This document shows positions 1 to 64,000 of a DNA stretch of 64,000 nt, piece after piece. A program made the translations under genes and the position numbers. The notes under the pieces were generated by a model. That model saw nothing but the letters and a program-made list of their open reading frames with translations, ran no database searches and was not told the origin of the DNA. The stretch spans positions 1,302,001 to 1,366,000 of the forward strand of contig NZ_JABBGH010000002.1 in NCBI RefSeq assembly GCF_012927305.1. The letters run 5' to 3'. The DNA comes from Hymenobacter polaris. Its GTDB lineage: Bacteria; Bacteroidota; Bacteroidia; Cytophagales; Hymenobacteraceae. Positions within the stretch are counted from its first letter, which is position 1. Each line of letters starts with the position of its first letter.

Positions 1-748
1 ACAGCCGAAACGGCTTGCGCCCGTGCACAATAAAGAAGCGCAGGATGAACAGGTCGAGAATGACGTAGAAGAGCTTGCTGAGCTTGTAGTTGCTCTGGCC
101 AAACTGCCGCTCGTGAATTTCAATCGGGAACTCGCAGTAGCGCAGGCCCTTGCGCGCCACCAGCGCCCCTAGGAAGCGGTGGGCATCGCCGAGCATCTCC
201 ACGTTTTTCAGCAAGTAGCTGCGGTAGGCCTTGTAAGTGGCTCCGAAGTAGCGCAACTGCACCCCCGACAGGCGCCGGATGATGCCGTGCGCCGTGGTGG
301 CGAGCGCCGTGGCCACGGCGCCCTCGGGCCGCTTGGCCTTGGCGCCGCCCACCATGTCGTAGCCCGCGTTGATGAGGCTGATAAACTGAGGGATGTAGGC
401 CGGGTCGTGCTGCAAGTCGCCGTCCATCGCAATAATGACTTCGCCCTGGGCCTGGGCAAAGCCGGCCCGCAGCCCAATAGTCTGGCCGTAGTTGCCGGCC
501 AGGTCGATGACCACCAGGCTGGGCTCGCGGCTAGCCAGCTCCTGCATAATGCGCCAGCTCTCGTCGCGGCTGCCGTCGTTCACCAGTATTAGCTCGTAGC
601 GGTAGTGGTGCTGCTGCATCACGGCCGCCACGCGGGCCACCAGTTGGGCTACCGTATCGGCCTCGTTGTAGAGCGGGGCCACTACCGAGATGAGGCCCGA
701 ATAAGCCGTGTTGGCAGTAGGAACAGCGAGAGGCGGCATGGCAGACAT
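1..748 (-). CDS. GT2 family glycosyltransferase (DPM1/GtrB-like), cut by window edge
   Basis: Only the N-terminal ~249 residues are present; the gene runs off the left edge. The protein starts MSAMPPLAVP at 748 and reads VVAPLYNEADTV, then LILVNDGSRDESW, then IAMDGDLQHDP. This is the nucleotide-binding and Asp-rich core of GT-A fold, family 2 enzymes of the dolichol-phosphate-mannose synthase / undecaprenyl-phosphate glycosyltransferase group. They transfer a sugar from a nucleotide donor to a polyprenyl phosphate at the inner membrane face. The visible end (ERQFGQSNYKLSKL, then a hydrophobic LFYVILDLFILRFF) fits the membrane-association helix typical of this group. A second ATG lies at 739. 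A TAccTTTG box sits 5 nt upstream of 748. The sugar and lipid specificity cannot be read from the sequence. Confidence 0.88.
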   Translation of the reverse strand, partial: MSAMPPLAVPTANTAYSGLISVVAPLYNEADTVAQLVARVAAVMQQHHYRYELILVNDGSRDESWRIMQELASREPSLVVIDLAGNYGQTIGLRAGFAQAQGEVIIAMDGDLQHDPAYIPQFISLINAGYDMVGGAKAKRPEGAVATALATTAHGIIRRLSGVQLRYFGATYKAYRSYLLKNVEMLGDAHRFLGALVARKGLRYCEFPIEIHERQFGQSNYKLSKLFYVILDLFILRFFIVHGRKPFRL

Positions 749-753
749 AGCTG

Positions 754-761
754 CAAAGGTA
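754..761 (-). promoter_or_regulatory. Bacteroidota -7 promoter box for the GT2 gene
   Basis: The minus strand reads TACCTTTG, an exact match to the Bacteroidota -7 consensus TAnnTTTG. It ends 5 nt before the ATG at 748, so transcription would start at or beside the start codon (leaderless or nearly so). No clear -33 TTG was identified. Confidence 0.55.
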
Positions 762-1141
762 CGGCCGCTGTACCCAGCTGCTGGTCGGTGCTGCAGTTGG
801 CCAAAGCTGAAGCCCTAGGGGTCGAATGCGCGTCCCAAAAGAAGAAAAGCTAGACAGATGGCTGCTTATAAAATAGTATTAAAGAAAGTTAAAATAGTTT
901 ATTTACTGTTCAGCTAAAAGGCGTTATGCTAGGCAGTGCAAACTGATGCTGTAATCTTCATACGCATGAAAAAGGGCTTTATTTAGGCTTTGATGGCATC
1001 CGCATGCTTAAATCAGGCATTGACATTGTTTTTGATTACGTTGGTCGAGGCAGTAAAAAAAGTGGTTGAGCAGGCTTTTTAATTTGTAGTATTAAAAGAC
1101 GAGCTACTTATAAAGTTACTTTATGCATTCCCAGTTATCCT
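762..1141. other. AT-rich intergenic region without a recognised gene
   Basis: About 380 bp between the divergent GT2 gene and the CarboxypepD_reg gene. It is clearly richer in A and T than its surroundings, with runs such as AAAATAGT and TTTTTAAT. I see no open frame of convincing composition, no RNA gene and no strong hairpin. Weak promoter-like strings occur (TTGACA at 1020-1025, TAcgTTGG at 1037-1044) but their spacing is poor. Confidence 0.5.
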
Positions 1142-1183
1142 ATGAAACCAACCCTAGCCCTCTTTCACCTTCACCTTCTATAA
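1142..1183 (+). other. Possible 13-codon upstream ORF abutting the next start
   Basis: ATG at 1142 opens MKPTLALFHLHLL and stops at TAA 1181-1183, one base before the ATG at 1185. The spacing would allow translational coupling with the following gene. It may also be chance; nothing else supports expression. Confidence 0.2.
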
Positions 1184-1184
1184 A

Positions 1185-1874
1185 ATGGCTTTAACTGCCA
1201 ACCCCTTCCATCCTGCCACCGGCGAGTTGTTGCCGAGCTACCGGGACGCCTACTTGCGAGGCGACCTGTCAGCTAAAAACACCGAGCTGGTTGATGCTTA
1301 CCTCAAGGCCAACCCCTCGAAGGGCAGCGAAGCCTACTACCGCTTCCACACCCTGCAAACCACCGGGCACAGTGTGCGCCCCGTGGGCTGGCTCGACAAG
1401 CAGCTGAATCTGCTGCGTACCGAGCCGCGGCGCTTTCGCCACCGCGCTGGCTCGCTCGTGCTGGTAGGGGCCCTCATCAGCGGAGCCGTATTTGCGGCCA
1501 GCGGGCCGGTAGCTTCGTCCAAAGACTCGTTTACCAGCACGCCGGTAACTGCCACCACGGTAGCCGAAGCGGGCGAGCTGCTGGCGCCCGAGTCCGTTGC
1601 GGCGCTCACCACTATCAGCGGCCGCATTCTCAATGAGAAGGGCCAGCCGCTGGTAGGCGCCACCGTGCTCGACAAGCGCACGCACCGCGGGGTAAGCACC
1701 GATGCGCAAGGGCGCTACTCGTTTGCCGTGCCCCGCAGCCAGCACGTGCAGCTGCAGTTCGGCTACGGCGGCTACCAAGACGCCGACCTGCTGACGAAGG
1801 GCCAAAGCCTGGGCGATGTAGCCCTGCATCCCCGCACCGACCTGCCCAAGAAGCGTTGGTGGCAGCTGTTTTAA
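1185..1874 (+). CDS. Membrane-anchored carboxypeptidase-regulatory-like domain protein
   Basis: 229 residues. An N-terminal soluble part of ~88 residues is followed by one hydrophobic helix (~89-106, LVLVGALISGAVFAASG), a Ser/Thr/Ala linker, and a C-terminal CarboxypepD_reg-like beta-sandwich from about residue 144 (ISGRILNEKGQPLVGATV ... STDAQGRYSFAVP). The fold is that of N-terminal domains of TonB receptors but stands alone here. The N-terminal segment (residues ~20-60, with ELVDAYLKANPS) vaguely resembles short helical anti-sigma-type or zinc-finger-like cytoplasmic domains; that is inference. One inner-membrane span with a periplasmic beta domain is the likely topology. Two roadblock-like genes follow on the same strand. 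Function unknown. Confidence 0.75.
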   Translation: MALTANPFHPATGELLPSYRDAYLRGDLSAKNTELVDAYLKANPSKGSEAYYRFHTLQTTGHSVRPVGWLDKQLNLLRTEPRRFRHRAGSLVLVGALISGAVFAASGPVASSKDSFTSTPVTATTVAEAGELLAPESVAALTTISGRILNEKGQPLVGATVLDKRTHRGVSTDAQGRYSFAVPRSQHVQLQFGYGGYQDADLLTKGQSLGDVALHPRTDLPKKRWWQLF

Positions 1875-2058
1875 GTACTTGGCCGCGTTTCGCGGCTAGC
1901 TAGGCTACCCCTGCCCGCAGCCGATGGAGGGCGTTTTTGCGGGTCGCAGCCTAGCGAGCCGCGTAGCAAAGCCGGGCAGGTGCCGCCCGAAGTAGCTTCC
2001 TCGCCGCTGGGGCGGCACCACACTGGTTACTCCGGCACTGACCGGACTTTTTTCCGCG

Positions 2059-2493
2059 ATGAGATTTCCTTTCTTCAACCGCCTTCAGCCTAAACAGATA
2101 GTGCCGGCCGCCAGCACCACCGCTGCCCGCCGGGCCGAGCAAATGCTCGCTACCGTGCTGGCAGGCCTGCCCGAGCTGCTGCTAGGCTACGTATTTGATT
2201 TACAAGGTAATGCGTTGCTAGCTTCATACACGGTAAGCAGCGAGTTTAACCCGCACCAGCTAACGGTGCGCAATGCCCGGCTGCTGCAAACCGTGCAGCA
2301 GGCAGTGGCTACCGGCGCCTGGCCGGGTGGCCCCTGCACCGACCTCACGGTGATGCTCGACGAGCACATGCATTACCTGCGCCCGCTGCCCGAGCTGGGG
2401 TGGTACTGCTTCGCGGCCGTGCGCCTCGCCGATGCCAACATGGGCATGGTGAAAGAGGTGCTGCGCCGCGCTACTGCCCAGCCAGATGTCTAA
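2059..2493 (+). CDS. Roadblock/LC7-like domain protein, copy 1
   Basis: 144 residues. After a basic N-terminus (MRFPFFNRLQPKQ) comes a single alpha/beta domain of roadblock/LC7 length: a helix (RRAEQMLATVLAGLPELLL), a strand pair (GYVFDLQGNALLASY), a helix (RNARLLQTVQQAV), then strands ending in the final helix (MVKEVLRRA). Strand order and the final segment parallel the neighbour at 2572, so the two look like paralogs. Roadblock proteins usually dimerise and regulate small Ras-like GTPases (for example MglB with MglA); no GTPase gene is visible here. The 184-bp gap before it holds no gene. The family call rests on pattern and pairing only. Confidence 0.6.
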   Translation: MRFPFFNRLQPKQIVPAASTTAARRAEQMLATVLAGLPELLLGYVFDLQGNALLASYTVSSEFNPHQLTVRNARLLQTVQQAVATGAWPGGPCTDLTVMLDEHMHYLRPLPELGWYCFAAVRLADANMGMVKEVLRRATAQPDV

Positions 2494-2571
2494 CAATCAG
2501 TTTATTAGCCTGCCCGCAGGCCCTTCCGTTTACAACTTTCCAACCACACCCTTTTACCCTACCCTTTTATT

Positions 2572-2934
2572 ATGACAACCCCAAAGCAAACCATTGACGG
2601 CATCAAAGCCGAGCTGCCCACCCTGGTAGCCGTAGCCGTAGTAGAAACCGAAACCGGCATGCCGCTGGCCTCGCACTCCAACATCGCCGACTTCGACATC
2701 GAAACCGCCGCCGCCTACAACACGGAGGTGGTAAAATCGAAGCTTAAGGCCGTGCAGGCGCTGAAGCTCAACCAGACGCTGCAAGACATCCTGCTCACCC
2801 TCACCGACCAGCTGCACCTGCTGAAGCTCTCGCCTTCGGGCGATAAGTTCATCTACCTGGCCGTGAACTCGAAAGATACTAACCTGGCCCAGGCCCGCCA
2901 GATTATGAAAGCCCACTCGGCTTCGCTCAACTAA
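2572..2934 (+). CDS. Roadblock/LC7-like domain protein, copy 2
   Basis: 120 residues, one compact domain: helix TIDGIKAELPTL, strands VAVAVVETETGMPLASHS, helix, strands DQLHLLKLSPSGDKFIYLAVN, final helix NLAQARQIMKAH. This is the usual size and layout of bacterial roadblock/LC7 proteins. The phrase VETETGMPLASHS matches the typical 'strand-turn-strand' of the family, and the C-terminal half aligns by eye with copy 1. A hairpin with a short T run follows, so this is probably the last gene of a three-gene unit starting at 1185. Partner and role unknown. Confidence 0.65.
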   Translation: MTTPKQTIDGIKAELPTLVAVAVVETETGMPLASHSNIADFDIETAAAYNTEVVKSKLKAVQALKLNQTLQDILLTLTDQLHLLKLSPSGDKFIYLAVNSKDTNLAQARQIMKAHSASLN

Positions 2935-2962
2935 GCCGCCCGCTGGCGCCACCACCGCTACC

Positions 2963-2992
2963 AAGCCCACTGGCCCGCGCCGGTGGGCTTTT
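2963..2992 (+). terminator. Intrinsic terminator after roadblock copy 2
   Basis: AAGCCCACTGG pairs with CCGGTGGGCTT around a 6-nt loop, followed by TT. It lies 29 bp after the stop codon at 2934. Confidence 0.6.
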
Positions 2993-3099
2993 GGCGTTTA
3001 ACGGCCATTAGCTACCATTCGCCTAGGCTAGGCAGCTACTGGCCCGGTGCGCCGCCCCGCCCTTGAATGATTCTGATGGGCCAGGCGTTCGGCCAATCG

Positions 3100-3107
3100 T
3101 AACTTTG
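3100..3107 (+). promoter_or_regulatory. -7 promoter box directly before mrdA
   Basis: TAACTTTG matches TAnnTTTG exactly and ends 4 nt before the ATG at 3112, predicting a leaderless mrdA transcript. Confidence 0.55.
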
Positions 3108-3111
3108 CTAT

Positions 3112-4953
3112 ATGCAATACCTGGAGGGCCGGCGCTACGTGGTGCTGGCGATTTTTTTGTTGGTGGGGGTGCTATTCGCCGGGCGGTTGTTTTACTTGCA
3201 GGTGCTCGACGACTCGTACAAGGTGGCTGCCGACCGCAACACCCTGCAGCGGCAGGTGCAGATTCCGTACCGCGGCCAGATTTACGACCGCCACGACTCG
3301 CTGCTCGTCACCAACACCCCCGTCTTTGACCTGGTAGTGGTGCCCCGCGAGGTGAAGCGCCTCGACTCGCTGCGCTTTTGCCAGCTCACCCAAATGCCCA
3401 TCGAGGACCTGCGCCTAGGGCTGCGGGCGGCCAAAATCTACTCGCGCAATCGGCCCTCGCCGCTCATCCAAAACCTGAGCACGCGCGAGCTGGCCACCAT
3501 CGACGACATGCTGGGCGACTTTCCTGGCTTCCGCATTCAGGCGCGCATGGCCCGCACCTACAAAACCGAGAACCTGGCCCACGCCCTAGGGTACGTAGGC
3601 TCGATAACGCCCAAGCTGCTTGAATCCAGTAAGTTTGCCCACTACCAGCCGGGCGACAACGTGGGTATCTCGGGCCTGGAGTCGTACTATGAATCGACGC
3701 TCATGGGCCAGCGCGGCGTGCAGTACCGCCTGGTAAACGTGCGCGGCGTGGACAAAGGCCCTTTCCACGGCGGGCAGTACGATACGCTGTCGGTGGCGGG
3801 GCAGGACTTGCACCTGAGCATCGACGCCAGCCTGCAGGCCTACGGCGAGAAGCTGCTGGCCGGCCGCCGCGGCTCCATCGTGGCCCTCGACCCCAAGACG
3901 GGCGAAATCCTGTGCTTTGTGTCGGCCCCCCACTACGAGCCGCAGGTGCTCACGGGCCAGGGCAGCGGCAACCGCTACATGGACTTGCTGCGCAATCCCG
4001 ACCGCCCGCTCTTCGACCGCCCGCTGATGGCTACCTACCCGCCGGGCTCGGTGTTTAAGCTGGTAAACGAGCTGGTGGCTTTGCAGTTGGGCGTCGTGAC
4101 GCCGGGCACCGGTTTTCCGTGCAACCAGAGCCTCATCCACTGCACCCACCGCCACGAGTACCCCAGCAACGTAAACATCGCCATCAAGCAAAGCTGCAAC
4201 CCCTACTTCTACCAGGTGATGCGGGCGGCGGTGCTGCGCGGGCAGTCGCGCAACGGCTTCGAGGATGCGCGCCTAGGCCTGGGGCAGTGGCAAAAGATGG
4301 TGAAGAGCTTTGGGCTGGGCGAGAAGCTGGGCGTGGATATGAGCCAGGAAAAGCGCGGCCTCATCCCCTCGCCCGACTACTACGACAAGCGCCTGGGCTA
4401 CCACCGCTGGAACTACAAAACGGTATATTCGCTCAGCATCGGGCAGGGGGAGATTGGCATCACGGGCCTGCAAATGGCCAACGTGCTGGCCACCATCGCC
4501 AACCACGGCTACTACTACGCGCCGCACTTCGTGCGTGGCATTGGGGCGGTAGGCCAGCCGCTGGCCCAGTTTCGCGAGCGCCACTACACGGCCATCGATA
4601 CCAGCCTGTTTAAGTACGTTATCCCCGGCATGCAGGCCGTGGTGGATGGGCGCGGCGGCACCGGCGAGTTTGCCAGCCTGGCGCAGTACGGCATTTCGGT
4701 GGCCGGTAAAACCGGTACCGTGCAAAATGCCCACGGCCCCGACCACTCCACCTTCGCCGCCTTTGCTCCCGCCAACAATCCCAAGATTGCCGTGGCGGTA
4801 TTCATCGAGAACTCGGGCTTTGGAGGCACGGCCGCCGCGCCCTGCGCCGGCCTCATCATGGAGCACTACCTGCGCGGCCACGTGGCACCTTCCCGCAAGC
4901 GCTGGGAAAACTGGATTATGTATGGCGACCTGACCCGGCGCGGCCACCATTAG
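3112..4953 (+). CDS. mrdA: Penicillin-binding protein 2 (peptidoglycan transpeptidase)
   Basis: 613 residues, normal for PBP2. An N-terminal membrane anchor (~residues 9-28) is followed by the PBP dimerisation domain (RGQIYDRHDSLLVTN motif) and a transpeptidase domain. All three penicillin-binding motifs are present: S313-V-F-K after YPPG, S361-C-N, and K533-T-G (VAGKTGTV). It cross-links peptidoglycan in the periplasm during cell elongation, working with the SEDS glycosyltransferase RodA, which is encoded 114 bp downstream on the same strand. The start at 3112 is favoured by the promoter box just before it and by the anchor following directly. Downstream mreB/C/D are not in view. Confidence 0.96.
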   Translation: MQYLEGRRYVVLAIFLLVGVLFAGRLFYLQVLDDSYKVAADRNTLQRQVQIPYRGQIYDRHDSLLVTNTPVFDLVVVPREVKRLDSLRFCQLTQMPIEDLRLGLRAAKIYSRNRPSPLIQNLSTRELATIDDMLGDFPGFRIQARMARTYKTENLAHALGYVGSITPKLLESSKFAHYQPGDNVGISGLESYYESTLMGQRGVQYRLVNVRGVDKGPFHGGQYDTLSVAGQDLHLSIDASLQAYGEKLLAGRRGSIVALDPKTGEILCFVSAPHYEPQVLTGQGSGNRYMDLLRNPDRPLFDRPLMATYPPGSVFKLVNELVALQLGVVTPGTGFPCNQSLIHCTHRHEYPSNVNIAIKQSCNPYFYQVMRAAVLRGQSRNGFEDARLGLGQWQKMVKSFGLGEKLGVDMSQEKRGLIPSPDYYDKRLGYHRWNYKTVYSLSIGQGEIGITGLQMANVLATIANHGYYYAPHFVRGIGAVGQPLAQFRERHYTAIDTSLFKYVIPGMQAVVDGRGGTGEFASLAQYGISVAGKTGTVQNAHGPDHSTFAAFAPANNPKIAVAVFIENSGFGGTAAAPCAGLIMEHYLRGHVAPSRKRWENWIMYGDLTRRGHH

Positions 4954-5067
4954 GGTACTGAGCACTTATCAATGAGCAGTTGGTAATAGGAAGCCCCGGG
5001 ATGAGCTAAGTAAGTTGGCCGGCCTATCCATTGCTCATTGATAATTGCTGATTGTTAATTATTTATC

Positions 5068-6357
5068 GTGACTCCTTCCCGCTCTTCGCGTAGCATCGAC
5101 TGGCCCTTGGTGCTGCTTTACCTGCTGCTGGTGGGCCTAGGGTGGGTGGCGGTGTACGCGGCCAGCTACTCGCCCGAGGCGCCCGCTAATCCGCTGGCCA
5201 GCCTGGGCTTTTCGCAGCTTATGGCCTTCAACTGGTTCAAGCAGCTGCTGTGGATGGGCACGGCCGCCGTGCTCATCGTGGTGCTGCTGGTGGTCGATTA
5301 CAAGGCCTACGATACGCTGGCGTATATCTTGTACTTTGCCATGCTCGGGCTGCTGCTCGTGACGCTGGTCATTGCCCGGCCTATCGCCGGCTCGCGCTCG
5401 TGGCTGGAGTTTGGGCCGGTGCGCTTGCAGCCGGCCGAGTTTGCCAAGTTTACGACGGCGCTGGCGGCCTCACGCTTCATGGCCAGCATCAACCTGCGGC
5501 AACAAAATTGGCGCGACCAGGCCGTGCTGGCCGGCCTCACGCTGGTGCCGGTGGCCCTCATTCTGGCCAGCAATGAAACGGGGCAGGCACTGGTATTCGC
5601 GGCCCTGCTGCTGGCGTATTTCCGCGAGGGCATGTCGCCGCTCATCCTGCTGCTACTGGCGGCGGGTGGCGTCATTCTGCTGCTGGCGCTGCTAGTGCCC
5701 AAGCTGTGGCTGGTGGGCGGCTTCACAGTGGTGCTAGCCGTAGCTTTCCTGCTGAATGCCAAGCTCTGGCGCCACCACCTCATCCTGAGTCTGAGCACCT
5801 GGGCAGCGGTAATCGGCATGGTGTTCGGGGTCAATTTCTTCTTCAACCACGTGCTGCAGCCCCACCAGCGCCAGCGCATCGAAATGCTCATCGACCCCGG
5901 CAAAGACCCGCTGGGCAAGGGCTGGAACGTGACCCAGAGCAAGATTGCCCTAGGGTCGGGCGGCTGGCTGGGCAAAGGCTTTCTCAACGGCACCCAAACC
6001 AAGTTCGATTTCGTGCCTGAGCAAAGCACCGACTTCATCTTTTGCACCGTGGGCGAGGAGTGGGGCTGGGCGGGCAGCACGCTGGTTATTGGGCTCTACA
6101 TGGCCTTGCTCTGGCGCATTTTGCTGGTGGCCGAGCGCCAGAAATCGGTGTTTGGCCGCACCTACGGCTACTGCGTGGCCAGTGTGCTGTTCGTGCACTT
6201 TACCGTGAACCTAGGCATGACGATGGGCCTAATGCCGGTGGTGGGCATTCCGCTGCCCTTCTTCAGCTACGGCGGCTCGTCGCTGTGGTCGTTCACCATC
6301 CTCTTGTTTGCTCTGCTGGCCCTCGACGCCCACCGCAAGCAGGATTTACTGCGCTAG
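5068..6357 (+). CDS. rodA: SEDS peptidoglycan glycosyltransferase RodA
   Basis: 429 residues, about ten membrane helices. It starts at GTG 5068 (MTPSRSSRSIDW), just before the first helix; no nearer ATG fits. Family signatures are visible: RSWLEFGPVRLQPAEFAK in the early part and GIPLPFFSYGGSS near the end. RodA polymerises lipid II into glycan strands and pairs with PBP2, encoded immediately upstream. The 114-bp gap carries related AT-rich strings (CAATGAGCA / TGCTCATTG) that can pair, possibly a spacer hairpin inside the operon. Confident from length, topology and motifs. Confidence 0.95.
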   Translation: MTPSRSSRSIDWPLVLLYLLLVGLGWVAVYAASYSPEAPANPLASLGFSQLMAFNWFKQLLWMGTAAVLIVVLLVVDYKAYDTLAYILYFAMLGLLLVTLVIARPIAGSRSWLEFGPVRLQPAEFAKFTTALAASRFMASINLRQQNWRDQAVLAGLTLVPVALILASNETGQALVFAALLLAYFREGMSPLILLLLAAGGVILLLALLVPKLWLVGGFTVVLAVAFLLNAKLWRHHLILSLSTWAAVIGMVFGVNFFFNHVLQPHQRQRIEMLIDPGKDPLGKGWNVTQSKIALGSGGWLGKGFLNGTQTKFDFVPEQSTDFIFCTVGEEWGWAGSTLVIGLYMALLWRILLVAERQKSVFGRTYGYCVASVLFVHFTVNLGMTMGLMPVVGIPLPFFSYGGSSLWSFTILLFALLALDAHRKQDLLR

Positions 6358-6384
6358 CTCTGCCGTGCCCTTATCTTGGGCGGC

Positions 6385-6528
6385 ATGAAAAAATTACGCT
6401 TCCTGGGCGCTTGGTGGGCGCTGGCCGCTGCTCCGGCGCGGGCACAAACGGCGCCCGCCGATATCGTGGTGGTGCGGATTTACGAGGGCAATTCGATTAC
6501 GGCCATCTTCAGGGTCAGTATAGAGTAG
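6385..6528 (+). pseudogene. Truncated small secreted protein ending in a palindromic element
   Basis: ATG 6385 opens MKKLRFLGAWWALAAAPARA, a clean signal peptide, then QTAPADIVVVRIYEGNS and a premature stop at 6526-6528. That stop lies inside the palindrome at 6518-6615. It looks like the N-terminus of a secreted protein with an IVVVRIYEG strand whose remainder was lost or displaced. Joining the sequence across the element keeps a frame open for about 45 codons but gives nothing I recognise. It could alternatively be a genuine 47-residue peptide. Confidence 0.5.
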
Positions 6529-6615
6529 GGGCGGGGCTCGCCCCCGCCCGTCGTTGAACGATTGCCGGCAAGCCGCCCGGCCGACGGGCGGGGACAAGCC
6601 CCGCCCCTACTATAC
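6518..6615. repeat. MITE-like palindromic element
   Basis: A 36-nt left arm (6518-6553) pairs with a 34-nt right arm (6582-6615) except for a 2-nt bulge; both contain GTAGGGGCGGGGC or its complement. The pentamer CAGTA occurs at both edges (6516-6520 and 6615-6619) and may be a target duplication. No coding capacity. Confidence 0.65.
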
Positions 6616-6877
6616 AGTAACTGCGAATTTGCTGTAGTTACGCTGGTTAGGGGCTACCTCCGCCAGGCGCCCGCGCCTAGGGCCACTACTGACGCTAAGC
6701 TTCCCGCTCCCGCTTGCTTTATGCCAACGCAGTGGTGAACCTCTGCTGGCGCCGCGTAGCCTGTAGTAGCAACTGGTCGGGGTAGTGAGTGCCGGGGCTT
6801 CGAAGTAAACACGGGGCCTAGGGCGCCGTCGGGGGCCGGCGCCTGGGTGCCGGCGCGCCGCGTAGCTTGCGGCCCGC
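6616..6877. other. Intergenic region without a recognised gene
   Basis: About 260 bp between the palindrome and the next gene. An antisense frame is open but rich in Arg/Pro/Gly and looks like composition noise. TAgcTTGC at 6863-6870, 7 nt before the ATG at 6878, is a weak version of the -7 box. Confidence 0.4.
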
Positions 6878-8641
6878 ATGGCTGGTTTCGTTCGCTATTC
6901 GCTTCCGCGCCGCGCCTTCTGGCGCGGACCCGAGCTGGCCGTGGCAGCTGTGCTCACGGCGCTGTGCCTGGCCCTGCCCACCCACAACCCCACCGGCGAC
7001 GCCTGGTACTACGCTGCCTGCTCGCGCTGGGGCCACGAGCTGTGGCAGCCCCACCACCTAATTTACAACGGGGTGGGCTGGCTGTGGCTGCGTCTGCTGG
7101 GCGCCACCGGCCCGGGCCCGGCCGGCAATGCCGCCCTGCCTTGGTTGCAGGCTCTCAATTCGCTGGCCTACGGAGGCTGCCTGCTGCTGCTGGGGCCGCT
7201 GCTGCGCCGGGCTGGGGTGCGGCCGGCCGCGGTGCCCGCCTGGCTGCTGGCGGTGGGCAGCACCTTCGGCATGCTGCGCTTCGCCGTCGAAAATGAGGCC
7301 TACATCCAGCCATTGCTGGCCGCGCTGGGGGCTAGCTTGGCGTGGGCGCAGGCCCTAGGCAGCACGTCTTTTACGGGCGATGCAACGCGAAGCGAAACAC
7401 CTACTGTCAGCGCAATGGTAATTGATAAGGCCGCTGGTAATCAGCCTGATTTACGCTTGCGCTGGCTGCTGCTGGCGGGCCTGCTGGCCGCGCTGGCCTG
7501 CCTGCTGCACCAAATGCTGGTGTGGTGGTGGCTGGGCTTGCTGCTAGGGCTGCATCCGTGGCGCGGCCGGCGGGCCTTGGGTGCCGCCCTGGCCTATGCC
7601 GCGCCCGCGCTGCTGGTGCCGTGGGCTTACTGGCTGGCCGCGCCGCCTGGTGGTGGGGCCTTGGGCGCGGGGCGCTTCGCCCTGCACGACTACCTCACGG
7701 GCGCGGCGCGGGTGGGGCTAGGAAGCCGCGGCTGGCTGCTCACCCCCATCAACCTGGTGCGCACCCTAGGGCAGGTACACGGCAACCTGTGGCCGCTGCT
7801 GCGCCGCTGGCCGCTGCTGCTGGGCGTGGTGGCCGCCGGCTGCCTGGCGCTTGCCGTGTGGGCCATTATGGGAAGTAGGCCGAAGCTGGACAGCAAGCAG
7901 GAAGCTAGTAATCGTCAGCTGCTTAAACCTGTGCTATCAGCAAGCCAGGCGGTATTTGCGCCGGGGCCGGCGGCGGCGCGCCGCCTGCGCCGCACGCACG
8001 GGCTGATTGGCGCCCTGCAAGTGGGTTTTGTGGTGCTGTCGGCGGGCAACGCGGAGTTTATGGTGCTGTTGCCAGCGCTGGCGGCGCTGGGGCTGGCCGG
8101 CGGCGGCTTGCGGGCCTGGCCGGCCCGGCGCGTGGCGGCGCTGGGGGCAGCCTTGTTGCTCTGGAACGTGGCCGTGGGGCTGGTGCCCGCCCGCCTGCTG
8201 ACCTTTACTGCGGCCGGGCCGGCCTTGCGGACGGCAGCGCAGCAGCAGCCGGCCGCTTGGTTTATCTTGCTCGACCCCAACCCCTTGCGCAACCAGCTGC
8301 ATTACTACACCGGGCAGCCAGTGGCCCCGGCGCGGGTGCTGGGGCTAGCGGGGCAAGATTCGGCTAGCTTCCGGGCGTGGCTGCGCCGCCAGCTGGCTGG
8401 TGGTGCGGTAGTATACACCGATGCGCTGGGTGGCCCGCAGCCCCTCGACCGGGCCCGCCTCACATTGGGCAACCCGGCTACGCTGCTGGGCGGCTTTGGG
8501 GCCCGGCGCGTAATGGTGCTGCCCACCTTCCTAGGGCCCTACTACCTCTCGAAGCTGGCGCTGCCCGCTGCGGCTGGCCCGCGGCGCAGCCACCCCAGCG
8601 CCAAGGCTAGCGCGCCCGCAACTACTGGGGCCGCCAGGTAG
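6878..8641 (+). CDS. Polytopic membrane protein, GT-C glycosyltransferase-like
   Basis: 587 residues with many hydrophobic helices rich in Leu/Ala/Trp. After helix 1 the first outer loop reads THNPTGDAWYYAACSRWGHELWQPHHLIYN. An acidic residue just after the first helix is typical of GT-C enzymes that use polyprenyl-phosphate sugars, so a glycosyltransferase role in the envelope is inferred but not proven. A non-hydrophobic stretch around residues 165-190 (codons less GC-rich) looks like a variable loop. The soluble end contains WFILLDPNPLRNQLHYYTG. Its 3' end overlaps the 3' end of the convergent gene by 100 bp. The start at 6878 is the first ATG giving the helix with a short tail. Confidence 0.6.
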   Translation: MAGFVRYSLPRRAFWRGPELAVAAVLTALCLALPTHNPTGDAWYYAACSRWGHELWQPHHLIYNGVGWLWLRLLGATGPGPAGNAALPWLQALNSLAYGGCLLLLGPLLRRAGVRPAAVPAWLLAVGSTFGMLRFAVENEAYIQPLLAALGASLAWAQALGSTSFTGDATRSETPTVSAMVIDKAAGNQPDLRLRWLLLAGLLAALACLLHQMLVWWWLGLLLGLHPWRGRRALGAALAYAAPALLVPWAYWLAAPPGGGALGAGRFALHDYLTGAARVGLGSRGWLLTPINLVRTLGQVHGNLWPLLRRWPLLLGVVAAGCLALAVWAIMGSRPKLDSKQEASNRQLLKPVLSASQAVFAPGPAAARRLRRTHGLIGALQVGFVVLSAGNAEFMVLLPALAALGLAGGGLRAWPARRVAALGAALLLWNVAVGLVPARLLTFTAAGPALRTAAQQQPAAWFILLDPNPLRNQLHYYTGQPVAPARVLGLAGQDSASFRAWLRRQLAGGAVVYTDALGGPQPLDRARLTLGNPATLLGGFGARRVMVLPTFLGPYYLSKLALPAAAGPRRSHPSAKASAPATTGAAR

Positions 8642-9609
8642 CCCATGCGGCCCAGGTCGGCCGATAAGAGCATGTGTACGAAGACGATAAGCAGCCACCA
8701 GCCCTCGGCGGCTCGCAGTACCGGGGCCAGGGCGCGCCGCCCGCCCGGCCAAGCCAGCGCCGCCAGCACCGGCCCCCACAGCAGCCCAAAGCTACTCGCG
8801 GCTTCGGCCAGGCCCTTGGCCGTCGCCAGCTTGCCCAGCGAGTAGCGAATATTATCGAAGTGCGCCAGCGCGTTGCCCACGGCCGCCGTGGGCAACGCGC
8901 CCGCCGCCTCGTCTACCCAGCGATGGGCTAGCAGCAAAGCCCCTAGGCCCCCAGCCAGCGCCAAGGCTTGGCCGCGCCAGGGCAGCGCCGGGCGGCCGTA
9001 CCAGGCCAGCCAGGGTAGCACAAAGACAAACGACTCTTTGGCCAGCGGCCCTAGCAGCAGGGCCACCGCCACCGCCCAGCCCGCCCCCGGCCCGCGCCGC
9101 CCGGCGTAGTAGGCCAGCGCCAGCACCAGCCAGTACAGGCTGTCGGTGAGGGGCAAGCCCGCCGCGTAGCCTGCCCAGCGGCTGCTGAGTGCGGCCAGCA
9201 TGGCCACCGCGGCCAGGCCCGCCCCGGCCCCCGATAGCCGCGCCGCCCGGTACCAGGCCGCCGCCGCCGCGGCTAGCAGCGCGCAGTTAATCAGGTAGAA
9301 AGCCAGGCGGCGCGCGCCTTCGCCGGCGGGGGCGCCCGGCTGAGCGGGCAGGCTGCCTAGCATAGCCAGGGGCCGGGCCAGCGCCCCCGCCGCCAAGGGC
9401 ACCAGCAGCCGGTAGCGGCGCGTCACACTCACGCTATCGAAGCGGCCGGCGGCCAGGCGCAAGTAGCTGCGCGTATCGGGCGAGTACGAGAAATCGTAGT
9501 GCCGGTAGGTGGGGTAGGCCAGGTTGAGCAGCACTGCCAGCCCTAGGGCCCCAGGCAGCAGCCAGCGCCACAGCCTGGGCAGGAGGAGCGGGCGCGGGGT
9601 GGTACTCAA
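8542..9609 (-). CDS. Polytopic membrane protein, GT-C-like
   Basis: 355 residues, roughly eight to ten helices. After the first helix comes HYDFSYSPDTRSYLRLA, an acidic loop like that of the convergent neighbour and of GT-C transferases; a GPLAKESFVFVLPW stretch follows later. The start ATG overlaps the stop of the upstream gene (ATGA at 9606-9609), so the two are translationally coupled. Its 3' end runs 100 bp into the 3' end of the convergent gene at 6878-8641. Very GC-rich, with long Ala/Leu runs. Possible role in glycan assembly; substrate unknown. Confidence 0.55.
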   Translation of the reverse strand: MSTTPRPLLLPRLWRWLLPGALGLAVLLNLAYPTYRHYDFSYSPDTRSYLRLAAGRFDSVSVTRRYRLLVPLAAGALARPLAMLGSLPAQPGAPAGEGARRLAFYLINCALLAAAAAAWYRAARLSGAGAGLAAVAMLAALSSRWAGYAAGLPLTDSLYWLVLALAYYAGRRGPGAGWAVAVALLLGPLAKESFVFVLPWLAWYGRPALPWRGQALALAGGLGALLLAHRWVDEAAGALPTAAVGNALAHFDNIRYSLGKLATAKGLAEAASSFGLLWGPVLAALAWPGGRRALAPVLRAAEGWWLLIVFVHMLLSADLGRMGYLAAPVVAGALALALGWLRRGPAAAGSASFER

Positions 9610-10955
9610 CTGCCTTGGCCAAATTTGCGCTCAATGAGCTTGCGTAGCTTGGCCACGTGTTCTTCGCGGCGGGCCCAGTCGTGGCGCGGCGCCAGCTCGT
9701 GCTGCACGTAGGCCAGGGCCGCCTCGAGGGTGGGTAGCTGGTCGAGGTGCTCGATGGCGGCGTGGTATTCCATGTTCTCGCCGTTAAATAGCTCATTGAT
9801 AAAGCTATAGCGCTGATTGATGGAAATGGCTTCGCGCAGGCTGCCAACTTTGGGCGCGCCGCGCTCGGCCAGGCTGGGCGCCGCGCTGGCTGCCCCGGCC
9901 CCGCGCAGCGTGTCGGCCAGGTGGGCGCTGGCCGGCTGGGTGGCCTTCAGCTTTTCGTAGAGCGGCACGCCGCTGGCGGCGGCTGGCGCAAACGAGGGTA
10001 CGGCTGCTTTAGGCGCCGCTGGCTTGGGCTCGGCCGATGGGGTGGAAACGGCTGGTGCCTGGGCAACCGGCGCGGCGGGGGCTGTCGGCTGGGTAACGAG
10101 CGGCCGCGCGGGCGCGCTAGTAGCTGGCTCGGCCACTGGCACCGCCGGTGCGGCCGCCACGGCGGGGGCGGGGGCAGGCGCGGCAGCCGGGGCCGGTGCG
10201 GCAACCGGCACTGCGGGCTTGGGGGCTGCCAGGGAAATTGGGGCCGCAACGGGTGGCGCAGCAGGGGCCGCGGCTGGCTTGGCCGGAGCTGTTTTGCCGG
10301 GGCCATCGTCCCAGAGGTCGGCCTCGGTGAGGGGCAGCAGCGCGCTTAGCTCGGCTACCAGGGGGGCGAGGGGGGGCAATTCCTTGTAGTGGTTGGCGCG
10401 GTAGAGGTCGAGGCGCTGCACCAGAAACTCGCGGCTAAGCGGCGCGTTGCCAGTGGGCAGGCTATCCATAAAGCCCTCAAAGAAGCCCTTGCCCAGGTCG
10501 AGGTAGCGCAGGCGTTCGCGCAGGTAGGGTAGGGGCACGGCGGCGTCGGGCACGGCGGCCTGGGCGGGCGGCAGCAGCAGGCGCTCGAAGGCGGCCGCGG
10601 GGTCGGTGGCCAGCAGCAGAGTGTAGGCAATGGCCTGGGCCAGCAGCGGCTCCAGCGCCCGCTGCCCCACGCTGATGTGGCGCGAGAGCACGTTCATGAA
10701 CTGCCCTAGGGCCTCGCGCACGGGCGCGGCCTCAAAATCGAAGTAGGGGCTGCGCAGCTGGGTGGCTTCGTGCTGCCAGCGGCCCAGCAGCTGGTGCAGC
10801 ACCAGCAGGTTGAGCTGGCGCAGCGGCGTAAATTTTAGCAGCGCCGGGCCATCGAGCGTGGCGGCGGGCTGCGAGCCAAAGTGCTGCTGGCATAGCCGGG
10901 CGGCCAGCCGGTGGCCGTACTGCTCGCACTTGGCAAGGCTATATTTGTCGGGCAT
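9606..10955 (-). CDS. Conserved Bacteroidota protein with Ala/Pro-rich linker
   Basis: 449 residues in three parts. The N-terminal ~220 residues are helical (MPDKYSLAKCEQYGHRLAARLC ...). A low-complexity linker of about 110 residues is almost all Ala, Pro and Val. The C-terminal ~100 residues contain ISINQRYSFINELFNGENM and ALAYVQHELAPRHDW, a motif I recall as conserved in Bacteroidota proteins of unknown function. No signal peptide or membrane helix, so probably cytoplasmic. It overlaps the following gene by 4 bp. The linker suggests two domains that must reach separate partners. Function unknown. Confidence 0.65.
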   Translation of the reverse strand: MPDKYSLAKCEQYGHRLAARLCQQHFGSQPAATLDGPALLKFTPLRQLNLLVLHQLLGRWQHEATQLRSPYFDFEAAPVREALGQFMNVLSRHISVGQRALEPLLAQAIAYTLLLATDPAAAFERLLLPPAQAAVPDAAVPLPYLRERLRYLDLGKGFFEGFMDSLPTGNAPLSREFLVQRLDLYRANHYKELPPLAPLVAELSALLPLTEADLWDDGPGKTAPAKPAAAPAAPPVAAPISLAAPKPAVPVAAPAPAAAPAPAPAVAAAPAVPVAEPATSAPARPLVTQPTAPAAPVAQAPAVSTPSAEPKPAAPKAAVPSFAPAAASGVPLYEKLKATQPASAHLADTLRGAGAASAAPSLAERGAPKVGSLREAISINQRYSFINELFNGENMEYHAAIEHLDQLPTLEAALAYVQHELAPRHDWARREEHVAKLRKLIERKFGQGS

Positions 10956-11125
10956 GGCGGAAGAAGATTATGCGTTAAAAATTATGAATGGCAAACCAGC
11001 GAAACTGAGGCAAGCTACGCGTGCCTTTTCAGCCTGGCTTTAGTAAAAAATACCTTCATAACCCATAATTTTCAATTCATAATTGCCCCAGACGGGGCTG
11101 GTTTCGCCGCCAAGTTAGCCATAAA

Positions 11126-11419
11126 ATGCCCCTGCTGACCATTGAGGGCCTAGGCGGCCCGCCACTGCCCCTGCGGCCCGGCGCCACGCTGCTAGCTGCC
11201 ATTCAGGCCGGCGGCCACGACTGGTGGCACGCCTGCGGGGCCAAGGGCCGCTGCACCACCTGCCGCCTGCAAGTGCTGGCCGGCGCCGAGGCGCTCACGC
11301 CCCTTACCGAGCCCGAGCAGCGCTACCAAGCTGCTGGCCGCCTGCGCCCCGACGAGCGCCTCGCCTGCCAGGCGCGCCTGCTGCCCCTAGGGGGCGATGT
11401 GGCCGGCGCCAAGCCGTAG
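11126..11419 (+). CDS. [2Fe-2S] ferredoxin-like protein
   Basis: 97 residues. The cluster ligands are visible as C37-x5-C43-x2-C46 (HACGAKGRCTTC) with C81 downstream (ERLACQA), the arrangement of plant/adrenodoxin-type [2Fe-2S] ferredoxins. It would carry single electrons in the cytoplasm. It is alone on its strand between a divergent gene and the protease lipoprotein, so no redox partner can be named. The start at 11126 places the beta-grasp strand (LLTIEGLGG) at the N-terminus, as usual. Confidence 0.85.
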   Translation: MPLLTIEGLGGPPLPLRPGATLLAAIQAGGHDWWHACGAKGRCTTCRLQVLAGAEALTPLTEPEQRYQAAGRLRPDERLACQARLLPLGGDVAGAKP

Positions 11420-11455
11420 CTGAAACACGGGTGGCGAGCTTTAAAAAAAGCTCGG

Positions 11456-11479
11456 CGCTATCAGTGCGCACTGATAGCG
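11456..11479. repeat. Perfect 24-bp palindrome
   Basis: CGCTATCAGTGC is followed directly by its exact complement GCACTGATAGCG with no loop. It lies between the ferredoxin and the protease lipoprotein, after a smaller AGCTTT/AAAGCT hairpin at about 11438-11452. It could be a dimer-binding operator or part of a terminator; no T run follows. Confidence 0.5.
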
Positions 11480-11591
11480 GATAGATGAATTTTGCCTATA
11501 TATTGCCGAGGTTTTGGCAAGCCGTATTTAATTCGATTCTATTCGTTCTTGCTATTTTTCAATTGATTAGTTATTCACTTTCTTTTTTTCT

Positions 11592-13304
11592 ATGCCCAAA
11601 CCTTTTACTCCTATTATCAGTGGCTTGCTGCTTGGTTCCGTGCTCCTGCAAAGCTGCGCTACGCTTATCTCGGGTTCCCGGCAAACTATCCGCATAGTGG
11701 GGCAGCCGGCCGGCAGCACTATTTACGTCAACGACCAGCCGGTAGAAGCCAAACCCCTAGCCGATGGGGGCGCCAAGGTGAGCCTGCGGCGTAAGGGTAC
11801 CTCGGAAATCAGAATTAAGCACGAGGGCTACAAGGACTACAATGAAGTGTTGAAGGCCAACCGCGTAAACGGCGTTACCTACCTCAACTACTTGCTTATT
11901 CCGGTAGGCCTGGTGGGCGGGGTAGTGGGCGCGGCCGCTGGGAGCAGCAACAGTGGCCCGAGCCTAGGCCCCCTGGTGCTGGGACTGCTTGCGCCACTGG
12001 GGGCGCTGGGGGTGGACGCGGGCACCGGCGCTAATCGCCGCTTTACCGAAACGGAAGTGCACGCCCTCATGCCGCGGCTGCCTAAACCGGTTGCTAACGG
12101 CCAGTCGGTGGCCGCCGGCCCGGTGAACGTGCGCGTAAAAGGGGGAGATAAAATGGGTAACTTCTTGGTTATGAAAGAAACCAAGGAAATCCTCTACTTC
12201 GGTAAGACGCTCGATATAAACTCTGAAACCCTGCAAAACACCGTCAGCAATACCCTTAAGGAGCTGGGCTACAACGTGCCGGCGGCGGGGCGCAGCGTAT
12301 TTTCGGCGGCCTCGGCGGCGCGCTACACGCTGCAGGCGGAGATGCGGAATATCAAGTACGATATCAACGCCAACAGTCCCTACGAAGCCCTGGCCCGCTT
12401 CGAAACCAGCTGCACGGTGGAAGTGACTTGGAAGCTGGTGAACCAAACCCGCCAAACAGTGGTGGAGCAGAAAACCAGCGGCTCGAGCGTCAAGTTTGAG
12501 AAAGGTGGTAGCGCAGCCTTCGAAGACGCCTTCGAGAATGCTCTGTACACCTTCCTCGACCAGCCCACCACCACGGCCGCGCTGGCCAATCCCAATGCCC
12601 CGGCGCTGGCTTCGACTGGCTTAGAAGCGGCGAATGCTAGCGCAAGCACCGGCCTAGGCTCCACTTCAGCGGTGAAGCCAAATTTGGCCGCCAGTGAAAA
12701 AATGGCGCCCATCAGCGTGCGCCGCGCCGCGCCCCTCAAGCCCACCGGCGATAACGGCATCGGTGCCGCGGCGCGGTGCGTAGCCACCATCGTGACCAGC
12801 GACGGGCACGGCAGCGGTTGCTTCATCTCGCCCGACGGCTACCTCGTTACCAATGCCCACGTAGTAGGCAACGACGCTACGGTAGATGTGCTGCTCGCCG
12901 ACGGCTTGCAAGCCAAGGGCCGCGTGGTGCGCCTAAACCCCGACATGGACCTAGCCCTCCTCAAAGTGGATACCGACGGCCTGACGGCGTTTCAGCTGCC
13001 TACGGGTGGGGTAGTGGAGGTAGGCTCCGATGTGTTTGCCATCGGCACGCCCGCCGATAAGGAGCTGGGCCAAAGCATCGCGAAAGGTATTATCAGCGGC
13101 CGGCGCAAGCTCGACGGTCGCACGCTGCTCCAAACTGATGTAAGCATTAACGGGGGTAATAGCGGGGGCGCCCTCGTGGCGCGCTCGGGCCAGCTGCTCG
13201 GCATCGTGAATGCGAAACTGGTGGGCCAGGGCATTGAAGGTATTGGCTTCGCTATTCCGGCTGACCAGGTGAGCGAGGCTTTGCAGCTCAAATTTATTGA
13301 TTGA
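11592..13304 (+). CDS. Lipoprotein with PEGA-like domain and C-terminal trypsin-like protease
   Basis: 570 residues. A lipoprotein signal ends LLQSC-ATLIS (Cys at about 22). Next comes a PEGA-like beta domain (GQPAGSTIYVNDQPVEAKP), then a glycine-rich hydrophobic stretch (~100-140), a middle domain of ~150 residues (MKETKEILYFGKTLDINS ...), an Ala/Ser-rich linker, and an S1-type protease domain from ~390. The triad is intact: H423 (TNAHVVG), D453 (DMDLALL), S524 (NGGNSGGAL). No PDZ domain follows, unlike DegP/HtrA. The start is the ATG with a clean signal. It probably acts at the membrane surface facing the periplasm or outside. Substrate unknown. The domain combination is unusual in my experience. 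Confidence 0.8.
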   Translation: MPKPFTPIISGLLLGSVLLQSCATLISGSRQTIRIVGQPAGSTIYVNDQPVEAKPLADGGAKVSLRRKGTSEIRIKHEGYKDYNEVLKANRVNGVTYLNYLLIPVGLVGGVVGAAAGSSNSGPSLGPLVLGLLAPLGALGVDAGTGANRRFTETEVHALMPRLPKPVANGQSVAAGPVNVRVKGGDKMGNFLVMKETKEILYFGKTLDINSETLQNTVSNTLKELGYNVPAAGRSVFSAASAARYTLQAEMRNIKYDINANSPYEALARFETSCTVEVTWKLVNQTRQTVVEQKTSGSSVKFEKGGSAAFEDAFENALYTFLDQPTTTAALANPNAPALASTGLEAANASASTGLGSTSAVKPNLAASEKMAPISVRRAAPLKPTGDNGIGAAARCVATIVTSDGHGSGCFISPDGYLVTNAHVVGNDATVDVLLADGLQAKGRVVRLNPDMDLALLKVDTDGLTAFQLPTGGVVEVGSDVFAIGTPADKELGQSIAKGIISGRRKLDGRTLLQTDVSINGGNSGGALVARSGQLLGIVNAKLVGQGIEGIGFAIPADQVSEALQLKFID

Positions 13305-13334
13305 TACCCTGGGTGCTAAGGGTAGATAAGCCGC

Positions 13335-13363
13335 GGCCGGCAGTCTGTACCAGGCTGCCGGCC
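13335..13363. terminator. GC-rich hairpin after the protease gene
   Basis: GGCCGGCAG pairs with CTGCCGGCC around an 11-nt loop, 30 bp after the stop at 13304. No T run follows, so termination is plausible but not certain. Confidence 0.4.
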
Positions 13364-13469
13364 GTGTGGCTTTCGCTGGGTTGCGCAGGGTAGGCTGTAC
13401 TTTCGTAAGCAGGGGGCTGCGTTGCTGGGCGTAGTAAAGGTGGCCCGCTACTACTGCTTTGCGTTTGCC

Positions 13470-14108
13470 ATGTCGTTATTTACTGAGCCTCGCCGCTTCC
13501 CGCTCGACCCGCCCCGCCACCGCGGCTGGCTCGAAGTCATTTGCGGCTCCATGTTTTCGGGCAAAACCGAAGAGCTGATTCGCCGCCTCACCCGTGCCCG
13601 CATTGCGCGCCAGCGGGTCGAGATTTTTAAGCCTGCCCTCGATACCCGCTACCATGCCCAGGATGTGGTGAGCCACAACCATACCAGCATTCGCAGCACG
13701 CCCGTGCAGCTGCCCAGCGAAATTCTGCTGCTGGCCGGCGGCGGCACCGACGTGGTGGGCATCGACGAGGCCCAGTTCTTCGACGAGTCGCTGGTGGACG
13801 TGTGCCGCCAGTTGGCCGACGGCGGCACCCGCGTAATCGTGGCGGGCCTGGATATGGATTTTCGCGGCCGCCCTTTTGGCCCCATGCCGGCGCTGCTGGC
13901 CACGGCCGAGTTCGTGACCAAGGTGCACGCCGTGTGCGTGTGCTGCGGCGAACTGGCCGCCTACTCGTACCGTACCGTGCCCAGCGCCAGCCAGGTGCTG
14001 CTGGGCGAAACCGAAGCCTACGAGGCTCGCTGCCGCCCCTGCTTTTTGGCCGGCGAGGCCGCCCAGCCCCTGCGCGACCCAGCCCGGCAGGGCGCTGCGG
14101 GCCGGTAG
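13470..14108 (+). CDS. tdk: Thymidine kinase
   Basis: 212 residues from ATG 13470 ([10 protein letters not shown]). The P-loop GSMFSGKT is at residues 26-33, the magnesium/catalytic acid motif is GIDEAQFFD, and [15 protein letters not shown] is the thymidine-binding lasso region. Structural zinc cysteines appear as CVCCG and CRPC. It phosphorylates thymidine to dTMP in the cytoplasm for salvage. A longer in-frame start at 13422 adds an untypical hydrophobic stretch and is less likely. It stands alone, 112 bp before porZ. Confidence 0.95.
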
Positions 14109-14220
14109 CGGCAAGTGGGCCCTAGGGTGCCGCGCCGGCCCGGAGCAGCCGCGCACTAAGCAGCCAGCGGCCGCGTTAGCTTAGCGCCACTTTTCTTGCC
14201 TTATACTTTGCCGCTTGCTT

Positions 14221-16578
14221 ATGCGACAGCTTTCCGCCTGGGTTGTTTTTTGGTTGCTGCTCGGCCACGCCTTTGGTAGCCAGGCCCAGGGCGCGGCCTA
14301 CGGCGATTGGCAGCTGCACCTGCCGGCCCGCCACCCGCGGCTGCTGGCCGAAGCTGGCGACCGACTGTACGTGGCCGACGAGTCGTCGTTCTACTACTAC
14401 GATAAGGCGCTGGATGCCACGCGTATGCTTTCGCGCCGCGACGGGCTGAGCGACGTGGGCGTGCAGGCGCTGGCCTACGATTCAGCCTCAGCCCAGCTGG
14501 TTGTCGTGTATGCCAGCGGCAACATCGACCTGCTGGGCGCCGGCGGCACGGTGCGCAACGTGACGGACCTGCTGCGCAAGCAGGCAACCGCCAAGAGCAT
14601 CAATCAGGTACAGATTTTCAATGGCTTGGCCTACATCAGCACCAGCCTAGGGATAGTAGTGCTCGACCTGGCCAAGCGCGAGGTGCGCGACACCTACGGG
14701 GCCATCGGGCCGAGCGGCACGGCCGTGACGGCCTACGCCACGGCCGTGCTGCACGACACTATTTTTGCGGCTACCTCGGCTGGTATTTTGCGGGGGCGCC
14801 TTAGCTCGGCGGTTAACTTGCTCGACTACAGAAGCTGGGTGCAGGAAGTGCCTAACCCGCAAAATACCAGCCAGGCGTATGAATACCTAGCCGTGTACCA
14901 GGGGCATCTGGTGGCGGCAGCCCGCTACTACGGGGTAAGCTACCTGGCCGGCACGGGCGCGGCGCGCAGCTGGCGCTTCGTGGCCAACAGCTACGGCAGC
15001 GTGGCGCGGCGCCTGCGCACCAGCGGCGGCCAGCTGCTGGTTGCCTTCGAAAACAACCCGCTGCGCCGATTCGATGCCCCCACCGGCCGGCTGGTAGATG
15101 TGCTGCCCACGGCCAGCACGGGCCCGGTGGTAACGGATGCTCTGCGCGAAGCCGACGGTACCCTATTCGTGGCCAGCTACACCCTAGGGCTACTGCGCTT
15201 TGGGCCCGGCGCTACGGCCAACCCCGAGGTTATTCAGCCTAACGGCCCGGCCACGGCCCTGGCTTTTGGCTTGGTGGCCGACGCGGCCAGCAATACGGTT
15301 GATGTGCTGCCGGGCGGCTACTCGGGCAGCAGCGGCTTGCAGCAGGGCCGGCGCGAGGGCTTTTACGAGTACCACGGCGGGCAGTGGACCAACTACACGA
15401 GCGCCAACTACTCGGCCACCGATTTTCCTAATCTGCTCGACCTGTCGCGCGGCACCCGCCTGGCCGATGGCACGCTCTACCTGGCTAGCTACGGCAACGG
15501 CCTGCTGGCTTGGAAGGGCCCCGGCCAGTTTCAGCGCTACACCGCTGGCACGCCCGCAGGCTCGCCCCTGCGCAGCAGCCTCGACCCCGACGCTACCAAC
15601 CTGGACTACGTGCGCGTAACCGACGTGGCCGCCGACCCCAGCGGCCGCTACCTGTGGGTAGTCAACCGCCACCAGCGGGCCAACGTGTCGGGACTGCTGC
15701 GCTTCGAGCCGGGCACTGGCCGCTGGCAGTCAGCCAACTATGCATTCGGCCTGCAAAACCTCGACCGCGTGGTAGTGGATGCCTTCGGCAATCCCTGGGC
15801 CACGCAGTCGCGCAAGGAGGGCACCGGGCTGATGGCCTACGACACCACCAGCCGCCAGGCGTTCAACTTTGGCACCGCCAATGGGCTGCCCAGCAACTCA
15901 CTTTACTGCGTGGCGCGCGACCGCGCCGGCGCCATCTGGGTGGGCACCGCCGAGGGGGTAGCCTACGTGGGCGACCCTAGCCCCCTGGTGGGCGCCGTAG
16001 CCCAGCCTACGTTCACCAAGCCAGTGGCCCAGAGCGGCAACGGGCTGTTTCCGACGCTCTACAACGAGAGCGTAACCTGCATAGCCATCGACGGAGCCAA
16101 CCGCAAATGGTTTGGCACGCCCAACGGCCTGTGGCTCTTCAATGCCACCGCCAGCGAGGCACTGCTCCACTTCACTACCGCCAACAGCCCGCTGCCCAGC
16201 AACACGATTAACGACTTGGCCGTGAACGACAAAACCGGCGAAGTATTCGTAGCCACCGACGCGGGCGTGGTCAGCTACCAGGGCTCGGCCAGCCTCACCG
16301 AGGGCAAGCCCAGCTGCGCCCAGGTGTTCCCCAACCCCGTGCGGCCCGAATTCGCAGGCACCGTCGGCATCCGCGGCGTGGTAAACAACGCGCAAGTAAA
16401 AATTACCGACATCGCCGGCCACCTCGTGTACAGCACCACCGCCGCCGGCGGCACCGTCACTTGGAACCTCACCGATGCCCAGGGTCAGCGTGTGCGCTCG
16501 GGTGTGTACCTGGTGCTCAGCTCCGACGCCCAGGGCCAGAACACGTGCGTGAGCAAAGTAGCGGTGCTGAGCAAGTAG
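14221..16578 (+). CDS. porZ: PorZ-like beta-propeller protein of the type IX secretion system
   Basis: 785 residues from ATG 14221. Signal peptide (VVFWLLLGHAFGSQAQG), then two sets of propeller-type repeats typical of two-component-regulator-like propellers (SRRDGLSDVGVQALAYD; GLPSNSLYCVARDRAGAIWVG; NDLAVNDKTGEVFVATDAGV). It ends in a T9SS sorting-like domain (AQVFPNPVRPE ... GVYLVLSS ... KVAVLSK). This is the architecture of PorZ, a surface component of the attachment complex that processes T9SS cargo. Placement next to recO fits the arrangement I recall from other Bacteroidota. An ATACTTTG string, one step from the -7 box, sits 10 nt before the ATG. A general propeller protein is the alternative. 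Confidence 0.75.
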   Translation: MRQLSAWVVFWLLLGHAFGSQAQGAAYGDWQLHLPARHPRLLAEAGDRLYVADESSFYYYDKALDATRMLSRRDGLSDVGVQALAYDSASAQLVVVYASGNIDLLGAGGTVRNVTDLLRKQATAKSINQVQIFNGLAYISTSLGIVVLDLAKREVRDTYGAIGPSGTAVTAYATAVLHDTIFAATSAGILRGRLSSAVNLLDYRSWVQEVPNPQNTSQAYEYLAVYQGHLVAAARYYGVSYLAGTGAARSWRFVANSYGSVARRLRTSGGQLLVAFENNPLRRFDAPTGRLVDVLPTASTGPVVTDALREADGTLFVASYTLGLLRFGPGATANPEVIQPNGPATALAFGLVADAASNTVDVLPGGYSGSSGLQQGRREGFYEYHGGQWTNYTSANYSATDFPNLLDLSRGTRLADGTLYLASYGNGLLAWKGPGQFQRYTAGTPAGSPLRSSLDPDATNLDYVRVTDVAADPSGRYLWVVNRHQRANVSGLLRFEPGTGRWQSANYAFGLQNLDRVVVDAFGNPWATQSRKEGTGLMAYDTTSRQAFNFGTANGLPSNSLYCVARDRAGAIWVGTAEGVAYVGDPSPLVGAVAQPTFTKPVAQSGNGLFPTLYNESVTCIAIDGANRKWFGTPNGLWLFNATASEALLHFTTANSPLPSNTINDLAVNDKTGEVFVATDAGVVSYQGSASLTEGKPSCAQVFPNPVRPEFAGTVGIRGVVNNAQVKITDIAGHLVYSTTAAGGTVTWNLTDAQGQRVRSGVYLVLSSDAQGQNTCVSKVAVLSK

Positions 16579-16607
16579 GGTAGGGCCAATCTACCGCGCC
16601 GCCTAGG

Positions 16608-16654
16608 GTCATCCCAACGGCGCGAGCGAAATGCTTCGCTGCGCTCGGCATGAC
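16608..16654. repeat. Short REP-like palindrome upstream of recO
   Basis: GTCAT and ATGAC bracket a GCGCGAGCGAA / TTCGCTGCGCT stem. The sequence resembles the outer parts of the REP-like elements elsewhere in the window. An in-frame extension of recO through it (from 16631) is an artefact. Confidence 0.5.
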
Positions 16655-16696
16655 GTTCTTTCACTTCATTTTCAATTATTATTTCCCCTAGGCCTC

Positions 16697-17419
16697 ATGC
16701 TCATCAAAACCCACGGCATCGTTTTTAACTACCTCAAGTACCGCGAAACCAGCATTATTGCCCGCGTATACACCGAGCGGCGCGGCGTGCAGAGCTACCT
16801 CGTAAACGGCGTGCGCAAGGCCAAGCCGCCGGGCCGCATCGCCCTGTTCCAGCCCCTTACCCTGCTGGAACTGGTGGCCTACGTGCCGCGCCAGGGCTCC
16901 GACCTCACCCGTTTGTCCGAGTTTCGCTGCGCCGAGCCATTCCGCTCCTTGCCCTACGATGTGCGCAAGAGCAGCGTGGCGCTTTTCTTGAGCGAAGTGC
17001 TGAGCAAGGCCGTGCGCGAAGAAGAAGAAAACCTGCCGCTATTCCGCTTCCTGCACGATTCCATCCTGGCTTTTGACGAGCAGGAGGTGGGCATGGAAAA
17101 CTTTGCGCTGCTGTTTCTGCTGCACTTGGCGGGCTACCTGGGCTTCGGTATCACGAGCGGCGCCGAGCTCACCGACCAGCTGATGATGGCCGGCCCCGCG
17201 GGCGGCAGCGGCTACAGCAGCGGTCCGCAGCAGCTGCGCCTGCGCGAGTTCGACCAGTACTTCGACCAGCTGCTGCACGCCCCCGCCACCAGCACCATCC
17301 CCAGCGGCCAGGTGCGCCGCGAGCTGCTGGCCGTGCTGCTGCGCTACTACCAGCTGCACCTGGAGGGCTTCGGCGACATCAAGTCGCTGGACGTGCTCAG
17401 TGAGGTGCTCGCTGGCTAG
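16697..17419 (+). CDS. recO: DNA repair protein RecO
   Basis: 240 residues from ATG 16697 (MLIKTHGIVFNYLKYRETSII), the standard RecO start with an N-terminal OB-fold and a helical C-terminal part (SVALFLSEVLSKAVREEEENLPLF; LLFLLHLAGYLGFG). It acts with RecR to load RecA during gap repair. The usual zinc-binding cysteines are missing, as in many Bacteroidota RecO proteins. The last 212 bp recur at 20658-20869 with 13 substitutions and no gaps. The intact copy is therefore a possible mosaic: its 3' end may have arrived with the AT-rich islet that follows. Confidence 0.93.
   Translation: MLIKTHGIVFNYLKYRETSIIARVYTERRGVQSYLVNGVRKAKPPGRIALFQPLTLLELVAYVPRQGSDLTRLSEFRCAEPFRSLPYDVRKSSVALFLSEVLSKAVREEEENLPLFRFLHDSILAFDEQEVGMENFALLFLLHLAGYLGFGITSGAELTDQLMMAGPAGGSGYSSGPQQLRLREFDQYFDQLLHAPATSTIPSGQVRRELLAVLLRYYQLHLEGFGDIKSLDVLSEVLAG
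17208..17419 (+). repeat. Direct repeat, left copy (recO 3' end)
   Basis: This 212-bp segment, including the stop codon, matches 20658-20869 at a constant offset of 3450 with 13 mismatches and no indel (about 94% identity). It forms the left border of the AT-rich islet. Confidence 0.9.
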
Positions 17420-17659
17420 GCCTGCCAAGTGCCCCGCTCGCCCCTAGGTGTCAGGCGTCTGTGGTAACCCCACTGCTAAGCATAAAGCAAGCAAGGTTTG
17501 GCTGCGCGAGTTGCTGCACAGGCATCGCTGGGGGCGGGCTCTATGCAGCAGCGTCCTGCTTCGGCAGTAGCTACAGCTTGGCCACAGGTAGTAGAACTGC
17601 CGCCAGCAAGTATTTCTGTTGCCTAAACCTATCCTGGCTACATTCCCTAGCAAGCACAG

Positions 17660-18520
17660 CTATAACCCGCCGTAAGGCAATTTTACGGCTCTGGCCTTCT
17701 CCACATTCTCTTTTCCCTTAATCCTAGTCAGTATTCTAGCTAACAAGCTCGATTGGGGAGCGAAGCTTTCATGTACTACCGCCCCATTAGCCCTTACTCG
17801 TGAAGCTCTAATTTCTGTAAAGTTTCCTTGAAAACGAAGATGGTTTTTTTCTGCAACAAATTTGAGTAGTCTTTCAGCGTGCAGTGGAGACTTTAGCTGC
17901 TTAAAATAGTCAGAAATAAGTTGCAGGCGAAAGCCGTAAGTTTCAGCTGCTGCTCGCCCCATTATGGCAAAGCGGTCATTAAGCCCATTGTAAAGCGCCC
18001 AATCAGGAGTAATCAACAGTTTTTCTCCGTGCTGCTGCAGTTTCCGCGCAAACTCTTCAAAGGGAAAGGGGTCATGATAAATCATATCTGGACGTAGGTA
18101 AATAAATAAATCATTTGGTCCTGCTTGCCCGTGCCAAAATTCTGTTACTTTTTCTAGGCTATGGAGTGCCCTACAAAGATTTTTGGTGCTTTGAAAGTCG
18201 TCACCCCATGCGTCACCATGCGTATTGACTGAATCCCAATCAAAGCTGTAGTCGAACAAATCCTGTTTTATATGCTTGTATAAGTTTATGCCTAATTTTT
18301 CATGACCATTTACTTCAATACTCACATTTTCCTCTCCGGAATGTCGGTTTGAAAAGTTGCCATTGATATGCATGAATGCCGCTAAAGTATGGTAGCGCCA
18401 ACCTAGTTTTATTAAGGGGTCGAGTATATTCTGTTGTATTGATGCTTGGGTTTTTGACAATGAGCGGTTCATGCCAAAAAAGCATATCCATACTTGACCT
18501 GTATAGTTTATTTGTTTCAT
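17660..18520 (-). CDS. Putative glycosyltransferase-like protein in the islet
   Basis: 286 residues, starting MKQINYTGQVWICFFGMNRSL, which gives an N-terminal strand followed by LSKTQASIQQNI. Further motifs are NDLFIYLRPDMIYHDPFPF and LLITPDWALYNGLNDRFAIMG. The RPD and NDRFA-G pattern resembles GT-A-type or DUF7796-like proteins tied to polysaccharide genes; the assignment is by pattern memory and tentative. No signal peptide or membrane helix. Codon use is much more AT-rich than in the flanking genes, and there is a divergent exostosin-like gene nearby, so both may modify a surface glycan. The C-terminus is basic (RILTRIKGKENVEKARAVK). Confidence 0.5.
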   Translation of the reverse strand: MKQINYTGQVWICFFGMNRSLSKTQASIQQNILDPLIKLGWRYHTLAAFMHINGNFSNRHSGEENVSIEVNGHEKLGINLYKHIKQDLFDYSFDWDSVNTHGDAWGDDFQSTKNLCRALHSLEKVTEFWHGQAGPNDLFIYLRPDMIYHDPFPFEEFARKLQQHGEKLLITPDWALYNGLNDRFAIMGRAAAETYGFRLQLISDYFKQLKSPLHAERLLKFVAEKNHLRFQGNFTEIRASRVRANGAVVHESFAPQSSLLARILTRIKGKENVEKARAVKLPYGGL

Positions 18521-18588
18521 AAGATTCTGGTTGGTTATTTGTTATTAAAATAACTTTTTTAAGTTGCGGATAAAATTATTAAGACTTT

Positions 18589-18786
18589 TTAAAGCACTTG
18601 ATAAATAAAATTTTTTGGTTTATGCAGCAATATATTAATATCTGTCAGTGTCAAGCCTATTTCGCTGTGCAGTGCAAAGCAAATATTATTTAATACTGCA
18701 TTTGCTACTGAAGTACTGTTGCATGTTTTATTAGCCCAAATATAGCTATTGTACTTCGATAAGAAAATAAGTTGGCCATCCTGCAT
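18589..18786 (-). CDS. Small open frame in the islet, doubtful
   Basis: 65 residues (MQDGQLIFLSKYNSYIW ...). It is AT-rich, lies upstream of the putative glycosyltransferase on the same strand, and has no recognisable motif. It may be a remnant or chance in AT-rich DNA. Confidence 0.2.
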   Translation of the reverse strand: MQDGQLIFLSKYNSYIWANKTCNSTSVANAVLNNICFALHSEIGLTLTDINILLHKPKNFIYQVL

Positions 18787-19300
18787 CAGATAGGCTAAAG
18801 TAGGGTAGCAGTCACAGTCATTGTTTGCCTCCCTTTACACAAAGGGTAATAGAGATTTAGCACACAAACCATCCTTTTCTAGTTACTTACTACTAAACGG
18901 TTGAAATAATCTTATTCGCTGCTAGTTCAGGCTTGTTAAGTGGCGCAGTGTGCTTTGGCAATAAGAACAAGCCCGGTGTTTGGTAACAGAAGGCACCTTG
19001 TCGGATGCGAGCTTTATTAGGCTTCCAAACTCAACATTAACTAAATCCTGATTAAAGCTATAAAGCAACCGTCGCTACTACAGTGCCTGCCGTAAAATAT
19101 ATCCTAATCCTTGGCTGTTGAAGCGCTTTGGTATAAACTAGCAAAGTTTTGATGATTCAAAGAATATGATAAATTTATTAGTTAGGTAAGTATCTGATTG
19201 TTGATTTATCGAAGAGATTTAGTGAAGAACTTGTTTTGTGAGTTTGTGTGTAATTACCTTTGCCTATATTGAAAATAAATTTAAGTATTTTTTGGTTAAC

Positions 19301-20395
19301 ATGAAAAATAAATTTAAGTTATATACGGATTTGAGTCTGCTAAAAATTGGCCGCTATGTGCAGATGCTTATACCATTTATGTCTGACGATATAGCTAAGC
19401 AAGAATCTAGAATAGTTGAAGCCGGTAGGTTTGATGATTATATCAAATTTGGTAGAAATTTTATAGAATTAACCTCTATCGAGGAGTGTGATGCCTGTTT
19501 GTTGCCGATATATTATGACTTATCAGCTAATAGACGCTCTTTTGAAGAAAGTATTCAAGATTTTTTAGATAAAGTTGGCAAGGCTAACAAAAAATTATTA
19601 ATATTTGCTGGTCATGATGTTGCAAATGTAGCCATTACTATTAAAAATTCTATTGTATTTACTAGTGCTATTGATAAGTCATCGCAGGCAAATAATGAAC
19701 AATCATGGCCTCATTTTTTTGAAGATTTTTTAAAAAAATATACTGAAGGTAATATAATACCTCGTTCTAGGGGTATTACTCCCGTAATAGGTTTTTGTGG
19801 TTATGCTCCGCCTTTAAATGTATCTTTTGGAAAAGAAAAAATAATTAGTGGAATAAAATTAATTACAAATTACCTTGGATTAATTCAAAAGTATCCAGAT
19901 AAGATATCTCACTCATACCGGGCAAGGGCAATAATTGGATTGCAAAGGTCTTCTAAAATCGCTCCTAATTTTGTATTAAAAAGTAATTTTGCATTCGGAC
20001 CTAGTGGGCTTAATTCTGGTAAGGTAACAGAATCAAATGCTGATTTTAGAAGAATTTTTGTAGAAAATATATTAAATAGTGATTATACACTGTGCGTGCG
20101 AGGTATAGGGAATAATTCTATCAGATTCTTTGAGACTATCTGTTGCGGTAGAATACCTGTATTTGTAGATACTGACAGTGTTTTACCGTATGATAGCGTA
20201 ATTAATTGGCGAGAACTGTGCGTCTGGGTAGCTGAAAAAGATGTGGATAGGATTGATGAAGTAGTGGCAAACTTTCATCGTTCTATTTCAGATGAAGATT
20301 TTATAGCTTTGCAGAAGCGATTAAGAAATGTTTGGGAAGAGTATTTGTCGCCGACGGGCTTTTTTAAAAACCTACACCTGCTAATAAACTCTTGA
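19301..20395 (+). CDS. Exostosin-family (GT47-like) glycosyltransferase
   Basis: 364 residues from ATG 19301 (MKNKFKLYTDLSLL); a longer GTG start at 19238 is possible but gives an odd tail. The C-terminal part has the exostosin signature: DYTLCVRGIGNNSIRFFETICCG, then RIPVFVDTDSVLPYD, INWRELCVWV and an arginine/aspartate-rich tail. Earlier GFCGYAPP matches the first part of this family. These enzymes build glycans from nucleotide sugars; in bacteria they sit in polysaccharide or lipopolysaccharide loci. The gene is the most AT-rich in the window, consistent with transfer from a low-GC relative. The product is probably cytoplasmic; the sugar is unknown. Confidence 0.75.
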   Translation: MKNKFKLYTDLSLLKIGRYVQMLIPFMSDDIAKQESRIVEAGRFDDYIKFGRNFIELTSIEECDACLLPIYYDLSANRRSFEESIQDFLDKVGKANKKLLIFAGHDVANVAITIKNSIVFTSAIDKSSQANNEQSWPHFFEDFLKKYTEGNIIPRSRGITPVIGFCGYAPPLNVSFGKEKIISGIKLITNYLGLIQKYPDKISHSYRARAIIGLQRSSKIAPNFVLKSNFAFGPSGLNSGKVTESNADFRRIFVENILNSDYTLCVRGIGNNSIRFFETICCGRIPVFVDTDSVLPYDSVINWRELCVWVAEKDVDRIDEVVANFHRSISDEDFIALQKRLRNVWEEYLSPTGFFKNLHLLINS

Positions 20396-20657
20396 AGTAA
20401 GAATATTTAGTATGTAGAAGAAGGTACACCTCTATTTTAGTAGTGAGGCAGACGCTGTTCTTTACTCATATAGTTGCCTTCCGAAGACTAATTTAAGTGT
20501 CAACCGACTTGTAACCAATTGGTTGCTAACCGTTGCTATTTGCTATTTCAGGAAGTGAAAGTAGCGATACTAGTTTTGCACTCAGCAGGTGCGCCGCTAA
20601 AGCCAGTCTGGTCGGCTGCAGTTTTAGTTAATATGCTAAGGCTACTACGGTAGCCCT

Positions 20658-20869
20658 GCGGCTACAGCAGCGGCCCGCAGCAGCTGCGCCTGCGCGAGTT
20701 CGACCAGTACTTCGACCAGCTGCTGCACGCCCCCGCCACCAGCACCATCCCCAGCGGCCACGTGCGCCGCGAGCTGCTGGCCGTGCTGCTGCGCTATTAC
20801 CAGCTGCACCTGGAAGGCTTCGGCGAAATAAAATCGTTGGAAGTGCTCAGCGAGGTGCTGGGGGGCTAG
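20658..20869 (+). pseudogene. recO: Second copy of the recO 3' end (fragment)
   Basis: A 70-codon fragment matches the last part of RecO (GYSSGPQQLRLREF ... LSEVLGG, stop at 20867). An in-frame TAG at 20651-20653 precedes it, so it is not expressed as RecO. Of 13 differences from the intact copy about nine are silent and four change residues conservatively (Q/H, D/E twice, A/G). That pattern shows it diverged as a working recO allele before being cut off, rather than decaying after a local duplication. It marks the right border of the islet. Confidence 0.88.
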
Positions 20870-20970
20870 GGCGCGCAAAGGCGCTTGTACCGCCGCCCTA
20901 GGGCAGCGTGGCAGTGCAACCCCTAGGCGGCCGGGCGCTTCTGTAGGGCCTCACCCCACTAGCATGCACA

Positions 20971-23421
20971 ATGAATTGCAGCCGGAGTTGCCTTATTCGC
21001 CTGCTTAGCCTACTGCTGCTGGCGCTATTTAGCGAAGTTGCGGCTGCCCAAGGCCTAAGCAGTTCCGTAACTGGTAGCGTGCGCGACTCGGCGAGCCAGC
21101 AGCCAGTAGCGTTTGCCACGGTGGTTTTGTGGCCCAAGGGGGCGCTGGCGGGCCCACCAGCCGCCAGTGCCAGCACCGATGCCCAGGGCCGCTTTACGCT
21201 GGCAGTGGCGCCGGGCACCTTTCGCCTACAAGTAAGCCTGGTAGGCTATGCCACTCACCAGCAGCAAGTAGTGGTGGCGGAGCCGGTGGCGCTAGCTCTC
21301 ATATGGCTGGTGCCCGCGCCCCAGCAGCTAGGCGAAGCCGTGGTGGTGGGCACCCGGCCGCTGGTAGAAGTGCAGCCCGACCGCCTAGTGTACCACGCCA
21401 GCCAGGACGTAGGCAACGCTGGTGGCACCGGCCAGGATGTGCTGCGCCACACCCCGCTGCTGGCCGTGGATAACCTCGGCAGCGTAACCCTGCGTGGCTC
21501 GGGCAATTTCAAGGTGCTGATTAACAACAAGCCCGCGCCGGCGCTCACGCAAAACCTGGCTCAAGCCCTGAAAAGCCTGCCCGCCGACCAAATCCTGCGT
21601 GTGGAAGTAGTAACTACCCCTTCGGCGAAGAACGACGGTGAAGGCACGGCGGGCCTGGTCAACATCGTGCTCAAAAAAGCAACGGGCCCGGCGCTGAACG
21701 GGCGCCTTGGCGCCAGCGGCGGCAACCAAAGCAGCGAAACCACGGCCGCCCTCGGCTGGAAGCGCGGTAAGGTGGGTAGCACCTTGGCGGTGGGGGCCGG
21801 CGGCTGGCGCGAGCCCGACTTCCTAACGCGCCGCCGCCTGGATTTTACGAGTACTGGCCCGGCCGATACGCTTACCCAAAGCGGCCGGCGCCAGAATACC
21901 GGCACCTGGTACAACGCCTCCCTAGGGCTCGACTACGACCTAGCCGCGCACCACAGCTTCTCCCTGCTGGCGGTGCTGAGCGGCTACCAGGCCCAGGGGC
22001 AGCGCGCCCTGCTTAGTCAGCTGTCGTCGGCAAATGCGGCAGTTAATCAGCTTTTTACCCGCGCTACTACTGACTACGTGGGCAGCCTCGGCACCGAGCT
22101 TACGGGCACCTATACCCGCACCTTCGCCCGGGCCCGGCGCGAGTGGAGCGTGCTGGGCCAGTACGCCGCCACGGCCGGCACCGCAGGGTATGGCTTCGAC
22201 CAGTATACCAATTCGCGCGCGCCGCTGAATCCCGCCCAGGCCGACTACCGCGAGCGTAGCCAGGGCCGTACCCCCAGCCGCGAGCTTACCGCCCAAACAG
22301 ACTTCACCCAGCCCCTAGGCGCCAAAAGCACCCTGGAGGTGGGCACCAAAGCTATTTTTCGGCGCACGGGCTCGGTGGCCGAGGTAGCGGGTAGCGCGCC
22401 GGGCCAAGCCCTGGGGCTGGCGCCGCTGCCGGGCCGGGGCACTAGTTTCAGCTACCAGCAGCAAGTGCAAGCCGCCTACGCCAGCTATGCTACGGCGCCG
22501 GGTAAGCAGCTAACGGCCACCCTAGGGGCCCGCCTGGAGCGCACCGCCGACGAGGCTGACTTTGGGGCTGGTGGGGGCAGCCTGCCGCCCCGCAGCTACT
22601 ATTCGCCGCTACCCAGTGCCAGCCTGCGCTACGCTTTTAGCGATACCAGCAGCCTGCGCCTGGCGTACAGCCGCCGCATTACCCGCCCATCCATCGACTT
22701 TCTCAACCCATTTGTTGACCGCTCCAATCCGCAGAATATCACCTACGGCAACCCCACGCTAGCGGCTGAGCTAACCGATGCGTACGAGGCCAGCTACGCT
22801 ACCGGCATGCGCACCGCCACGCTGCTGCTAACGGGCGCGGTGCGCCACACCGGCCGCGCTATTGAGGCGGTGCGCCTGCCCACCAGCACGCCGGGCGTCA
22901 CGGCCCAAACCTTTGCCAACGTGGCGGCCACCACCTATTACCAGCTCACCCTCTACGGCACGGCCAAGTTCACGCAGCGCTGGGAAGTCAGCGGCGGCCC
23001 CAACGCGCAGTACGTGGTATTTCTGAGCCCCGACCGCGAACTGCTGCGCCGCGGCTTCTCGGCCGGCATGAACGTGGATACCTCGTACCACTTCACCCGC
23101 AAGCTCACCGCGCAGGCGTCGCTGGCGGCCGCCCTGCCCGCGCCCACCCTGCAGGGCCAGGGCTCGGCCAGCCTGTATTACACCCTAGGGGTCAAAAAAA
23201 CGGTGTTCGGCGACCAGGCCGACCTGGTGCTAAACCTGGCCAATCCCTTTACCGACTCGTTTCCCAACCGCAGCAGCCTTGCCACCGCGTTCCTCGACGA
23301 GCGCACCGAGTACCGCACCTACCAGCGCTCCTTGCGCCTCAGCTTCAACTACCGCTTCGGCCAGGAAGACCCAGCGCGCCCCCACAAAAAGGCCAGCAAC
23401 GACGACCTGAAAAGCCGGTAG
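20971..23421 (+). CDS. Outer-membrane beta-barrel protein (TonB-receptor-like, PF14905 type)
   Basis: 816 residues. A signal peptide (LLSLLLLALFSEVAAAQ) is followed by a CarboxypepD_reg domain (VTGSVRDSASQQPVAFATV ... FRLQVSLVGYATHQ), a plug-like domain (VDNLGSVTLRGSGNFKVLINNKP; VEVVTTPSAKNDGEG) and a long C-terminal barrel with alternating aromatic strands (SLRLAYSRRITRPSIDFLNPF). The phrase 'TPSA+YDAEG-like ... INIVLKK' is typical of the OMP_b-brl_3 family. It ends in a barrel strand (RLSFNYRFG) and a short charged tail. Role: ligand transport or surface adhesion; ligand unknown. It lies just right of the islet. Confidence 0.85.
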   Translation: MNCSRSCLIRLLSLLLLALFSEVAAAQGLSSSVTGSVRDSASQQPVAFATVVLWPKGALAGPPAASASTDAQGRFTLAVAPGTFRLQVSLVGYATHQQQVVVAEPVALALIWLVPAPQQLGEAVVVGTRPLVEVQPDRLVYHASQDVGNAGGTGQDVLRHTPLLAVDNLGSVTLRGSGNFKVLINNKPAPALTQNLAQALKSLPADQILRVEVVTTPSAKNDGEGTAGLVNIVLKKATGPALNGRLGASGGNQSSETTAALGWKRGKVGSTLAVGAGGWREPDFLTRRRLDFTSTGPADTLTQSGRRQNTGTWYNASLGLDYDLAAHHSFSLLAVLSGYQAQGQRALLSQLSSANAAVNQLFTRATTDYVGSLGTELTGTYTRTFARARREWSVLGQYAATAGTAGYGFDQYTNSRAPLNPAQADYRERSQGRTPSRELTAQTDFTQPLGAKSTLEVGTKAIFRRTGSVAEVAGSAPGQALGLAPLPGRGTSFSYQQQVQAAYASYATAPGKQLTATLGARLERTADEADFGAGGGSLPPRSYYSPLPSASLRYAFSDTSSLRLAYSRRITRPSIDFLNPFVDRSNPQNITYGNPTLAAELTDAYEASYATGMRTATLLLTGAVRHTGRAIEAVRLPTSTPGVTAQTFANVAATTYYQLTLYGTAKFTQRWEVSGGPNAQYVVFLSPDRELLRRGFSAGMNVDTSYHFTRKLTAQASLAAALPAPTLQGQGSASLYYTLGVKKTVFGDQADLVLNLANPFTDSFPNRSSLATAFLDERTEYRTYQRSLRLSFNYRFGQEDPARPHKKASNDDLKSR

Positions 23422-23446
23422 CAACCAATGGTAATCAAAAACGCAA

Positions 23447-23473
23447 AACGCCAGGCTACTGCAGCCTGGCGTT
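23447..23473 (-). terminator. Terminator between convergent genes
   Basis: AACGCCAGGCT pairs with AGCCTGGCGTT around 5 nt. Read on the minus strand it is followed by a T-rich stretch (TTTTGCGTTTTT), so it serves the FKBP gene at 23515-24555. Confidence 0.65.
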
Positions 23474-23514
23474 AGGAATAAGCCCTAGGAGGACGCGCCG
23501 AAATACCGGGCGGC

Positions 23515-24555
23515 TTACTTTTTCTTGGCCGCGGGACTCGCCTTTTTAACGGCCGGCTTGCCCTTGCTGGCGGGGCTGCTGGCCGCTGGCCTGGTGGTAT
23601 TGAGCAGCTCTACGTCGAAGCGCAGTGGCGCATCGGCTGGAATGTCGGCGCCCGCGCCACGCTCGCCGTAGGCCAGCGACGAAGGAATGAGCAGGGTGGC
23701 TTTGCTGCCCTTGGGCAGCGCGGCAATGCCCTGGTCCCAACCCGGAATAACCTGGCCGGCACCCAGCTTGAAGTCGAACGGCGTGCCGCCGTGCTTGTCG
23801 CTCGAGTCGAATTCCTTGCCCGTGGCCAGCACCGTGCCGCGGTACTTCACGCGCACCGTTTCGCCGGCCGTGGGCAGCGGGCCGGTGCCGTGCTTGGTAA
23901 TGACGTACCAAGTGCCGCCGGGCGTCTTCTTGGCCACGGACGCCAGCTTATATTCCTGCAAATAGGCCTGGATGGCAGCGTTGTCCTTGGGTAGCTGGGT
24001 GGCGGCATGGGCCTTGGCCTGGCGCTCCTGCTCGGCCCGCGCCTGCTGCTGAATCTGCTGCATGGCGGCCATCGCCTGGGCCTGCGTCACCAGCCCTACG
24101 GCCGTAACGTGCATTACCAACGCGTTGCCGCCGCGCTTCAGCTCGGCCGGCACCGGGCGGCCCTTAAACAGCGAGTCGGCCCCGAACCGGAACACGGCGC
24201 TGTCGCCGGGTAGCAGCAGCGACATGGCTTCCTCAGGGCCACCTTTGCGCTGCACGGGCTGCAGCGGCACGGGCACCGGCTGGTTCTTCAGCTGCTGCCG
24301 CGAGCTTTGCAGCACCGAGTCGCGTCCGGTGAGGTAGGCCACGTGGGCCATTAAGAACTTGCCCTGGCGGGTGCTATAGGCCGAGTCGGTGGGCACCACC
24401 AGCGGGCGGCGCTGGTAGCCACCACCCGGCGCCCGCCGAAACAGCTGGTACTCGGTGCCGCTGGGCAGGCGCTCGAAGCCAGTGGCCGGCGCCTGGGCCT
24501 GGGCGGTGCCCCCTAGGGCCACCAAGGAAAGAAAAGCTAACAAAAAACGCTTCAT
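23515..24555 (-). CDS. FKBP-type peptidyl-prolyl isomerase, secreted
   Basis: 346 residues from ATG 24555 (MKRFLLAFLSLVALGGTAQA, signal peptide). A ~190-residue N-terminal region with an Ala/Gln-rich helix leads to a C-terminal FKBP domain: VRVKYRGTVLATGKEFDSS, FKLGAGQVIPGWDQGIAALPKGSKATLLIPSSLAYGERG, PLRFDVELL. It ends in a Lys/Ala/Ser-rich tail. It should catalyse proline isomerisation in the periplasm. It is a tandem paralog of the next gene upstream, but with a cleavable signal instead of a lipid anchor. A longer in-frame start at 24612 adds an untypical tail. Confidence 0.9.
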   Translation of the reverse strand: MKRFLLAFLSLVALGGTAQAQAPATGFERLPSGTEYQLFRRAPGGGYQRRPLVVPTDSAYSTRQGKFLMAHVAYLTGRDSVLQSSRQQLKNQPVPVPLQPVQRKGGPEEAMSLLLPGDSAVFRFGADSLFKGRPVPAELKRGGNALVMHVTAVGLVTQAQAMAAMQQIQQQARAEQERQAKAHAATQLPKDNAAIQAYLQEYKLASVAKKTPGGTWYVITKHGTGPLPTAGETVRVKYRGTVLATGKEFDSSDKHGGTPFDFKLGAGQVIPGWDQGIAALPKGSKATLLIPSSLAYGERGAGADIPADAPLRFDVELLNTTRPAASSPASKGKPAVKKASPAAKKK

Positions 24556-24631
24556 GGCGCGAGAATTACGGGTAAAAAAAACCGCCACGCCAAAACGGCG
24601 TGGCGGCAACAAAAGGGGCTAGGGCAGCTGG

Positions 24632-25693
24632 CTACTGGCCCGCCGGGGCCGAGGTGGGAGCCTGGGCAGCCGGGTTCATGGCGCCCGCCGGCATCTTGGG
24701 GGCGTCCTTAATGTCCACTACCTCGATATCGAAGCGCAGCGGCGAGTTGGCCGGAATGGCGGGCGGCGAGCCAGCCTTGCCATACGCCAGCGACGAAGGC
24801 ACCAGAATAGTTGCCTTAGCGCCTTTGCTGAGCTGCGTCAGGGCATCGTCCCAGCCGGGAATAACCTGGCCGCGGCCCACGGCAAACGAGAAGTCAGGCT
24901 GGCCGGGGTGCTTGGCGCTCGAGTCAAACTCCTTGCCGTCGAGCAGCGTGCCGCGGTATTTTACCGTCACGAGCTGGCCGGGCTTGGCATCGGGGCCGGT
25001 GCCAGGCTGGGTAGTCAGGATGTAAACGCCGCTGCCGGTAGCGCTTTTCTTGGCGGCCGTCAGGTTGTTTTTCTTGATGTAGTCCTGCAGCGTCACCTCG
25101 TCTTTCTTGTCCTGGTCGGCGGCGTAGGCGCGCATCTGGCGCTGCTGCTCAGCCATGGCTATTTGCTGCAGCTCCTGCTGCATGCTCATGGCCTCGGCCT
25201 GGTCAATTACTTTCACGCCCACTACCTGCATTACCAGGTAGTTGCCGCCGCGCTTCAGCTCGGCCGGCACCGGGCGGCCTTTGAAGAGCGAGTCGGCGCG
25301 GAAGCGGAACACGGCGCTGTCGCCGGGCTGCACCAGGGCTAGAGCCTCCTCCTGGCCGCCTTTGCGGGTGGCCGCCATCAGGGGCAGGGGTACGGGATGA
25401 TTTTGCAGCTGCTGCCGCGAGCTTTGCAGCACCGAGTCCTTGCCGGTCAGGTAGGTGACGTGGGCCAGCAAAAACTTGCCCTGGCGGTCCTTAAAAGTAG
25501 GGTCTTCGCCGTTGGCTACCGTGCGGGCTGTGTACTTGCTGCCATCCTTTTTGAAAAGCTTGTACTCAATGCCCGACTTGGTTTTGGCAAAGTCGCCGCC
25601 ACTGTTGCACGACGAAACGAGGGAAGCAATGCTAAGCGCGCCAGCCGCCAGGGCCAGCTGCCGGGCCACGCCGGGCCGGAAAGTAAACTGCAT
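24632..25693 (-). CDS. FKBP-type peptidyl-prolyl isomerase, lipoprotein
   Basis: 353 residues. The N-terminus has a lipoprotein signal ending LVSSC-NSGG (Cys near 29). The middle region matches its downstream paralog (DSVLQSSRQQLQNHPVPLPL; GDSAVFRFRADSLFKGRPVPAELKRGG). The FKBP domain (VTVKYRGTLLDGKEFDSS; VIPGWDDALTQLSKGAKATILVPSSLAYGKAG) is complete. It ends in a Pro/Ala-rich tail. Both proteins probably fold envelope proteins, one anchored and one free. The 28-bp-arm hairpin at 25731 lies just upstream of its start. Confidence 0.9.
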   Translation of the reverse strand: MQFTFRPGVARQLALAAGALSIASLVSSCNSGGDFAKTKSGIEYKLFKKDGSKYTARTVANGEDPTFKDRQGKFLLAHVTYLTGKDSVLQSSRQQLQNHPVPLPLMAATRKGGQEEALALVQPGDSAVFRFRADSLFKGRPVPAELKRGGNYLVMQVVGVKVIDQAEAMSMQQELQQIAMAEQQRQMRAYAADQDKKDEVTLQDYIKKNNLTAAKKSATGSGVYILTTQPGTGPDAKPGQLVTVKYRGTLLDGKEFDSSAKHPGQPDFSFAVGRGQVIPGWDDALTQLSKGAKATILVPSSLAYGKAGSPPAIPANSPLRFDIEVVDIKDAPKMPAGAMNPAAQAPTSAPAGQ

Positions 25694-25730
25694 GAAAACA
25701 GATTGAAAATGAAATGTGGGAAATGCGGAG

Positions 25731-25795
25731 GATGTGTAAATGTGAGAGATGTGAAAATGAGCTGGTAATTTTCACATCTCTCACATTTACACATC
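25731..25795. repeat. Perfect 28-bp inverted repeat (hairpin)
   Basis: Arms 25731-25758 and 25768-25795 are exact complements around a 9-nt loop. The arm begins GATGTGTAAATGTGAG. It sits between the FKBP lipoprotein start and the stop of the upstream DHH gene on the same strand, and may separate their transcripts. Confidence 0.75.
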
Positions 25796-25816
25796 TTCTA
25801 CATTCGAAATTCAAAG

Positions 25817-26881
25817 TTAGGCCAGCGGCGGCGCAACTACCACCGGCACCGGCTCGGGCACCGGGGTGCTCACCAGCTGGGCCTGGTACTGCGGAAGCAG
25901 CCCCACGAAGCGCTCCACCGTGGCATCGAGCGGCTGGTAGCTGACGCCACCCGAGGCGTTGTGGTGCCCGCCGCCGTCGAAGTGGGCGCGCGAGAAATCA
26001 GCCACCGAAAAGTCACCCACCGAGCGGAAGGAAATCTTCACCGCCGAGCCGCGGTCGATGAACACGGCCGCCAACACGATGCCCTCGATGCTGAGCGCGT
26101 AGTTGACCAGGCCTTCGGTGTCGCCGGTCTTGCTTTCGTAGTCGCGCAACTCCTGCTGCGTCACGGCAATGTAGGCGGTGTTGAATTCACGGCGCACCAC
26201 CAGCTTATCTTTCAAGATGTACCCTAGGAAGCGCAGCCGAATTTCGGAGTGCGAATCGTAGATGCGGCGGTGCACGGCGGCCAAGTCGATGCCCACGTTG
26301 AGCAGCTCGGCGATGATGAGGTGCACGTTGCGCGAGGTGCTGGGGTGCCGAAACGAGCCCGTGTCGGTCATGATGCCTGCGTAGAGCGCCTCGCCCATGC
26401 CGCGGTCAATGAGGTCCTGGTCGCCGAGGGCCCGAATAATCTCGAAAATCAGCTCGGCCGTGGCCGCCGCCTGCACATCGGAGTAGGCCAGGTCGGCGAA
26501 GTGCTCGGGGCGCTGGTGATGGTCGATGAGCACCTTGTAGCCCGGCGCCGTGCGCACGTACTCGCCTAGCTCATTGATGCGCCCTAGGCAGTTAAAATCG
26601 AGGCAGAAGAGCAGGTCGGCCCGGTGCACCAGGTCGCGCACCTGGCGGTCGTTGTGGCGCGGCTCATACACCACCACCTCGTCGTTGCCCGCCATCCAGT
26701 TGAGGAAGGCCGGGTAGTCGGAGGGCGTGACGACCGTCACGGAGTGGCCCTTCTTTTTAAGGTAGGTGGCCCAGGCCAGCGACGAGCCCAGCGCGTCGGC
26801 GTCGGGCTTGTGGTGGGTGGTGATAAATATCTGTTTGGGCTCGGCCAGTAGGCTCTGCAACTCGGAGACGGAAGGAAACAT
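25817..26881 (-). CDS. nrnA: DHH/DHHA1 phosphoesterase (NrnA-like)
   Basis: 354 residues from ATG 26881 (MFPSVSELQSLL). DHH-family metal motifs are present: THHKPDADALGSS at residues 22-34, a mid-domain Asp (LDFN), and VLIDHHQRPEH. The DHHA1 half carries the substrate-binding GGGHHNASGG. This is the layout of bifunctional oligoribonuclease / pAp phosphatase NrnA, which degrades nanoRNA and the sulfur-assimilation by-product pAp. A short Pro/Val tail follows. An in-frame extension to 26986 has no support. Divergent from ndk. It could also hydrolyse cyclic dinucleotides, as some relatives do. Confidence 0.85.
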   Translation of the reverse strand: MFPSVSELQSLLAEPKQIFITTHHKPDADALGSSLAWATYLKKKGHSVTVVTPSDYPAFLNWMAGNDEVVVYEPRHNDRQVRDLVHRADLLFCLDFNCLGRINELGEYVRTAPGYKVLIDHHQRPEHFADLAYSDVQAAATAELIFEIIRALGDQDLIDRGMGEALYAGIMTDTGSFRHPSTSRNVHLIIAELLNVGIDLAAVHRRIYDSHSEIRLRFLGYILKDKLVVRREFNTAYIAVTQQELRDYESKTGDTEGLVNYALSIEGIVLAAVFIDRGSAVKISFRSVGDFSVADFSRAHFDGGGHHNASGGVSYQPLDATVERFVGLLPQYQAQLVSTPVPEPVPVVVAPPLA

Positions 26882-27037
26882 CGACAGCGTGACTGACCTA
26901 CGAATGCGAACTAAACAACGACCGGCGCCCGGCCGGCATAAAAACGGGCCGACAAAGTTCGGCACGAATTGGGTTTCAACACGCAACCCGAGGGGTAAGG
27001 TTCGCCTTCATCGAAGTTGCCAGCCCGCTGCTTAGCC

Positions 27038-27045
27038 TACCTTTG
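27038..27045 (+). promoter_or_regulatory. ndk promoter (-33 TTG, -7 TAccTTTG)
   Basis: TACCTTTG at 27038-27045 with TTG at 27017-27019, an 18-nt spacing close to the Bacteroidota sigma-ABfr pattern. It lies about 46 nt before the ndk ATG, giving a conventional short leader. Confidence 0.7.
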
Positions 27046-27091
27046 CGCCCCCAAGCCCATCATTTCCCCTTTTACACCCTCGAAAAAAAGC

Positions 27092-27499
27092 ATGGCAACC
27101 AACCGCACCTTCACGATGATTAAGCCCGACGCCGTGGCCGACCAGCACATTGGCGACATTTTGGCCATGATTGAGCACGGCGGCTTCCGTATCGTGGAGC
27201 TTCAGAAAGTAACCCTGACGCCCGAGCGCGCCGGCGAATTTTACGCCGTGCACAAAGAGCGCCCTTTTTACGGCGACTTAGTAAAGTACATGTCGAGCGG
27301 CCCCATCGTGGCCGCCATCCTCGAAAAAGATAACGCCGTGGCAGACTTCCGCACCCTCATCGGCGCCACCAACCCGGCCAACGCCGAGGAAGGCACCATC
27401 CGCAAAAAATTTGCGAAGAGCATCGAGGCCAACGCCGTGCACGGCTCCGACTCGGACGAGAACGCCCAAATTGAGGGTGCGTTTTTCTTTAAATCGTAG
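27092..27499 (+). CDS. ndk: Nucleoside-diphosphate kinase
   Basis: 135 residues from ATG 27092 ([15 protein letters not shown]). Complete family set: [49 protein letters not shown], and the phospho-histidine H117 within NAVHGSDS. It balances NTP pools by phosphotransfer through that histidine. Followed by a strong terminator. An in-frame TTG at 27017 belongs to the promoter, not to the gene. Confidence 0.97.
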
Positions 27500-27573
27500 A
27501 TTTAATTGACGCAACGGATTTCACAAGCGCGCTCGCGATGCGGGCTGGCTAAGCAGATTTTCGCTTAAAAAGC

Positions 27574-27607
27574 AAATACCCGTCTGACAATCAGGCGGGT
27601 ATTTTTG
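27574..27607 (+). terminator. Terminator after ndk
   Basis: AAATACCCG plus TCTGA pairs with TCAGG plus CGGGTATTT, followed by TTG; classical stem and T run for ndk. Confidence 0.75.
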
Positions 27608-27661
27608 TGCCCTAGCAGGCGGAAGGGATGGAACTCTTGTGCTCTTTTTATACTGCCGAGC

Positions 27662-28936
27662 TTAGGCTGCTAGCGCTGGCTCGGAGTAGGCGGCTTCTTG
27701 GGGCTGCGCCTCGTGCTTGTGCTTGAAGAGGAACACGAACAGCACGGCAATGGTGAGGGCGTAGCCGGCGAAGGCCAGCCAGATGCCGTGCCAGTCCTTG
27801 TTGCCGCTGGCGTCGGTGAAGTAGTGCTGGATAACGAGGCCGCTGATGGAGCTGCCTAGCACGGCGCCAAAGCCGTTAGTCATCATCATAAACAAGCCCT
27901 GGGCGCTGGCCCGGATGCTGGGCTGGGTCTGGGTTTCGACGAATAGCGAACCCGAGATATTGAAAAAATCGAAGGCCATGCCGTAGACGATGCACGAGAG
28001 AATAATCATCCATAGGCCATCGGCGGGGTTGCTGTAGGCTAGCAGGCCAAAGCGCAACACCCAGGCAATCATGCTAAATAGCATTACCTGCTTGATGCCG
28101 AAGCGCCGCAAAAAGAACGGAATAGCCAGAATAAAGAGCGTTTCCGAAATCTGCGAAATTGACATGATAAAAGCCGGGTGCTGCACCGAAAGCGTGTCGC
28201 GGTAAGCCGGAATCTTGTCGAAGTCGTGCAGGAAGGTGTCGCCGTAGGCGTTGGTGAGCTGCAAAGCGGCCCCGAGCAGCAGGGCAAAAAGGAAAAAGGT
28301 GGCCAGCTTGCGGTCGCGCAACAGGGCGAACGACTTGAGCCCTAGGGCATCTACCAGCGAGCGGCCCGATGAGCCCGACGAGGGCGGCGGGCACTTGGGC
28401 AGCGTGAACGCGTAGAAGCCCAGCAGCAGCGCCGCGCCGGCGGCCACGTAAAACTGGTTGGCCGACTTTTCGAACCCCAGGAAGGTGACCGTCCACATGG
28501 CCGCGATGAAGCCTACCGTGCCCCACACCCGGATGGGCGGGTAGTCCTTCACCACGTCGAGGCCCTGGCTTTTGAGGGCCGAGTACGACACGGCAATGGA
28601 TAGCGCCAGCGTGGGCATGTAAAAAATCATGTTTAGCAGGATAACCCAGAAGAACACGCCGGGGTCGGTGACGAACGGGATGGCGCACAGCGTGAGGCTG
28701 CCTAGCAGGTGCAGCGCGCCGTAGAGCTTTTCGGCATTCACCCACTTATCGGCCACAATGCCCATGAGCGAGGGCATGAAGATGGACGCGATGCCCATGG
28801 TCGAGAAAATGGCCCCGAACTGCGCCCCCGACCACTGCTTGGTTTGAAACCAGTACGCGCCAATCGTAATCAGCCACGCGCCCCAAATAAAAAACTGCAA
28901 GAAGCTCAGCACAGTCAGGCGCAACTTGATACTCAT
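27662..28936 (-). CDS. MFS nucleoside permease-like transporter (NHS family)
   Basis: 424 residues, twelve predicted helices. It starts MSIKLRLTVLSFLQFFIWGAW, the typical opening of the nucleoside:H+ symporter family (NupG/XapB), and has IFSTMGIASIFMPSLMGIVADKWVNAEKLYG in the first loop region. A Pro/Ser-rich cytoplasmic loop (PPPSSGSSG) sits between halves. It probably imports nucleosides or related compounds through the inner membrane. It lies near ndk but on the other strand; tdk is elsewhere in the window. Substrate is inferred from family only. Confidence 0.78.
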   Translation of the reverse strand: MSIKLRLTVLSFLQFFIWGAWLITIGAYWFQTKQWSGAQFGAIFSTMGIASIFMPSLMGIVADKWVNAEKLYGALHLLGSLTLCAIPFVTDPGVFFWVILLNMIFYMPTLALSIAVSYSALKSQGLDVVKDYPPIRVWGTVGFIAAMWTVTFLGFEKSANQFYVAAGAALLLGFYAFTLPKCPPPSSGSSGRSLVDALGLKSFALLRDRKLATFFLFALLLGAALQLTNAYGDTFLHDFDKIPAYRDTLSVQHPAFIMSISQISETLFILAIPFFLRRFGIKQVMLFSMIAWVLRFGLLAYSNPADGLWMIILSCIVYGMAFDFFNISGSLFVETQTQPSIRASAQGLFMMMTNGFGAVLGSSISGLVIQHYFTDASGNKDWHGIWLAFAGYALTIAVLFVFLFKHKHEAQPQEAAYSEPALAA

Positions 28937-29044
28937 GGGGCTCGGCTTAAAAGAAAAAAGGACGCTTTTGCTGCTAAAGATACAAAAACTCCCGCCAGAA
29001 ATATGACGCCTGCGTTACGCCCCGGCGGCTGGCGCCCCACGCAA

Positions 29045-29077
29045 AAACGCCCGTCTGCGCAGGGCAGGCGGGCGTTT
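29045..29077 (-). terminator. Terminator after sodA
   Basis: AAACGCCCGTCTGC pairs with GCAGGCGGGCGTTT; on the minus strand a TTTTTG run follows, 35 bp after the sodA stop. Confidence 0.7.
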
Positions 29078-29112
29078 GGCAGGCTGAGTGGGCCTAGGAA
29101 AAGTGCCTAAGG

Positions 29113-29724
29113 CTACTTGGCAGCGTCGAAGCGCTTGTTCACCTCGTCCCAGTTGATGAGGTTGAAGAAGGCGGCGATGTAGTCGGGGCGCTTGTTCTGG
29201 TACTTGAGGTAATAGGCGTGCTCCCACACGTCGAGGCCCAGGATGGGGGTGCCGCCGCAGGTATTGGCATCGGGCATCAGCGGGTTGTCTTGGTTGGGCG
29301 TCGAGCAGATTTTCAGCGAGCCGTCGGCCACCTTGCACAGCCAAGCCCAGCCCGAGCCGAAGCGCGTGGTGGCGGCCTTGGTGAACTCCTCCTTGAACTT
29401 GTCGTAGCTGCCGAACGACTGGTTGATGGCGTCGGCCACGGCACCGGTAGGCTGCCCGCCGCCGTTGGGGCTCAGAATGGTCCACCACAGCGAGTGGTTC
29501 CAGTGGCCGCCGCCGTTGTTGCGAATGGCCGGCGTAGCCTTGGCAATGTTGTGCAGAATTTCCTCCAGGCTCTGGTTCTCAAACTCGGTGCCCGCGATGG
29601 CGGCGTTCAGGTTAGTGACGTAGGCCTGGTGGTGCTTGGTGTGGTGAATCTCCTGGGTTTGCGCGTCAAACGTGGGTTCGAGGGCGTCGTAGGAATAGGG
29701 CAGCTTGGGCAGTTCGAAAGCCAT
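29113..29724 (-). CDS. sodA: Superoxide dismutase, Fe/Mn family
   Basis: 203 residues. Starts [17 protein letters not shown]. The four metal ligands are H27 (IHHTKHH), H77 (GHWNHSLWW), D165 and H169 ([15 protein letters not shown]). The NNGGGHWNH segment and the CGGTPIL stretch are usual for the family; Mn or Fe preference cannot be settled by eye. It removes superoxide in the cytoplasm. Monocistronic by context, with its own terminator downstream. Confidence 0.96.
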
Positions 29725-29869
29725 GGTGCGGGTGAGTTAAGGTAAAATCAATGTGACCCTGCTATAACCCCTAACCAGCAGTTGAGGTTACGGCGCAGCT
29801 TAGTTGCCGGCGTCTACCTGCTGGCCATCAGTTGGTTGGGCAATAGCGCCATCCGGCACTCGATGCGCA

Positions 29870-30313
29870 CTATCCCAGCCCGCGCTTCTGCGCGAAGAAC
29901 GCCTGCATCAGCACCGCGCACTCTTCGGCGCACACGCCCCCTAGGGCCTGGGTGCGCGGGTGCAGCAGCCCCAGGGCGTGGCGGCGGTAGCCGGTGCGGG
30001 GCTCGTCGGCCCCGAATACCAGCCGGCCCACCTGGGCCCAGGCGCTGGCCCCGGCGCACATCACGCAGGGCTCCACAGTCACGTACAGGGTGCAGTGGGT
30101 GAGATACTTATTGCCCAAGCGGTTGGCGGCGGCTGTAAGGGCTAGCATCTCGGCGTGGGCCGTCACGTCGCGCAATTGCTCGGTTTGGTTGCGGCCTCGC
30201 CCAATTATTTCGCCCGCCAGCACCACCACGGCCCCAATCGGAATTTCGCCCGCCGCCAGCGCCTGCTGCGCCTCCCCTAGGGCCTGGCGCATAAAATACT
30301 CGTCGGTGAGCAT
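29870..30313 (-). CDS. tadA: tRNA-specific adenosine deaminase TadA
   Basis: 147 residues from ATG 30313 (MLTDEYFMRQALGEAQ), the usual TadA start; in-frame ATGs at 30328 and 30343 are further upstream. The deaminase zinc site is H53-A-E55 and P82-C83-V-M-C86 (TAHAEML; VEPCVMCAGA). It makes inosine at position 34 of arginine tRNA. TGccTTTG, one mismatch from the -7 box, ends 6 nt before the ATG, again suggesting a very short leader. A perfect REP-like hairpin lies just upstream. The 145 bp after its stop (29725-29869) hold no gene. Confidence 0.92.
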   Translation of the reverse strand: MLTDEYFMRQALGEAQQALAAGEIPIGAVVVLAGEIIGRGRNQTEQLRDVTAHAEMLALTAAANRLGNKYLTHCTLYVTVEPCVMCAGASAWAQVGRLVFGADEPRTGYRRHALGLLHPRTQALGGVCAEECAVLMQAFFAQKRGLG

Positions 30314-30341
30314 GGGTGGCAAAGGCATTGGCGGAATATAC

Positions 30342-30429
30342 AAAGAACGTCATGCTGAGCCCCGCGAAGCATCTCTACCGAACAACGACGCGGTAGAGAT
30401 GCTTCGCGGGGCTCAGCATGACGTTCTTT
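30342..30429. repeat. REP-like element, perfect 39-bp inverted repeat
   Basis: Arms 30342-30380 and 30391-30429 are exact complements around a 10-nt loop. The core GTCATGCTGAGC ... GAAGCATCTCTACC recurs, with changes, at 36965-37056, 45752-45852 and 55561-55720. Confidence 0.85.
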
Positions 30430-30444
30430 TAAACAAAGTATTGA

Positions 30445-30993
30445 CTACTTCAACTCCACGGCGCCCATCGCGGCCTGGGCTATCGGCCGCCACTTGGCCT
30501 GCTCCTCGGCCGGGGCCGAGAACGAGAAAATGTACAGCTGCTGCCCTTGCACGGCGTACTGGATGTACTCGTACTTGCGGATGGCGGCCTGCTGCACCGT
30601 GCGGCGGTTGTCGCTCAGGGTCGAGACGAACTCCAGCACCGCAAACTCGCGGCCGTTCACCTTGCGCGTTTCCTGGGTCAAAAAATCAACTTTGGTATAG
30701 AGCCGCTGCACGCTGGCCTTGTACATGGCCAGCAGAATAGGGTAGTCGGGCCCAAACGTAGTAGGCCGCGCCGAAATGCTGTAGTCGATGCGCCCGCTGG
30801 GGTCACTGAACACCGCCAGGGGCTTGCGCGCCGCCGGAAACTTCACGGCAATGCCTTCGTCGGGCAGCGGCGCGAAGCCTTGGGGCACGCCCACGGCCAA
30901 GCCCGGCGCCAGCTTTACGGTGGTGAGCTTGGGTTTGGGCGGGGCAAAGCTGGTGAGCGCCAGCAGCAGGCAAAACGAAAGCAGGAGTTTCAT
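30445..30993 (-). CDS. Secreted protein of unknown function
   Basis: 182 residues from ATG 30993 (MKLLLSFCLLLALTSFA, signal peptide). The mature part is mixed alpha/beta with VGVPQGFAPLPDEGIAVKFPAARKPLAVFSDPSGRIDYSI, reminiscent of proteins that assess envelope or redox stress but not assignable. No cysteine pattern or catalytic motif. It is the downstream member of a pair with the sorting-domain protein at 31061 on the same strand, 67 bp apart. Function unknown. Confidence 0.65.
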   Translation of the reverse strand: MKLLLSFCLLLALTSFAPPKPKLTTVKLAPGLAVGVPQGFAPLPDEGIAVKFPAARKPLAVFSDPSGRIDYSISARPTTFGPDYPILLAMYKASVQRLYTKVDFLTQETRKVNGREFAVLEFVSTLSDNRRTVQQAAIRKYEYIQYAVQGQQLYIFSFSAPAEEQAKWRPIAQAAMGAVELK

Positions 30994-31060
30994 AGAGCAG
31001 GTAAAAGTACGGCCCGGCTGGGTAGCCGGGCCGGGCTGAACCAAGGTAAAGGCCTAGGGC

Positions 31061-31498
31061 CTAGCGCCGCGGCGAAGGGTAGCGAATGCGGACTTTCTTC
31101 CAGTATACATAGTTAGCTATCTTGGCTTCAATGAGATAGGTGCCGGCCTGGATGTGCCCTAGGTCCACGGGCGCGCCGGTGTTGTTGGCCGGGTCGAGCG
31201 CCTGCTGATACACCACCCTGTCCTTGTAGTCAGTCATCACTAGCGTGCCGGGCTTGGTAAACTGCTGGGTGAAGCTCAGCAGCACGCTGTTAGAATTGGG
31301 TTTGGGATAAATATCAATGCCCGAGAGCGTTTCGACGCGCTTGATGGGGCCGTCGAGCGTGACGGCGGGCGCTTCGCTCTTGGTTTTTACGTCTACGCCG
31401 CTGTCACTCTTGGTTTTAGTCTTGACTTTGGTTTGGGCCTGGGCGGCGCCGGCCGCCAGCAGGGCAGCCCCTAGGGCCAGGGTAGGAAGGACTTTCAT
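31061..31498 (-). CDS. Small secreted protein with a T9SS sorting-like domain
   Basis: 145 residues. Signal peptide (LALGAALLAAGAAQAQ), a Lys/Thr-rich stretch (TKVKTKTKSDSGVDVKTKS), then a beta domain that resembles a type IX secretion C-terminal domain: IDIYPKPNSNSVLLSF, LVMTDYKDRVVYQQ, DLGHIQAGTYLIEAKI. The passenger is almost absent, so it is nearly a lone sorting domain. It may be a surface filler, a decoy or a matrix protein. The alternative is an unrelated immunoglobulin-like fold. Its start codon sits at the very edge of the dyad element 31499-31752. Confidence 0.6.
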   Translation of the reverse strand: MKVLPTLALGAALLAAGAAQAQTKVKTKTKSDSGVDVKTKSEAPAVTLDGPIKRVETLSGIDIYPKPNSNSVLLSFTQQFTKPGTLVMTDYKDRVVYQQALDPANNTGAPVDLGHIQAGTYLIEAKIANYVYWKKVRIRYPSPRR

Positions 31499-31752
31499 AA
31501 TCGCAGATTTAACGGATTTAACGGATTGCGTGGATACGCTTGGCTAAAGCCAAGCTGACTACGCGAGTGGTGTTGAGAATGGACGCGGACGTATTTTCTC
31601 TCCTTACATACTCCATACCAAACTTCTGGAGCCCAAAAAACGAAGTACCTTCGCCCAATTTTGCGCCCCGCGCTCACTCCTAAATCATCCGCGTAGTCAG
31701 CCTGCCTCCGACAGGCGTATCCGCGAAATCCGTTAAATCCGTTAAATCTGCG
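31499..31752. repeat. Large dyad filling the gap between two divergent starts
   Basis: The left part (ATCGCAGATTTAACGG, from 31500) is mirrored by the right part (CCGTTAAATCTGCGAT, to ~31754). Arms extend about 70 bp each and include GGATACGC and CTGACTACGCG, with a small inner hairpin in each arm. The middle ~100 bp is unique and holds TAccTTcG, a weak -7 box, near 31643. The dyad ends within 1-3 bp of both start codons. MITE-like, or a shared regulatory region. Confidence 0.65.
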
Positions 31753-33516
31753 ATGTTAAGGACGCACACCAACGGCGAGCTTCGCCAAGAAAATGTAGGT
31801 CAGACTGTTACGCTTGTGGGCTGGGTGCAGCGCACCCGCGACAAAGGTGGCATCCTGTGGGTTGACTTGCGCGACCGGTACGGCATCACGCAGCTAGCCC
31901 TCGAAGAAGGCGTAGAAAGCGACGCGGTGCGCGAGCAGGCCCGCGAGCTAGGCCGCGAATACGTGGTCAGTGTAACGGGCCGGGTAGCCGAGCGCTACTC
32001 CAAAAACCCGCACCTGCCCACCGGCGACATTGAGGTGCGCGTTGAGAAGCTGGAGGTCCTGAATCCGGCCAAGCTGCCGCCCTTTCTCATTGAGGATGAG
32101 ACGGATGGTGGTGACGACCTGCGCATGCGCTACCGCTACCTCGACCTGCGCCGCACGCCCGTGCGCAACAACCTACTGCTGCGCCACCGCATGGCCCAGG
32201 CCGTGCGCCGTTACCTCGACGGCCAAAACTTTATTGAAGTGGAAACCCCGGTGCTCATCAAGAGCACGCCCGAAGGTGCCCGCGATTTCGTGGTGCCCTC
32301 TCGCATGAACCCCGGCGAGTTTTACGCCCTGCCCCAATCGCCCCAGACGTTCAAGCAGTTGCTGATGGTGTCGGGCTTCGACCGCTACTTCCAGATTGTG
32401 AAGTGCTTCCGCGACGAAGACCTGCGCGCCGACCGCCAGCCCGAGTTCACCCAGATTGACTGCGAAATGGCCTTCGTGGAGCAGGAGGATATCCTCAACA
32501 CTTTCGAAGGCCTGGTGCGCTACCTCTTCAAGGAAATTAAGGGCCTAGACTTCCCCACCGTGCCGCGCATGGAGTACGCCGACGCCATGCGCTGGTATGG
32601 CAACGACAAGCCTGACGTGCGCTTCGAGATGAAGTTTGTGGAGCTGAACGAAGTAGTTAAAGGCCAAGGCTTTACGGTGTTTGATAACGCCGAGCTGGTA
32701 GTAGGCATCAACGCCTTCAACTGCGCCACTTACACCCGCAAGCAACTAGATGAGCTGACCAATTTTGTGAAAAAGCCGCAGCTCGGCGCTACCGGCCTCG
32801 TGTATGCCCGCGTAGAGCCCGATGGCAGCGTAAAATCGTCGGTCGATAAGTTTTACTCGCCCGAGGAGCTGCAGAAATGGAAGGCTGCCTTCAACGCCCA
32901 GCCCGGCGACTTGCTGCTCATCCTGGCCGGTCCAGCCGATAAAACCCGCAAGGCGCTCAGCGAGTTACGCCTCGAGATGGGCCAGCGCCTAGGCCTGCGC
33001 GACAAGGAAACCTTCGCCCCGCTGTGGGTAGTTAACTTCCCGCTGCTAGAGTACATCGAAGAAGAGGGGCGCTACTTCGCCATGCACCATCCCTTCACCT
33101 CGCCCAAACCCGAGGACGTGCATCTGCTCGACGACCCCGCCACCATCGGCCAGGCCCGCGCCAATGCCTACGACTTGGTAATCAATGGCGTAGAGGTAGG
33201 TGGCGGCTCCATTCGCATTCATGACCGGGCGGTGCAGGCCCGCATGTTCGCGCTCCTAGGGTTCTCGCCCGAAGAAGCCCAGGCCCAGTTTGGCTTCCTG
33301 CTCGATGCCTTCGAGTACGGCGCACCGCCCCACGGTGGCATCGCCTTCGGCTTTGACCGCCTGTGCTCGCTCTTCGGCGGTGCCGATAGCATCCGTGACT
33401 TCATCGCCTTCCCCAAAAACAACTCGGGCCGCGACGTGATGATTGATTCGCCCTCACCGATTTCGGGCAAGCAACTCACAGAGCTAAGTATTAAGACGGA
33501 TGTAGTAGCGAAGTAA
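31753..33516 (+). CDS. aspS: Aspartate--tRNA ligase
   Basis: 587 residues, standard for bacterial AspRS. N-terminal OB-fold ([26 protein letters not shown]), class II motif 2 ([27 protein letters not shown]), GAD insertion, and motif 3 ([15 protein letters not shown]). It charges tRNA-Asp in the cytoplasm. The start is at the right edge of the dyad element. It ends with a strong terminator and is convergent to nuoJ. Confidence 0.97.
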
Positions 33517-33535
33517 GCGTAGCTACCACTCGTAA

Positions 33536-33577
33536 AAACGAAAGCGGCGCCTGATGCATCAGGCGCCGCTTTCGTTT
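33536..33577. terminator. Bidirectional terminator between aspS and nuoJ
   Basis: A perfect 19-bp stem (AAACGAAAGCGGCGCCTGA and its complement) around TGCA, with A-rich and T-rich sides. It can end both aspS (+) and the nuo operon (-). Confidence 0.85.
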
Positions 33578-33591
33578 CTGTAGAAATCGGG

Positions 33592-34098
33592 TTAGAAATT
33601 CCGCTCGCCCGTTTCGCGCTTGCCTAACATGACCGAGCCCACTAGCGCCGTGAGCAGTAGGATGGAAGCTAACTCGAAGGGCAGCGAGTACTCTTTGAAC
33701 AGCACTAGCCCTAGGCGGTTGACCATGCCTACCTGCGAGTCGAAAGTGTCGGCGTTGTAGCCAGCGGGCTGCACGTTGTGCAGCGCTGCTACCATCACGA
33801 GTAGCAGCAAGCCTCCGGCAATGGCGGCTGAAATCTGAGCCAGCGCCGGCTTGTGCGGCTCGGTGTCCTCATTGAGGTTCAAGAACATAATCACGAACAG
33901 GAAGAGCACCATAATGGCTCCAGCGTACACGATGATGTTCACGGCGGCCAAGAACTGCGCGTTAAGCAGCAGGTAGTGGGCCGATAGAGTGAAGAACGTC
34001 AGGATGAGGAATAACACGCTGTGTACCGGGTTTTTAGCCAGCACCACCCCTAGGGCGCTCAGCAGTGCAACAAAGCAAAGAAAGAGAAAGAGGGACAT
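33592..34098 (-). CDS. nuoJ: NADH-quinone oxidoreductase subunit J
   Basis: 168 residues, five membrane helices. Signatures: LLSALGVVLAKNPVHSVLFLIL and VNIIVYAGAIMVLFLFVIMFLN, the helix-3 region of NuoJ. Part of the membrane arm of complex I. It is the last nuo gene here; a bidirectional terminator follows and nuoK is not present, unlike the usual J-K-L-M-N order. The spacer to nuoI carries the hairpin 34100-34167. Confidence 0.93.
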   Translation of the reverse strand: MSLFLFLCFVALLSALGVVLAKNPVHSVLFLILTFFTLSAHYLLLNAQFLAAVNIIVYAGAIMVLFLFVIMFLNLNEDTEPHKPALAQISAAIAGGLLLLVMVAALHNVQPAGYNADTFDSQVGMVNRLGLVLFKEYSLPFELASILLLTALVGSVMLGKRETGERNF

Positions 34099-34099
34099 G

Positions 34100-34167
34100 C
34101 TGTAGCGCGGACTTTTAGCCCGCGAGAGAGAATAAGTAAAGTAGCGGACTAAAAGCCCGCGCTACAG
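34100..34167. repeat. Palindrome in the nuoI-nuoJ spacer
   Basis: TGTAGCGCGGACTTTTAGCC pairs imperfectly with GGACTAAAAGCCCGCGCTACA around ~20 nt. Distinct from the GTCATGCTGAGC family. Confidence 0.7.
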
Positions 34168-34172
34168 AGTAG

Positions 34173-34745
34173 TTACGCCGTTTGCAGCTGCACTTTCAGC
34201 GAGCTGGCTTGCTCGGGCGTGAGCTGGATACCACGCTTGCTGCGTTTGTCGGGGTCGGCGGGCTCTACCAAGCGGTCTTTGCCGTAGATGAACTCGTCGC
34301 GCTCGTAGCGCGGCGGCGCCATTTTGTCGGCTTGCAGGTAAATAGCCGCCTTCGGGCAAGCCTCCTCACAGAGACCGCAGAATATGCAGCGCAGCATATT
34401 AATCTCGTAGCTAACGGCGTACTTCTCTTCGCGGTAAAGGTTCTGCTCGCCTTTCTTGCGCTCGCCGGCTACCATCGTAATGGCTTCGGCGGGGCAGGCC
34501 ACGGCGCACAGCCCGCAGGCCGTGCAACGCTCGCGGCCCTGTTCGTCGCGCTTCAGCACGTGCAAGCCACGGAAAACCGGCGAGAAGGGGCGCGTTTCTT
34601 CGGGGTAGCGAATGGTGGCCTTCTTCATGAAGAAGTGCCGCATCGTAATGCTCAAGCCCTGGAAAATAGCCGGCAGATAGGCGCGCTCAGCGAGCGTCAT
34701 CGGCTTCTTTTCTAGTACTTTAGCGCGTTTGCTCAGCGATTGCAT
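34173..34745 (-). CDS. nuoI: NADH-quinone oxidoreductase subunit I (2x[4Fe-4S])
   Basis: 190 residues. Two 4Fe-4S motifs, CTACGLCAVACP and CIFCGLCEEACP, match the N6a/N6b clusters of NuoI. The N-terminus (LSITMRHFFMKKATIRYPEE) is the amphipathic part that sits on the membrane arm. It passes electrons from NuoG towards NuoB. 14 bp after nuoH on the same strand. Confidence 0.96.
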   Translation of the reverse strand: MQSLSKRAKVLEKKPMTLAERAYLPAIFQGLSITMRHFFMKKATIRYPEETRPFSPVFRGLHVLKRDEQGRERCTACGLCAVACPAEAITMVAGERKKGEQNLYREEKYAVSYEINMLRCIFCGLCEEACPKAAIYLQADKMAPPRYERDEFIYGKDRLVEPADPDKRSKRGIQLTPEQASSLKVQLQTA

Positions 34746-34759
34746 AAGAAATAATCAAA

Positions 34760-35881
34760 TTAGCGCACGGCCATGCCCGAGGCCAGCCACCACTGCTTCA
34801 CCTCGGGAATAACCCCAGTGAAGATAAGGCCGCCCGTGAGCAGGATATTGAAGATGGCCAGCGGAATGAGGATGGTCCAGCCCAGGCGCATCAGCTGGTC
34901 GTAGCGGAAGCGCGGCAGCGTCCAACGCACCCACATGAAAAAGAAAATGAAGGCAAAAATCTTCAAGAAGAAGCCTACTGCGCCCAGAATGGAAATAATG
35001 TTCTGCGCCGCATCAACCGACATGCCGCGCGAGGTATGCAGCCACTCGCTCAACTCGTACTGAAACGGAAAATTGAACCCCCCGAAGTACAAGACGCTCA
35101 TCACGGCCGAGGCCACGAAGACGTTAATATATTCGGCGAACAGGTACAGGCCGAGCTTCATCGAACTATACTCGGTGTGGTAGCCGCCTACCAGCTCAGT
35201 TTCGCACTCGGGCAGGTCGAAGGGCGTGCGGTTGGTTTCGGCGAAGGCGCACACCAGGAAAATGATGAAGCCGAGGGGTTGCTTCACGATATTCCAGAAG
35301 TGCCATTCGCCGGGTACTGATTGCTGCAGCGTGATTTCGCGCAGCGAGAGCGTGCCCGACATCATCAGCACTGCAATGAGGGCCAGGCCCATTGCTAGCT
35401 CGTAGCTGATATTTTGGGAAGCGGCCCGGATGGCGCCCAGCAGCGAAAATTTGTTGTTAGAAGCCCAGCCGCCAATCATGATGCCGTATACCCCTAGTGC
35501 CACTACGCCAAATACATACAGCATGCCTACGTTAATTTCAATGCCTTGCAGCATTACCACCGTAGTGCCAAACTTGAGGAAGTTGCCGAATGGAATAACG
35601 GCCGACGACATTAACGCCGTGACCATGGCCAGGCAAGGGCCGAAAATAAACAGGGCTTTGTTGGCACCGCCGGGGAAGAATTCTTCCTTAGTGAACATCT
35701 TCACGGCATCGGCCAGGGGCTGCGCTAAGCCGTAGGGCCCTGCGCGGTCGGGCCCCACACGGTCTTGCAAGAAAGCCGCGATAACACGCTCGGCGTAAGT
35801 ACAATACGTAGCAATCAGCAGCGAGAGGCCGAATACTACCAGGATAACGAGGCCTTGCCAGCCTAGGGTTTCGAGAGCCAT
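34760..35881 (-). CDS. nuoH: NADH-quinone oxidoreductase subunit H
   Basis: 373 residues, eight helices. Signatures: ERVIAAFLQDRVGPDRAGPYGLAQPLADAVKMFTKE, FAETNRTPFDLPE-CETELVGGYHTEYSSMK, and a C-terminal WVRWTLPRFRYDQLMRLGW. It forms the quinone-binding site at the junction of the two arms. Complete length. Confidence 0.97.
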   Translation of the reverse strand: MALETLGWQGLVILVVFGLSLLIATYCTYAERVIAAFLQDRVGPDRAGPYGLAQPLADAVKMFTKEEFFPGGANKALFIFGPCLAMVTALMSSAVIPFGNFLKFGTTVVMLQGIEINVGMLYVFGVVALGVYGIMIGGWASNNKFSLLGAIRAASQNISYELAMGLALIAVLMMSGTLSLREITLQQSVPGEWHFWNIVKQPLGFIIFLVCAFAETNRTPFDLPECETELVGGYHTEYSSMKLGLYLFAEYINVFVASAVMSVLYFGGFNFPFQYELSEWLHTSRGMSVDAAQNIISILGAVGFFLKIFAFIFFFMWVRWTLPRFRYDQLMRLGWTILIPLAIFNILLTGGLIFTGVIPEVKQWWLASGMAVR

Positions 35882-35896
35882 TTATTATAATCGTAT

Positions 35897-35928
35897 GTCA
35901 TGCTGCGCTTGCCGAAGCGTGACGTTCT
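35897..35928. repeat. REP-like remnant in the nuoG-nuoH spacer
   Basis: GTCATGCTGCGCTTGCCG and GAAGCGTGACGTTCT are the outer parts of the REP-like family joined without the middle. A short stem GTCA...TGAC remains. Confidence 0.5.
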
Positions 35929-35933
35929 AGTAG

Positions 35934-36950
35934 TTATCCATTAAAGCCGCCCAACTTCAGCGGCGGGTTCTGCTCTAGCTCGCGCACGGTGCTTTCGGGT
36001 AGGTCGGCAATAATCTGGGCGTTGAGCACGGGCAGCTCATAGTGGTTGGCCGAGATAACCGACGAGCGGTCGATGTGGGCCGGGCCTTCCAGTATCCAGT
36101 CGGCCGTTTCCTTTCTCTCGAAGCGGCACTCATTGCAAATCCACTCCTTCACCTCGCCGTACTCGTCTTTGCGGGCCGTTACGCGCAGCACGTCCTTGCC
36201 TTTATACCAGAGCGTTACCTTGCCGCTGCACTTCTCGTGCGAGCAGTCGCGGTGGGCATTGACGGGCTTAGTAAACCACACGCGCGACTTAAAGCGCCAG
36301 GTTTTGTCAGTAAGTGCGCCCACCGGGCAGACGTCAATTACGTTGCCGATAAAGTCGTTATCGAGCGAATTTTCGATGTAAGTACCAATCTCGGCGGCGT
36401 CGCCGCGGCCCAGCACGCCGTGCACGCGGTTGTCGGTCACTTGGTTGGCCGTGTACACGCAGCGGTAGCACAGGATGCAGCGCGTCATGTGCAGCTGGAT
36501 GTAGGGGCCAATGTCGATTTTCTCGAACGTGCGGCGCTCCTCTTCATAGCGCGTGGTGCTCACGCCGTGCTCGAAGGCGAAGTTCTGCAAGTCGCACTCG
36601 CCGGCCTGGTCGCACACCGGGCAGTCAAGCGGGTGATTGATGAGCAGCATCTCCACAATGCCTTTGCGCACGTCGAGCACCTGCTGGTTGGTGGTGTTTT
36701 CCACCACCATCCCATCCTGCACCGGCGTGATGCACGAAGCCACCAGCTTGGGCATGGGACGCGGGTCTTTGGCTGAGCCGGCGGCCACCTTCACCAGGCA
36801 GGCCCGGCATTTGCCGCCGCTGCCTTTCAGGGGCGTGTAGTAGCACATGGCGGGCGGCACCACGCTACCCCCAATCTGCCGGGCTGCATTCAGGATGGTA
36901 GTGCCATCGGGCACTTCTACCTCAATTCCGTCGAAAGTTATTTTAGCCAT
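35934..36950 (-). CDS. nuoG: NADH-quinone oxidoreductase subunit G, short form
   Basis: 338 residues against about 700-900 for NuoG with its molybdopterin-type domain. Present: the [2Fe-2S] domain (CYYTPLKGSGGKCRACLVKV), the HxxxC/CxxC site (CPVCDQAGECDLQNF), and the 4Fe-4S sites (HMTRCILCYRCV; DVCPVGALTDK), then WRFKSRVWFT and a last Cys set (CSHEKCSG; CNECRFE). The large C-terminal domain is absent. I recall this as the normal form in many Bacteroidota, so it is not a truncation by mutation. It ends in a PPLKLGGFNG tail. Confidence 0.93.
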   Translation of the reverse strand: MAKITFDGIEVEVPDGTTILNAARQIGGSVVPPAMCYYTPLKGSGGKCRACLVKVAAGSAKDPRPMPKLVASCITPVQDGMVVENTTNQQVLDVRKGIVEMLLINHPLDCPVCDQAGECDLQNFAFEHGVSTTRYEEERRTFEKIDIGPYIQLHMTRCILCYRCVYTANQVTDNRVHGVLGRGDAAEIGTYIENSLDNDFIGNVIDVCPVGALTDKTWRFKSRVWFTKPVNAHRDCSHEKCSGKVTLWYKGKDVLRVTARKDEYGEVKEWICNECRFERKETADWILEGPAHIDRSSVISANHYELPVLNAQIIADLPESTVRELEQNPPLKLGGFNG

Positions 36951-36964
36951 TAGTTAGATAACTA

Positions 36965-37056
36965 AGAACGTCCTGCTGAGCTTGCCAAAGCATCTCTACC
37001 GTGCCGTTCGGGTGTCGTTCTGCCAAGATGCTTCGGTAAGCTCAGCAGGACGTTCT
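36965..37056. repeat. REP-like element in the nuoF-nuoG spacer
   Basis: AGAACGTCCTGCTGAGCTTG pairs with CAAGCTCAGCAGGACGTTCT allowing a mismatch; the inner parts also match the GAAGCATCTCTACC family core imperfectly. Confidence 0.75.
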
Positions 37057-37066
37057 AAATTCAAAA

Positions 37067-38404
37067 CTACGCTAGCACCAGATTGCCACGGTAAGCGGCG
37101 CCCGGCGCGGTAGCCTCCTTGGGGTGCGTCACGTGCCACTCAAACTCGTCGCGGAAGTGGCGCACGGCGGCGGCTACCGGCCAGGCAGCTGCCTCCCCTA
37201 GGGGGCAAATAGTATTGCCCTCAATCTGCTTGGCCACGCTCACAATCAGGTCGATGTCGTGCATCGAGCCGTGGCCGTGCTCCAGGCGGTGCAATACTTT
37301 TTCGAGCCAGCCGGTGCCTTCGCGGCAAGGCGAGCACTGCCCGCAGCTTTCGTGGTGGTAGAAGCGCGAGAAATTCCAGGTGTTCTTCACGATGCACGTC
37401 GTTTCATCCATCGCAATAAAGCCCCCTGAGCCCAGCATAGTACCCGTCACGAAGCCCCCATCGCTAAGCGACTCGTAGGTCATCAGGCGGTTTTCGCCCG
37501 CGGCAGTCTTGAGGATTAGCTCCTTCGGTAAAATCGGCACCGATGAGCCCCCGGCTACTACCGCCTTTAGCTCCCGGCCTTTCCAGATGCCGCCGCAGTA
37601 TTCGTCGGAGTAAATAAACTCCTCTACCGGCACGCCCAACTCCAACTCGTAGATGCCGGGTTTATTGAGGTGGCCGCAAGCCGAGAACAGCTTGGTGCCC
37701 GTGCTTTTGCCTACGCCAATCTTGGCGTACTCATCCCCCCCTAGGTTGAGGATGGGCACCACGGCCGCGATGCTTTCTACATTATTAACCACCGTGGGGC
37801 GGGCGTACAGGCCCTGCACAGCCGGAAACGGCGGCTTGTTGCGCGGGTTGCCGCGCTTGCCTTCCAATGATTCCAGCAGGGCCGTTTCTTCGCCGCAGAT
37901 GTAGGCGCCGCCACCCGGATGCACGTGTAAGTCCAGCGAGTAGCCCGAGCCTTGAATATTCTCGCCCAAGAAACCGTTGGCGTACGCCTCGGCAATTGCC
38001 TTTTCCAGAATGCGCAGCACGTACAGCAACTCGCCGCGGATGTAAATGTAGCTCGTGCGCGCCCCTAGGGCATAGCTGCCGGCAATCATGCCCTCAATGA
38101 GCAGGTGCGGCAGCTTCGACATCAGGTAGCGGTCCTTGAAGGTGCCCGGCTCGCTTTCGTCGGCGTTGCACACCAGGTAGCGCGGCACACCCTCGGGCTT
38201 GGCCAGGAAGCTCCACTTCATGCCAGTGGGGAAGCCCGCGCCGCCGCGCCCACGCAGGCCCGACTTCTTTACTTCCTCTACCACTTCTTCGGGCATCATT
38301 TTCAGCGCCTTCTCCACGGCGCGGTAGCCCCCGTGCTGGCGATACACCTTGAAGGTTTCGATGCCTTCAACGTTGACGTGTTCAGTTAATAGCTTGCGTC
38401 CCAT
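37067..38404 (-). CDS. nuoF: NADH-quinone oxidoreductase subunit F
   Basis: 445 residues. NADH/FMN site motifs GRGGAGFPTGMKW and GAYICGEETALLESLEGKRG, and the N3 [4Fe-4S] ligands in ESCGQCSPCREGTGW plus a later Cys (NTICPLGEA). It oxidises NADH at the tip of complex I. Complete length. Confidence 0.97.
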   Translation of the reverse strand: MGRKLLTEHVNVEGIETFKVYRQHGGYRAVEKALKMMPEEVVEEVKKSGLRGRGGAGFPTGMKWSFLAKPEGVPRYLVCNADESEPGTFKDRYLMSKLPHLLIEGMIAGSYALGARTSYIYIRGELLYVLRILEKAIAEAYANGFLGENIQGSGYSLDLHVHPGGGAYICGEETALLESLEGKRGNPRNKPPFPAVQGLYARPTVVNNVESIAAVVPILNLGGDEYAKIGVGKSTGTKLFSACGHLNKPGIYELELGVPVEEFIYSDEYCGGIWKGRELKAVVAGGSSVPILPKELILKTAAGENRLMTYESLSDGGFVTGTMLGSGGFIAMDETTCIVKNTWNFSRFYHHESCGQCSPCREGTGWLEKVLHRLEHGHGSMHDIDLIVSVAKQIEGNTICPLGEAAAWPVAAAVRHFRDEFEWHVTHPKEATAPGAAYRGNLVLA

Positions 38405-38416
38405 AGTATTCGCTAT

Positions 38417-38986
38417 CTAATTGTTTTGCAAGGAAGTCGGCAGCCCGTTCTCCTCCCACGGCAGGATGGGGCGGTGCACCATGCCGCGCAACTCGCGTAG
38501 CATGGCATCCACTGCCTCGGGCGTGTCGAGCGACTCGTAGTACTGCTCGCGCACCTGCACCACCGGCGCAAAGCCGCAAGCCGCCAGGCACTCTACTTCC
38601 TTAAGGGTGAAGTTGCCATCGGGCGAGTTACCGCCTACTTTGGCACCCGTTAGGCGCTCCAACTGGGCCGTCAGCTCGTCAGAGCCGCGCAGCATGCAGG
38701 GGCCGGTGCGGCAGATTTCAATCACGTGCTTGCCCACCGGCTTGAGGTTGAACATAGTGTAGAATGTGCTCACCTCATATACCTCAATAGGCTTGAGGTC
38801 CAGCACTTCGGCCACCAGGTCCTGCACCTCGGGGCTTACCCAGCCGCCAAACTCGGCCTGGGCAATGTGTAGCACCGGCAGCAAGGCCGACTTACGGCGG
38901 TCGTCGGGATAATGCGTGAGCAGGCGCTTAATTTCAGCTTGGGCGGCGGGCGAAAATTGCGGCTTGGCAGCGGTAGTCGGCTCCAT
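38417..38986 (-). CDS. nuoE: NADH-quinone oxidoreductase subunit E
   Basis: 189 residues. The [2Fe-2S] N1a ligands are visible: CRTGPCMLRG and CLAACGFAP. Thioredoxin-like fold typical of NuoE (YEVSTFYTMFNLKPVGKHVIEI). It works with NuoF. The extra C-terminal ~20 residues (MVHRPILPWEENG) are beyond the core fold. 12 bp before nuoF. Confidence 0.96.
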   Translation of the reverse strand: MEPTTAAKPQFSPAAQAEIKRLLTHYPDDRRKSALLPVLHIAQAEFGGWVSPEVQDLVAEVLDLKPIEVYEVSTFYTMFNLKPVGKHVIEICRTGPCMLRGSDELTAQLERLTGAKVGGNSPDGNFTLKEVECLAACGFAPVVQVREQYYESLDTPEAVDAMLRELRGMVHRPILPWEENGLPTSLQNN

Positions 38987-39007
38987 AGGTTTCTTAAGCG
39001 GCGGGGG

Positions 39008-40270
39008 CTAGGCGTCCAACTCGCCGGCAATCACGTTCATCGAACTCAAAATAACAATCGCATCTGAGAGGCTGGTGCCCACTACCATTTCGGGGTAAGC
39101 CTGGTAGTAGATGAAGCACGGCCGGCGGAAGTGCAGACGGTAGGGCGTGCGCCCACCGTCTGAAACCAGATAAAAGCCCAACTCGCCGTTGCCGCCCTCT
39201 ACCGAGTGGTAGACCTCGCCCACTGGGGCTTCAATCTCACCCATGATGATTTTGAAGTGGTAGATAAGCGCCTCCATGTTCTTATACACGGCCTGCTTGG
39301 GGGGCAGGTAATAGTGCGGCGCATCGGCGTGGAAAGGGCCCTCGGGCAGGTTGTCTAGCGCCTGGTTGATGATGCGCAGGCTCTGCCAGATTTCCTCGTT
39401 GCGCACGATAAATCGGTCGTAGGTATCGCCGTTGGTGCCCACCGGAATATCAAACTCGAAATCCTCATACGAGGAGTAGGGGTTCATCACCCGCACGTCG
39501 TAGTCCACGCCCGCCGCCCGCAGGTTGGGGCCAGTGAAGCCGTAGTTGAGCGCCCGCTCGGCCGAGATGGGCCCCACGTTGCTGATGCGGTCCATGAAAA
39601 TGCGGTTGCGCGTGAACATAGACTCAAACTCGCGCATCACGGCCGGAAACTCCTTGAGCCACTTGCGCAGTTTTTGCAGCGCCACGGGCGAGAAGTCGCG
39701 CTCCATACCGCCCACGCGGCCCATGTTGGTAGTCAGGCGCGAGCCGCACACCTCCTCGTAAATCTCGTAAATCTTCTCGCGTTCTTGGAACACGTAGAGG
39801 AAGCCGGTGAAAGCGCCCGTATCCACTCCCAGAATGGAATTGCAGATGAGGTGGTCAGCAATGCGGGCCAGCTCCATCATAATCACGCGCATGTACTGGG
39901 CTCTTTTGGGCACCTGTACCCCTAGGAGCTTCTCCACCGTCATGTGCCAGCCCATGTTGTTAATGGGGCTGGAGCAGTAGTTCATGCGGTCCGTCAGCGG
40001 TGTAATTTGGTAGAATGGCCGCCGCTCGGCAATCTTCTCAAATGCCCGGTGGATGTAGCCAATCGTGGACACACCCGAAATAATCCGTTCGCCATCCATT
40101 TGCAGGATGTTTTGGAAGATACCGTGCGTGGCCGGGTGCGTGGGCCCTAGGTTGAGGGTCGTTAGCTCCTGCGAGAAGTCGTTGAGGGTGGGCACCAACT
40201 GCCCGCCCTGCTGCTCGCGGGCTTCTTCGATAATCTTGTGGGTGCCAGCTAGGGCGTCATTCACTGCCAT
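39008..40270 (-). CDS. nuoD: NADH-quinone oxidoreductase subunit D
   Basis: 420 residues. Motifs: LNLGPTHPATHGIFQNILQMDGERI, YCSSPINNMGWHM, GGMERDFSP. The His and Tyr side of the quinone site is in GPTHPATHG. It forms the quinone chamber with NuoB. Full length, 21 bp before nuoE. Confidence 0.97.
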   Translation of the reverse strand: MAVNDALAGTHKIIEEAREQQGGQLVPTLNDFSQELTTLNLGPTHPATHGIFQNILQMDGERIISGVSTIGYIHRAFEKIAERRPFYQITPLTDRMNYCSSPINNMGWHMTVEKLLGVQVPKRAQYMRVIMMELARIADHLICNSILGVDTGAFTGFLYVFQEREKIYEIYEEVCGSRLTTNMGRVGGMERDFSPVALQKLRKWLKEFPAVMREFESMFTRNRIFMDRISNVGPISAERALNYGFTGPNLRAAGVDYDVRVMNPYSSYEDFEFDIPVGTNGDTYDRFIVRNEEIWQSLRIINQALDNLPEGPFHADAPHYYLPPKQAVYKNMEALIYHFKIIMGEIEAPVGEVYHSVEGGNGELGFYLVSDGGRTPYRLHFRRPCFIYYQAYPEMVVGTSLSDAIVILSSMNVIAGELDA

Positions 40271-40272
40271 GG

Positions 40273-40377
40273 TTTCAGAGCTTAGAACCTAGAACTTAGA
40301 GCTTAGATTTTGATATGAAAAAAATGGAAAGCCAGAACCTATTCTACGTTCTAAGCTTGCCCTTCTAAGCTCTGAAA
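40273..40377. repeat. Hairpin in the nuoC-nuoD spacer with internal AGCTTAGA repeats
   Basis: TTTCAGAGCTTAGAA (left) and TTCTAAGCTCTGAAA (right) pair across the spacer and abut the nuoC stop. Between them several copies of CTTAGA / CTAGAA occur. A third palindrome type within the operon. Confidence 0.65.
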
Positions 40378-40378
40378 A

Positions 40379-40948
40379 CTACCGTCCGAAGAACAAGTCC
40401 GTTTTGTCCTCGCGGGTGCCGTCTTCTAGGGGGTATTCTTTACGCATGGGATGGTAGTCCATATCCTCTACGTTCAGAATTCGAATCAAATTGGGGTGGC
40501 CGGGGAAGATAACGCCGTAAAAATCATAGGCCTCGCGCTCCATCCAGTTAGCGGTAGCGTACAGGTCGGTGATGGTAGGCACCACCGGGTCGGCGATGGG
40601 AAAGAAAATCTTGATGCGCAGCCGGATATTATGCACCAGGCTGTGCAGGTGGTATATCATCCCAAGCTCCTGGTTCAGGTTCTCGGGGTAGTGAATCCCG
40701 CACATCGTGGTCAGGAAGTGAAACATCAACTCCTGGTCTTGCTGCAAGCCAGCTATGATGTTGTGAATATGCTCGCGCTTGGTCGTTACCGTTAGCAAAC
40801 CGTAGGGCTCGGCTACCTCCGTAAAGGTGGCTTCACCAAACAGCTTGTGCAGCAGGGCCAGTACCTGCGCATTTTGCTGCGCGGTAGGGTCCTGGGTGGC
40901 AGCCTCGGCCTGGGCTACGGGCGATTCTTCTTTGGTGGGGTCAGCCAT
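40379..40948 (-). CDS. nuoC: NADH-quinone oxidoreductase subunit C
   Basis: 189 residues from ATG 40948 (MADPTKEESPVAQAEAATQ). A ~25-residue Ala/Gln-rich tail precedes the 30-kDa subunit domain: LTVTTKREHIHNIIAGLQ, FHFLTTMCGIHYPENLNQ, ANWMEREAYDFYGVIFPGHPNL, then MRKEYPLEDG. Separate from nuoD, unlike the fused enterobacterial NuoCD. Complete. Confidence 0.96.
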   Translation of the reverse strand: MADPTKEESPVAQAEAATQDPTAQQNAQVLALLHKLFGEATFTEVAEPYGLLTVTTKREHIHNIIAGLQQDQELMFHFLTTMCGIHYPENLNQELGMIYHLHSLVHNIRLRIKIFFPIADPVVPTITDLYATANWMEREAYDFYGVIFPGHPNLIRILNVEDMDYHPMRKEYPLEDGTREDKTDLFFGR

Positions 40949-40958
40949 TATTCTTATC

Positions 40959-41016
40959 AAAAAAGGCGGTCAGGCTTCATCTGGCGTACGCTTGCCGAAG
41001 CATGACCGCCTTTTTT
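40959..41016. terminator. Terminator-like hairpin between nuoB and nuoC
   Basis: AAAAAAGGCGGTCA pairs with TGACCGCCTTTTTT around ~30 nt that keep a piece of the REP-like family (GCTTGCCGAAGC). Both strands show a T run, so it should attenuate nuo transcription after nuoB, within the operon. Confidence 0.7.
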
Positions 41017-41021
41017 GCTTG

Positions 41022-41576
41022 TTACTTAATATTATAGGATGCCAGCAACTCCTGGTATTCGGGCGAGTTGCGACGGCGGATGCTCTCGTTCTTGGCCAAA
41101 TCCTGAATGCGCATCAGGCCGTCGAGCACCTGCTCGGGGCGGGGTGGGCAGCCCGGAATGTACACATCCACCGGAATGATGCGGTCGATGCCTTGCAGCA
41201 CCGAGTAGCTGTCGAAGATGCCGCCCGACGATGCGCAGGCGCCCATCGCCAGCACCCAGCGGGGCTCGGCCATCTGTTCGTACACTTGCTTCACGATGGG
41301 GGCCATTTTCTTGGCAATGGTGCCCATTACCATCAGCAGGTCGGCCTGCCGAGGCGAGAAGCTGGGCCGCTCCGAGCCGAAGCGCGAGATGTCGTAGTGC
41401 GCGCCCATGGTGGCCATAAACTCAATGCCGCAGCACGAGGTAGCAAAGGGCAGGGGCCAGAGCGAGTTGGCGCGGGCAATGCCCACTACCTTCTCGAGCG
41501 AGGTGGCAAAGAAGCCGGCGCCTTCCACGCCATCGGGAGCGGCAACGGTTTTGATTTCAGGAACGCGGGTATCCAT
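41022..41576 (-). CDS. nuoB: NADH-quinone oxidoreductase subunit B
   Basis: 184 residues from ATG 41576 ([11 protein letters not shown]). The N2 cluster ligands are in [16 protein letters not shown] (adjacent Cys pair), [13 protein letters not shown] and [14 protein letters not shown]. It hands electrons to quinone. 112 bp downstream of nuoA; the gap holds partly complementary strings (CAATTATCAATTAACGG ... GATAACTGATAATGG). Confidence 0.97.
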
Positions 41577-41688
41577 TTTCAATTATCAATTAACGGTTAT
41601 CAGTCGTCAGCTCCTATCAGTCGGGGCTTGGGTAGCAGGCCAAAGCAGGCTGCAAGCGATAACTGATAATGGATGGCTGACAGCTGGC

Positions 41689-42147
41689 CTAGGCTGCCTG
41701 GGCAGTCTCAACGGGCTGCTTCTGCAACGCCGCTGGCGCCGCGAAAGTTTGCGCCGAAGGGGCCTCATTCCAGCGCAGAATGCCTTTTTTGATGACGTAG
41801 CCGAAGCCTGCCAGCAGCAGCCCCATGAAAATGAACATCTCGACGATACCAGCCAAACCCAACTGCCGGAAGTTGACCGCCCAGGGGTACATAAAAATCA
41901 CCTCCACGTCGAAAAGCACGAACAGAATGGCCGTGAGAAAGTACTTCACCGAGATGGGCGTGCGGGCATTGCCCACGCTTTCGATACCGCACTCGAATGC
42001 CTCGTCCTTTACGCGGCTTTTGCGGCGTGGGCCCACAAGGTGCGATACAATCATGGCAAAGGCTACGAAAGCTATGGCCAACCCAAACTGAATGAGAATG
42101 GGTAGGTAGTCACTGGGCTGGTACGCGGCGTTAGCAACGAGTAGCAT
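41689..42147 (-). CDS. nuoA: NADH-quinone oxidoreductase subunit A
   Basis: 152 residues, three helices. Signatures: YLPILIQFGLAIAFVAFAMIV, then the conserved loop KDEAFECGIESVGNARTPISVKYFLTAILFVLFDVEVIFMYPW. First gene of the operon, with a -7 box 44 nt upstream. A ~30-residue Ala/Gln C-terminal tail is beyond the usual length. Confidence 0.96.
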   Translation of the reverse strand: MLLVANAAYQPSDYLPILIQFGLAIAFVAFAMIVSHLVGPRRKSRVKDEAFECGIESVGNARTPISVKYFLTAILFVLFDVEVIFMYPWAVNFRQLGLAGIVEMFIFMGLLLAGFGYVIKKGILRWNEAPSAQTFAAPAALQKQPVETAQAA

Positions 42148-42190
42148 AGGAGTCAGCTAGTTAGTGGGAAGCCCCAGCAGGCGGGACGGG

Positions 42191-42198
42191 CAAAGGTA
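42191..42198 (-). promoter_or_regulatory. -7 promoter box of the nuo operon
   Basis: The minus strand reads TACCTTTG, an exact TAnnTTTG match 43 nt before the nuoA ATG at 42147. No -33 TTG was found at the proper distance. Confidence 0.6.
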
Positions 42199-42246
42199 CA
42201 CCGGCGCCCGGTTGGGTGAAAAAACCAGGGCTAAAAGGACCGTTCT

Positions 42247-42897
42247 CTAACGCTGGTCGGCGGGGGCAGCTGGGGGGCCGGGAGTTTCGTTCATAGCCCC
42301 ATCTGGCTGCTGGTTGCCCTGCAGGTAGTTCTCGGTGAAGATGCGGTAGCGGTCGAAGATGGAGCGCACCGAGCGCACCAGCACGTACTCGCCCCGCGGG
42401 CCCTCGGGCACGGTCACGCCCGAAGCGTAGCCGTTCCAGATGGCGTTGTCGGTGTGAGCATCGATGAGCGTGACCATGAGGGTGCCGTCGAGCAGCAGCA
42501 TGCGCCGGGGCTGGTAGCCGTGGCGGGACTCCTCGGGGGTTTCCTCGTCCTCCGCGTCGTTGTATTTCACCCACGAGTGCAGGTCTTCCTGCACAAAGCC
42601 GGGGAAGTGCATGTCGCCCTCGAATACGCGCACGCTCACCATCAGGTCGGGGTTGCGGCGGGCCAGGCGGTAGCCCTGCAGCCGCAGCCGTTGCTTGATA
42701 GCATCGCGCAGCGACTGCGAGAGGCGGGTGCTGTCGGCCATGAGGCCCTCGCCACCCAAAAAGCCGTAGGTGCGGTAGTGCCGGAAGCGGCCCCGGTAGC
42801 TGTAGTTGGATTCGACCCGCGCCTCGCGGGAGGTGAGGCAGCCCGATAGCAGTGCCAAACTAAAAAAACAAAAAAGCAGCGTAAGGGTGGGTTTCAT
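42247..42897 (-). CDS. DUF4136-type lipoprotein
   Basis: 216 residues from ATG 42897 (MKPTLTLLFCFFSLALLSGC, lipobox LSGC). The mature part reads FRHYRTYGFLGG, then SLRDAIKQRLRLQGYRLA, NPDLMVSVRVFEG and MVTLIDAHTDNAIWNGYASG. This is the pattern of DUF4136 outer-membrane lipoproteins: Tyr-x-Tyr strand, C-terminal 'D...A.W.G.A'. An acidic insertion (NDAEDEETPEESRHG) is unusual in length. Function unknown. Convergent with nothing; it follows the nuo promoter region on the same strand. Confidence 0.78.
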   Translation of the reverse strand: MKPTLTLLFCFFSLALLSGCLTSREARVESNYSYRGRFRHYRTYGFLGGEGLMADSTRLSQSLRDAIKQRLRLQGYRLARRNPDLMVSVRVFEGDMHFPGFVQEDLHSWVKYNDAEDEETPEESRHGYQPRRMLLLDGTLMVTLIDAHTDNAIWNGYASGVTVPEGPRGEYVLVRSVRSIFDRYRIFTENYLQGNQQPDGAMNETPGPPAAPADQR

Positions 42898-43028
42898 AGG
42901 TAGTAACGTAGAAATTACAATCAACCCCCCTAAGTTACACAGCTTCCTGCATAAGTGCTCTATTGTTCAGCTTAATAAGATTTGCCTGCATTAGCCCCCT
43001 AGGGGCAGTTGCCCGTGCCCGGCCGCGG

Positions 43029-44189
43029 CTAGGGCCCCGCCACGCCCGGTTGGGGGCTGCCCGGCACCGCGGACGCCGCCACGAGCTTTTTTTGAAGCCA
43101 GGCCCGCACTGGCTCGTCGTACAATTTCAGGGCGGCGTAGGCGAGCGCAAGGGCACTAAAAAAGGTGAGCGCCGCCACCGGCAGCCCATCTCGTAGCGTC
43201 ACCTTGTGGTCGTATACCCAAGCCGTGTAGCTATAAATTAAGGGATAATGCGTGATGTAGAGGGGATACGAAATAGCCCCCAGAAACTTACATAGCTTCC
43301 TAGTGTAAGGCGCTATCAGCTCGCCGCTGGCGCCGAGCAGAACGATGAGCGGGAAAACCAGGATGATGCTAAGCGACTCGTAGAGCCCATTTACCCACGG
43401 GCGCCCTAGACCCCCTAGGCGCGGCATGGCCAGCACGGCCACTACCAGCAGGCTGCTCCACCCAAAGGCGTGGTTGACCCGGCCGGGCTTCACGGTGCGG
43501 AATAGCAGCAGGCCGGCGAAAAAGGGATACATAACCCTAATGAGGCCAATGCGCACCTGCCCTAGCTCGGGCGACCAGCCGCCCACAATGTCGCCCTCGG
43601 GGCGCGTGAGCAGTAGGTGCAGCAGGGCAGCGGCCGCCAACGCCACCAGCACCCCTAGGGCCAGCTTCGAAAATTTGCGCACGAGCACGGCGTACAAAAT
43701 ATTGGCGACGTACTCGTACATCAGCGACCAGCCGGGGCCGTTGAGCGGGTAAGTTTCCTGCCAGCCCCGAATATCCAGCGCGAGCGGTGCGGGTAGCATC
43801 AGCGACCCTAGGACCGTTAGCAGCAAAACTTTCCAAACCGGCGTTTGGCCAATGGCCGGCCACAGGGCCGACACCTGGAAGTAGTACAGCAGCGCGCCCA
43901 CCACCGTGCCAAACACCACCATCGGCTGCAGGCGCACCAGCCGGCGCCGGAAGAAACTGCCCACGCTCATGCGGTTCCAGCGGTCGTCGTAGGCGTAGCC
44001 GATGACGAAGCCCGAGAGCAGAAAGAAGAAGTCAACCGCCAGGTAGCCGTGGTTGATAAGCTGGTCTTGGTGACTGGTGGCGTGCGCCTCAAACAGGTGA
44101 AAGGCCACTACCATGAGGGCTGCCACGCCGCGTAAGCCATCGAGAATAGGGTAGTGAGGCTTGGTAGGAAGCGTAGGAGCTGGCTGCAT
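43029..44189 (-). CDS. Acyltransferase family 3 (OafA/YrhL-like) membrane protein
   Basis: 386 residues, ten or so helices. Motifs: ILDGLRGVAALMVVAFHL at the N-terminus (catalytic His region), YLAVDFFFLLSGFVIGY, FFRRRLVRLQP, and a C-terminal SYPLYITHYPLIY. It transfers acetyl or other acyl groups onto surface carbohydrates from the inner membrane. It stands alone on the minus strand. TACCTTGC, a near -7 box, lies about 20 bp upstream. Substrate unknown. Confidence 0.88.
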   Translation of the reverse strand: MQPAPTLPTKPHYPILDGLRGVAALMVVAFHLFEAHATSHQDQLINHGYLAVDFFFLLSGFVIGYAYDDRWNRMSVGSFFRRRLVRLQPMVVFGTVVGALLYYFQVSALWPAIGQTPVWKVLLLTVLGSLMLPAPLALDIRGWQETYPLNGPGWSLMYEYVANILYAVLVRKFSKLALGVLVALAAAALLHLLLTRPEGDIVGGWSPELGQVRIGLIRVMYPFFAGLLLFRTVKPGRVNHAFGWSSLLVVAVLAMPRLGGLGRPWVNGLYESLSIILVFPLIVLLGASGELIAPYTRKLCKFLGAISYPLYITHYPLIYSYTAWVYDHKVTLRDGLPVAALTFFSALALAYAALKLYDEPVRAWLQKKLVAASAVPGSPQPGVAGP

Positions 44190-44367
44190 AGCGGGTAGAC
44201 TGGGGCTGGCAAGGTAGCAGGGCCCTGCCCCACCCAGCCGCTAAGTAGGAGGCAAAAACAAGCTGCGCTACTGCCTCTACCCTAGCACGCTAGTAGGCTG
44301 GCCGAGGCGCATGAGGAAGCAAGAGTAGTACCTACGCTGGCGGATTACGCCATCGGCGCGCGGTAGC

Positions 44368-44952
44368 CTACCAAGTAGCCGGATAGGTGGTGGCCGGCTG
44401 AATGCGCTCCTGAGTGATGGTGAGGGTGGGGCGCTTGGCCTTGCCTTTGGCGCCGCCGCCGTGAAACTCAATAAGCCAGATGCTGTCGAAGTCGGCGTCG
44501 GGCCACTTGGGTGGGTGCTTGATGCCTAGCCGTTTGGCAATGCGCGGAATATTGTTGTGCTCCCACACGAGCAGGGCGGTGCCGCGCTGGCGGCGCAGCT
44601 CATGAGCTAGGCCTTTGGCGTCTTCCACCGCGTAGTCGCTGTTCACGCACAGGTTGTGGCGCACGGCATAGGGCGTCACGGTCTGGAACATCCGGGCCTG
44701 GCTGGTACTGTCGTCGTTGGTGCCGATGATGGGCACGTAGGTGTAAGTGGGCGGGGCGGGCAGCAGCTGGTCGAGCACGGCGGGCAGGGCCAGCGCCCGG
44801 TTGAGACCAGCGCAGGAGAGGTTATCGCCCTCGGCGGGCTTCTCGCCGTGGCGGATAATGACGACTCGCAGCACCGGCGGCGCGGCGGCTTCGGGCGGCA
44901 GCACCGGGCCCAGTGGGGCGGGCAGGGTGTCGTAGCTAGTGGTTTCGGGCAT
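44368..44952 (-). CDS. Histidine phosphatase superfamily protein
   Basis: 194 residues from ATG 44952 (MPETTSYDTLPAPLG). The catalytic R34-H35-G-E (VVIIRHGEKPAEGDNLSCAGLNRAL) is near the N-terminus; the second His region is LLVWEHNNIPRIAKRLG. Overall layout matches small branch-1 phosphatases that act on phosphosugars, nucleotides or signalling phosphates. No signal peptide from this start; a longer frame to 45042 adds a hydrophobic/basic stretch and is less likely. Substrate unknown. Confidence 0.8.
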   Translation of the reverse strand: MPETTSYDTLPAPLGPVLPPEAAAPPVLRVVIIRHGEKPAEGDNLSCAGLNRALALPAVLDQLLPAPPTYTYVPIIGTNDDSTSQARMFQTVTPYAVRHNLCVNSDYAVEDAKGLAHELRRQRGTALLVWEHNNIPRIAKRLGIKHPPKWPDADFDSIWLIEFHGGGAKGKAKRPTLTITQERIQPATTYPATW

Positions 44953-45102
44953 TGGAGCTGGAAAGAATCGGCAAGAATAAGGCCGAGGTAGCAGAAAAGG
45001 TTGGCGGCGCGCCAGCGAGGAAGGTATTGAAACAAAAACCAACCGGCAAGTGGGCGCCTCGCTACATGCAACTAAGCTGATTGAGCGCAGCCAAGCAGAA
45101 TC

Positions 45103-45568
45103 TTAAGCTGCCGGGCTAGCCCGGCTTAGTGAGCCGGGCCGTTTACTAAAAACGACTAGCGAGTTGGGGTAAATAATGCCGCAAATCAGCTTCAAGCTGA
45201 CGGGGGAGCTGTAGCCTAGGGCGCAGCAGCATCGGAAATACCTATCGAAGTGGCTGGCTACCCCTAGCCAGTCCTCGTGCGAGCTGGTAAACGTGCCACT
45301 GTGGGGCAGCAGCTCCGAGAGCATTTGCGCGGCCTAGCATCAGCTAACTACTCGGCGCAAGCAGGCACCGCGCCAGGTAGCACCAGCGCCCACCCACTAA
45401 TGGCGAGTACGCCAGGTCGCCGGCCCGCACTTGATTGGGGGCGAGTAGGCGCAGGCTGGCCAAGTAGCAGGCTTTCGGTCCCAGCAGTAGCCAGGCCGGC
45501 CGGCTACCGGGCTGGCAGCTCTGGCTGATGTCGAAAAGTAGTTGCCCCCCCTTCCTGATTTGCCTCAC
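45103..45568 (-). pseudogene. Possible decayed gene
   Basis: Two adjacent minus-strand frames (45344-45568, MRQIRKGGQLLFDISQ ...; 45103-45324, MLSELLPHSGTFTSS ...) lie in different phases 19 bp apart. They could be one broken gene. Both are Leu/Ser/Arg-rich and I recognise neither. From 45040 to 45740 there is otherwise nothing that looks like a gene. Low confidence. Confidence 0.25.
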
Positions 45569-45751
45569 TAATCTCCCTAGCCTCGACCGCCACCGTGGGC
45601 GTCATCCTCATGACTGCCAGCGACCCAGCAGGCCGCCAGCCAGCTCGTGAATACTCGCGCCAAGTTCTGGCCGTGCCTGAGCATGCACCAGTTCCTCACC
45701 GTCTCCGCCGGCAGGTAGCGAAATTGCCGCGCCTGCTTTAAAACAAAGCCG

Positions 45752-45852
45752 GTCAGGCTGCGCTTGCCGAAGCAACTCTACCGCTTCGTTGCTTGACGGC
45801 CTAACCGACCCTAGGCAGCGCGGCAGAGCTGCTTCGGCAAGCGCAGCCTGAC
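45752..45852. repeat. REP-like element upstream of the glutathione peroxidase
   Basis: GTCAGGCTGCGCTTGCCGAA pairs with TTCGGCAAGCGCAGCCTGAC; the middle is imperfect and holds a CCTAGG. Same family as 30342-30429. Confidence 0.75.
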
Positions 45853-45877
45853 AACCACCTTGTAAGTTCTCTAAACC

Positions 45878-46462
45878 ATGTCTTCTTTTCGCCAAAAATT
45901 CACCCGCTTCCTGTACCCGCTGATAATGAAGCTCTCCAAAGCCGGTCCCAACGGGCAGGTGCTTGCCAGCCCGGCCCCGGCCGCCCCGCCGCACTCGTTC
46001 TACCAGCTGGGCGGGCAGCTCAGCGGCGGTCAGCCCCTGGACTTTGCCAGCCTACGCGGCAAGCAGGTGCTGCTGGTGAACACGGCCTCGGGCTGCGGCT
46101 ACACCAGCCAGTACGCCGAGCTGCAGCAGCTGGCCGAGCGCTACCCCGAGCAGCTGGTGGTACTGGGCTTCCCGGCCAACGACTTCGCCGGTCAGGAAAA
46201 GGCCGACGACGTGACCATTCAGCAGTTCTGCCAACTCAACTTCGGCGTGTCGTTTCCGCTGCTCAAAAAGAGCGTGGTTGTCAGGCAGCCCGGCCAAAAC
46301 CCCGTCTACCAGTGGCTCACCGACCCCGCCCAAAACGGCTGGAACCAGCAGCCCCCGGTGTGGAACTTCGCCAAGTACCTCGTGGATGAGCAGGGCCGCC
46401 TGCGCGCCTACTTCGGCCCCGCCGTGTCGCCCCTGAGCGAGGCCGTCACGCGCTACCTGTGA
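45878..46462 (+). CDS. Glutathione peroxidase-like thiol peroxidase
   Basis: 194 residues. The peroxidatic Cys is C73 in VNTASGCGYTSQY, the Gln is in GFPANDFAGQE, and the Trp is in VWNFAKYLVDEQGR, so the catalytic set is complete (Cys, not selenocysteine). About 40 residues precede the core, with a short hydrophobic stretch (FLYPLIMKL) that could be a membrane-proximal or secretion tail. The resolving-Cys segment of thioredoxin-dependent types is not obvious. It reduces peroxides. Confidence 0.88.
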   Translation: MSSFRQKFTRFLYPLIMKLSKAGPNGQVLASPAPAAPPHSFYQLGGQLSGGQPLDFASLRGKQVLLVNTASGCGYTSQYAELQQLAERYPEQLVVLGFPANDFAGQEKADDVTIQQFCQLNFGVSFPLLKKSVVVRQPGQNPVYQWLTDPAQNGWNQQPPVWNFAKYLVDEQGRLRAYFGPAVSPLSEAVTRYL

Positions 46463-46542
46463 AGGAGTGGGGGAGGACCGCCCGCTAGCTGGTCACCGAC
46501 CCTCGCCATGCCATCAATCAAGCAGCAAGCATTTGCTACTGT

Positions 46543-47961
46543 TTACTCCACCCGCGGGGCGGGGGTGTCGCGCCCGCCTTGGTGCAGCACCAGCTGCCCC
46601 ACGCGGCCCTGCGCATCCGCTACAAATTCCACCTTGGCTGGCACGCCCCGTAGCGTGAACAGCGCCGCCGTGGTTGCGTCGGTGGCAAACTCTTGCTGCC
46701 CAGTGGCTTGCACGTAGAGCTGCCCGCCCCGCTCGCGCACGATGATGCGGAAGGTAGGGGCTAGCTCGTACACGCCCACGTAGGCAGCTAATTGAGTGGC
46801 CGTGGGGGCACCCGGCCCGCTGGCCGCGGGGCGAGCAGCAACGAGGGGAGGGCTGGCGGGCAGTTGATGCAGCAGGCGCAGCAGCCCCCGGCGCAGCTCC
46901 GGCAGGGTTGGGTCGGCGTGGTTGTCGAGCAGCACCAGGCACTGCTGGCGCTGCGGCACGCGCACCAGCAGCGAGGTGAACCCGTTGATGGCCCCGTTGT
47001 GCTCCTGCGTGCGTAGGCTGTCGGGCCCTAGGGCTGTGGTGAGGGCCAGCCAGCCGTAGGCGTAGTGGTTGCGAACGGGCGCGAACAGCCGCTGCCGGCT
47101 GGCGGCCGAAAGCACCTTATTGCCATCCAGCGCCTGGCTCCAGCGGTAGAGGTCGGGGGCGGTGCTGGTAATGCCCCCGGCGGCGTAGGCTAGGGTAGGG
47201 TTGAGGGCAAAAGCGGCCGTCAGGCTGTCGGCCCCGCTGCCGTAGCCGGTGGCCCGGCCAGGGCCGGTGGGCAGCGCCAGGTCGTAGCTGGTGGCCGTCA
47301 GGCGCAGGGGGCGGGCAATGCGCTCGCGCAGCAGCTGGCCATACGGCTGGCCCGTCACGCGCTCCAGAATAGCCCCCAGCAGCACGTAGCCCGAGTTGCT
47401 GTACGCAAACTGGGTGCCGGGGGCAAATTCCAGCGGCTCCTGGGCAAACGAGGCTACCAGTTGGGCGGGCGTGCGGGGTTGCCGGGCCAGCTCGGCAAAA
47501 ACTGGCAGGCGCGTGAAGTCGGGCAGCCCGGCCGTGTGCGAGAGCAGCTGGTGCAGGGTAATCTGGCGGCCGGCGGGCAGCGGATAGTCGGGTAGGTAGT
47601 CGGCCACCGTGCCGTCGAGCTTCAGCTGGCCCTGCTCCACTAGCTGCAGCACCAGCACAGCGGTAAACTGCTTGCTGAGCGAGCCGATGCGGAAGCGCGT
47701 GGCGGAGGTGTTGGCCTCGCGCCGGCCCTGGTCGGCCAGGCCGTAGCCCTGCGCCAGCAACACCCGGTCCTGGTCGGCTACCAGCACCGTGCCGCTGAAG
47801 CGCCCGGCCTGCGCAAACTGCCGCACGTAGGCCGCCAGCTGCGCGGTGGTGGGCGGGGCGGACGGAGGCGTTTGGGCGGGCGAGGCGTGCGCGGCCCCCA
47901 GCAGCAGGGTGGCCGCAGCCAGCCGGGTGGCCGCCCGGCGAAACCAAAAGGGCGTGTTCAT
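46543..47961 (-). CDS. Beta-lactamase-fold serine hydrolase (class C / EstB type)
   Basis: 472 residues. Signal peptide (LAAATLLLGAAHASPAQ), then S94-L-S-K97 (IGSLSKQFTAV), Y187-S-N189 (FAYSNSGYVLL), and HTAGLPDF after the first helix. C-terminal ~100 residues form a second domain (LAAYVGVYELAPTFRIIVRERGGQ), common in peptidase/esterase members. The protein is probably a periplasmic D-alanyl peptidase or esterase rather than a resistance enzyme. Divergent from the LytS-like kinase; a promoter for both would lie in 47962-48230. Confidence 0.85.
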   Translation of the reverse strand: MNTPFWFRRAATRLAAATLLLGAAHASPAQTPPSAPPTTAQLAAYVRQFAQAGRFSGTVLVADQDRVLLAQGYGLADQGRREANTSATRFRIGSLSKQFTAVLVLQLVEQGQLKLDGTVADYLPDYPLPAGRQITLHQLLSHTAGLPDFTRLPVFAELARQPRTPAQLVASFAQEPLEFAPGTQFAYSNSGYVLLGAILERVTGQPYGQLLRERIARPLRLTATSYDLALPTGPGRATGYGSGADSLTAAFALNPTLAYAAGGITSTAPDLYRWSQALDGNKVLSAASRQRLFAPVRNHYAYGWLALTTALGPDSLRTQEHNGAINGFTSLLVRVPQRQQCLVLLDNHADPTLPELRRGLLRLLHQLPASPPLVAARPAASGPGAPTATQLAAYVGVYELAPTFRIIVRERGGQLYVQATGQQEFATDATTAALFTLRGVPAKVEFVADAQGRVGQLVLHQGGRDTPAPRVE

Positions 47962-48028
47962 GGCAGAAAGGAGAGGTAACTGTGAATCCGTGGCAAACCT
48001 AACCGGGCGCTGTCCCGGCCGCCCAGCT

Positions 48029-48179
48029 ATTCAACCAACCCCCGCCGGGCCGTCCGCAACGCCCAAAGAATCCGGTTCAACGCCCGCTGCCGGGCCGGGC
48101 CAGGTTGGCGCGGACGGGCCGGCCAGGTTGGTAGAGCCGGCCGGTGGGTTGGGGCAGCCAGCGGCGGCGTTGGTTGAAT
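48029..48179. repeat. Palindrome-bounded stretch between divergent genes
   Basis: ATTCAACCAAC at 48029-48039 and GTTGGTTGAAT at 48169-48179 are exact inverted 11-mers. GGCCGGC/GCCGGCC-type stems lie inside. It occupies the divergent promoter region of the hydrolase and the sensor kinase. Confidence 0.45.
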
Positions 48180-48263
48180 AGCGGGGGCCTAGGGCCAGCA
48201 GCCGGCTATCTTGCGCGGCAACTACGGCCGGTGCTGCTGCCCGCCGTTGCCCTTCTGCTCCGC

Positions 48264-49403
48264 GTGACTATTTCCTGGGCGCTGCCTTTTTCCTTCCTTG
48301 CGCCGGCGCAGGCCTGGCTACGCCGGGCGCGGGCCACGCCGGCCGGGCCGGTGCCCATGCCCATCCCCGGCTGGGTGCACGCCCTGCTGCTGGCCGTCGT
48401 GCTGAGCTTCGACGGGCTGATGTACTACGGGCAGACAGTGGCCCCGGCGCACCCGCTGGCCTTCAACCACGTGTGGGTGGTGCGCAACGTGGCCCTCGAC
48501 GGCTGCACGGCGGCGCTGTTTTATGGCACCTGGTGGTGGCTCGTGCCGCGCACGCTGGGCAGCGGCCGGGTGGGGCGGTTCGTGGCCACCGCGCTGCTGG
48601 TGCTGGCAGCCAGCAGCGGGCTGCGCCTAGCCGTGTCTACGCTGGCCTACTGGCTGCTGGGGGCCACCACGCACCTGCGCGGCCACCTGCCCGAAGTGTT
48701 GGGCCTGCTGGCGCTGCTCAACGCCAGCATCCTGCTGCTCAGCACCGGGCTGTACGTGGCCCTCGACTACCTGCGCGGCCAGCGCCAGCGCCAGGCGCAC
48801 GCGCACCAGCAGCTGCTCTCCGAGCTGACCATGCTCAAAACTCAGCTCAACCCGCACTTTTTGTTCAACACCCTCAACAACATCTACTCGCTGGCCAGCC
48901 GTAAGTCCGACCGCGCCCCCGAAGCTGTGCTGCGCCTGGCCGAAAGCATGCGCTACCTGCTCTACGAAAGCGCCGCCGACACCGTGCCCCTCGCCCAGGA
49001 GCTGCGCCACCTGCAAGGCTTCCTGGACTTGCAGCGCCTGCGCCTGCCGCAGGCGGAGGCTGCTGCCGCTATCGTGCTGCACGCCCAGGTGGCCCCGGCC
49101 GCTCTGGCTGCTCCCGTGGCTCCGCTGCTGCTGCTGCCGCTGGCCGAAAACGCTTTCAAGCATGGCGACTTGGCCGCCCGTCCCGCCGCCGTGTGCCTGG
49201 AGTTGGAGGCCACCGCCGCTGGCCTGCGCTTCGTGGTGCACAACTTCGTGGCGGCCGCCCCAGCCGGCCCGCTACCAGCCGGGGGCCTAGGGCTGGCCAA
49301 TCTGCGCCGCCGGCTGGCCCTGCTCTACCCCGGCCGCCACACCCTCGCCGTGCAGGCCAGTGCCACCGAGTATACCGTAACGCTACAGCTGAGCTGGGCC
49401 TAG
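48264..49403 (+). CDS. LytS/YehU-family sensor histidine kinase
   Basis: About 379 residues from GTG 48264 (MTISWALPFSF); GTG 48231 or earlier starts are possible because no ATG is well placed. Four or so helices (FDGLMYYGQ ... TALLVLAASSGLRLAVSTLAYWLLG ... LNASILLLSTGLYVAL) precede the HisKA_7TM-independent His_kinase domain: H198 in LKTQLNPHFLFNTLNNIYSLA, then LLLLPLAENAFKHG (N box) and PAGGLGLANLRRRLALLYPG (G box). It phosphorylates the LytTR regulator encoded 30 bp downstream. TATCTTGC at 48207 resembles a -7 box. Confidence 0.87.
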   Translation: MTISWALPFSFLAPAQAWLRRARATPAGPVPMPIPGWVHALLLAVVLSFDGLMYYGQTVAPAHPLAFNHVWVVRNVALDGCTAALFYGTWWWLVPRTLGSGRVGRFVATALLVLAASSGLRLAVSTLAYWLLGATTHLRGHLPEVLGLLALLNASILLLSTGLYVALDYLRGQRQRQAHAHQQLLSELTMLKTQLNPHFLFNTLNNIYSLASRKSDRAPEAVLRLAESMRYLLYESAADTVPLAQELRHLQGFLDLQRLRLPQAEAAAAIVLHAQVAPAALAAPVAPLLLLPLAENAFKHGDLAARPAAVCLELEATAAGLRFVVHNFVAAAPAGPLPAGGLGLANLRRRLALLYPGRHTLAVQASATEYTVTLQLSWA

Positions 49404-49433
49404 GCCTAGGCGCCAGTTATTTCCACCCGTCCT

Positions 49434-50201
49434 ATGGCTGCCCCCGGCGCTTTGCCCCCGCTCACCTGCGTGCTGCTCGACGACGAGCCGCTGGCCCTCG
49501 ACTTGCTGGCCGACTTCTGCGCCCAAATACCGTTTCTGACGGTGCGCGGCCAGTTTCACGAGGCGCTGGCCGGCCTGGCCTTCCTGCAGGATAACCCCGT
49601 GGACGTCGTATTTCTCGACATCCACATGCCGCGCCTCAGCGGGGTGCAGCTGGCGCAGCTGTTGCCCGCGCCCGCGCCCCTGCTGGTATTCACCACCGCC
49701 TTCGACCAATATGCCGTGCAGAGCTACACCCTGCAAGCGGCCGATTACCTGCTCAAGCCCATCGCCTTCGACCGTTTCCTGCAAGCGGCCCTGAAAGTGC
49801 GGCAGCTGGCGGCCGCTCGCCTGGCCCTGCTGCCCGCCGCGCCGCGCCTGCCGGCGTCCACCCCGGCACCGCCCGCCGCCGCCGAGGCCATGTTCGTGAA
49901 GCACGGCGCGCGGCTCCAGCGCGTGGCCTTCGCCGACTTGCGCTACATTGAGGGCCGCAAGGAGTACTTGCTGCTGCACACCGGCTCTGACAAGCTGCTG
50001 ACGCTGCAATCGTTCCAGCGGGTGCTGGAGGCACTGCCCGCGGGCCAGTTCGTGCGCATTCACAAGTCATTCGTGGTGGCCTTGCGCTACATCGAGCACG
50101 TGGAGCGGGGCAAGGTGCAGGTAGCCGGCCAGCTGCTGCCCATTGGCGACAGCTACCGCGAAGCCTTTCTAGCTTGCTTGCATTCCTATCAGCAGCTGTA
50201 G
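49434..50201 (+). CDS. LytTR-family response regulator
   Basis: 255 residues. Receiver domain with D62 as phosphoacceptor (DVVFLDIHMPRLSG), acidic pair LLDDEPLAL, and Lys in ADYLLKPIAFDRF. A short Ala/Pro linker (~125-148) leads to a LytTR DNA-binding domain (FADLRYIEGRKEYLLLHTG ... GQFVRIHKSFVVALRYIEHVERGKV). Partner of the upstream kinase. Target genes unknown; candidates are the divergent hydrolase and the di-heme locus downstream. Confidence 0.94.
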   Translation: MAAPGALPPLTCVLLDDEPLALDLLADFCAQIPFLTVRGQFHEALAGLAFLQDNPVDVVFLDIHMPRLSGVQLAQLLPAPAPLLVFTTAFDQYAVQSYTLQAADYLLKPIAFDRFLQAALKVRQLAAARLALLPAAPRLPASTPAPPAAAEAMFVKHGARLQRVAFADLRYIEGRKEYLLLHTGSDKLLTLQSFQRVLEALPAGQFVRIHKSFVVALRYIEHVERGKVQVAGQLLPIGDSYREAFLACLHSYQQL

Positions 50202-50933
50202 GCCGCTTTGAGGCCGCCTAATAGGCCTAGGTAATAAGGCGCACTAGCCAGGAACCTACGCCAACTACGAGTAGGGTTTATCCCGTTTGTTTAGCCACCC
50301 TCATCTCTTGCTTCACTACCTGCGCCGTCGTGCCGGCGTGGCTACGCGGTGCCCCTGTTCAGGTGGTTGTACCCCGCGCTGCCAATGGCAACGGCCAGGA
50401 CGGCGACGCTACAAAGGCCATGACGTGCCGGGGACTGGCGAACTATACTGTGGGGTTGCCGCGCCAAAGTAGCAGGCGGCCGAGATGCGTGGCAGGGAAA
50501 TTTAGCGTCGGCCACGCCGGGCATTGGTGCATTCAGAATAGAAGGGTATCCTGGTTACTTAGTTATTTAATCGTAAGCACCGCGTTAAATGAACGTGGCA
50601 TTATTTATTTAAAAAATTATATTTTATTTGTTCGATTAAAATAGCTGAAAAAATATTATATAATTGTGCGTGTATTTTTTTTAATTCTTTTGAAATTAAT
50701 CATATTAAGCTCAGCATTAAGGCAAATTAAATCACATTATTTTTATTATTTATATCTTGAAAATCAGTAGTTTAATATTAAAAATATCTTAACAAATTAT
50801 GTATCCAATAGCATTGTTTAAAAACTAGTTATATCGCTTCCAATAAGGGTGGTATTTAAAGAAAATAAGATTGACATCTGCTGCCGTAATTTGCAGCACA
50901 ATCTTATTTTTTTCATATCAAAACACCTCGACT
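50202..50933. other. Intergenic region, AT-rich in its second half
   Basis: 730 bp between the response regulator and the di-heme oxidoreductase. The first half (to ~50540) has normal GC and no credible gene. The part 50570-50870 is very AT-rich, with TTTATTTAAAAAATTA-like runs, and resembles an upstream regulatory or nucleoid-protein-bound region. No RNA gene recognised. Confidence 0.5.
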
Positions 50934-52433
50934 TTGAAGCCATTCTACTATTCTTGGCGCCAGGCGTGCTTGGCGTTACTCAGTGCCACGGTGCTGAGTG
51001 CCTGTGAGAAAGCGCAGGACGACACCGGGCCCCTAGGCACGAGCGTGAGCCAGGACGCCAAAGCCGGCCCAGGTACTTCATCGACCGACTTTGCTGGCCC
51101 CGCGGGGGGCAGCAACACCGTTAACCGGTCCGACGAGCAGGCCTTCAACCAGCCTTCCCCCGCGTTGATGGGCCCCGACGTCACCTACCACAACACGGGG
51201 CAGGGGAACTTCGAGCAGGTCTTTTCGCTCCAGCAGCTCGTGCCGCTCTGGAACCACAACAAGTGCAGCGGCTGCCACGTGGCCGGGGGGCGCAGCCCGC
51301 TCGGGCTCGACCCACAGGTACCGCAGCTCCTCTTCCGCGTGAGCGCGCCGGGGGTAGCCGACGATGGGGGCCCGAACCCGGTGCCGGGCATTGGGGGGCA
51401 GATTCAACCCTTTGCCATCGTGAACGGGGCGGTGGGCATTGGGCCGGAAGGCACCGTGAGCACCACCTACGTGGAGCAGCTCCAGGCCTTTGTGGATGGC
51501 CAGGCCTACAGCTTGCGCACGCCCACCTATACGCCGTCCGTAGCCTTGCCGGCCGGCACCATGCTTTCTCCTCGCATTGGGCCGCAAATAGCGGGCCTAG
51601 GCCTGCTCGAAGCCGTAGCGGAGCAGGATATCGTGGCCCTGGCCGACCCGGACGACAGGGACCATGACGGCATTACGGGCCGGCCTAACCGCGTGTGGGA
51701 TGCTGCCGCGCAGCAAACGGTGCTGGGCCGCTTCGGCTGGAAAGCCAACCAGCCCAACCTACTGCAGCAAGCCGCCGCGGCCTTTAACGGCGACCTGGGC
51801 ATTACTAGCCCGTTCTTTCCGCTCGAGTCTAACGTGCCGGGCGGCGGTCGCAACAAGAAAGGGCCGGGTGTCAAATTGCCTTCGGGCGGCTTGTCGAGTA
51901 TAACGGCCGCTGCGCTGATGCTCAAAAACAGCGCCGCTTCGACCACGCCGACGGACATCGATACCGACGCGCTATTCTCCACGGCTTTTTACACGGGTAC
52001 GCTGGGGGTGCCCGCCACGCGGAATACCAGCGACCCGCAGGTGCAGGCCGGGCAGGCCCTCTTTATTTCCGCCAAGTGTGCCGTTTGCCATACGCCCGCG
52101 CTACGCACCTCCCCAATGGCTCCCTATGGCCTAGGTGGCCAGACTATTCACCCCTATACGGACTTGCTGCTGCACGATATGGGCCCCGGCTTGGCTGATA
52201 ATCGGCCCGACTTTTTGGCTACTGGTAGCGAGTGGCGCACCCCTCCCCTGTGGGGCCTAGGCCTGAGCGCAGTCACCAGCAACCACACCAACTACTTGCA
52301 CGATGGCCGCGCCCGCAACGTGCTGGAAGCCGTGATGTGGCACGGTGGAGAAGGCGACTTCTCGCGCCGCTACGTGGCGCAGCTCTCGCAGGCCGACCGC
52401 AATGCCCTGGTAGCCTTTGTTAACTCTTTGTAA
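50934..52433 (+). CDS. Di-heme oxidoreductase (DUF1111/DHOR) lipoprotein
   Basis: About 499 residues. No ATG fits; TTG 50934 gives MKPFYYSWRQACLALLSATVLSAC, a good lipoprotein signal, whereas TTG 50871 adds an unlikely tail. Two heme-binding motifs: C111-S-G-C114-H115 (NKCSGCHVAGG) and C382-A-V-C385-H386 (SAKCAVCHTPALRTSP), as in DHOR, 'thiol oxidoreductase' or cytochrome c peroxidase-like proteins. GGRNKKGPGVKLPSGG and EAVMWHGGEGDFSR are family phrases. It is probably attached to the outer membrane, periplasmic or surface-facing. Imelysin or MauG partners usual for the family are not adjacent; a COG4315 lipoprotein follows. Confidence 0.85.
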   Translation: MKPFYYSWRQACLALLSATVLSACEKAQDDTGPLGTSVSQDAKAGPGTSSTDFAGPAGGSNTVNRSDEQAFNQPSPALMGPDVTYHNTGQGNFEQVFSLQQLVPLWNHNKCSGCHVAGGRSPLGLDPQVPQLLFRVSAPGVADDGGPNPVPGIGGQIQPFAIVNGAVGIGPEGTVSTTYVEQLQAFVDGQAYSLRTPTYTPSVALPAGTMLSPRIGPQIAGLGLLEAVAEQDIVALADPDDRDHDGITGRPNRVWDAAAQQTVLGRFGWKANQPNLLQQAAAAFNGDLGITSPFFPLESNVPGGGRNKKGPGVKLPSGGLSSITAAALMLKNSAASTTPTDIDTDALFSTAFYTGTLGVPATRNTSDPQVQAGQALFISAKCAVCHTPALRTSPMAPYGLGGQTIHPYTDLLLHDMGPGLADNRPDFLATGSEWRTPPLWGLGLSAVTSNHTNYLHDGRARNVLEAVMWHGGEGDFSRRYVAQLSQADRNALVAFVNSL

Positions 52434-52500
52434 ATTCTTTCTCTTGCAGTAAACACCTCTTTTTAAAGGCTTAGCTTACAAAATCTTATATTCCCCTAGT

Positions 52501-53364
52501 ATGGCCCTTTTTACTATTCGCTTTCACTGGCTGGCCCGCTGCTCGGCCCGCACCCTGGCTGGTTTTCTGTTGGTGGTTTTGACACTGAGCAGCTGCCAAA
52601 AGAAGGAGGATGCCGTAGCGCCCACCCCTGCTCCGCCCGCCGTGCAGCTAGCCAACGATGCCAAGCTGGGTTCCTTCCTCACCGATGGGCAGGGCAACAC
52701 GCTCTACTATTTCACGCTCGACGTGAGTGGGTCCAACAACTGCGGGGCCGCGGCCTGCGCGGCCCAGTGGCCCGTGTTTTACGCGCCTGCTATTACAGTG
52801 GGCGCCGGGCTGAACGCGGCCGACTTTACGACTGGCAAAACGGCGGGGGGGCAAAACCAGACGCTGTATAAGGGCTGGCCCTTGTACTACTACGCCGCCC
52901 CCACCGGCAGCCAGAACGTGCGCGAGCAACCCGGCCAAACCCAGGGCAACGGTATCGGCGACGTATGGTACGTGGTGCGCCCCGACTATACGGTGATGGT
53001 AGCAATGGGCGCGGTCGAAAACAAGGTGACCAGTAAGACCAGCTTTAAGCCGTATCTGATTGACCCGCAAGGCCGCACGCTCTACACGTTTAGTGCGGAC
53101 GCCGCCCACCCAACTACCCAGGCCACTAACTGCACGGGCGGCTGCACGGATGCGTGGCCCATTTTTTACCAGGCTAACCTGAAGGTGCCTTCTTGCCTGA
53201 AAGCAAGTGACTTTGGCACCATCACGCGCACTGATGGCCCGAACGGCGGCACCCGCCTGCAAACTACCTATAAGGGCAGCCCGCTCTACTACTTCGTGGC
53301 CGACAACGGCGTGCGCGCTAAAATTGAAGGGGAAGGGGGCGACTGGGCCGTCGCCATGCCCTAG
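52501..53364 (+). CDS. Lipoprotein with two COG4315 (PF03640) repeats
   Basis: 287 residues. Signal with lipobox LSSC-QKKED. Two copies of the 'secreted repeat': first ~50-165 (LGSFLTDGQGNTLYYFTLD; CAAQWPVFYAP; LYKGWPLYYYA; WYVVRPD) and second ~170-285 (YLIDPQGRTLYTFSADA; CTDAWPIFYQ; TYKGSPLYYFVAD; WAVAMP). Paired Cys in each repeat (CGAAAC; CTGGC) may form disulfides. The family is often near electron-transfer or heme proteins, consistent with the di-heme gene 67 bp upstream. Biochemical role unknown. A long bidirectional terminator follows. Confidence 0.88.
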   Translation: MALFTIRFHWLARCSARTLAGFLLVVLTLSSCQKKEDAVAPTPAPPAVQLANDAKLGSFLTDGQGNTLYYFTLDVSGSNNCGAAACAAQWPVFYAPAITVGAGLNAADFTTGKTAGGQNQTLYKGWPLYYYAAPTGSQNVREQPGQTQGNGIGDVWYVVRPDYTVMVAMGAVENKVTSKTSFKPYLIDPQGRTLYTFSADAAHPTTQATNCTGGCTDAWPIFYQANLKVPSCLKASDFGTITRTDGPNGGTRLQTTYKGSPLYYFVADNGVRAKIEGEGGDWAVAMP

Positions 53365-53449
53365 GTAGCGACTACCGCTGCTGTAAGTTTCACGAAAAGA
53401 GTGATTAAATAGTGTAAACTATAACGGCTGCCCTACTGAGTCATCCATC

Positions 53450-53532
53450 TTGCGCGCAACAGCCCCCGGTACTCCAGCGGTTCTTACTTAACGCGTAGGA
53501 ACCGCTGGAATATTGGGGGCTGTTGCGCGCAA
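53450..53532. terminator. Long hairpin between convergent genes
   Basis: TTGCGCGCAACAGCCCCC (53450-53467) and GGGGGCTGTTGCGCGCAA (53515-53532) are exact complements, with the inner CCAGCGGTTC / GAACCGCTGG also pairing. It separates the COG4315 gene from the ABC transporter and could end both; no long T run. Confidence 0.65.
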
Positions 53533-53577
53533 AATAGATTCAGTTTTCGTCAAGGTACTCAGCTCGGGCCTAGGCCC

Positions 53578-55464
53578 TTACCGATAGCCCGCCGCCTGCA
53601 GCGCAAATAGCTCGGCATAGCGCCCGTCCTTCGCCAAAAGCTCCTCGTGCGAGCCGATTTCCTGCACGCGGCCGTTTTCGACCACTAGGATGCGGTCGGC
53701 CATGCGCACGGTGCTGAAGCGGTGCGAGATGAGCACGGCGGTTTTGCCTTGGGTCAGCTCCTTGAAGCGCTCGAACACCTCGTACTCGGCGCGGGCGTCG
53801 AGGGCGGCGGTGGGCTCGTCGAGGATGAGCAGCTGGGCTTCGCGCATGTAGGCGCGGCCTAGGGCTATTTTTTGCCACTCGCCGCCGCTTAGATCCACGC
53901 CGCCGTTGAAGCGCCGGCCAATCATCTGGTCGTAGCCCAGGGGTAGCTTGGCAATCACCGAGTCGGCGAGGCTTTGGTGGGCGGCCTGCTCGATGCGAGG
54001 CTGGTTTTGGCGCTCTTCGATGCGGCCCACGGCCAGGTTTTGGCCAGCGGGTAGCTGGAAGCGCACAAAATCCTGGAAGATGACGCCGATTTCCTGGCGC
54101 AGCTCGGCGGGGTCGTACTCGCGCAGGTCGTGGCCATCGAGCAGGATGCGGCCCTCGGTGGGGTCGTAGAGGCGGGCCAGCAGCTTGACGAGCGTGGTTT
54201 TGCCAGCGCCGTTTTCGCCCACCAGGGCCAGCTTCTCGCCCGCGTGCAGCTCGAAGCTGAGGTGGCGCAGGGCCCACTTTTCGGCGCTCTTATACTTAAA
54301 ACCCACATCCTCAAAGGTGAAGCCCTGGCGGATGGGTCTCGGAAACGGCCGCACCGCCTGCCCTAGGGTGGGGCGCACGATAAGGGGCTGAATCTGAAAG
54401 AAGTCGAAGAAGTCCTGCAAGTACAGCGCCCCGTCGGCCACCTGGCTGAAACGGCTCAGGATGCCTTCGAGCAAGCCGCGCAGGCGGGCAAACGAGCCGG
54501 CCAGAAACGTGAGCTGACCGATGGAAATGACGCCCACCGCCGCCTGCTGAATGATGTAGAGGTAGGCGCCGTAGTAGCCTGCCGCCCCCACGGCCGCGAA
54601 CACCGTGCCCCAGCTGGCGCGGCGCAGGGCCAGCGCCTTGTTTTGGCGGTAAAACTGGTCAGAAAGCGTTTCGAAGCGGGCAATGAGGAAGTCCGACAAG
54701 CCAAAGATTTTCACCTCCTTGGCCGTGTCGTCGCTGGCGCCGGTTTGGCGCAGGTAGTCCAGCTCGCGGCGCTCGGGCGTCCAGGAGTGCGAGAGCGAGT
54801 AGCTGCGCTCGTTGAAGTGGCTTTCGCCCAGAAAGGCGGGCACCACGGCCAGCAGCAGCAAGCCCAGCAGCCACGGTTGAAACGCCACCAGCCCACCGGC
54901 CAGCAGCACCAGCGTCACCACATCCTGGCCCTGGGCCAGCACCTGGCTCATGAGCACCGAGCGCGACAGCGTTTGGCGGCGCGCGCGCTCCAGCTTGTCG
55001 TAGAAGTTGCTGTCCTCAAACTGGTCGAGGTCCAGCTCGGCCGCGTGGCGCATCAGCCGCACCGACGAGGCGTTGGCAAACAAGTCGCCGAGCAGCGAAT
55101 CGAGCAGGGCCACGGCGCGCCCCAACGCATCGGTGAGCAGCACCAGGCCAAACTCGAGCGCCACCAACCCGAACACCGGCCCTAGGGCCCGGCTGGCGGC
55201 CGGCAGCTTGGTCAGCGCCACCACGTCGTCGATGATGAGCCGGCCCACGTAGAGCAGTGCCAGCGGCACGGCGGCCCGCAGCAGGCGCAGCGCAATGTTG
55301 CCCAGCGTCAGGGCGGGCGAGGTTTCCCAGATGAGCTTTAGAAAGGCGGGTAGGTGGCGCAGGGCGGCGGCCCGCTCGCGCACGCTCACAACGGGCTTAT
55401 CGGGGCCGTGGCCGTGGCTGGGGTTTTTGGCGGAAATCTTTTGGAATAAGTCACTTAGCGGCAT
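53578..55464 (-). CDS. ABC exporter, fused permease and ATPase
   Basis: 628 residues. An N-terminal ~40-residue soluble part (MPLSDLFQKISAKNPSHGHGP) precedes a six-helix ABC membrane domain (~50-350), then the nucleotide-binding domain: Walker A LVGENGAGKTTLVKLLA near 410, Q-loop IFQDFVRFQLPAGQNLAVG, signature DLSGGEWQKIALGRAYM near 523, Walker B LLILDEPTAALDA, and H-loop ISHRF. A homodimeric exporter of lipids, peptides or drugs in the inner membrane. Substrate not deducible. It is convergent to the COG4315 gene and divergent from the MFS gene. Confidence 0.9.
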   Translation of the reverse strand: MPLSDLFQKISAKNPSHGHGPDKPVVSVRERAAALRHLPAFLKLIWETSPALTLGNIALRLLRAAVPLALLYVGRLIIDDVVALTKLPAASRALGPVFGLVALEFGLVLLTDALGRAVALLDSLLGDLFANASSVRLMRHAAELDLDQFEDSNFYDKLERARRQTLSRSVLMSQVLAQGQDVVTLVLLAGGLVAFQPWLLGLLLLAVVPAFLGESHFNERSYSLSHSWTPERRELDYLRQTGASDDTAKEVKIFGLSDFLIARFETLSDQFYRQNKALALRRASWGTVFAAVGAAGYYGAYLYIIQQAAVGVISIGQLTFLAGSFARLRGLLEGILSRFSQVADGALYLQDFFDFFQIQPLIVRPTLGQAVRPFPRPIRQGFTFEDVGFKYKSAEKWALRHLSFELHAGEKLALVGENGAGKTTLVKLLARLYDPTEGRILLDGHDLREYDPAELRQEIGVIFQDFVRFQLPAGQNLAVGRIEERQNQPRIEQAAHQSLADSVIAKLPLGYDQMIGRRFNGGVDLSGGEWQKIALGRAYMREAQLLILDEPTAALDARAEYEVFERFKELTQGKTAVLISHRFSTVRMADRILVVENGRVQEIGSHEELLAKDGRYAELFALQAAGYR

Positions 55465-55560
55465 AGGCTAGCCCTAGGGCACATTTGGGGCCGGAGTGGG
55501 GGAGGGGCCATTTTGGCAGAGTGCGGTGAGTTAAGTAAATGGGTAGATGGGTAGGTGAGT

Positions 55561-55720
55561 AAAGGAGTAAATGGGTAAGTGAGTAGGTGAGCAAAAAAGC
55601 ACGTCATGCTGAGCTTGCCGAAGCATCTCTACCGAACGATACCCTAGGCGGCGTGGTAGAGACGCTTCGGCAAGCTCAGCATGACGTGCTTTTTTGCTCA
55701 CCTACTCATTTACTCCCTTA
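55561..55720. repeat. Very long imperfect hairpin, REP-like core with extended arms
   Basis: The REP-like core (GTCATGCTGAGCTTGCCGAA / TTCGGCAAGCTCAGCATGAC) is extended outward so that GGTGAGCAAAAAAGCAC pairs with GTGCTTTTTTGCTCACC, and further to GAGTAAATG / CATTTACTC. Arms total about 70 nt. Just left of it, from about 55534, short GGGTAGAT/GGGTAGGT-type units repeat in tandem. An in-frame start at 55587 inside it is an artefact. Confidence 0.8.
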
Positions 55721-55745
55721 CCATCCCCGACCTTTGCCGGTACTT

Positions 55746-56981
55746 ATGCTCGGTTCCTACTCGCGCGGCTTTTGGCTGATGTGCCTGTCGTCGTTTCTGT
55801 TTTTTGCGTCCTTCAACCTGCTGCTGCCCGAGCTGCCGGCGCACCTCACGCGCCTGGGCGGCGGCGAGTACAAAGGCTTCATCATCGCGCTCTTCACGCT
55901 GACGGCGGCCATTTCGCGGCCGTTTTCGGGCAAGCTCTCCGACACCGTGGGGCGCATTCCGGTGATGGTGCTGGGCTCGCTGGTGTGCGTGCTGTGCGGG
56001 CTGGCCTACCCGTGGGCCCTGGGGGTGGGCAGCTTCTTGCTGCTGCGGCTGCTGCACGGCTTCAGCACTGGCTTCAAGCCCACCGGCACGGCCGCCTTCG
56101 TGGCCGATATTGTGCCGGCCGACAAGCGGGGCGAGGCCATGGGCTTGCTGGGCGTCACGGGTAGCCTGGGCATGGCGGCCGGCCCGGCGGCGGGCTCGTG
56201 GGTGGCCGAACACTTCTCCCTGAATACCATGTTTTACTGCTCGGCGGGCCTAGCGCTGCTGTCGGTGCTGGTGCAAGGGACCCTCACCGAAACCCTGCCC
56301 CTAGGGCAGCGCCGCCGCTTTAGCCTGTCGCTATTGCGCCTGAAGGCCAACGAGATACTGGAGCCGCGGGTGGCGGCGCCGGCCCTCACCACGCTGCTGT
56401 GCTTGTTTCCCTACGGCGCGGTGCTCACCGTCATTCCCGACCAGAGCCAGCTGCTGGGGCTGGCCGGGCCCACCAAGGGCCTGTTCTACATCTGCTACAC
56501 GGCCTCGTCGCTGGGCGTGCGGCTGGCGGCGGGCAAGGTGTCGGACACCCACGGGCGGGTGCCGGTGCTGCGCTGGTCGGCGGCGGTGCTGGCCCTGGGG
56601 CTGGCCGTGCTGGTGTGGTCGCCGTCGGTGCCGGTGTTTCTGGTGGGAGCTGTCATCTTCGGCCTGGGCACCGGCCTCAACTCGCCCACGCTCTACGCCT
56701 GGACGGTGGACCTAAGCGACCCCACCCGGCGCGGGCGCGGCATTGCCACCATGTACATTGCCCTGGAGGTGGGCATTGGGCTGGGGGCCCTGCTGGCGGG
56801 CTGGATTTTTGACAACCAACCCGGCCGCCTGCCCTACGTGCACGCCCTGAGTTTGGCCAGCGTGCTGGCGGCCATCGGCTACCTGCTGCTGGGGGTGCAA
56901 GCGCCGCCGCGCCCTAGGCCCGAAAGCGACGCCCTGGCCGCCGAAGCCCTGGCCGTGGCGGCTCCTGAAGAAGTGGTGTAA
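55746..56981 (+). CDS. MFS transporter (drug or metabolite efflux type)
   Basis: 411 residues, twelve helices, from ATG 55746 (MLGSYSRGFWLMCLSSFLFF). Signatures: loop 2-3 GKLSDTVGRIPVM, RLLHGFSTGFKPTGTAAFVADIVP and a second-half repeat GKVSDTHGRVPVLRW. A longer frame from 55587 starts inside the REP-like hairpin and is rejected. GAccTTTG, one mismatch from a -7 box, ends 9 nt before the ATG. Substrate unknown. Ends in an Ala/Glu-rich tail. Confidence 0.88.
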   Translation: MLGSYSRGFWLMCLSSFLFFASFNLLLPELPAHLTRLGGGEYKGFIIALFTLTAAISRPFSGKLSDTVGRIPVMVLGSLVCVLCGLAYPWALGVGSFLLLRLLHGFSTGFKPTGTAAFVADIVPADKRGEAMGLLGVTGSLGMAAGPAAGSWVAEHFSLNTMFYCSAGLALLSVLVQGTLTETLPLGQRRRFSLSLLRLKANEILEPRVAAPALTTLLCLFPYGAVLTVIPDQSQLLGLAGPTKGLFYICYTASSLGVRLAAGKVSDTHGRVPVLRWSAAVLALGLAVLVWSPSVPVFLVGAVIFGLGTGLNSPTLYAWTVDLSDPTRRGRGIATMYIALEVGIGLGALLAGWIFDNQPGRLPYVHALSLASVLAAIGYLLLGVQAPPRPRPESDALAAEALAVAAPEEVV

Positions 56982-57084
56982 AGTTGGTGGATAATTGGTG
57001 AGAATTAGCGGAGTTTGCTATACTTTTATCCGCTGCTAAGCACCAGCTTACTCGCACTTCTTTAAACCTACTTTTTTCTGTTCT

Positions 57085-59169
57085 ATGAACAAACTGCTAC
57101 GTAGTTACGGGCTGGCCACCACGGGCTGCCTGGCCCTGGCAGCTGCCCGGCCCGCGGCGGCCCAGCAGGCGCCGGTGCAGCCAGTGGTCATCAAGTTTGG
57201 GCAGCCTGCCCCGGCCGATTTTGAGGCCAGAAACTTTGTGGCCGACAGCGCCGCGGCGGCCGTGGTACTTTCCGACGTGGGCACCACCCGCTTCCGCGTC
57301 GATGGGCTCAGCTTTAAGATGGATACCGAGCGCACCACGCGCATCAAAATTCTGAAGAAGGCGGGCTACGACTACGCCACCGTCGAAATACCGCTGTACC
57401 ACCGCGACGGCGACGAGGAGAAGATTACCAGCCTCAAGGGCTTCACCTACAACATGGTGGGGGGCAAGCTGGAGAAGGTGAAGCTGGAAAGCGCCAACAT
57501 GTTTACCGAGGAGCGCACCAAGAACACGCGGGTGCGCAAGTTTACGCTGCCCGGCGTGCGCGAGGGCGCCGTGGTGGAATACACCTACTCGGTGACGTCG
57601 GACTTCTTCTTCCACTTACAGCCCTGGGCGTTTCAGCGCGACATCCCCACACGCTGGAGCGAGTACCGGGCCAGCATTCCGGAATACTTCGACTACAAGA
57701 TGCTGATGCAGGGCTACGAGCCCCTGGCCATTTCGCAGAAGGAGGACGGCATGACCCAGTATATGGCCTCCGAGCGGGTGCAAACGACGACGGGCGGGTC
57801 GGCGTGGCAGGGTGGGGGCACGTCGCACACCTCCACCGAGGCGCAGACCATTAATGCCCGCGTCACGAACTATCACTGGGCCATGCGCGACGTGCCGGCC
57901 CTGCGCGAAGAGCCCTACATGACCACCCCCGACGACTACGTGGCCCGCATCGACTTTGAGCTGGCCGGCGAGCGCCTAGGGGGTACCTACCGCAACGTGC
58001 TGGGCGACTGGACCAAGATTAACTCCAGCCTGCTGGAAAGCGACGACTTTGGCGGGGTACTCAACCGGGGCGGCTTCCTCAAGGAGCTGGTGCAGCAGCT
58101 GGTAGCCCAGTACGCCGACCCCGCCGCCCGCGCCGCCGCCGTGCGCGAGCTGGTGCTGCGCAACGTGAAGTATGACGGCAGCAACCGCGCGGTAGGCAGC
58201 GGCTCGGCCAAGCACACCTGGGAGCAGCACCGCGGCACCGCCGCCGACGTGAACCTGCTGCTCATTGCGGCCCTGCGCCAGGCCGACCTGCCCGCCCAGC
58301 CGGTGCTGCTGAGCACCCGCACCCACGGCCGCGTCAGCGTCAGCTCGCCCCTGCTGGAGCAATACAACTACGTGGTGGCCCTGGTGCCGCTGCCCGATAA
58401 AAAAGAGCTGCTACTGGACGCCACCGAGCCGCTGCTGCCCGCCGGCGTGCTGCCCCAGCGCTGCCTCAACCAGGTGGGCCGCCTGGTGGTGCCCGCGGCC
58501 GAGGGCGAGGGCCGCTGGGTGGAACTGGTGCCCGCCCAGCGCCATAGCCACTACCAGCAGGTAACCATGACGGTTGATGCCCAGGGCAACATCACCAGCC
58601 AGGTGCAGGAGCAGCACGGCGGCTACTCGGGAGTTAGCGCCCGCAGCAAGCTCACCGAGCTGGGTGAGAAAAAATACGTGACCGAGCTAACCAACCAGCA
58701 CACCAACTGGGAAGTGCCCAGCTATAAGTTTGCGGCCGTGGCAGACGTGAGCCAGCCCTTGAGCCTGCACTACGAGGTGCGTCAGGCGGCCACCACCCCC
58801 GGTACCGCGCAGGAGCTGTACCTCAAGCCCTTGGCTTCGTTTTGCGAAAGCCGCAACCCGTTCGATAACGCGCAGCGCAGGTTTCCGGTCGATTTAGGGG
58901 CGCCCACCCAGGACGTGGTGCTAATTAACCTGACGCTGCCGCCCGGCTACGTGGCCGAGCTGCCCAAGAGCGCCAACGTAAGTCTGCCCGAGCAGGGCGG
59001 TAGCTACGTGTTTTCGGCCAGCAGCCCCACGCCAGGCACCGTGCAGCTCATCAGCCGCCTCACGCTGGCCAAGCCCGTGTACGGGGCCGAGGAGTACGGC
59101 AACCTGCGCGAGTTTTACCGCCTGGCCCTGGCCAAGCAGGCCGAGGCCATGGTCATTAAGAAACAATAA
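57085..59169 (+). CDS. DUF3857 / transglutaminase-like protein, catalytic residues degenerate (copy 1)
   Basis: 694 residues. Signal peptide (LALAAARPAAAQQ), DUF3857 domain (~40-280, FKMDTERTTRIKILKKAGYDYATVEIPLYH), transglutaminase-like core (~330-470), and a DUF3858-type C-terminal beta domain (GYVAELPKSANVSLPEQGGSYVFSASS). In the core the usual catalytic Cys segment reads HRGTAADVNLLLIAALR, without Cys, and the His position reads QYNYVVALV, without His, while LLDATEPLLP keeps the Asp. It therefore looks like a non-catalytic member of the fold. Start ATG 57085 with a good signal. First of three paralogs in a row. Function unknown, envelope-located. Confidence 0.82.
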   Translation: MNKLLRSYGLATTGCLALAAARPAAAQQAPVQPVVIKFGQPAPADFEARNFVADSAAAAVVLSDVGTTRFRVDGLSFKMDTERTTRIKILKKAGYDYATVEIPLYHRDGDEEKITSLKGFTYNMVGGKLEKVKLESANMFTEERTKNTRVRKFTLPGVREGAVVEYTYSVTSDFFFHLQPWAFQRDIPTRWSEYRASIPEYFDYKMLMQGYEPLAISQKEDGMTQYMASERVQTTTGGSAWQGGGTSHTSTEAQTINARVTNYHWAMRDVPALREEPYMTTPDDYVARIDFELAGERLGGTYRNVLGDWTKINSSLLESDDFGGVLNRGGFLKELVQQLVAQYADPAARAAAVRELVLRNVKYDGSNRAVGSGSAKHTWEQHRGTAADVNLLLIAALRQADLPAQPVLLSTRTHGRVSVSSPLLEQYNYVVALVPLPDKKELLLDATEPLLPAGVLPQRCLNQVGRLVVPAAEGEGRWVELVPAQRHSHYQQVTMTVDAQGNITSQVQEQHGGYSGVSARSKLTELGEKKYVTELTNQHTNWEVPSYKFAAVADVSQPLSLHYEVRQAATTPGTAQELYLKPLASFCESRNPFDNAQRRFPVDLGAPTQDVVLINLTLPPGYVAELPKSANVSLPEQGGSYVFSASSPTPGTVQLISRLTLAKPVYGAEEYGNLREFYRLALAKQAEAMVIKKQ

Positions 59170-59180
59170 AGCGGCCTGCG

Positions 59181-61232
59181 GTGAACACAACCCTACTTGC
59201 GCTTTGGCGGCGGTGGGCCCTGCCCATGGCCCTAGGGCTGCTGGCCGGCCCGGCGCTGGCCCAGTCGAAGCAGCCCGCGCCCATCAAGTTTGGGCAGCCC
59301 GACCCGGCCGATTTTGAGGCCAAGAACTTTGTGGCCGACAGTGGCGCGGCCGCCGTGGTGCTGTGCGACTACGGCACCACGCGCTTCGGTAGCCCCACGG
59401 GTGAGATGCGCGTCATCCACGAGCGGCTGGTGCGGCTCAAGATTCTCAAGAAAGCCGGCTACGACTACGCCACCGTGGAAGTGCCGCTGTACCACCGCGA
59501 GGGCGACGCCGAGAAGCTGAGCAATCTGCGCGGCTTCACCTACGTGCGCGGCGCCGATGGCAAGCTGGTACGCACCAAGCTAGAAGCAGCCAACATCTTC
59601 GTGGAGAAGCGCACCGACCGGGTGACTATTCAGAAATTCACTTTGCCGGCCGTGCAAGAAGGCGCCGTGGTGGAGTACGCCTACACGGTCACGTCATCCT
59701 TTTTGAGTGACTGCCCCGACTGGGAGTTTCAGCGGGATATTCCCACGCGCTGGAGCGAGTACCGCACCACTTTGCCGCGCTTTTACCGCTACAAGTTTCT
59801 ATTTCACGGCTACCAGCCCCTGGCTGTGAACGAGGAGGGCGCCGGCTCGGTGCAGCTGATACTGGCCCACCACACGGGCATGAGCGGAGCCTTCGACAGT
59901 GGCAGCTCCGGCATAAGCGTGAATACCGAAGACCACCGCTGGGTGGTGCGCGACGCCCCGGCAGTGCGGAGCGAGCCTTTCATCACCACCCCGGCCGACT
60001 ACGTGACGCGCATCGACTGCGAGCTGGCCGGCGAGCAGTGGCCCCAGCAAGAATACCGCGACCTGACCGAAACCTGGGGAAAGATGAACGAGCTGCTGCG
60101 CCGCCACCAGTCGTTCGGGCAGGTGCTGGAGCACGACAACTTCTTGCAAGCCAGCGTGGAGCCCCTCACCCTGCGCTACCCCGACTTTGGCGAGCGGGCC
60201 CTGGCCGTGCGCGAGCTGGTGCTCAAAAACGTGAAGTACGACGGGGCCAACCGCCTCTTCACCGAAACGCCCCTCAAACGCACCTGGGAGCAGCACCGCG
60301 GCACCTCGGCCGATGTGAACCTGCTGCTGCTAGCCGCGCTGCGCCAAGCCGGCCTGAGCGCCGAACCCCTGATACTGAGCACCCGCACCCATGGCCGGGT
60401 GGTGCAAGAGTATCCGCAGCTCGACCAGTTCAACTACGTGGTGGCTTTGGTGGCGCTGCCCGATGGCAAGGAGCTGCTGCTCGACGCTACCGAGCCGCTG
60501 CTGCCGGCCGGCGTGCTGCCGCGCCGCTGCCTTAGCCGCCTAGGGCACACGGTGCCCCGGCAGGGCGAGGGCCGCTGGGTAGACTTGGCGCCCGGCGCCA
60601 GCTACGTGCATTTTCAGGATGTGAAGATGGCCCTCGACGCCCAGGGCAACCTCACCAGCCAGGTGCAGAACCAGTTTGGCGGCTACGCGGGCCTCGAAAC
60701 CCGCGGCAAGCTGAGCGAGCTGGGCGAGAAAAAATTTATAACCGAGCTGGCCAGCCAGCACCCCAGCTGCGAAATTCCGGCCTATACCTTCGAGGGGGTG
60801 GCCGACCTGAACAAGGCCCTAGGGCTGCGCTACACCCTGCACCAGACGGCCGCCACCCCCGGCACCGCCCAGGAGCTGTTCGTGAGTCCGTTGGCGGTTT
60901 TTGGCGAGGGTAGCAACCCCTTCAAGCTGGCTACGCGCAACTTCCCGGTCGATTTTGGCATGACCCAGCAGGAAATCATCAGCCTGACGCTAACGCTGCC
61001 ACCCGGCTACGTGGCCGAGCTGCCCAAGCCGGCGGTGCTGGTGCTGCCGGGCCAGGGCGGGCGCTACGTGTACTCGGCCAGCAGCCCCGCGCCCGGCACC
61101 GTGCAGCTCATGAGCCGCCTCACCCTCGATAAGCCCGTGTATACCCCCGAAGAGTACCACGCCCTGCGCGAGCTGTACCGCCAGATGTTGGCCAAGCAGG
61201 CTGAGGCGCTGGTAGTGAAAAAGGCGGGGTAG
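59181..61232 (+). CDS. DUF3857 / transglutaminase-like protein, catalytic residues degenerate (copy 2)
   Basis: 683 residues, starting at GTG 59181, only 11 bp after copy 1. Signal (LGLLAGPALAQSK), then the same domain order as copy 1, with high similarity (FGQPDPADFEAKNFVADS; RDIPTRWSEYRTTLP; EQHRGTSADVNLLLLAALRQAGL; NYVVALVALPDGKELLLDATEPLLP). Again the Cys and His positions are V/Y-type and the Asp is kept. Probably translated from the same transcript as copy 1. The two may form heteromers. Confidence 0.82.
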   Translation: MNTTLLALWRRWALPMALGLLAGPALAQSKQPAPIKFGQPDPADFEAKNFVADSGAAAVVLCDYGTTRFGSPTGEMRVIHERLVRLKILKKAGYDYATVEVPLYHREGDAEKLSNLRGFTYVRGADGKLVRTKLEAANIFVEKRTDRVTIQKFTLPAVQEGAVVEYAYTVTSSFLSDCPDWEFQRDIPTRWSEYRTTLPRFYRYKFLFHGYQPLAVNEEGAGSVQLILAHHTGMSGAFDSGSSGISVNTEDHRWVVRDAPAVRSEPFITTPADYVTRIDCELAGEQWPQQEYRDLTETWGKMNELLRRHQSFGQVLEHDNFLQASVEPLTLRYPDFGERALAVRELVLKNVKYDGANRLFTETPLKRTWEQHRGTSADVNLLLLAALRQAGLSAEPLILSTRTHGRVVQEYPQLDQFNYVVALVALPDGKELLLDATEPLLPAGVLPRRCLSRLGHTVPRQGEGRWVDLAPGASYVHFQDVKMALDAQGNLTSQVQNQFGGYAGLETRGKLSELGEKKFITELASQHPSCEIPAYTFEGVADLNKALGLRYTLHQTAATPGTAQELFVSPLAVFGEGSNPFKLATRNFPVDFGMTQQEIISLTLTLPPGYVAELPKPAVLVLPGQGGRYVYSASSPAPGTVQLMSRLTLDKPVYTPEEYHALRELYRQMLAKQAEALVVKKAG

Positions 61233-61317
61233 CGTCCTTAACATGGGCTAAAAGCATGTCATGCCTCGTGGGACGCGGCATGCGCCTTTATTCACTTCGT
61301 AAGTAAAAACTACCTGT

Positions 61318-63255
61318 ATGCTCCTTACTATCCTGGCCGTGCTGGCCGCGCCCGCCCCCAAGTACCCGGTAGCCACCATTGCGCCTGCCCTGCGCGAGAA
61401 CGCCCACGCGGTGGTGCGCGCTTACGACGAGGTGGTGACCGTGAAATCGGCCAGCCAGCTGGTGAATACCGTGCACAAAGTGGTGACGGTGCTCGATGGC
61501 GCGGGCAGCGACAGCTACGGCCAGCTGGTAATCGAGTACAGCGCCCTCAACCGCATCGGCTACCTGCGCGGGGCCGTGTACGACGCCAATGGCCTGCTGC
61601 TGCACCAGCTGCGCGCCGCCGAGGTGCACGACCAGGGCGTGGGCAGCGCCGACGGCAGCTTCATGACCGATGTGCGCGTGCGCTACGCCGACCTGCGCCA
61701 ACCCAGCGGCCCCTACACCGTGGAATTCGACTACGAGATAGTATCGGACAACACGCTCTTTTACCCCAGCTGGCAGCCCCAGCACGCCGAAAACGTGGCG
61801 CTGGAGGGCGCGACGCTGCAAGTGACTACCCCCACCAGCCTGCCCCTGCGCTACCACGAGCAGCTGCTGCCGCCCGGCGCGGCCAGCGCGCCCGTGGTGG
61901 CCGGCGCGCAAACTACCTACCGCTGGCAGCTGCCCGCCCACCCGGCCGTGGACGAGGAACCCCTGGCGCCCCCGCTCAGCACGCTGCTGCCGGCCGTGCG
62001 TCTGGCGCCCGCGGCCTTTGAGGTGCAGGGCTACAAGGGGTCGTTGGCGTCGTGGCAGAGCCTAGGGCAGTGGGTGTATCAGCTGGGCCAGGGCCGCGAC
62101 CAGCTGCCGCCCGCCGTGGCCGCCAAGATGGCCCAGCTATTGGTAGAGGCCCCTAATCCGCGCGACCGCGCCCGCAAGGTGTACGAATACGTGCAAAGCA
62201 CAACCCGCTACATTTCGGTGCAGCTAGGCCTGGGTGGCTGGCAAACGGCCCCCGCCAGCAGCGTGGCCAGCGGCGGCTACGGCGACTGCAAGGCCTTGAG
62301 CAACTACACCTGCGCGCTGCTGAAAGCCGCTGGCCTGCCCGCCTACGTGGCCCTGGTGAAAGCCGGCCGCGACCAGGCCGACGTGCGCCAGGAGTTTCCC
62401 AGCAGCCAGTTCAACCACGTTATTTTGTGCATGCCCCTGGCGGCCCACGGCACGGCGCCCGCCGACACGGTGTGGCTGGAATGCACCAGCCAGACCGATG
62501 CCTTTGGCTACATGGGCTCCTTCACGGGCAACCGCCACGCCCTGCTGCTCACGCCCGAAGGCGGCCGCCTGGTGGCCACTCCGCGCTACGCCGCCCAGGC
62601 CAACCGCCAGCAGCGCCGCACCGACCTCTGGCTGACGGCCGACGGCGGCGCCAAGGCTACGGTGCGCACCAAGCGCGTAGGCTTGGCCCAGGATACCTAC
62701 GCCCAGCTGCTGCACGAAGGCGACCCCGAGCAGCAAAAGCGCTACGTATCCAACCGCTTGCCGCTGAGTCACTTCACCATCACCAGCCTGCGCCTGGCCG
62801 CTGGCCCCGCCACCGACGCGCTGCCCAGCGTGAATGAGACCCTAGGGCTGGAGCTGTCGGGCCTGGCCACGCCGGCCGGCCAGCGCCTGCTGCTCGAGCC
62901 CAACCTGCTGGGCCGCCTGGCCGCGCTGCCCGCCCAGGTGGGCGCCCGCGAAACGCCGCTAGCCCTGCCGCCCGCCGCCCTCTACCAGGATACCGTGCGC
63001 CTGCACTTGCCCACCGGCTTCAAAATCGATAACCTGCCCGCCCCCACCGAGCTGAGCACCGCCTACGGCACCTACCGCAGCACCTGCGCCACCCTGCCCG
63101 ACGGCACCCTGCAGTACGTGCGCCAGCTAGAGCTGCGCCGCCCCAACGGCAGCACGCCCCTGCCCGCCGCCAAATACCCTGAGTACCAGGATTTCCGCCG
63201 CAAAGTCAACCAGGCCGACCACACCCAGCTGGTGCTGGTAAAGCACGAGGCGTAG
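61318..63255 (+). CDS. DUF3857 / transglutaminase-like protein with retained Cys-His (copy 3)
   Basis: 645 residues. Short hydrophobic N-terminus (MLLTILAVLAAPAPKYP), DUF3857-type beta domain, then a transglutaminase core in which C324 (YGDCKALSNYT) and H367 (SSQFNHVIL) are present and the third residue is Glu, E388 (DTVWLECTSQ). The C-terminal beta domain resembles copies 1 and 2 (RLHLPTGFKIDNLPAP). It may be an active transglutaminase or protease-like enzyme that acts with its two inactive relatives. 86 bp after copy 2; probably the same operon. Confidence 0.8.
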   Translation: MLLTILAVLAAPAPKYPVATIAPALRENAHAVVRAYDEVVTVKSASQLVNTVHKVVTVLDGAGSDSYGQLVIEYSALNRIGYLRGAVYDANGLLLHQLRAAEVHDQGVGSADGSFMTDVRVRYADLRQPSGPYTVEFDYEIVSDNTLFYPSWQPQHAENVALEGATLQVTTPTSLPLRYHEQLLPPGAASAPVVAGAQTTYRWQLPAHPAVDEEPLAPPLSTLLPAVRLAPAAFEVQGYKGSLASWQSLGQWVYQLGQGRDQLPPAVAAKMAQLLVEAPNPRDRARKVYEYVQSTTRYISVQLGLGGWQTAPASSVASGGYGDCKALSNYTCALLKAAGLPAYVALVKAGRDQADVRQEFPSSQFNHVILCMPLAAHGTAPADTVWLECTSQTDAFGYMGSFTGNRHALLLTPEGGRLVATPRYAAQANRQQRRTDLWLTADGGAKATVRTKRVGLAQDTYAQLLHEGDPEQQKRYVSNRLPLSHFTITSLRLAAGPATDALPSVNETLGLELSGLATPAGQRLLLEPNLLGRLAALPAQVGARETPLALPPAALYQDTVRLHLPTGFKIDNLPAPTELSTAYGTYRSTCATLPDGTLQYVRQLELRRPNGSTPLPAAKYPEYQDFRRKVNQADHTQLVLVKHEA

Positions 63256-63273
63256 CTGTTGTCACATTATCTA

Positions 63274-63361
63274 TCATTGCGAGCGCGAGCGAAGCAATCG
63301 CATCAGAACGACACCTTAGGCGGATTGTTCTGGTGCGATTGCTGCGCTGCGCTCGCAATGA
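63274..63361. repeat. Palindrome between convergent genes (second REP-like family)
   Basis: TCATTGCGAGCGCGAGCGAA pairs imperfectly with CTGCGCTGCGCTCGCAATGA; inner GCAATCGCATCAGAAC / GTTCTGGTGCGATTGC also pair. Its core (CATTGCGAGCG) differs from the GTCATGCTGAGC family. Confidence 0.75.
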
Positions 63362-63402
63362 CAGCTGCCTTTTCTTTAAGGAGACAATAGACAGCCAACA
63401 AC

Positions 63403-64000
63403 TCACAGCCGGTACCGCACTTGGGCCGTTACCTCGGAGCGGGCCGGGCCCTGGATTTGCTCTAGCCCCGAGCCCACGGTGCTTTGGTGGCGGTAGCGCG
63501 TGTCGGCGTAGCGCAGCCACAGCGTAAAGTGCTTGTTGAGCGTGAGTTGGGCTAGGGCGTAGGCCCGCGTGCCCTGTCCGTAGAGCGCCGGAATGGAAAA
63601 CGCGTACAGCACATCCTGCTCAAAAATGTACTGGCGCGTGTCGTAGTCGTCGGTATCAAACAGGGCGTAGCGGGCCGCTAGCAGCAGCCCGCGCCGGGGC
63701 TGCACCTGCACATCCTGGCTGAGCACGTAGCCGCGCTGCCAGGGCAGGTTGTCGTCATCGCGCAAGAAGCTGGCTTGCAGGCGCGTGCGCAAGCCTACGG
63801 TGGCCGTGGGCTGCGCGTCGCAGTAGAGCAGCAGCGAGTGGCGCAGCTGCTGGCCGGGCAGCGGCAGGGCGCGGCCGCTCTGGCTGGCGGCCAGGTCGAG
63901 CGGCTTGAGGCGCGCCCGGTAGAGCACGTAGAGCAGGCTGGTTTTGGTAGGGGTGAAGGACACGCGGGCCAGCAGGTCGCGGCCCTGGCTGGGGGCGCTG
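63403..64000 (-). CDS. C-terminal part of a helix-hairpin-helix outer-membrane protein, cut by window edge
   Basis: The last ~198 residues are present and the frame is open to the right edge. Amphipathic beta strands alternate with turns: ATVGLRTRLQASFLRDDD, FDTDDYDTRQYIFEQDVLYAFSIPALYGQGTRAYALAQLTL, FTLWLRYADTRY, ending SEVTAQVRYRL. This ending matches a Bacteroidota family with an N-terminal helix-hairpin-helix (ComEA-like) part and a C-terminal barrel, as I recall it. A GTG at 63963 is internal, not a start. The HHH part, if present, lies outside the window. Confidence 0.7.
   Translation of the reverse strand, partial: SAPSQGRDLLARVSFTPTKTSLLYVLYRARLKPLDLAASQSGRALPLPGQQLRHSLLLYCDAQPTATVGLRTRLQASFLRDDDNLPWQRGYVLSQDVQVQPRRGLLLAARYALFDTDDYDTRQYIFEQDVLYAFSIPALYGQGTRAYALAQLTLNKHFTLWLRYADTRYRHQSTVGSGLEQIQGPARSEVTAQVRYRL

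Follow-up and report, generated by a model that had tools for sequence, protein, structure and literature searches.

A directly repeated recO 3' end around an AT-rich gene islet in Hymenobacter polaris is consistent with a one-crossover acquisition

The window analyzed here, i.e., the whole 64,000-nucleotide stretch of Hymenobacter polaris DNA, contains a complete recO gene whose 3' end recurs on the far side of an AT-rich islet. The two copies diverge unevenly along their length, the arrangement is absent from the relatives compared, and the open reading frames scanned in the islet hold no recognizable recombinase. We interpret this locus as the scar of an integrase-free, one-crossover acquisition from the DNA of a relative, with a probability of roughly 0.55. 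Such a scar is a known, accidental outcome of recombination and does not amount to a new system. Our literature search found no publication on this recO locus.

Results

The recO gene occupies positions 16697..17419 of the forward strand (Pfam RecO_N, 2.7e-16; RecO_C, 4.6e-14). Its 3' end, at 17208..17419 (hereafter the left copy), recurs on the same strand at 20658..20869 (the right copy), forming an ungapped direct repeat (17208-17420 / 20658-20870) of about 212-213 bp that is 94% identical and offset by 3450 bp. The copies share a mismatch-free stretch of 86 bp (17225-17310). Both copies have complete 3' ends and the left edge of the repeat is abrupt: similarity to recO sets in at 20657..20658, where the alignment starts. 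The right copy lies on the forward strand inside a stop-to-stop frame (20654-20869; 71 aa) that contains no ATG and is preceded immediately by an in-frame stop. The initial annotation had described a 212-bp, ungapped recurrence 3450 bp downstream with 13 substitutions and an in-frame stop just before it, and our alignment bears out each of these points. It had also counted about nine silent changes, the rest conservative; the 13 substitutions in fact fall in 12 codons, eight of them silent and four causing replacements (Q>H, D>E, D>E, A>G). A random single-base change in this region is silent in 25% of cases, and the probability of at least eight silent codons in 12 is 0.003. This bias indicates that both tails evolved as coding sequence.

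The repeat stands out within the genome (5.59 Mb, 8 contigs), where it lies inside a 1.47-Mb contig. With 40 of 473 candidates scored, the other matches to the recO end number three, span 39-44 bp and have E values of at least 1.1e-6; since these remaining matches are short and weak, the repeat is not a product of chance. A search of the genus with the recO end matched 115 of 120 genomes, the own genome included, with six candidates scored per genome. At that depth, none of the 119 other Hymenobacter genomes yielded a second match better than 1e-6 (best 1.0e-6). Nor was a second recO end found downstream of recO when each of 62 loci was searched with the recO it contains: no listed match exceeded 38 bp; this search took the best three matches per locus in downstream stretches of up to 8 kb, a few of them shorter than 2 kb. 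As a frequency control, we compared 20 stretches (400 kb of the 5.59 Mb), as well as the window in four overlapping pieces, with themselves on the same strand (at least 80 bp and at least 80% identity). This yielded the recO pair and ten further pairs of 83-136 bp, all ten of them gapped. The four of these ten that were inspected, none of them from L158 or L160, resemble one hairpin repeat.

We then aligned recO from relatives, starting from 63 rows; one was dropped for a broken frame or length (L097) and five for identity below 60% (L070, L074-L077), leaving 62 and then 57. The left and right copies differ at 4/169 sites in 17208-17376 and at 9/40 (22%) in 17377-17416. With an alternative split, 2/137 sites differ in 17208-17344 and 11/72 in 17345-17416. 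The share of differences falling in the last part is 85% here compared to 36% in 189 pairs of relatives (99th percentile 0.56). A scan for unevenness with a free cut point and site rates taken from the 57 relatives gave p = 47/20000, with the best cut at 17377. Two other species pairs, among 135 comparable pairs, scored above the left/right pair; recombination or uneven variation of recO ends may therefore occur in other members of the genus as well. The clustering of differences at the very 3' end of the repeat had gone unremarked in the initial annotation.

The affinities of the two copies change along their length. Over the first 169 bp they differ from each other at four sites and from the nearest other species at 25, and both carry the residue string HLEGFG, which is absent from all 57 relatives. 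Over the last 40 bp, the right tail is closest to L079, L084 and L089 (7/40 differences), and the left copy ranks eighth among its neighbors (9/40), behind seven other rows. The left tail is nearest to the right tail (9/40), followed by L036 and L092 (10/40). Among the ten closest relatives, the base of the right copy is the commoner at 7/9 tail sites and that of the left copy at 3/4 front sites, the pattern expected from a single exchange within recO. When all 57 relatives are counted, the base of the right copy prevails at 4/9 tail sites and that of the left copy at 5/9, with 2/4 front sites in favor of the left; the polarity thus rests on near relatives, and on few sites. Based on these mosaic and clade comparisons, recO looks resident to about 17365-17376 and donor-derived in its tail, and the tail of the right copy looks resident. 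The candidate foreign segment, i.e., the recO tail together with the first ~65 bp downstream, would span 17377..17485 on the forward strand.

In a tree of the 209-bp ends, the left and right copies joined as sisters (100/100), followed by G083 and G028 (98/93); in a tree of the first 511 bp of recO, the gene belonged to a group of 13 (93/76) that included G083 and G028. The closest sampled genome is about 86% identical over the first 510 bp of recO. With no genome nearer than this, sisterhood does not separate an origin in the same strain from one in a near relative. The initial annotation had proposed two recO alleles and had itself named sister copies as the outcome that would speak against this. 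Over 212 bp its proposal fails, given the 4/169 front sites and the 100/100 grouping; over the last 40-75 bp, where 9/40 sites differ, two alleles do appear to be present. Likewise, its suggestion that a foreign recO end displaced the resident one rightwards is favored over those 40-75 bp but not over 212 bp.

Comparison of 63 recO loci, 43 of them from named records, revealed a conserved neighborhood. Most Hymenobacter loci have tk-porZ-recO to the left and FKBP-FKBP-nrnA to the right. FKBP lies downstream of recO in 57/63 loci, including one from Rufibacter, and its match starts at most 400 bp after the recO stop in 54 of these 57. Other genes separate the two in 3/57 loci (L058, L091 and L084). 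Five of their eight cargo open reading frames were scanned, giving a PMT_2-type protein, a sigma factor, two frames without match and one weak OMP-like match below the cut-off. In H. polaris, the FKBP-type isomerase gene that is the usual right neighbor lies at 23515..24612 on the reverse strand. Because FKBP ordinarily adjoins recO, the interval from 17420 to about 23500 is extra in this genome relative to the relatives compared; this addition comprises the islet, the second recO end and a TonB/OMP_b-brl_3 outer-membrane protein gene at 20971..23421 on the forward strand (PF14905, 1.6e-72). A tblastn search for this protein in the relatives' recO loci found no match, and its best homologue in the genus (68% identical) is encoded in G083 on a contig other than that of recO. 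The outer-membrane protein gene, which the initial annotation had treated as the resident neighbor of recO, is therefore not part of the arrangement in relatives. That annotation had also called for a search for the same arrangement with other cargo; the three loci above do carry other cargo but have no second recO end.

The islet itself has a G+C content of 25-47% between 17801 and 20500, compared to 58-72% in the flanking genes, and is AT-rich as first described. Its description as a glycosyltransferase islet holds for one of its two main genes, which encodes a GT47 exostosin-like glycosyltransferase (19301..20395, forward strand; PF03016, 4.3e-14). The other is an orphan of 286 aa (17660..18520, reverse strand) with no family above the cut-off, its best Pfam match being DUF7796 (E = 0.055), and no NCBIfam match. 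This orphan found no match in the 119 other genomes of the genus, in 394 other genomes of a phylum sample (395 including the own genome) or in phages, and its structure predicted without an alignment had a mean pLDDT of 32.8. The GT47 protein matched 12/120 genus genomes: the own genome, nine at 59-64% identity and two weakly. In eight of these nine, the recO match lies on a different contig or at a distance of hundreds of kilobases, and the ninth (G019) had no recO match in the genus search. In line with the initial annotation, which had seen no integrase, no recombinase was recognized when eight open reading frames of the islet, its two main ones and six smaller, were scanned against Pfam. 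An Rfam search of 17300-21000 was empty, and a tRNA search of 12000-28000 found none.

We also searched for a donor, i.e., for DNA in which recO is followed by this islet, and found none in the genus genomes or plasmids. The recO tail plus left spacer matched 38 of the 120 genus genomes (own included), yet these matches stay within the first 78 bp, which are recO tail, except for one short match at 63-100. The DNA of the whole islet matched nine of the 120, again including the own genome, and the other eight matches lie solely within the GT47 gene. The islet had no match among plasmids, and no match of either islet protein to viral contigs was confirmed. The first 70 bp after the two stop codons are weakly alike: 7/1000 dinucleotide shuffles did as well, for a piece chosen after the alignment had been seen. 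With a longer flank, the similarity was reached by 94/1000 shuffles. We considered whether the left spacer is homologous to the start of the outer-membrane protein gene, and rejected this as not significant (860/1000 shuffles after the start codon; 94/1000 for the whole flank).

Discussion

We propose that a donor molecule from a relative would have carried a recO end, its downstream spacer and the AT-rich islet with the GT47 gene. One homologous exchange with the resident recO would have taken place near 17366-17376. The other end of the donor would have lacked homology, such that the islet was joined abruptly to the recO fragment at 20657/20658, the putative illegitimate junction in this reading. 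Most likely, a circularized fragment would have been inserted by a single crossover and the region of exchange homogenized; the same picture would result if a one-ended event (homology-facilitated illegitimate recombination) had involved a sister copy. Either event would leave an intact, hybrid recO to the left of the islet and, to its right, a recO end that lacks a start and bears the displaced resident tail. The outer-membrane protein gene that follows the right copy would have been acquired at another time. From the pattern at this locus we infer which tail is foreign, whether the donor was circular or linear, the route of uptake, and the order of the two acquisitions. Divergence along the repeat would be even after a plain single crossover, so the reading additionally requires conversion, a mosaic donor or joining to a sister copy already resident. 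The ComEC and DprA families are present in the genome; they also score in E. coli and most control genomes, and hence their presence allows DNA uptake without proving competence. Some observations count against the one-crossover reading: the foreign tail is only 40-75 bp long, the right tail's clade preference amounts to 7/40 vs 9/40, the polarity over all 57 relatives is 4/9, the copies are sisters at 100/100, and the searches returned no donor.

Several known systems resemble this locus in part. With the minimal mobile element, the locus shares a site where one pair of conserved neighbors encloses alternative sets of genes, as seen in the recO-FKBP cargo of L058, L091 and L084. That element, reportedly introduced by Saunders and Snyder in 2002, exchanges through both flanks with no gene-end duplicate needed; the present locus differs in having such a duplicate. 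The hallmark of a single-crossover (Campbell-type) insertion, i.e., direct duplication of the homology segment on either side of the insert, is seen here. In homology-facilitated illegitimate recombination (HFIR), micro-homology of 3-10 bp is found at the illegitimate joint in most cases. Donor homology in the E. coli system in which recircularized DNA inserts at lacZ is reportedly identical to the chromosome.

As described in PMC3240628, 56/60 Lac- clones of the lacZ system gave a product diagnostic of a duplicated gene end, which measured 109-950 bp in 14 sequenced clones. That account ascribes the duplication to a single crossover by a circle that had been shortened and reclosed, in contrast to the deletion expected of HFIR, which generally deletes resident DNA (PMC3240628). 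The H. polaris insert is similarly flanked by a partial gene-end duplication, of 212 bp, and as in the insertions described there (PMC3240628) no integrase appears to be involved. In contrast to this laboratory combination of plasmid and chromosome (PMC3240628), our case shows a 22% tail difference and is inferred from one genome. HFIR, as characterized in PMC3240628, has one homologous and one illegitimate end, the latter of which would correspond here to the abrupt edge at 20657/20658, but it generally deletes resident DNA where we find a 212-bp duplication. The H47 genomic island is, in the description of PMC3191183, also small, without recombinase genes of its own and flanked by imperfect direct repeats. 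Its excision and integration were shown (PMC3191183), whereas the present element is known from its sequence.

Other origins are less convincing. The sister relationship of the copies and their near-identity over 169 bp could reflect local duplication of the strain's own recO end; the islet would then have arrived between the two copies by a different route, and their tails would have diverged later. We consider this doubtful, since differences rise from 4/169 to 9/40 in the tail and are mostly silent or conservative, suggesting two coding histories, and since some other species are closer to the right tail than the left tail is. The polarity could also be reversed, such that recO and the islet are resident and a donor segment of recO end, outer-membrane protein gene and FKBP was brought in by recombination within or beyond FKBP, with an illegitimate left joint at 20658. 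The outer-membrane protein gene is as foreign to the site as the islet, a single fusion would explain both acquisitions, and the bases of the left tail match those of the right in frequency across the 57 relatives. We nevertheless rate this lower, as quite unlikely, because it leaves the mosaic of near-identity over 169 bp followed by 22% divergence unexplained; the right tail also fits better among the ten closest relatives.

A site-specific island using the recO 3' end as its attachment site, with the integrase lost or supplied in trans, would have the same geometry, with the gene end regenerated on the left and a fragment on the right, and an exchange near 17208 would also fit low divergence there and higher divergence further off. 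The Pfam scan of two main and six smaller frames found no recombinase, however, and the same attachment site did not recur elsewhere (62 loci, including the three with other cargo; 119 other genus genomes, best 1.0e-6). Together with the lack of a tRNA within 12000-28000, this makes such an island highly improbable. As for an assembly artefact, copies that differ by 13 bases inside a 1.47-Mb contig make it scarcely credible.

It is improbable that the islet is a reversible integrase-free cassette. If it were, its copies could recombine through their 86 identical bp, restoring a complete recO that ends in its native tail and releasing a circle; carrying a recO end, this circle could insert behind recO in a close relative. 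If the one-crossover reading holds, the locus would be a natural scar in which a gene islet was added behind a core gene without any mobility enzyme and with the core gene left whole. The mosaic point inside recO would then make the exchange readable, and counting similar scars across genomes could provide an estimate of the rate of one-crossover gains outside the laboratory.

Repeats and the recO–FKBP interval

A short palindrome, GGCTAC-TACG-GTAGCC, lies at 20640–20665, just ahead of the right copy of the duplicated recO 3' end, and its arm is found again where the recO similarity of this copy begins. This palindrome might have aided the joint at the right copy. Separately, a hairpin (inverted) repeat of approximately 100 bp is dispersed through the genome, with copies in the window at 30340–30430, 36960–37057, 45742–45852, and 55588–55700, a partial copy at 16590–16661, and further copies in four sampled stretches of the same genome (L148, L149, L157, L159).

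The window also contains a tandem pair of FKBP-type isomerase genes (23515–25693), the counterparts of which are found on the right side of recO in most compared relatives. In three other Hymenobacter loci, L084 (4213–8660), L091 (4216–6066), and L058 (8718–9715, each in its own numbering), the space between recO and FKBP is occupied by different cargo; the recO–FKBP interval may therefore be a tolerant insertion site.
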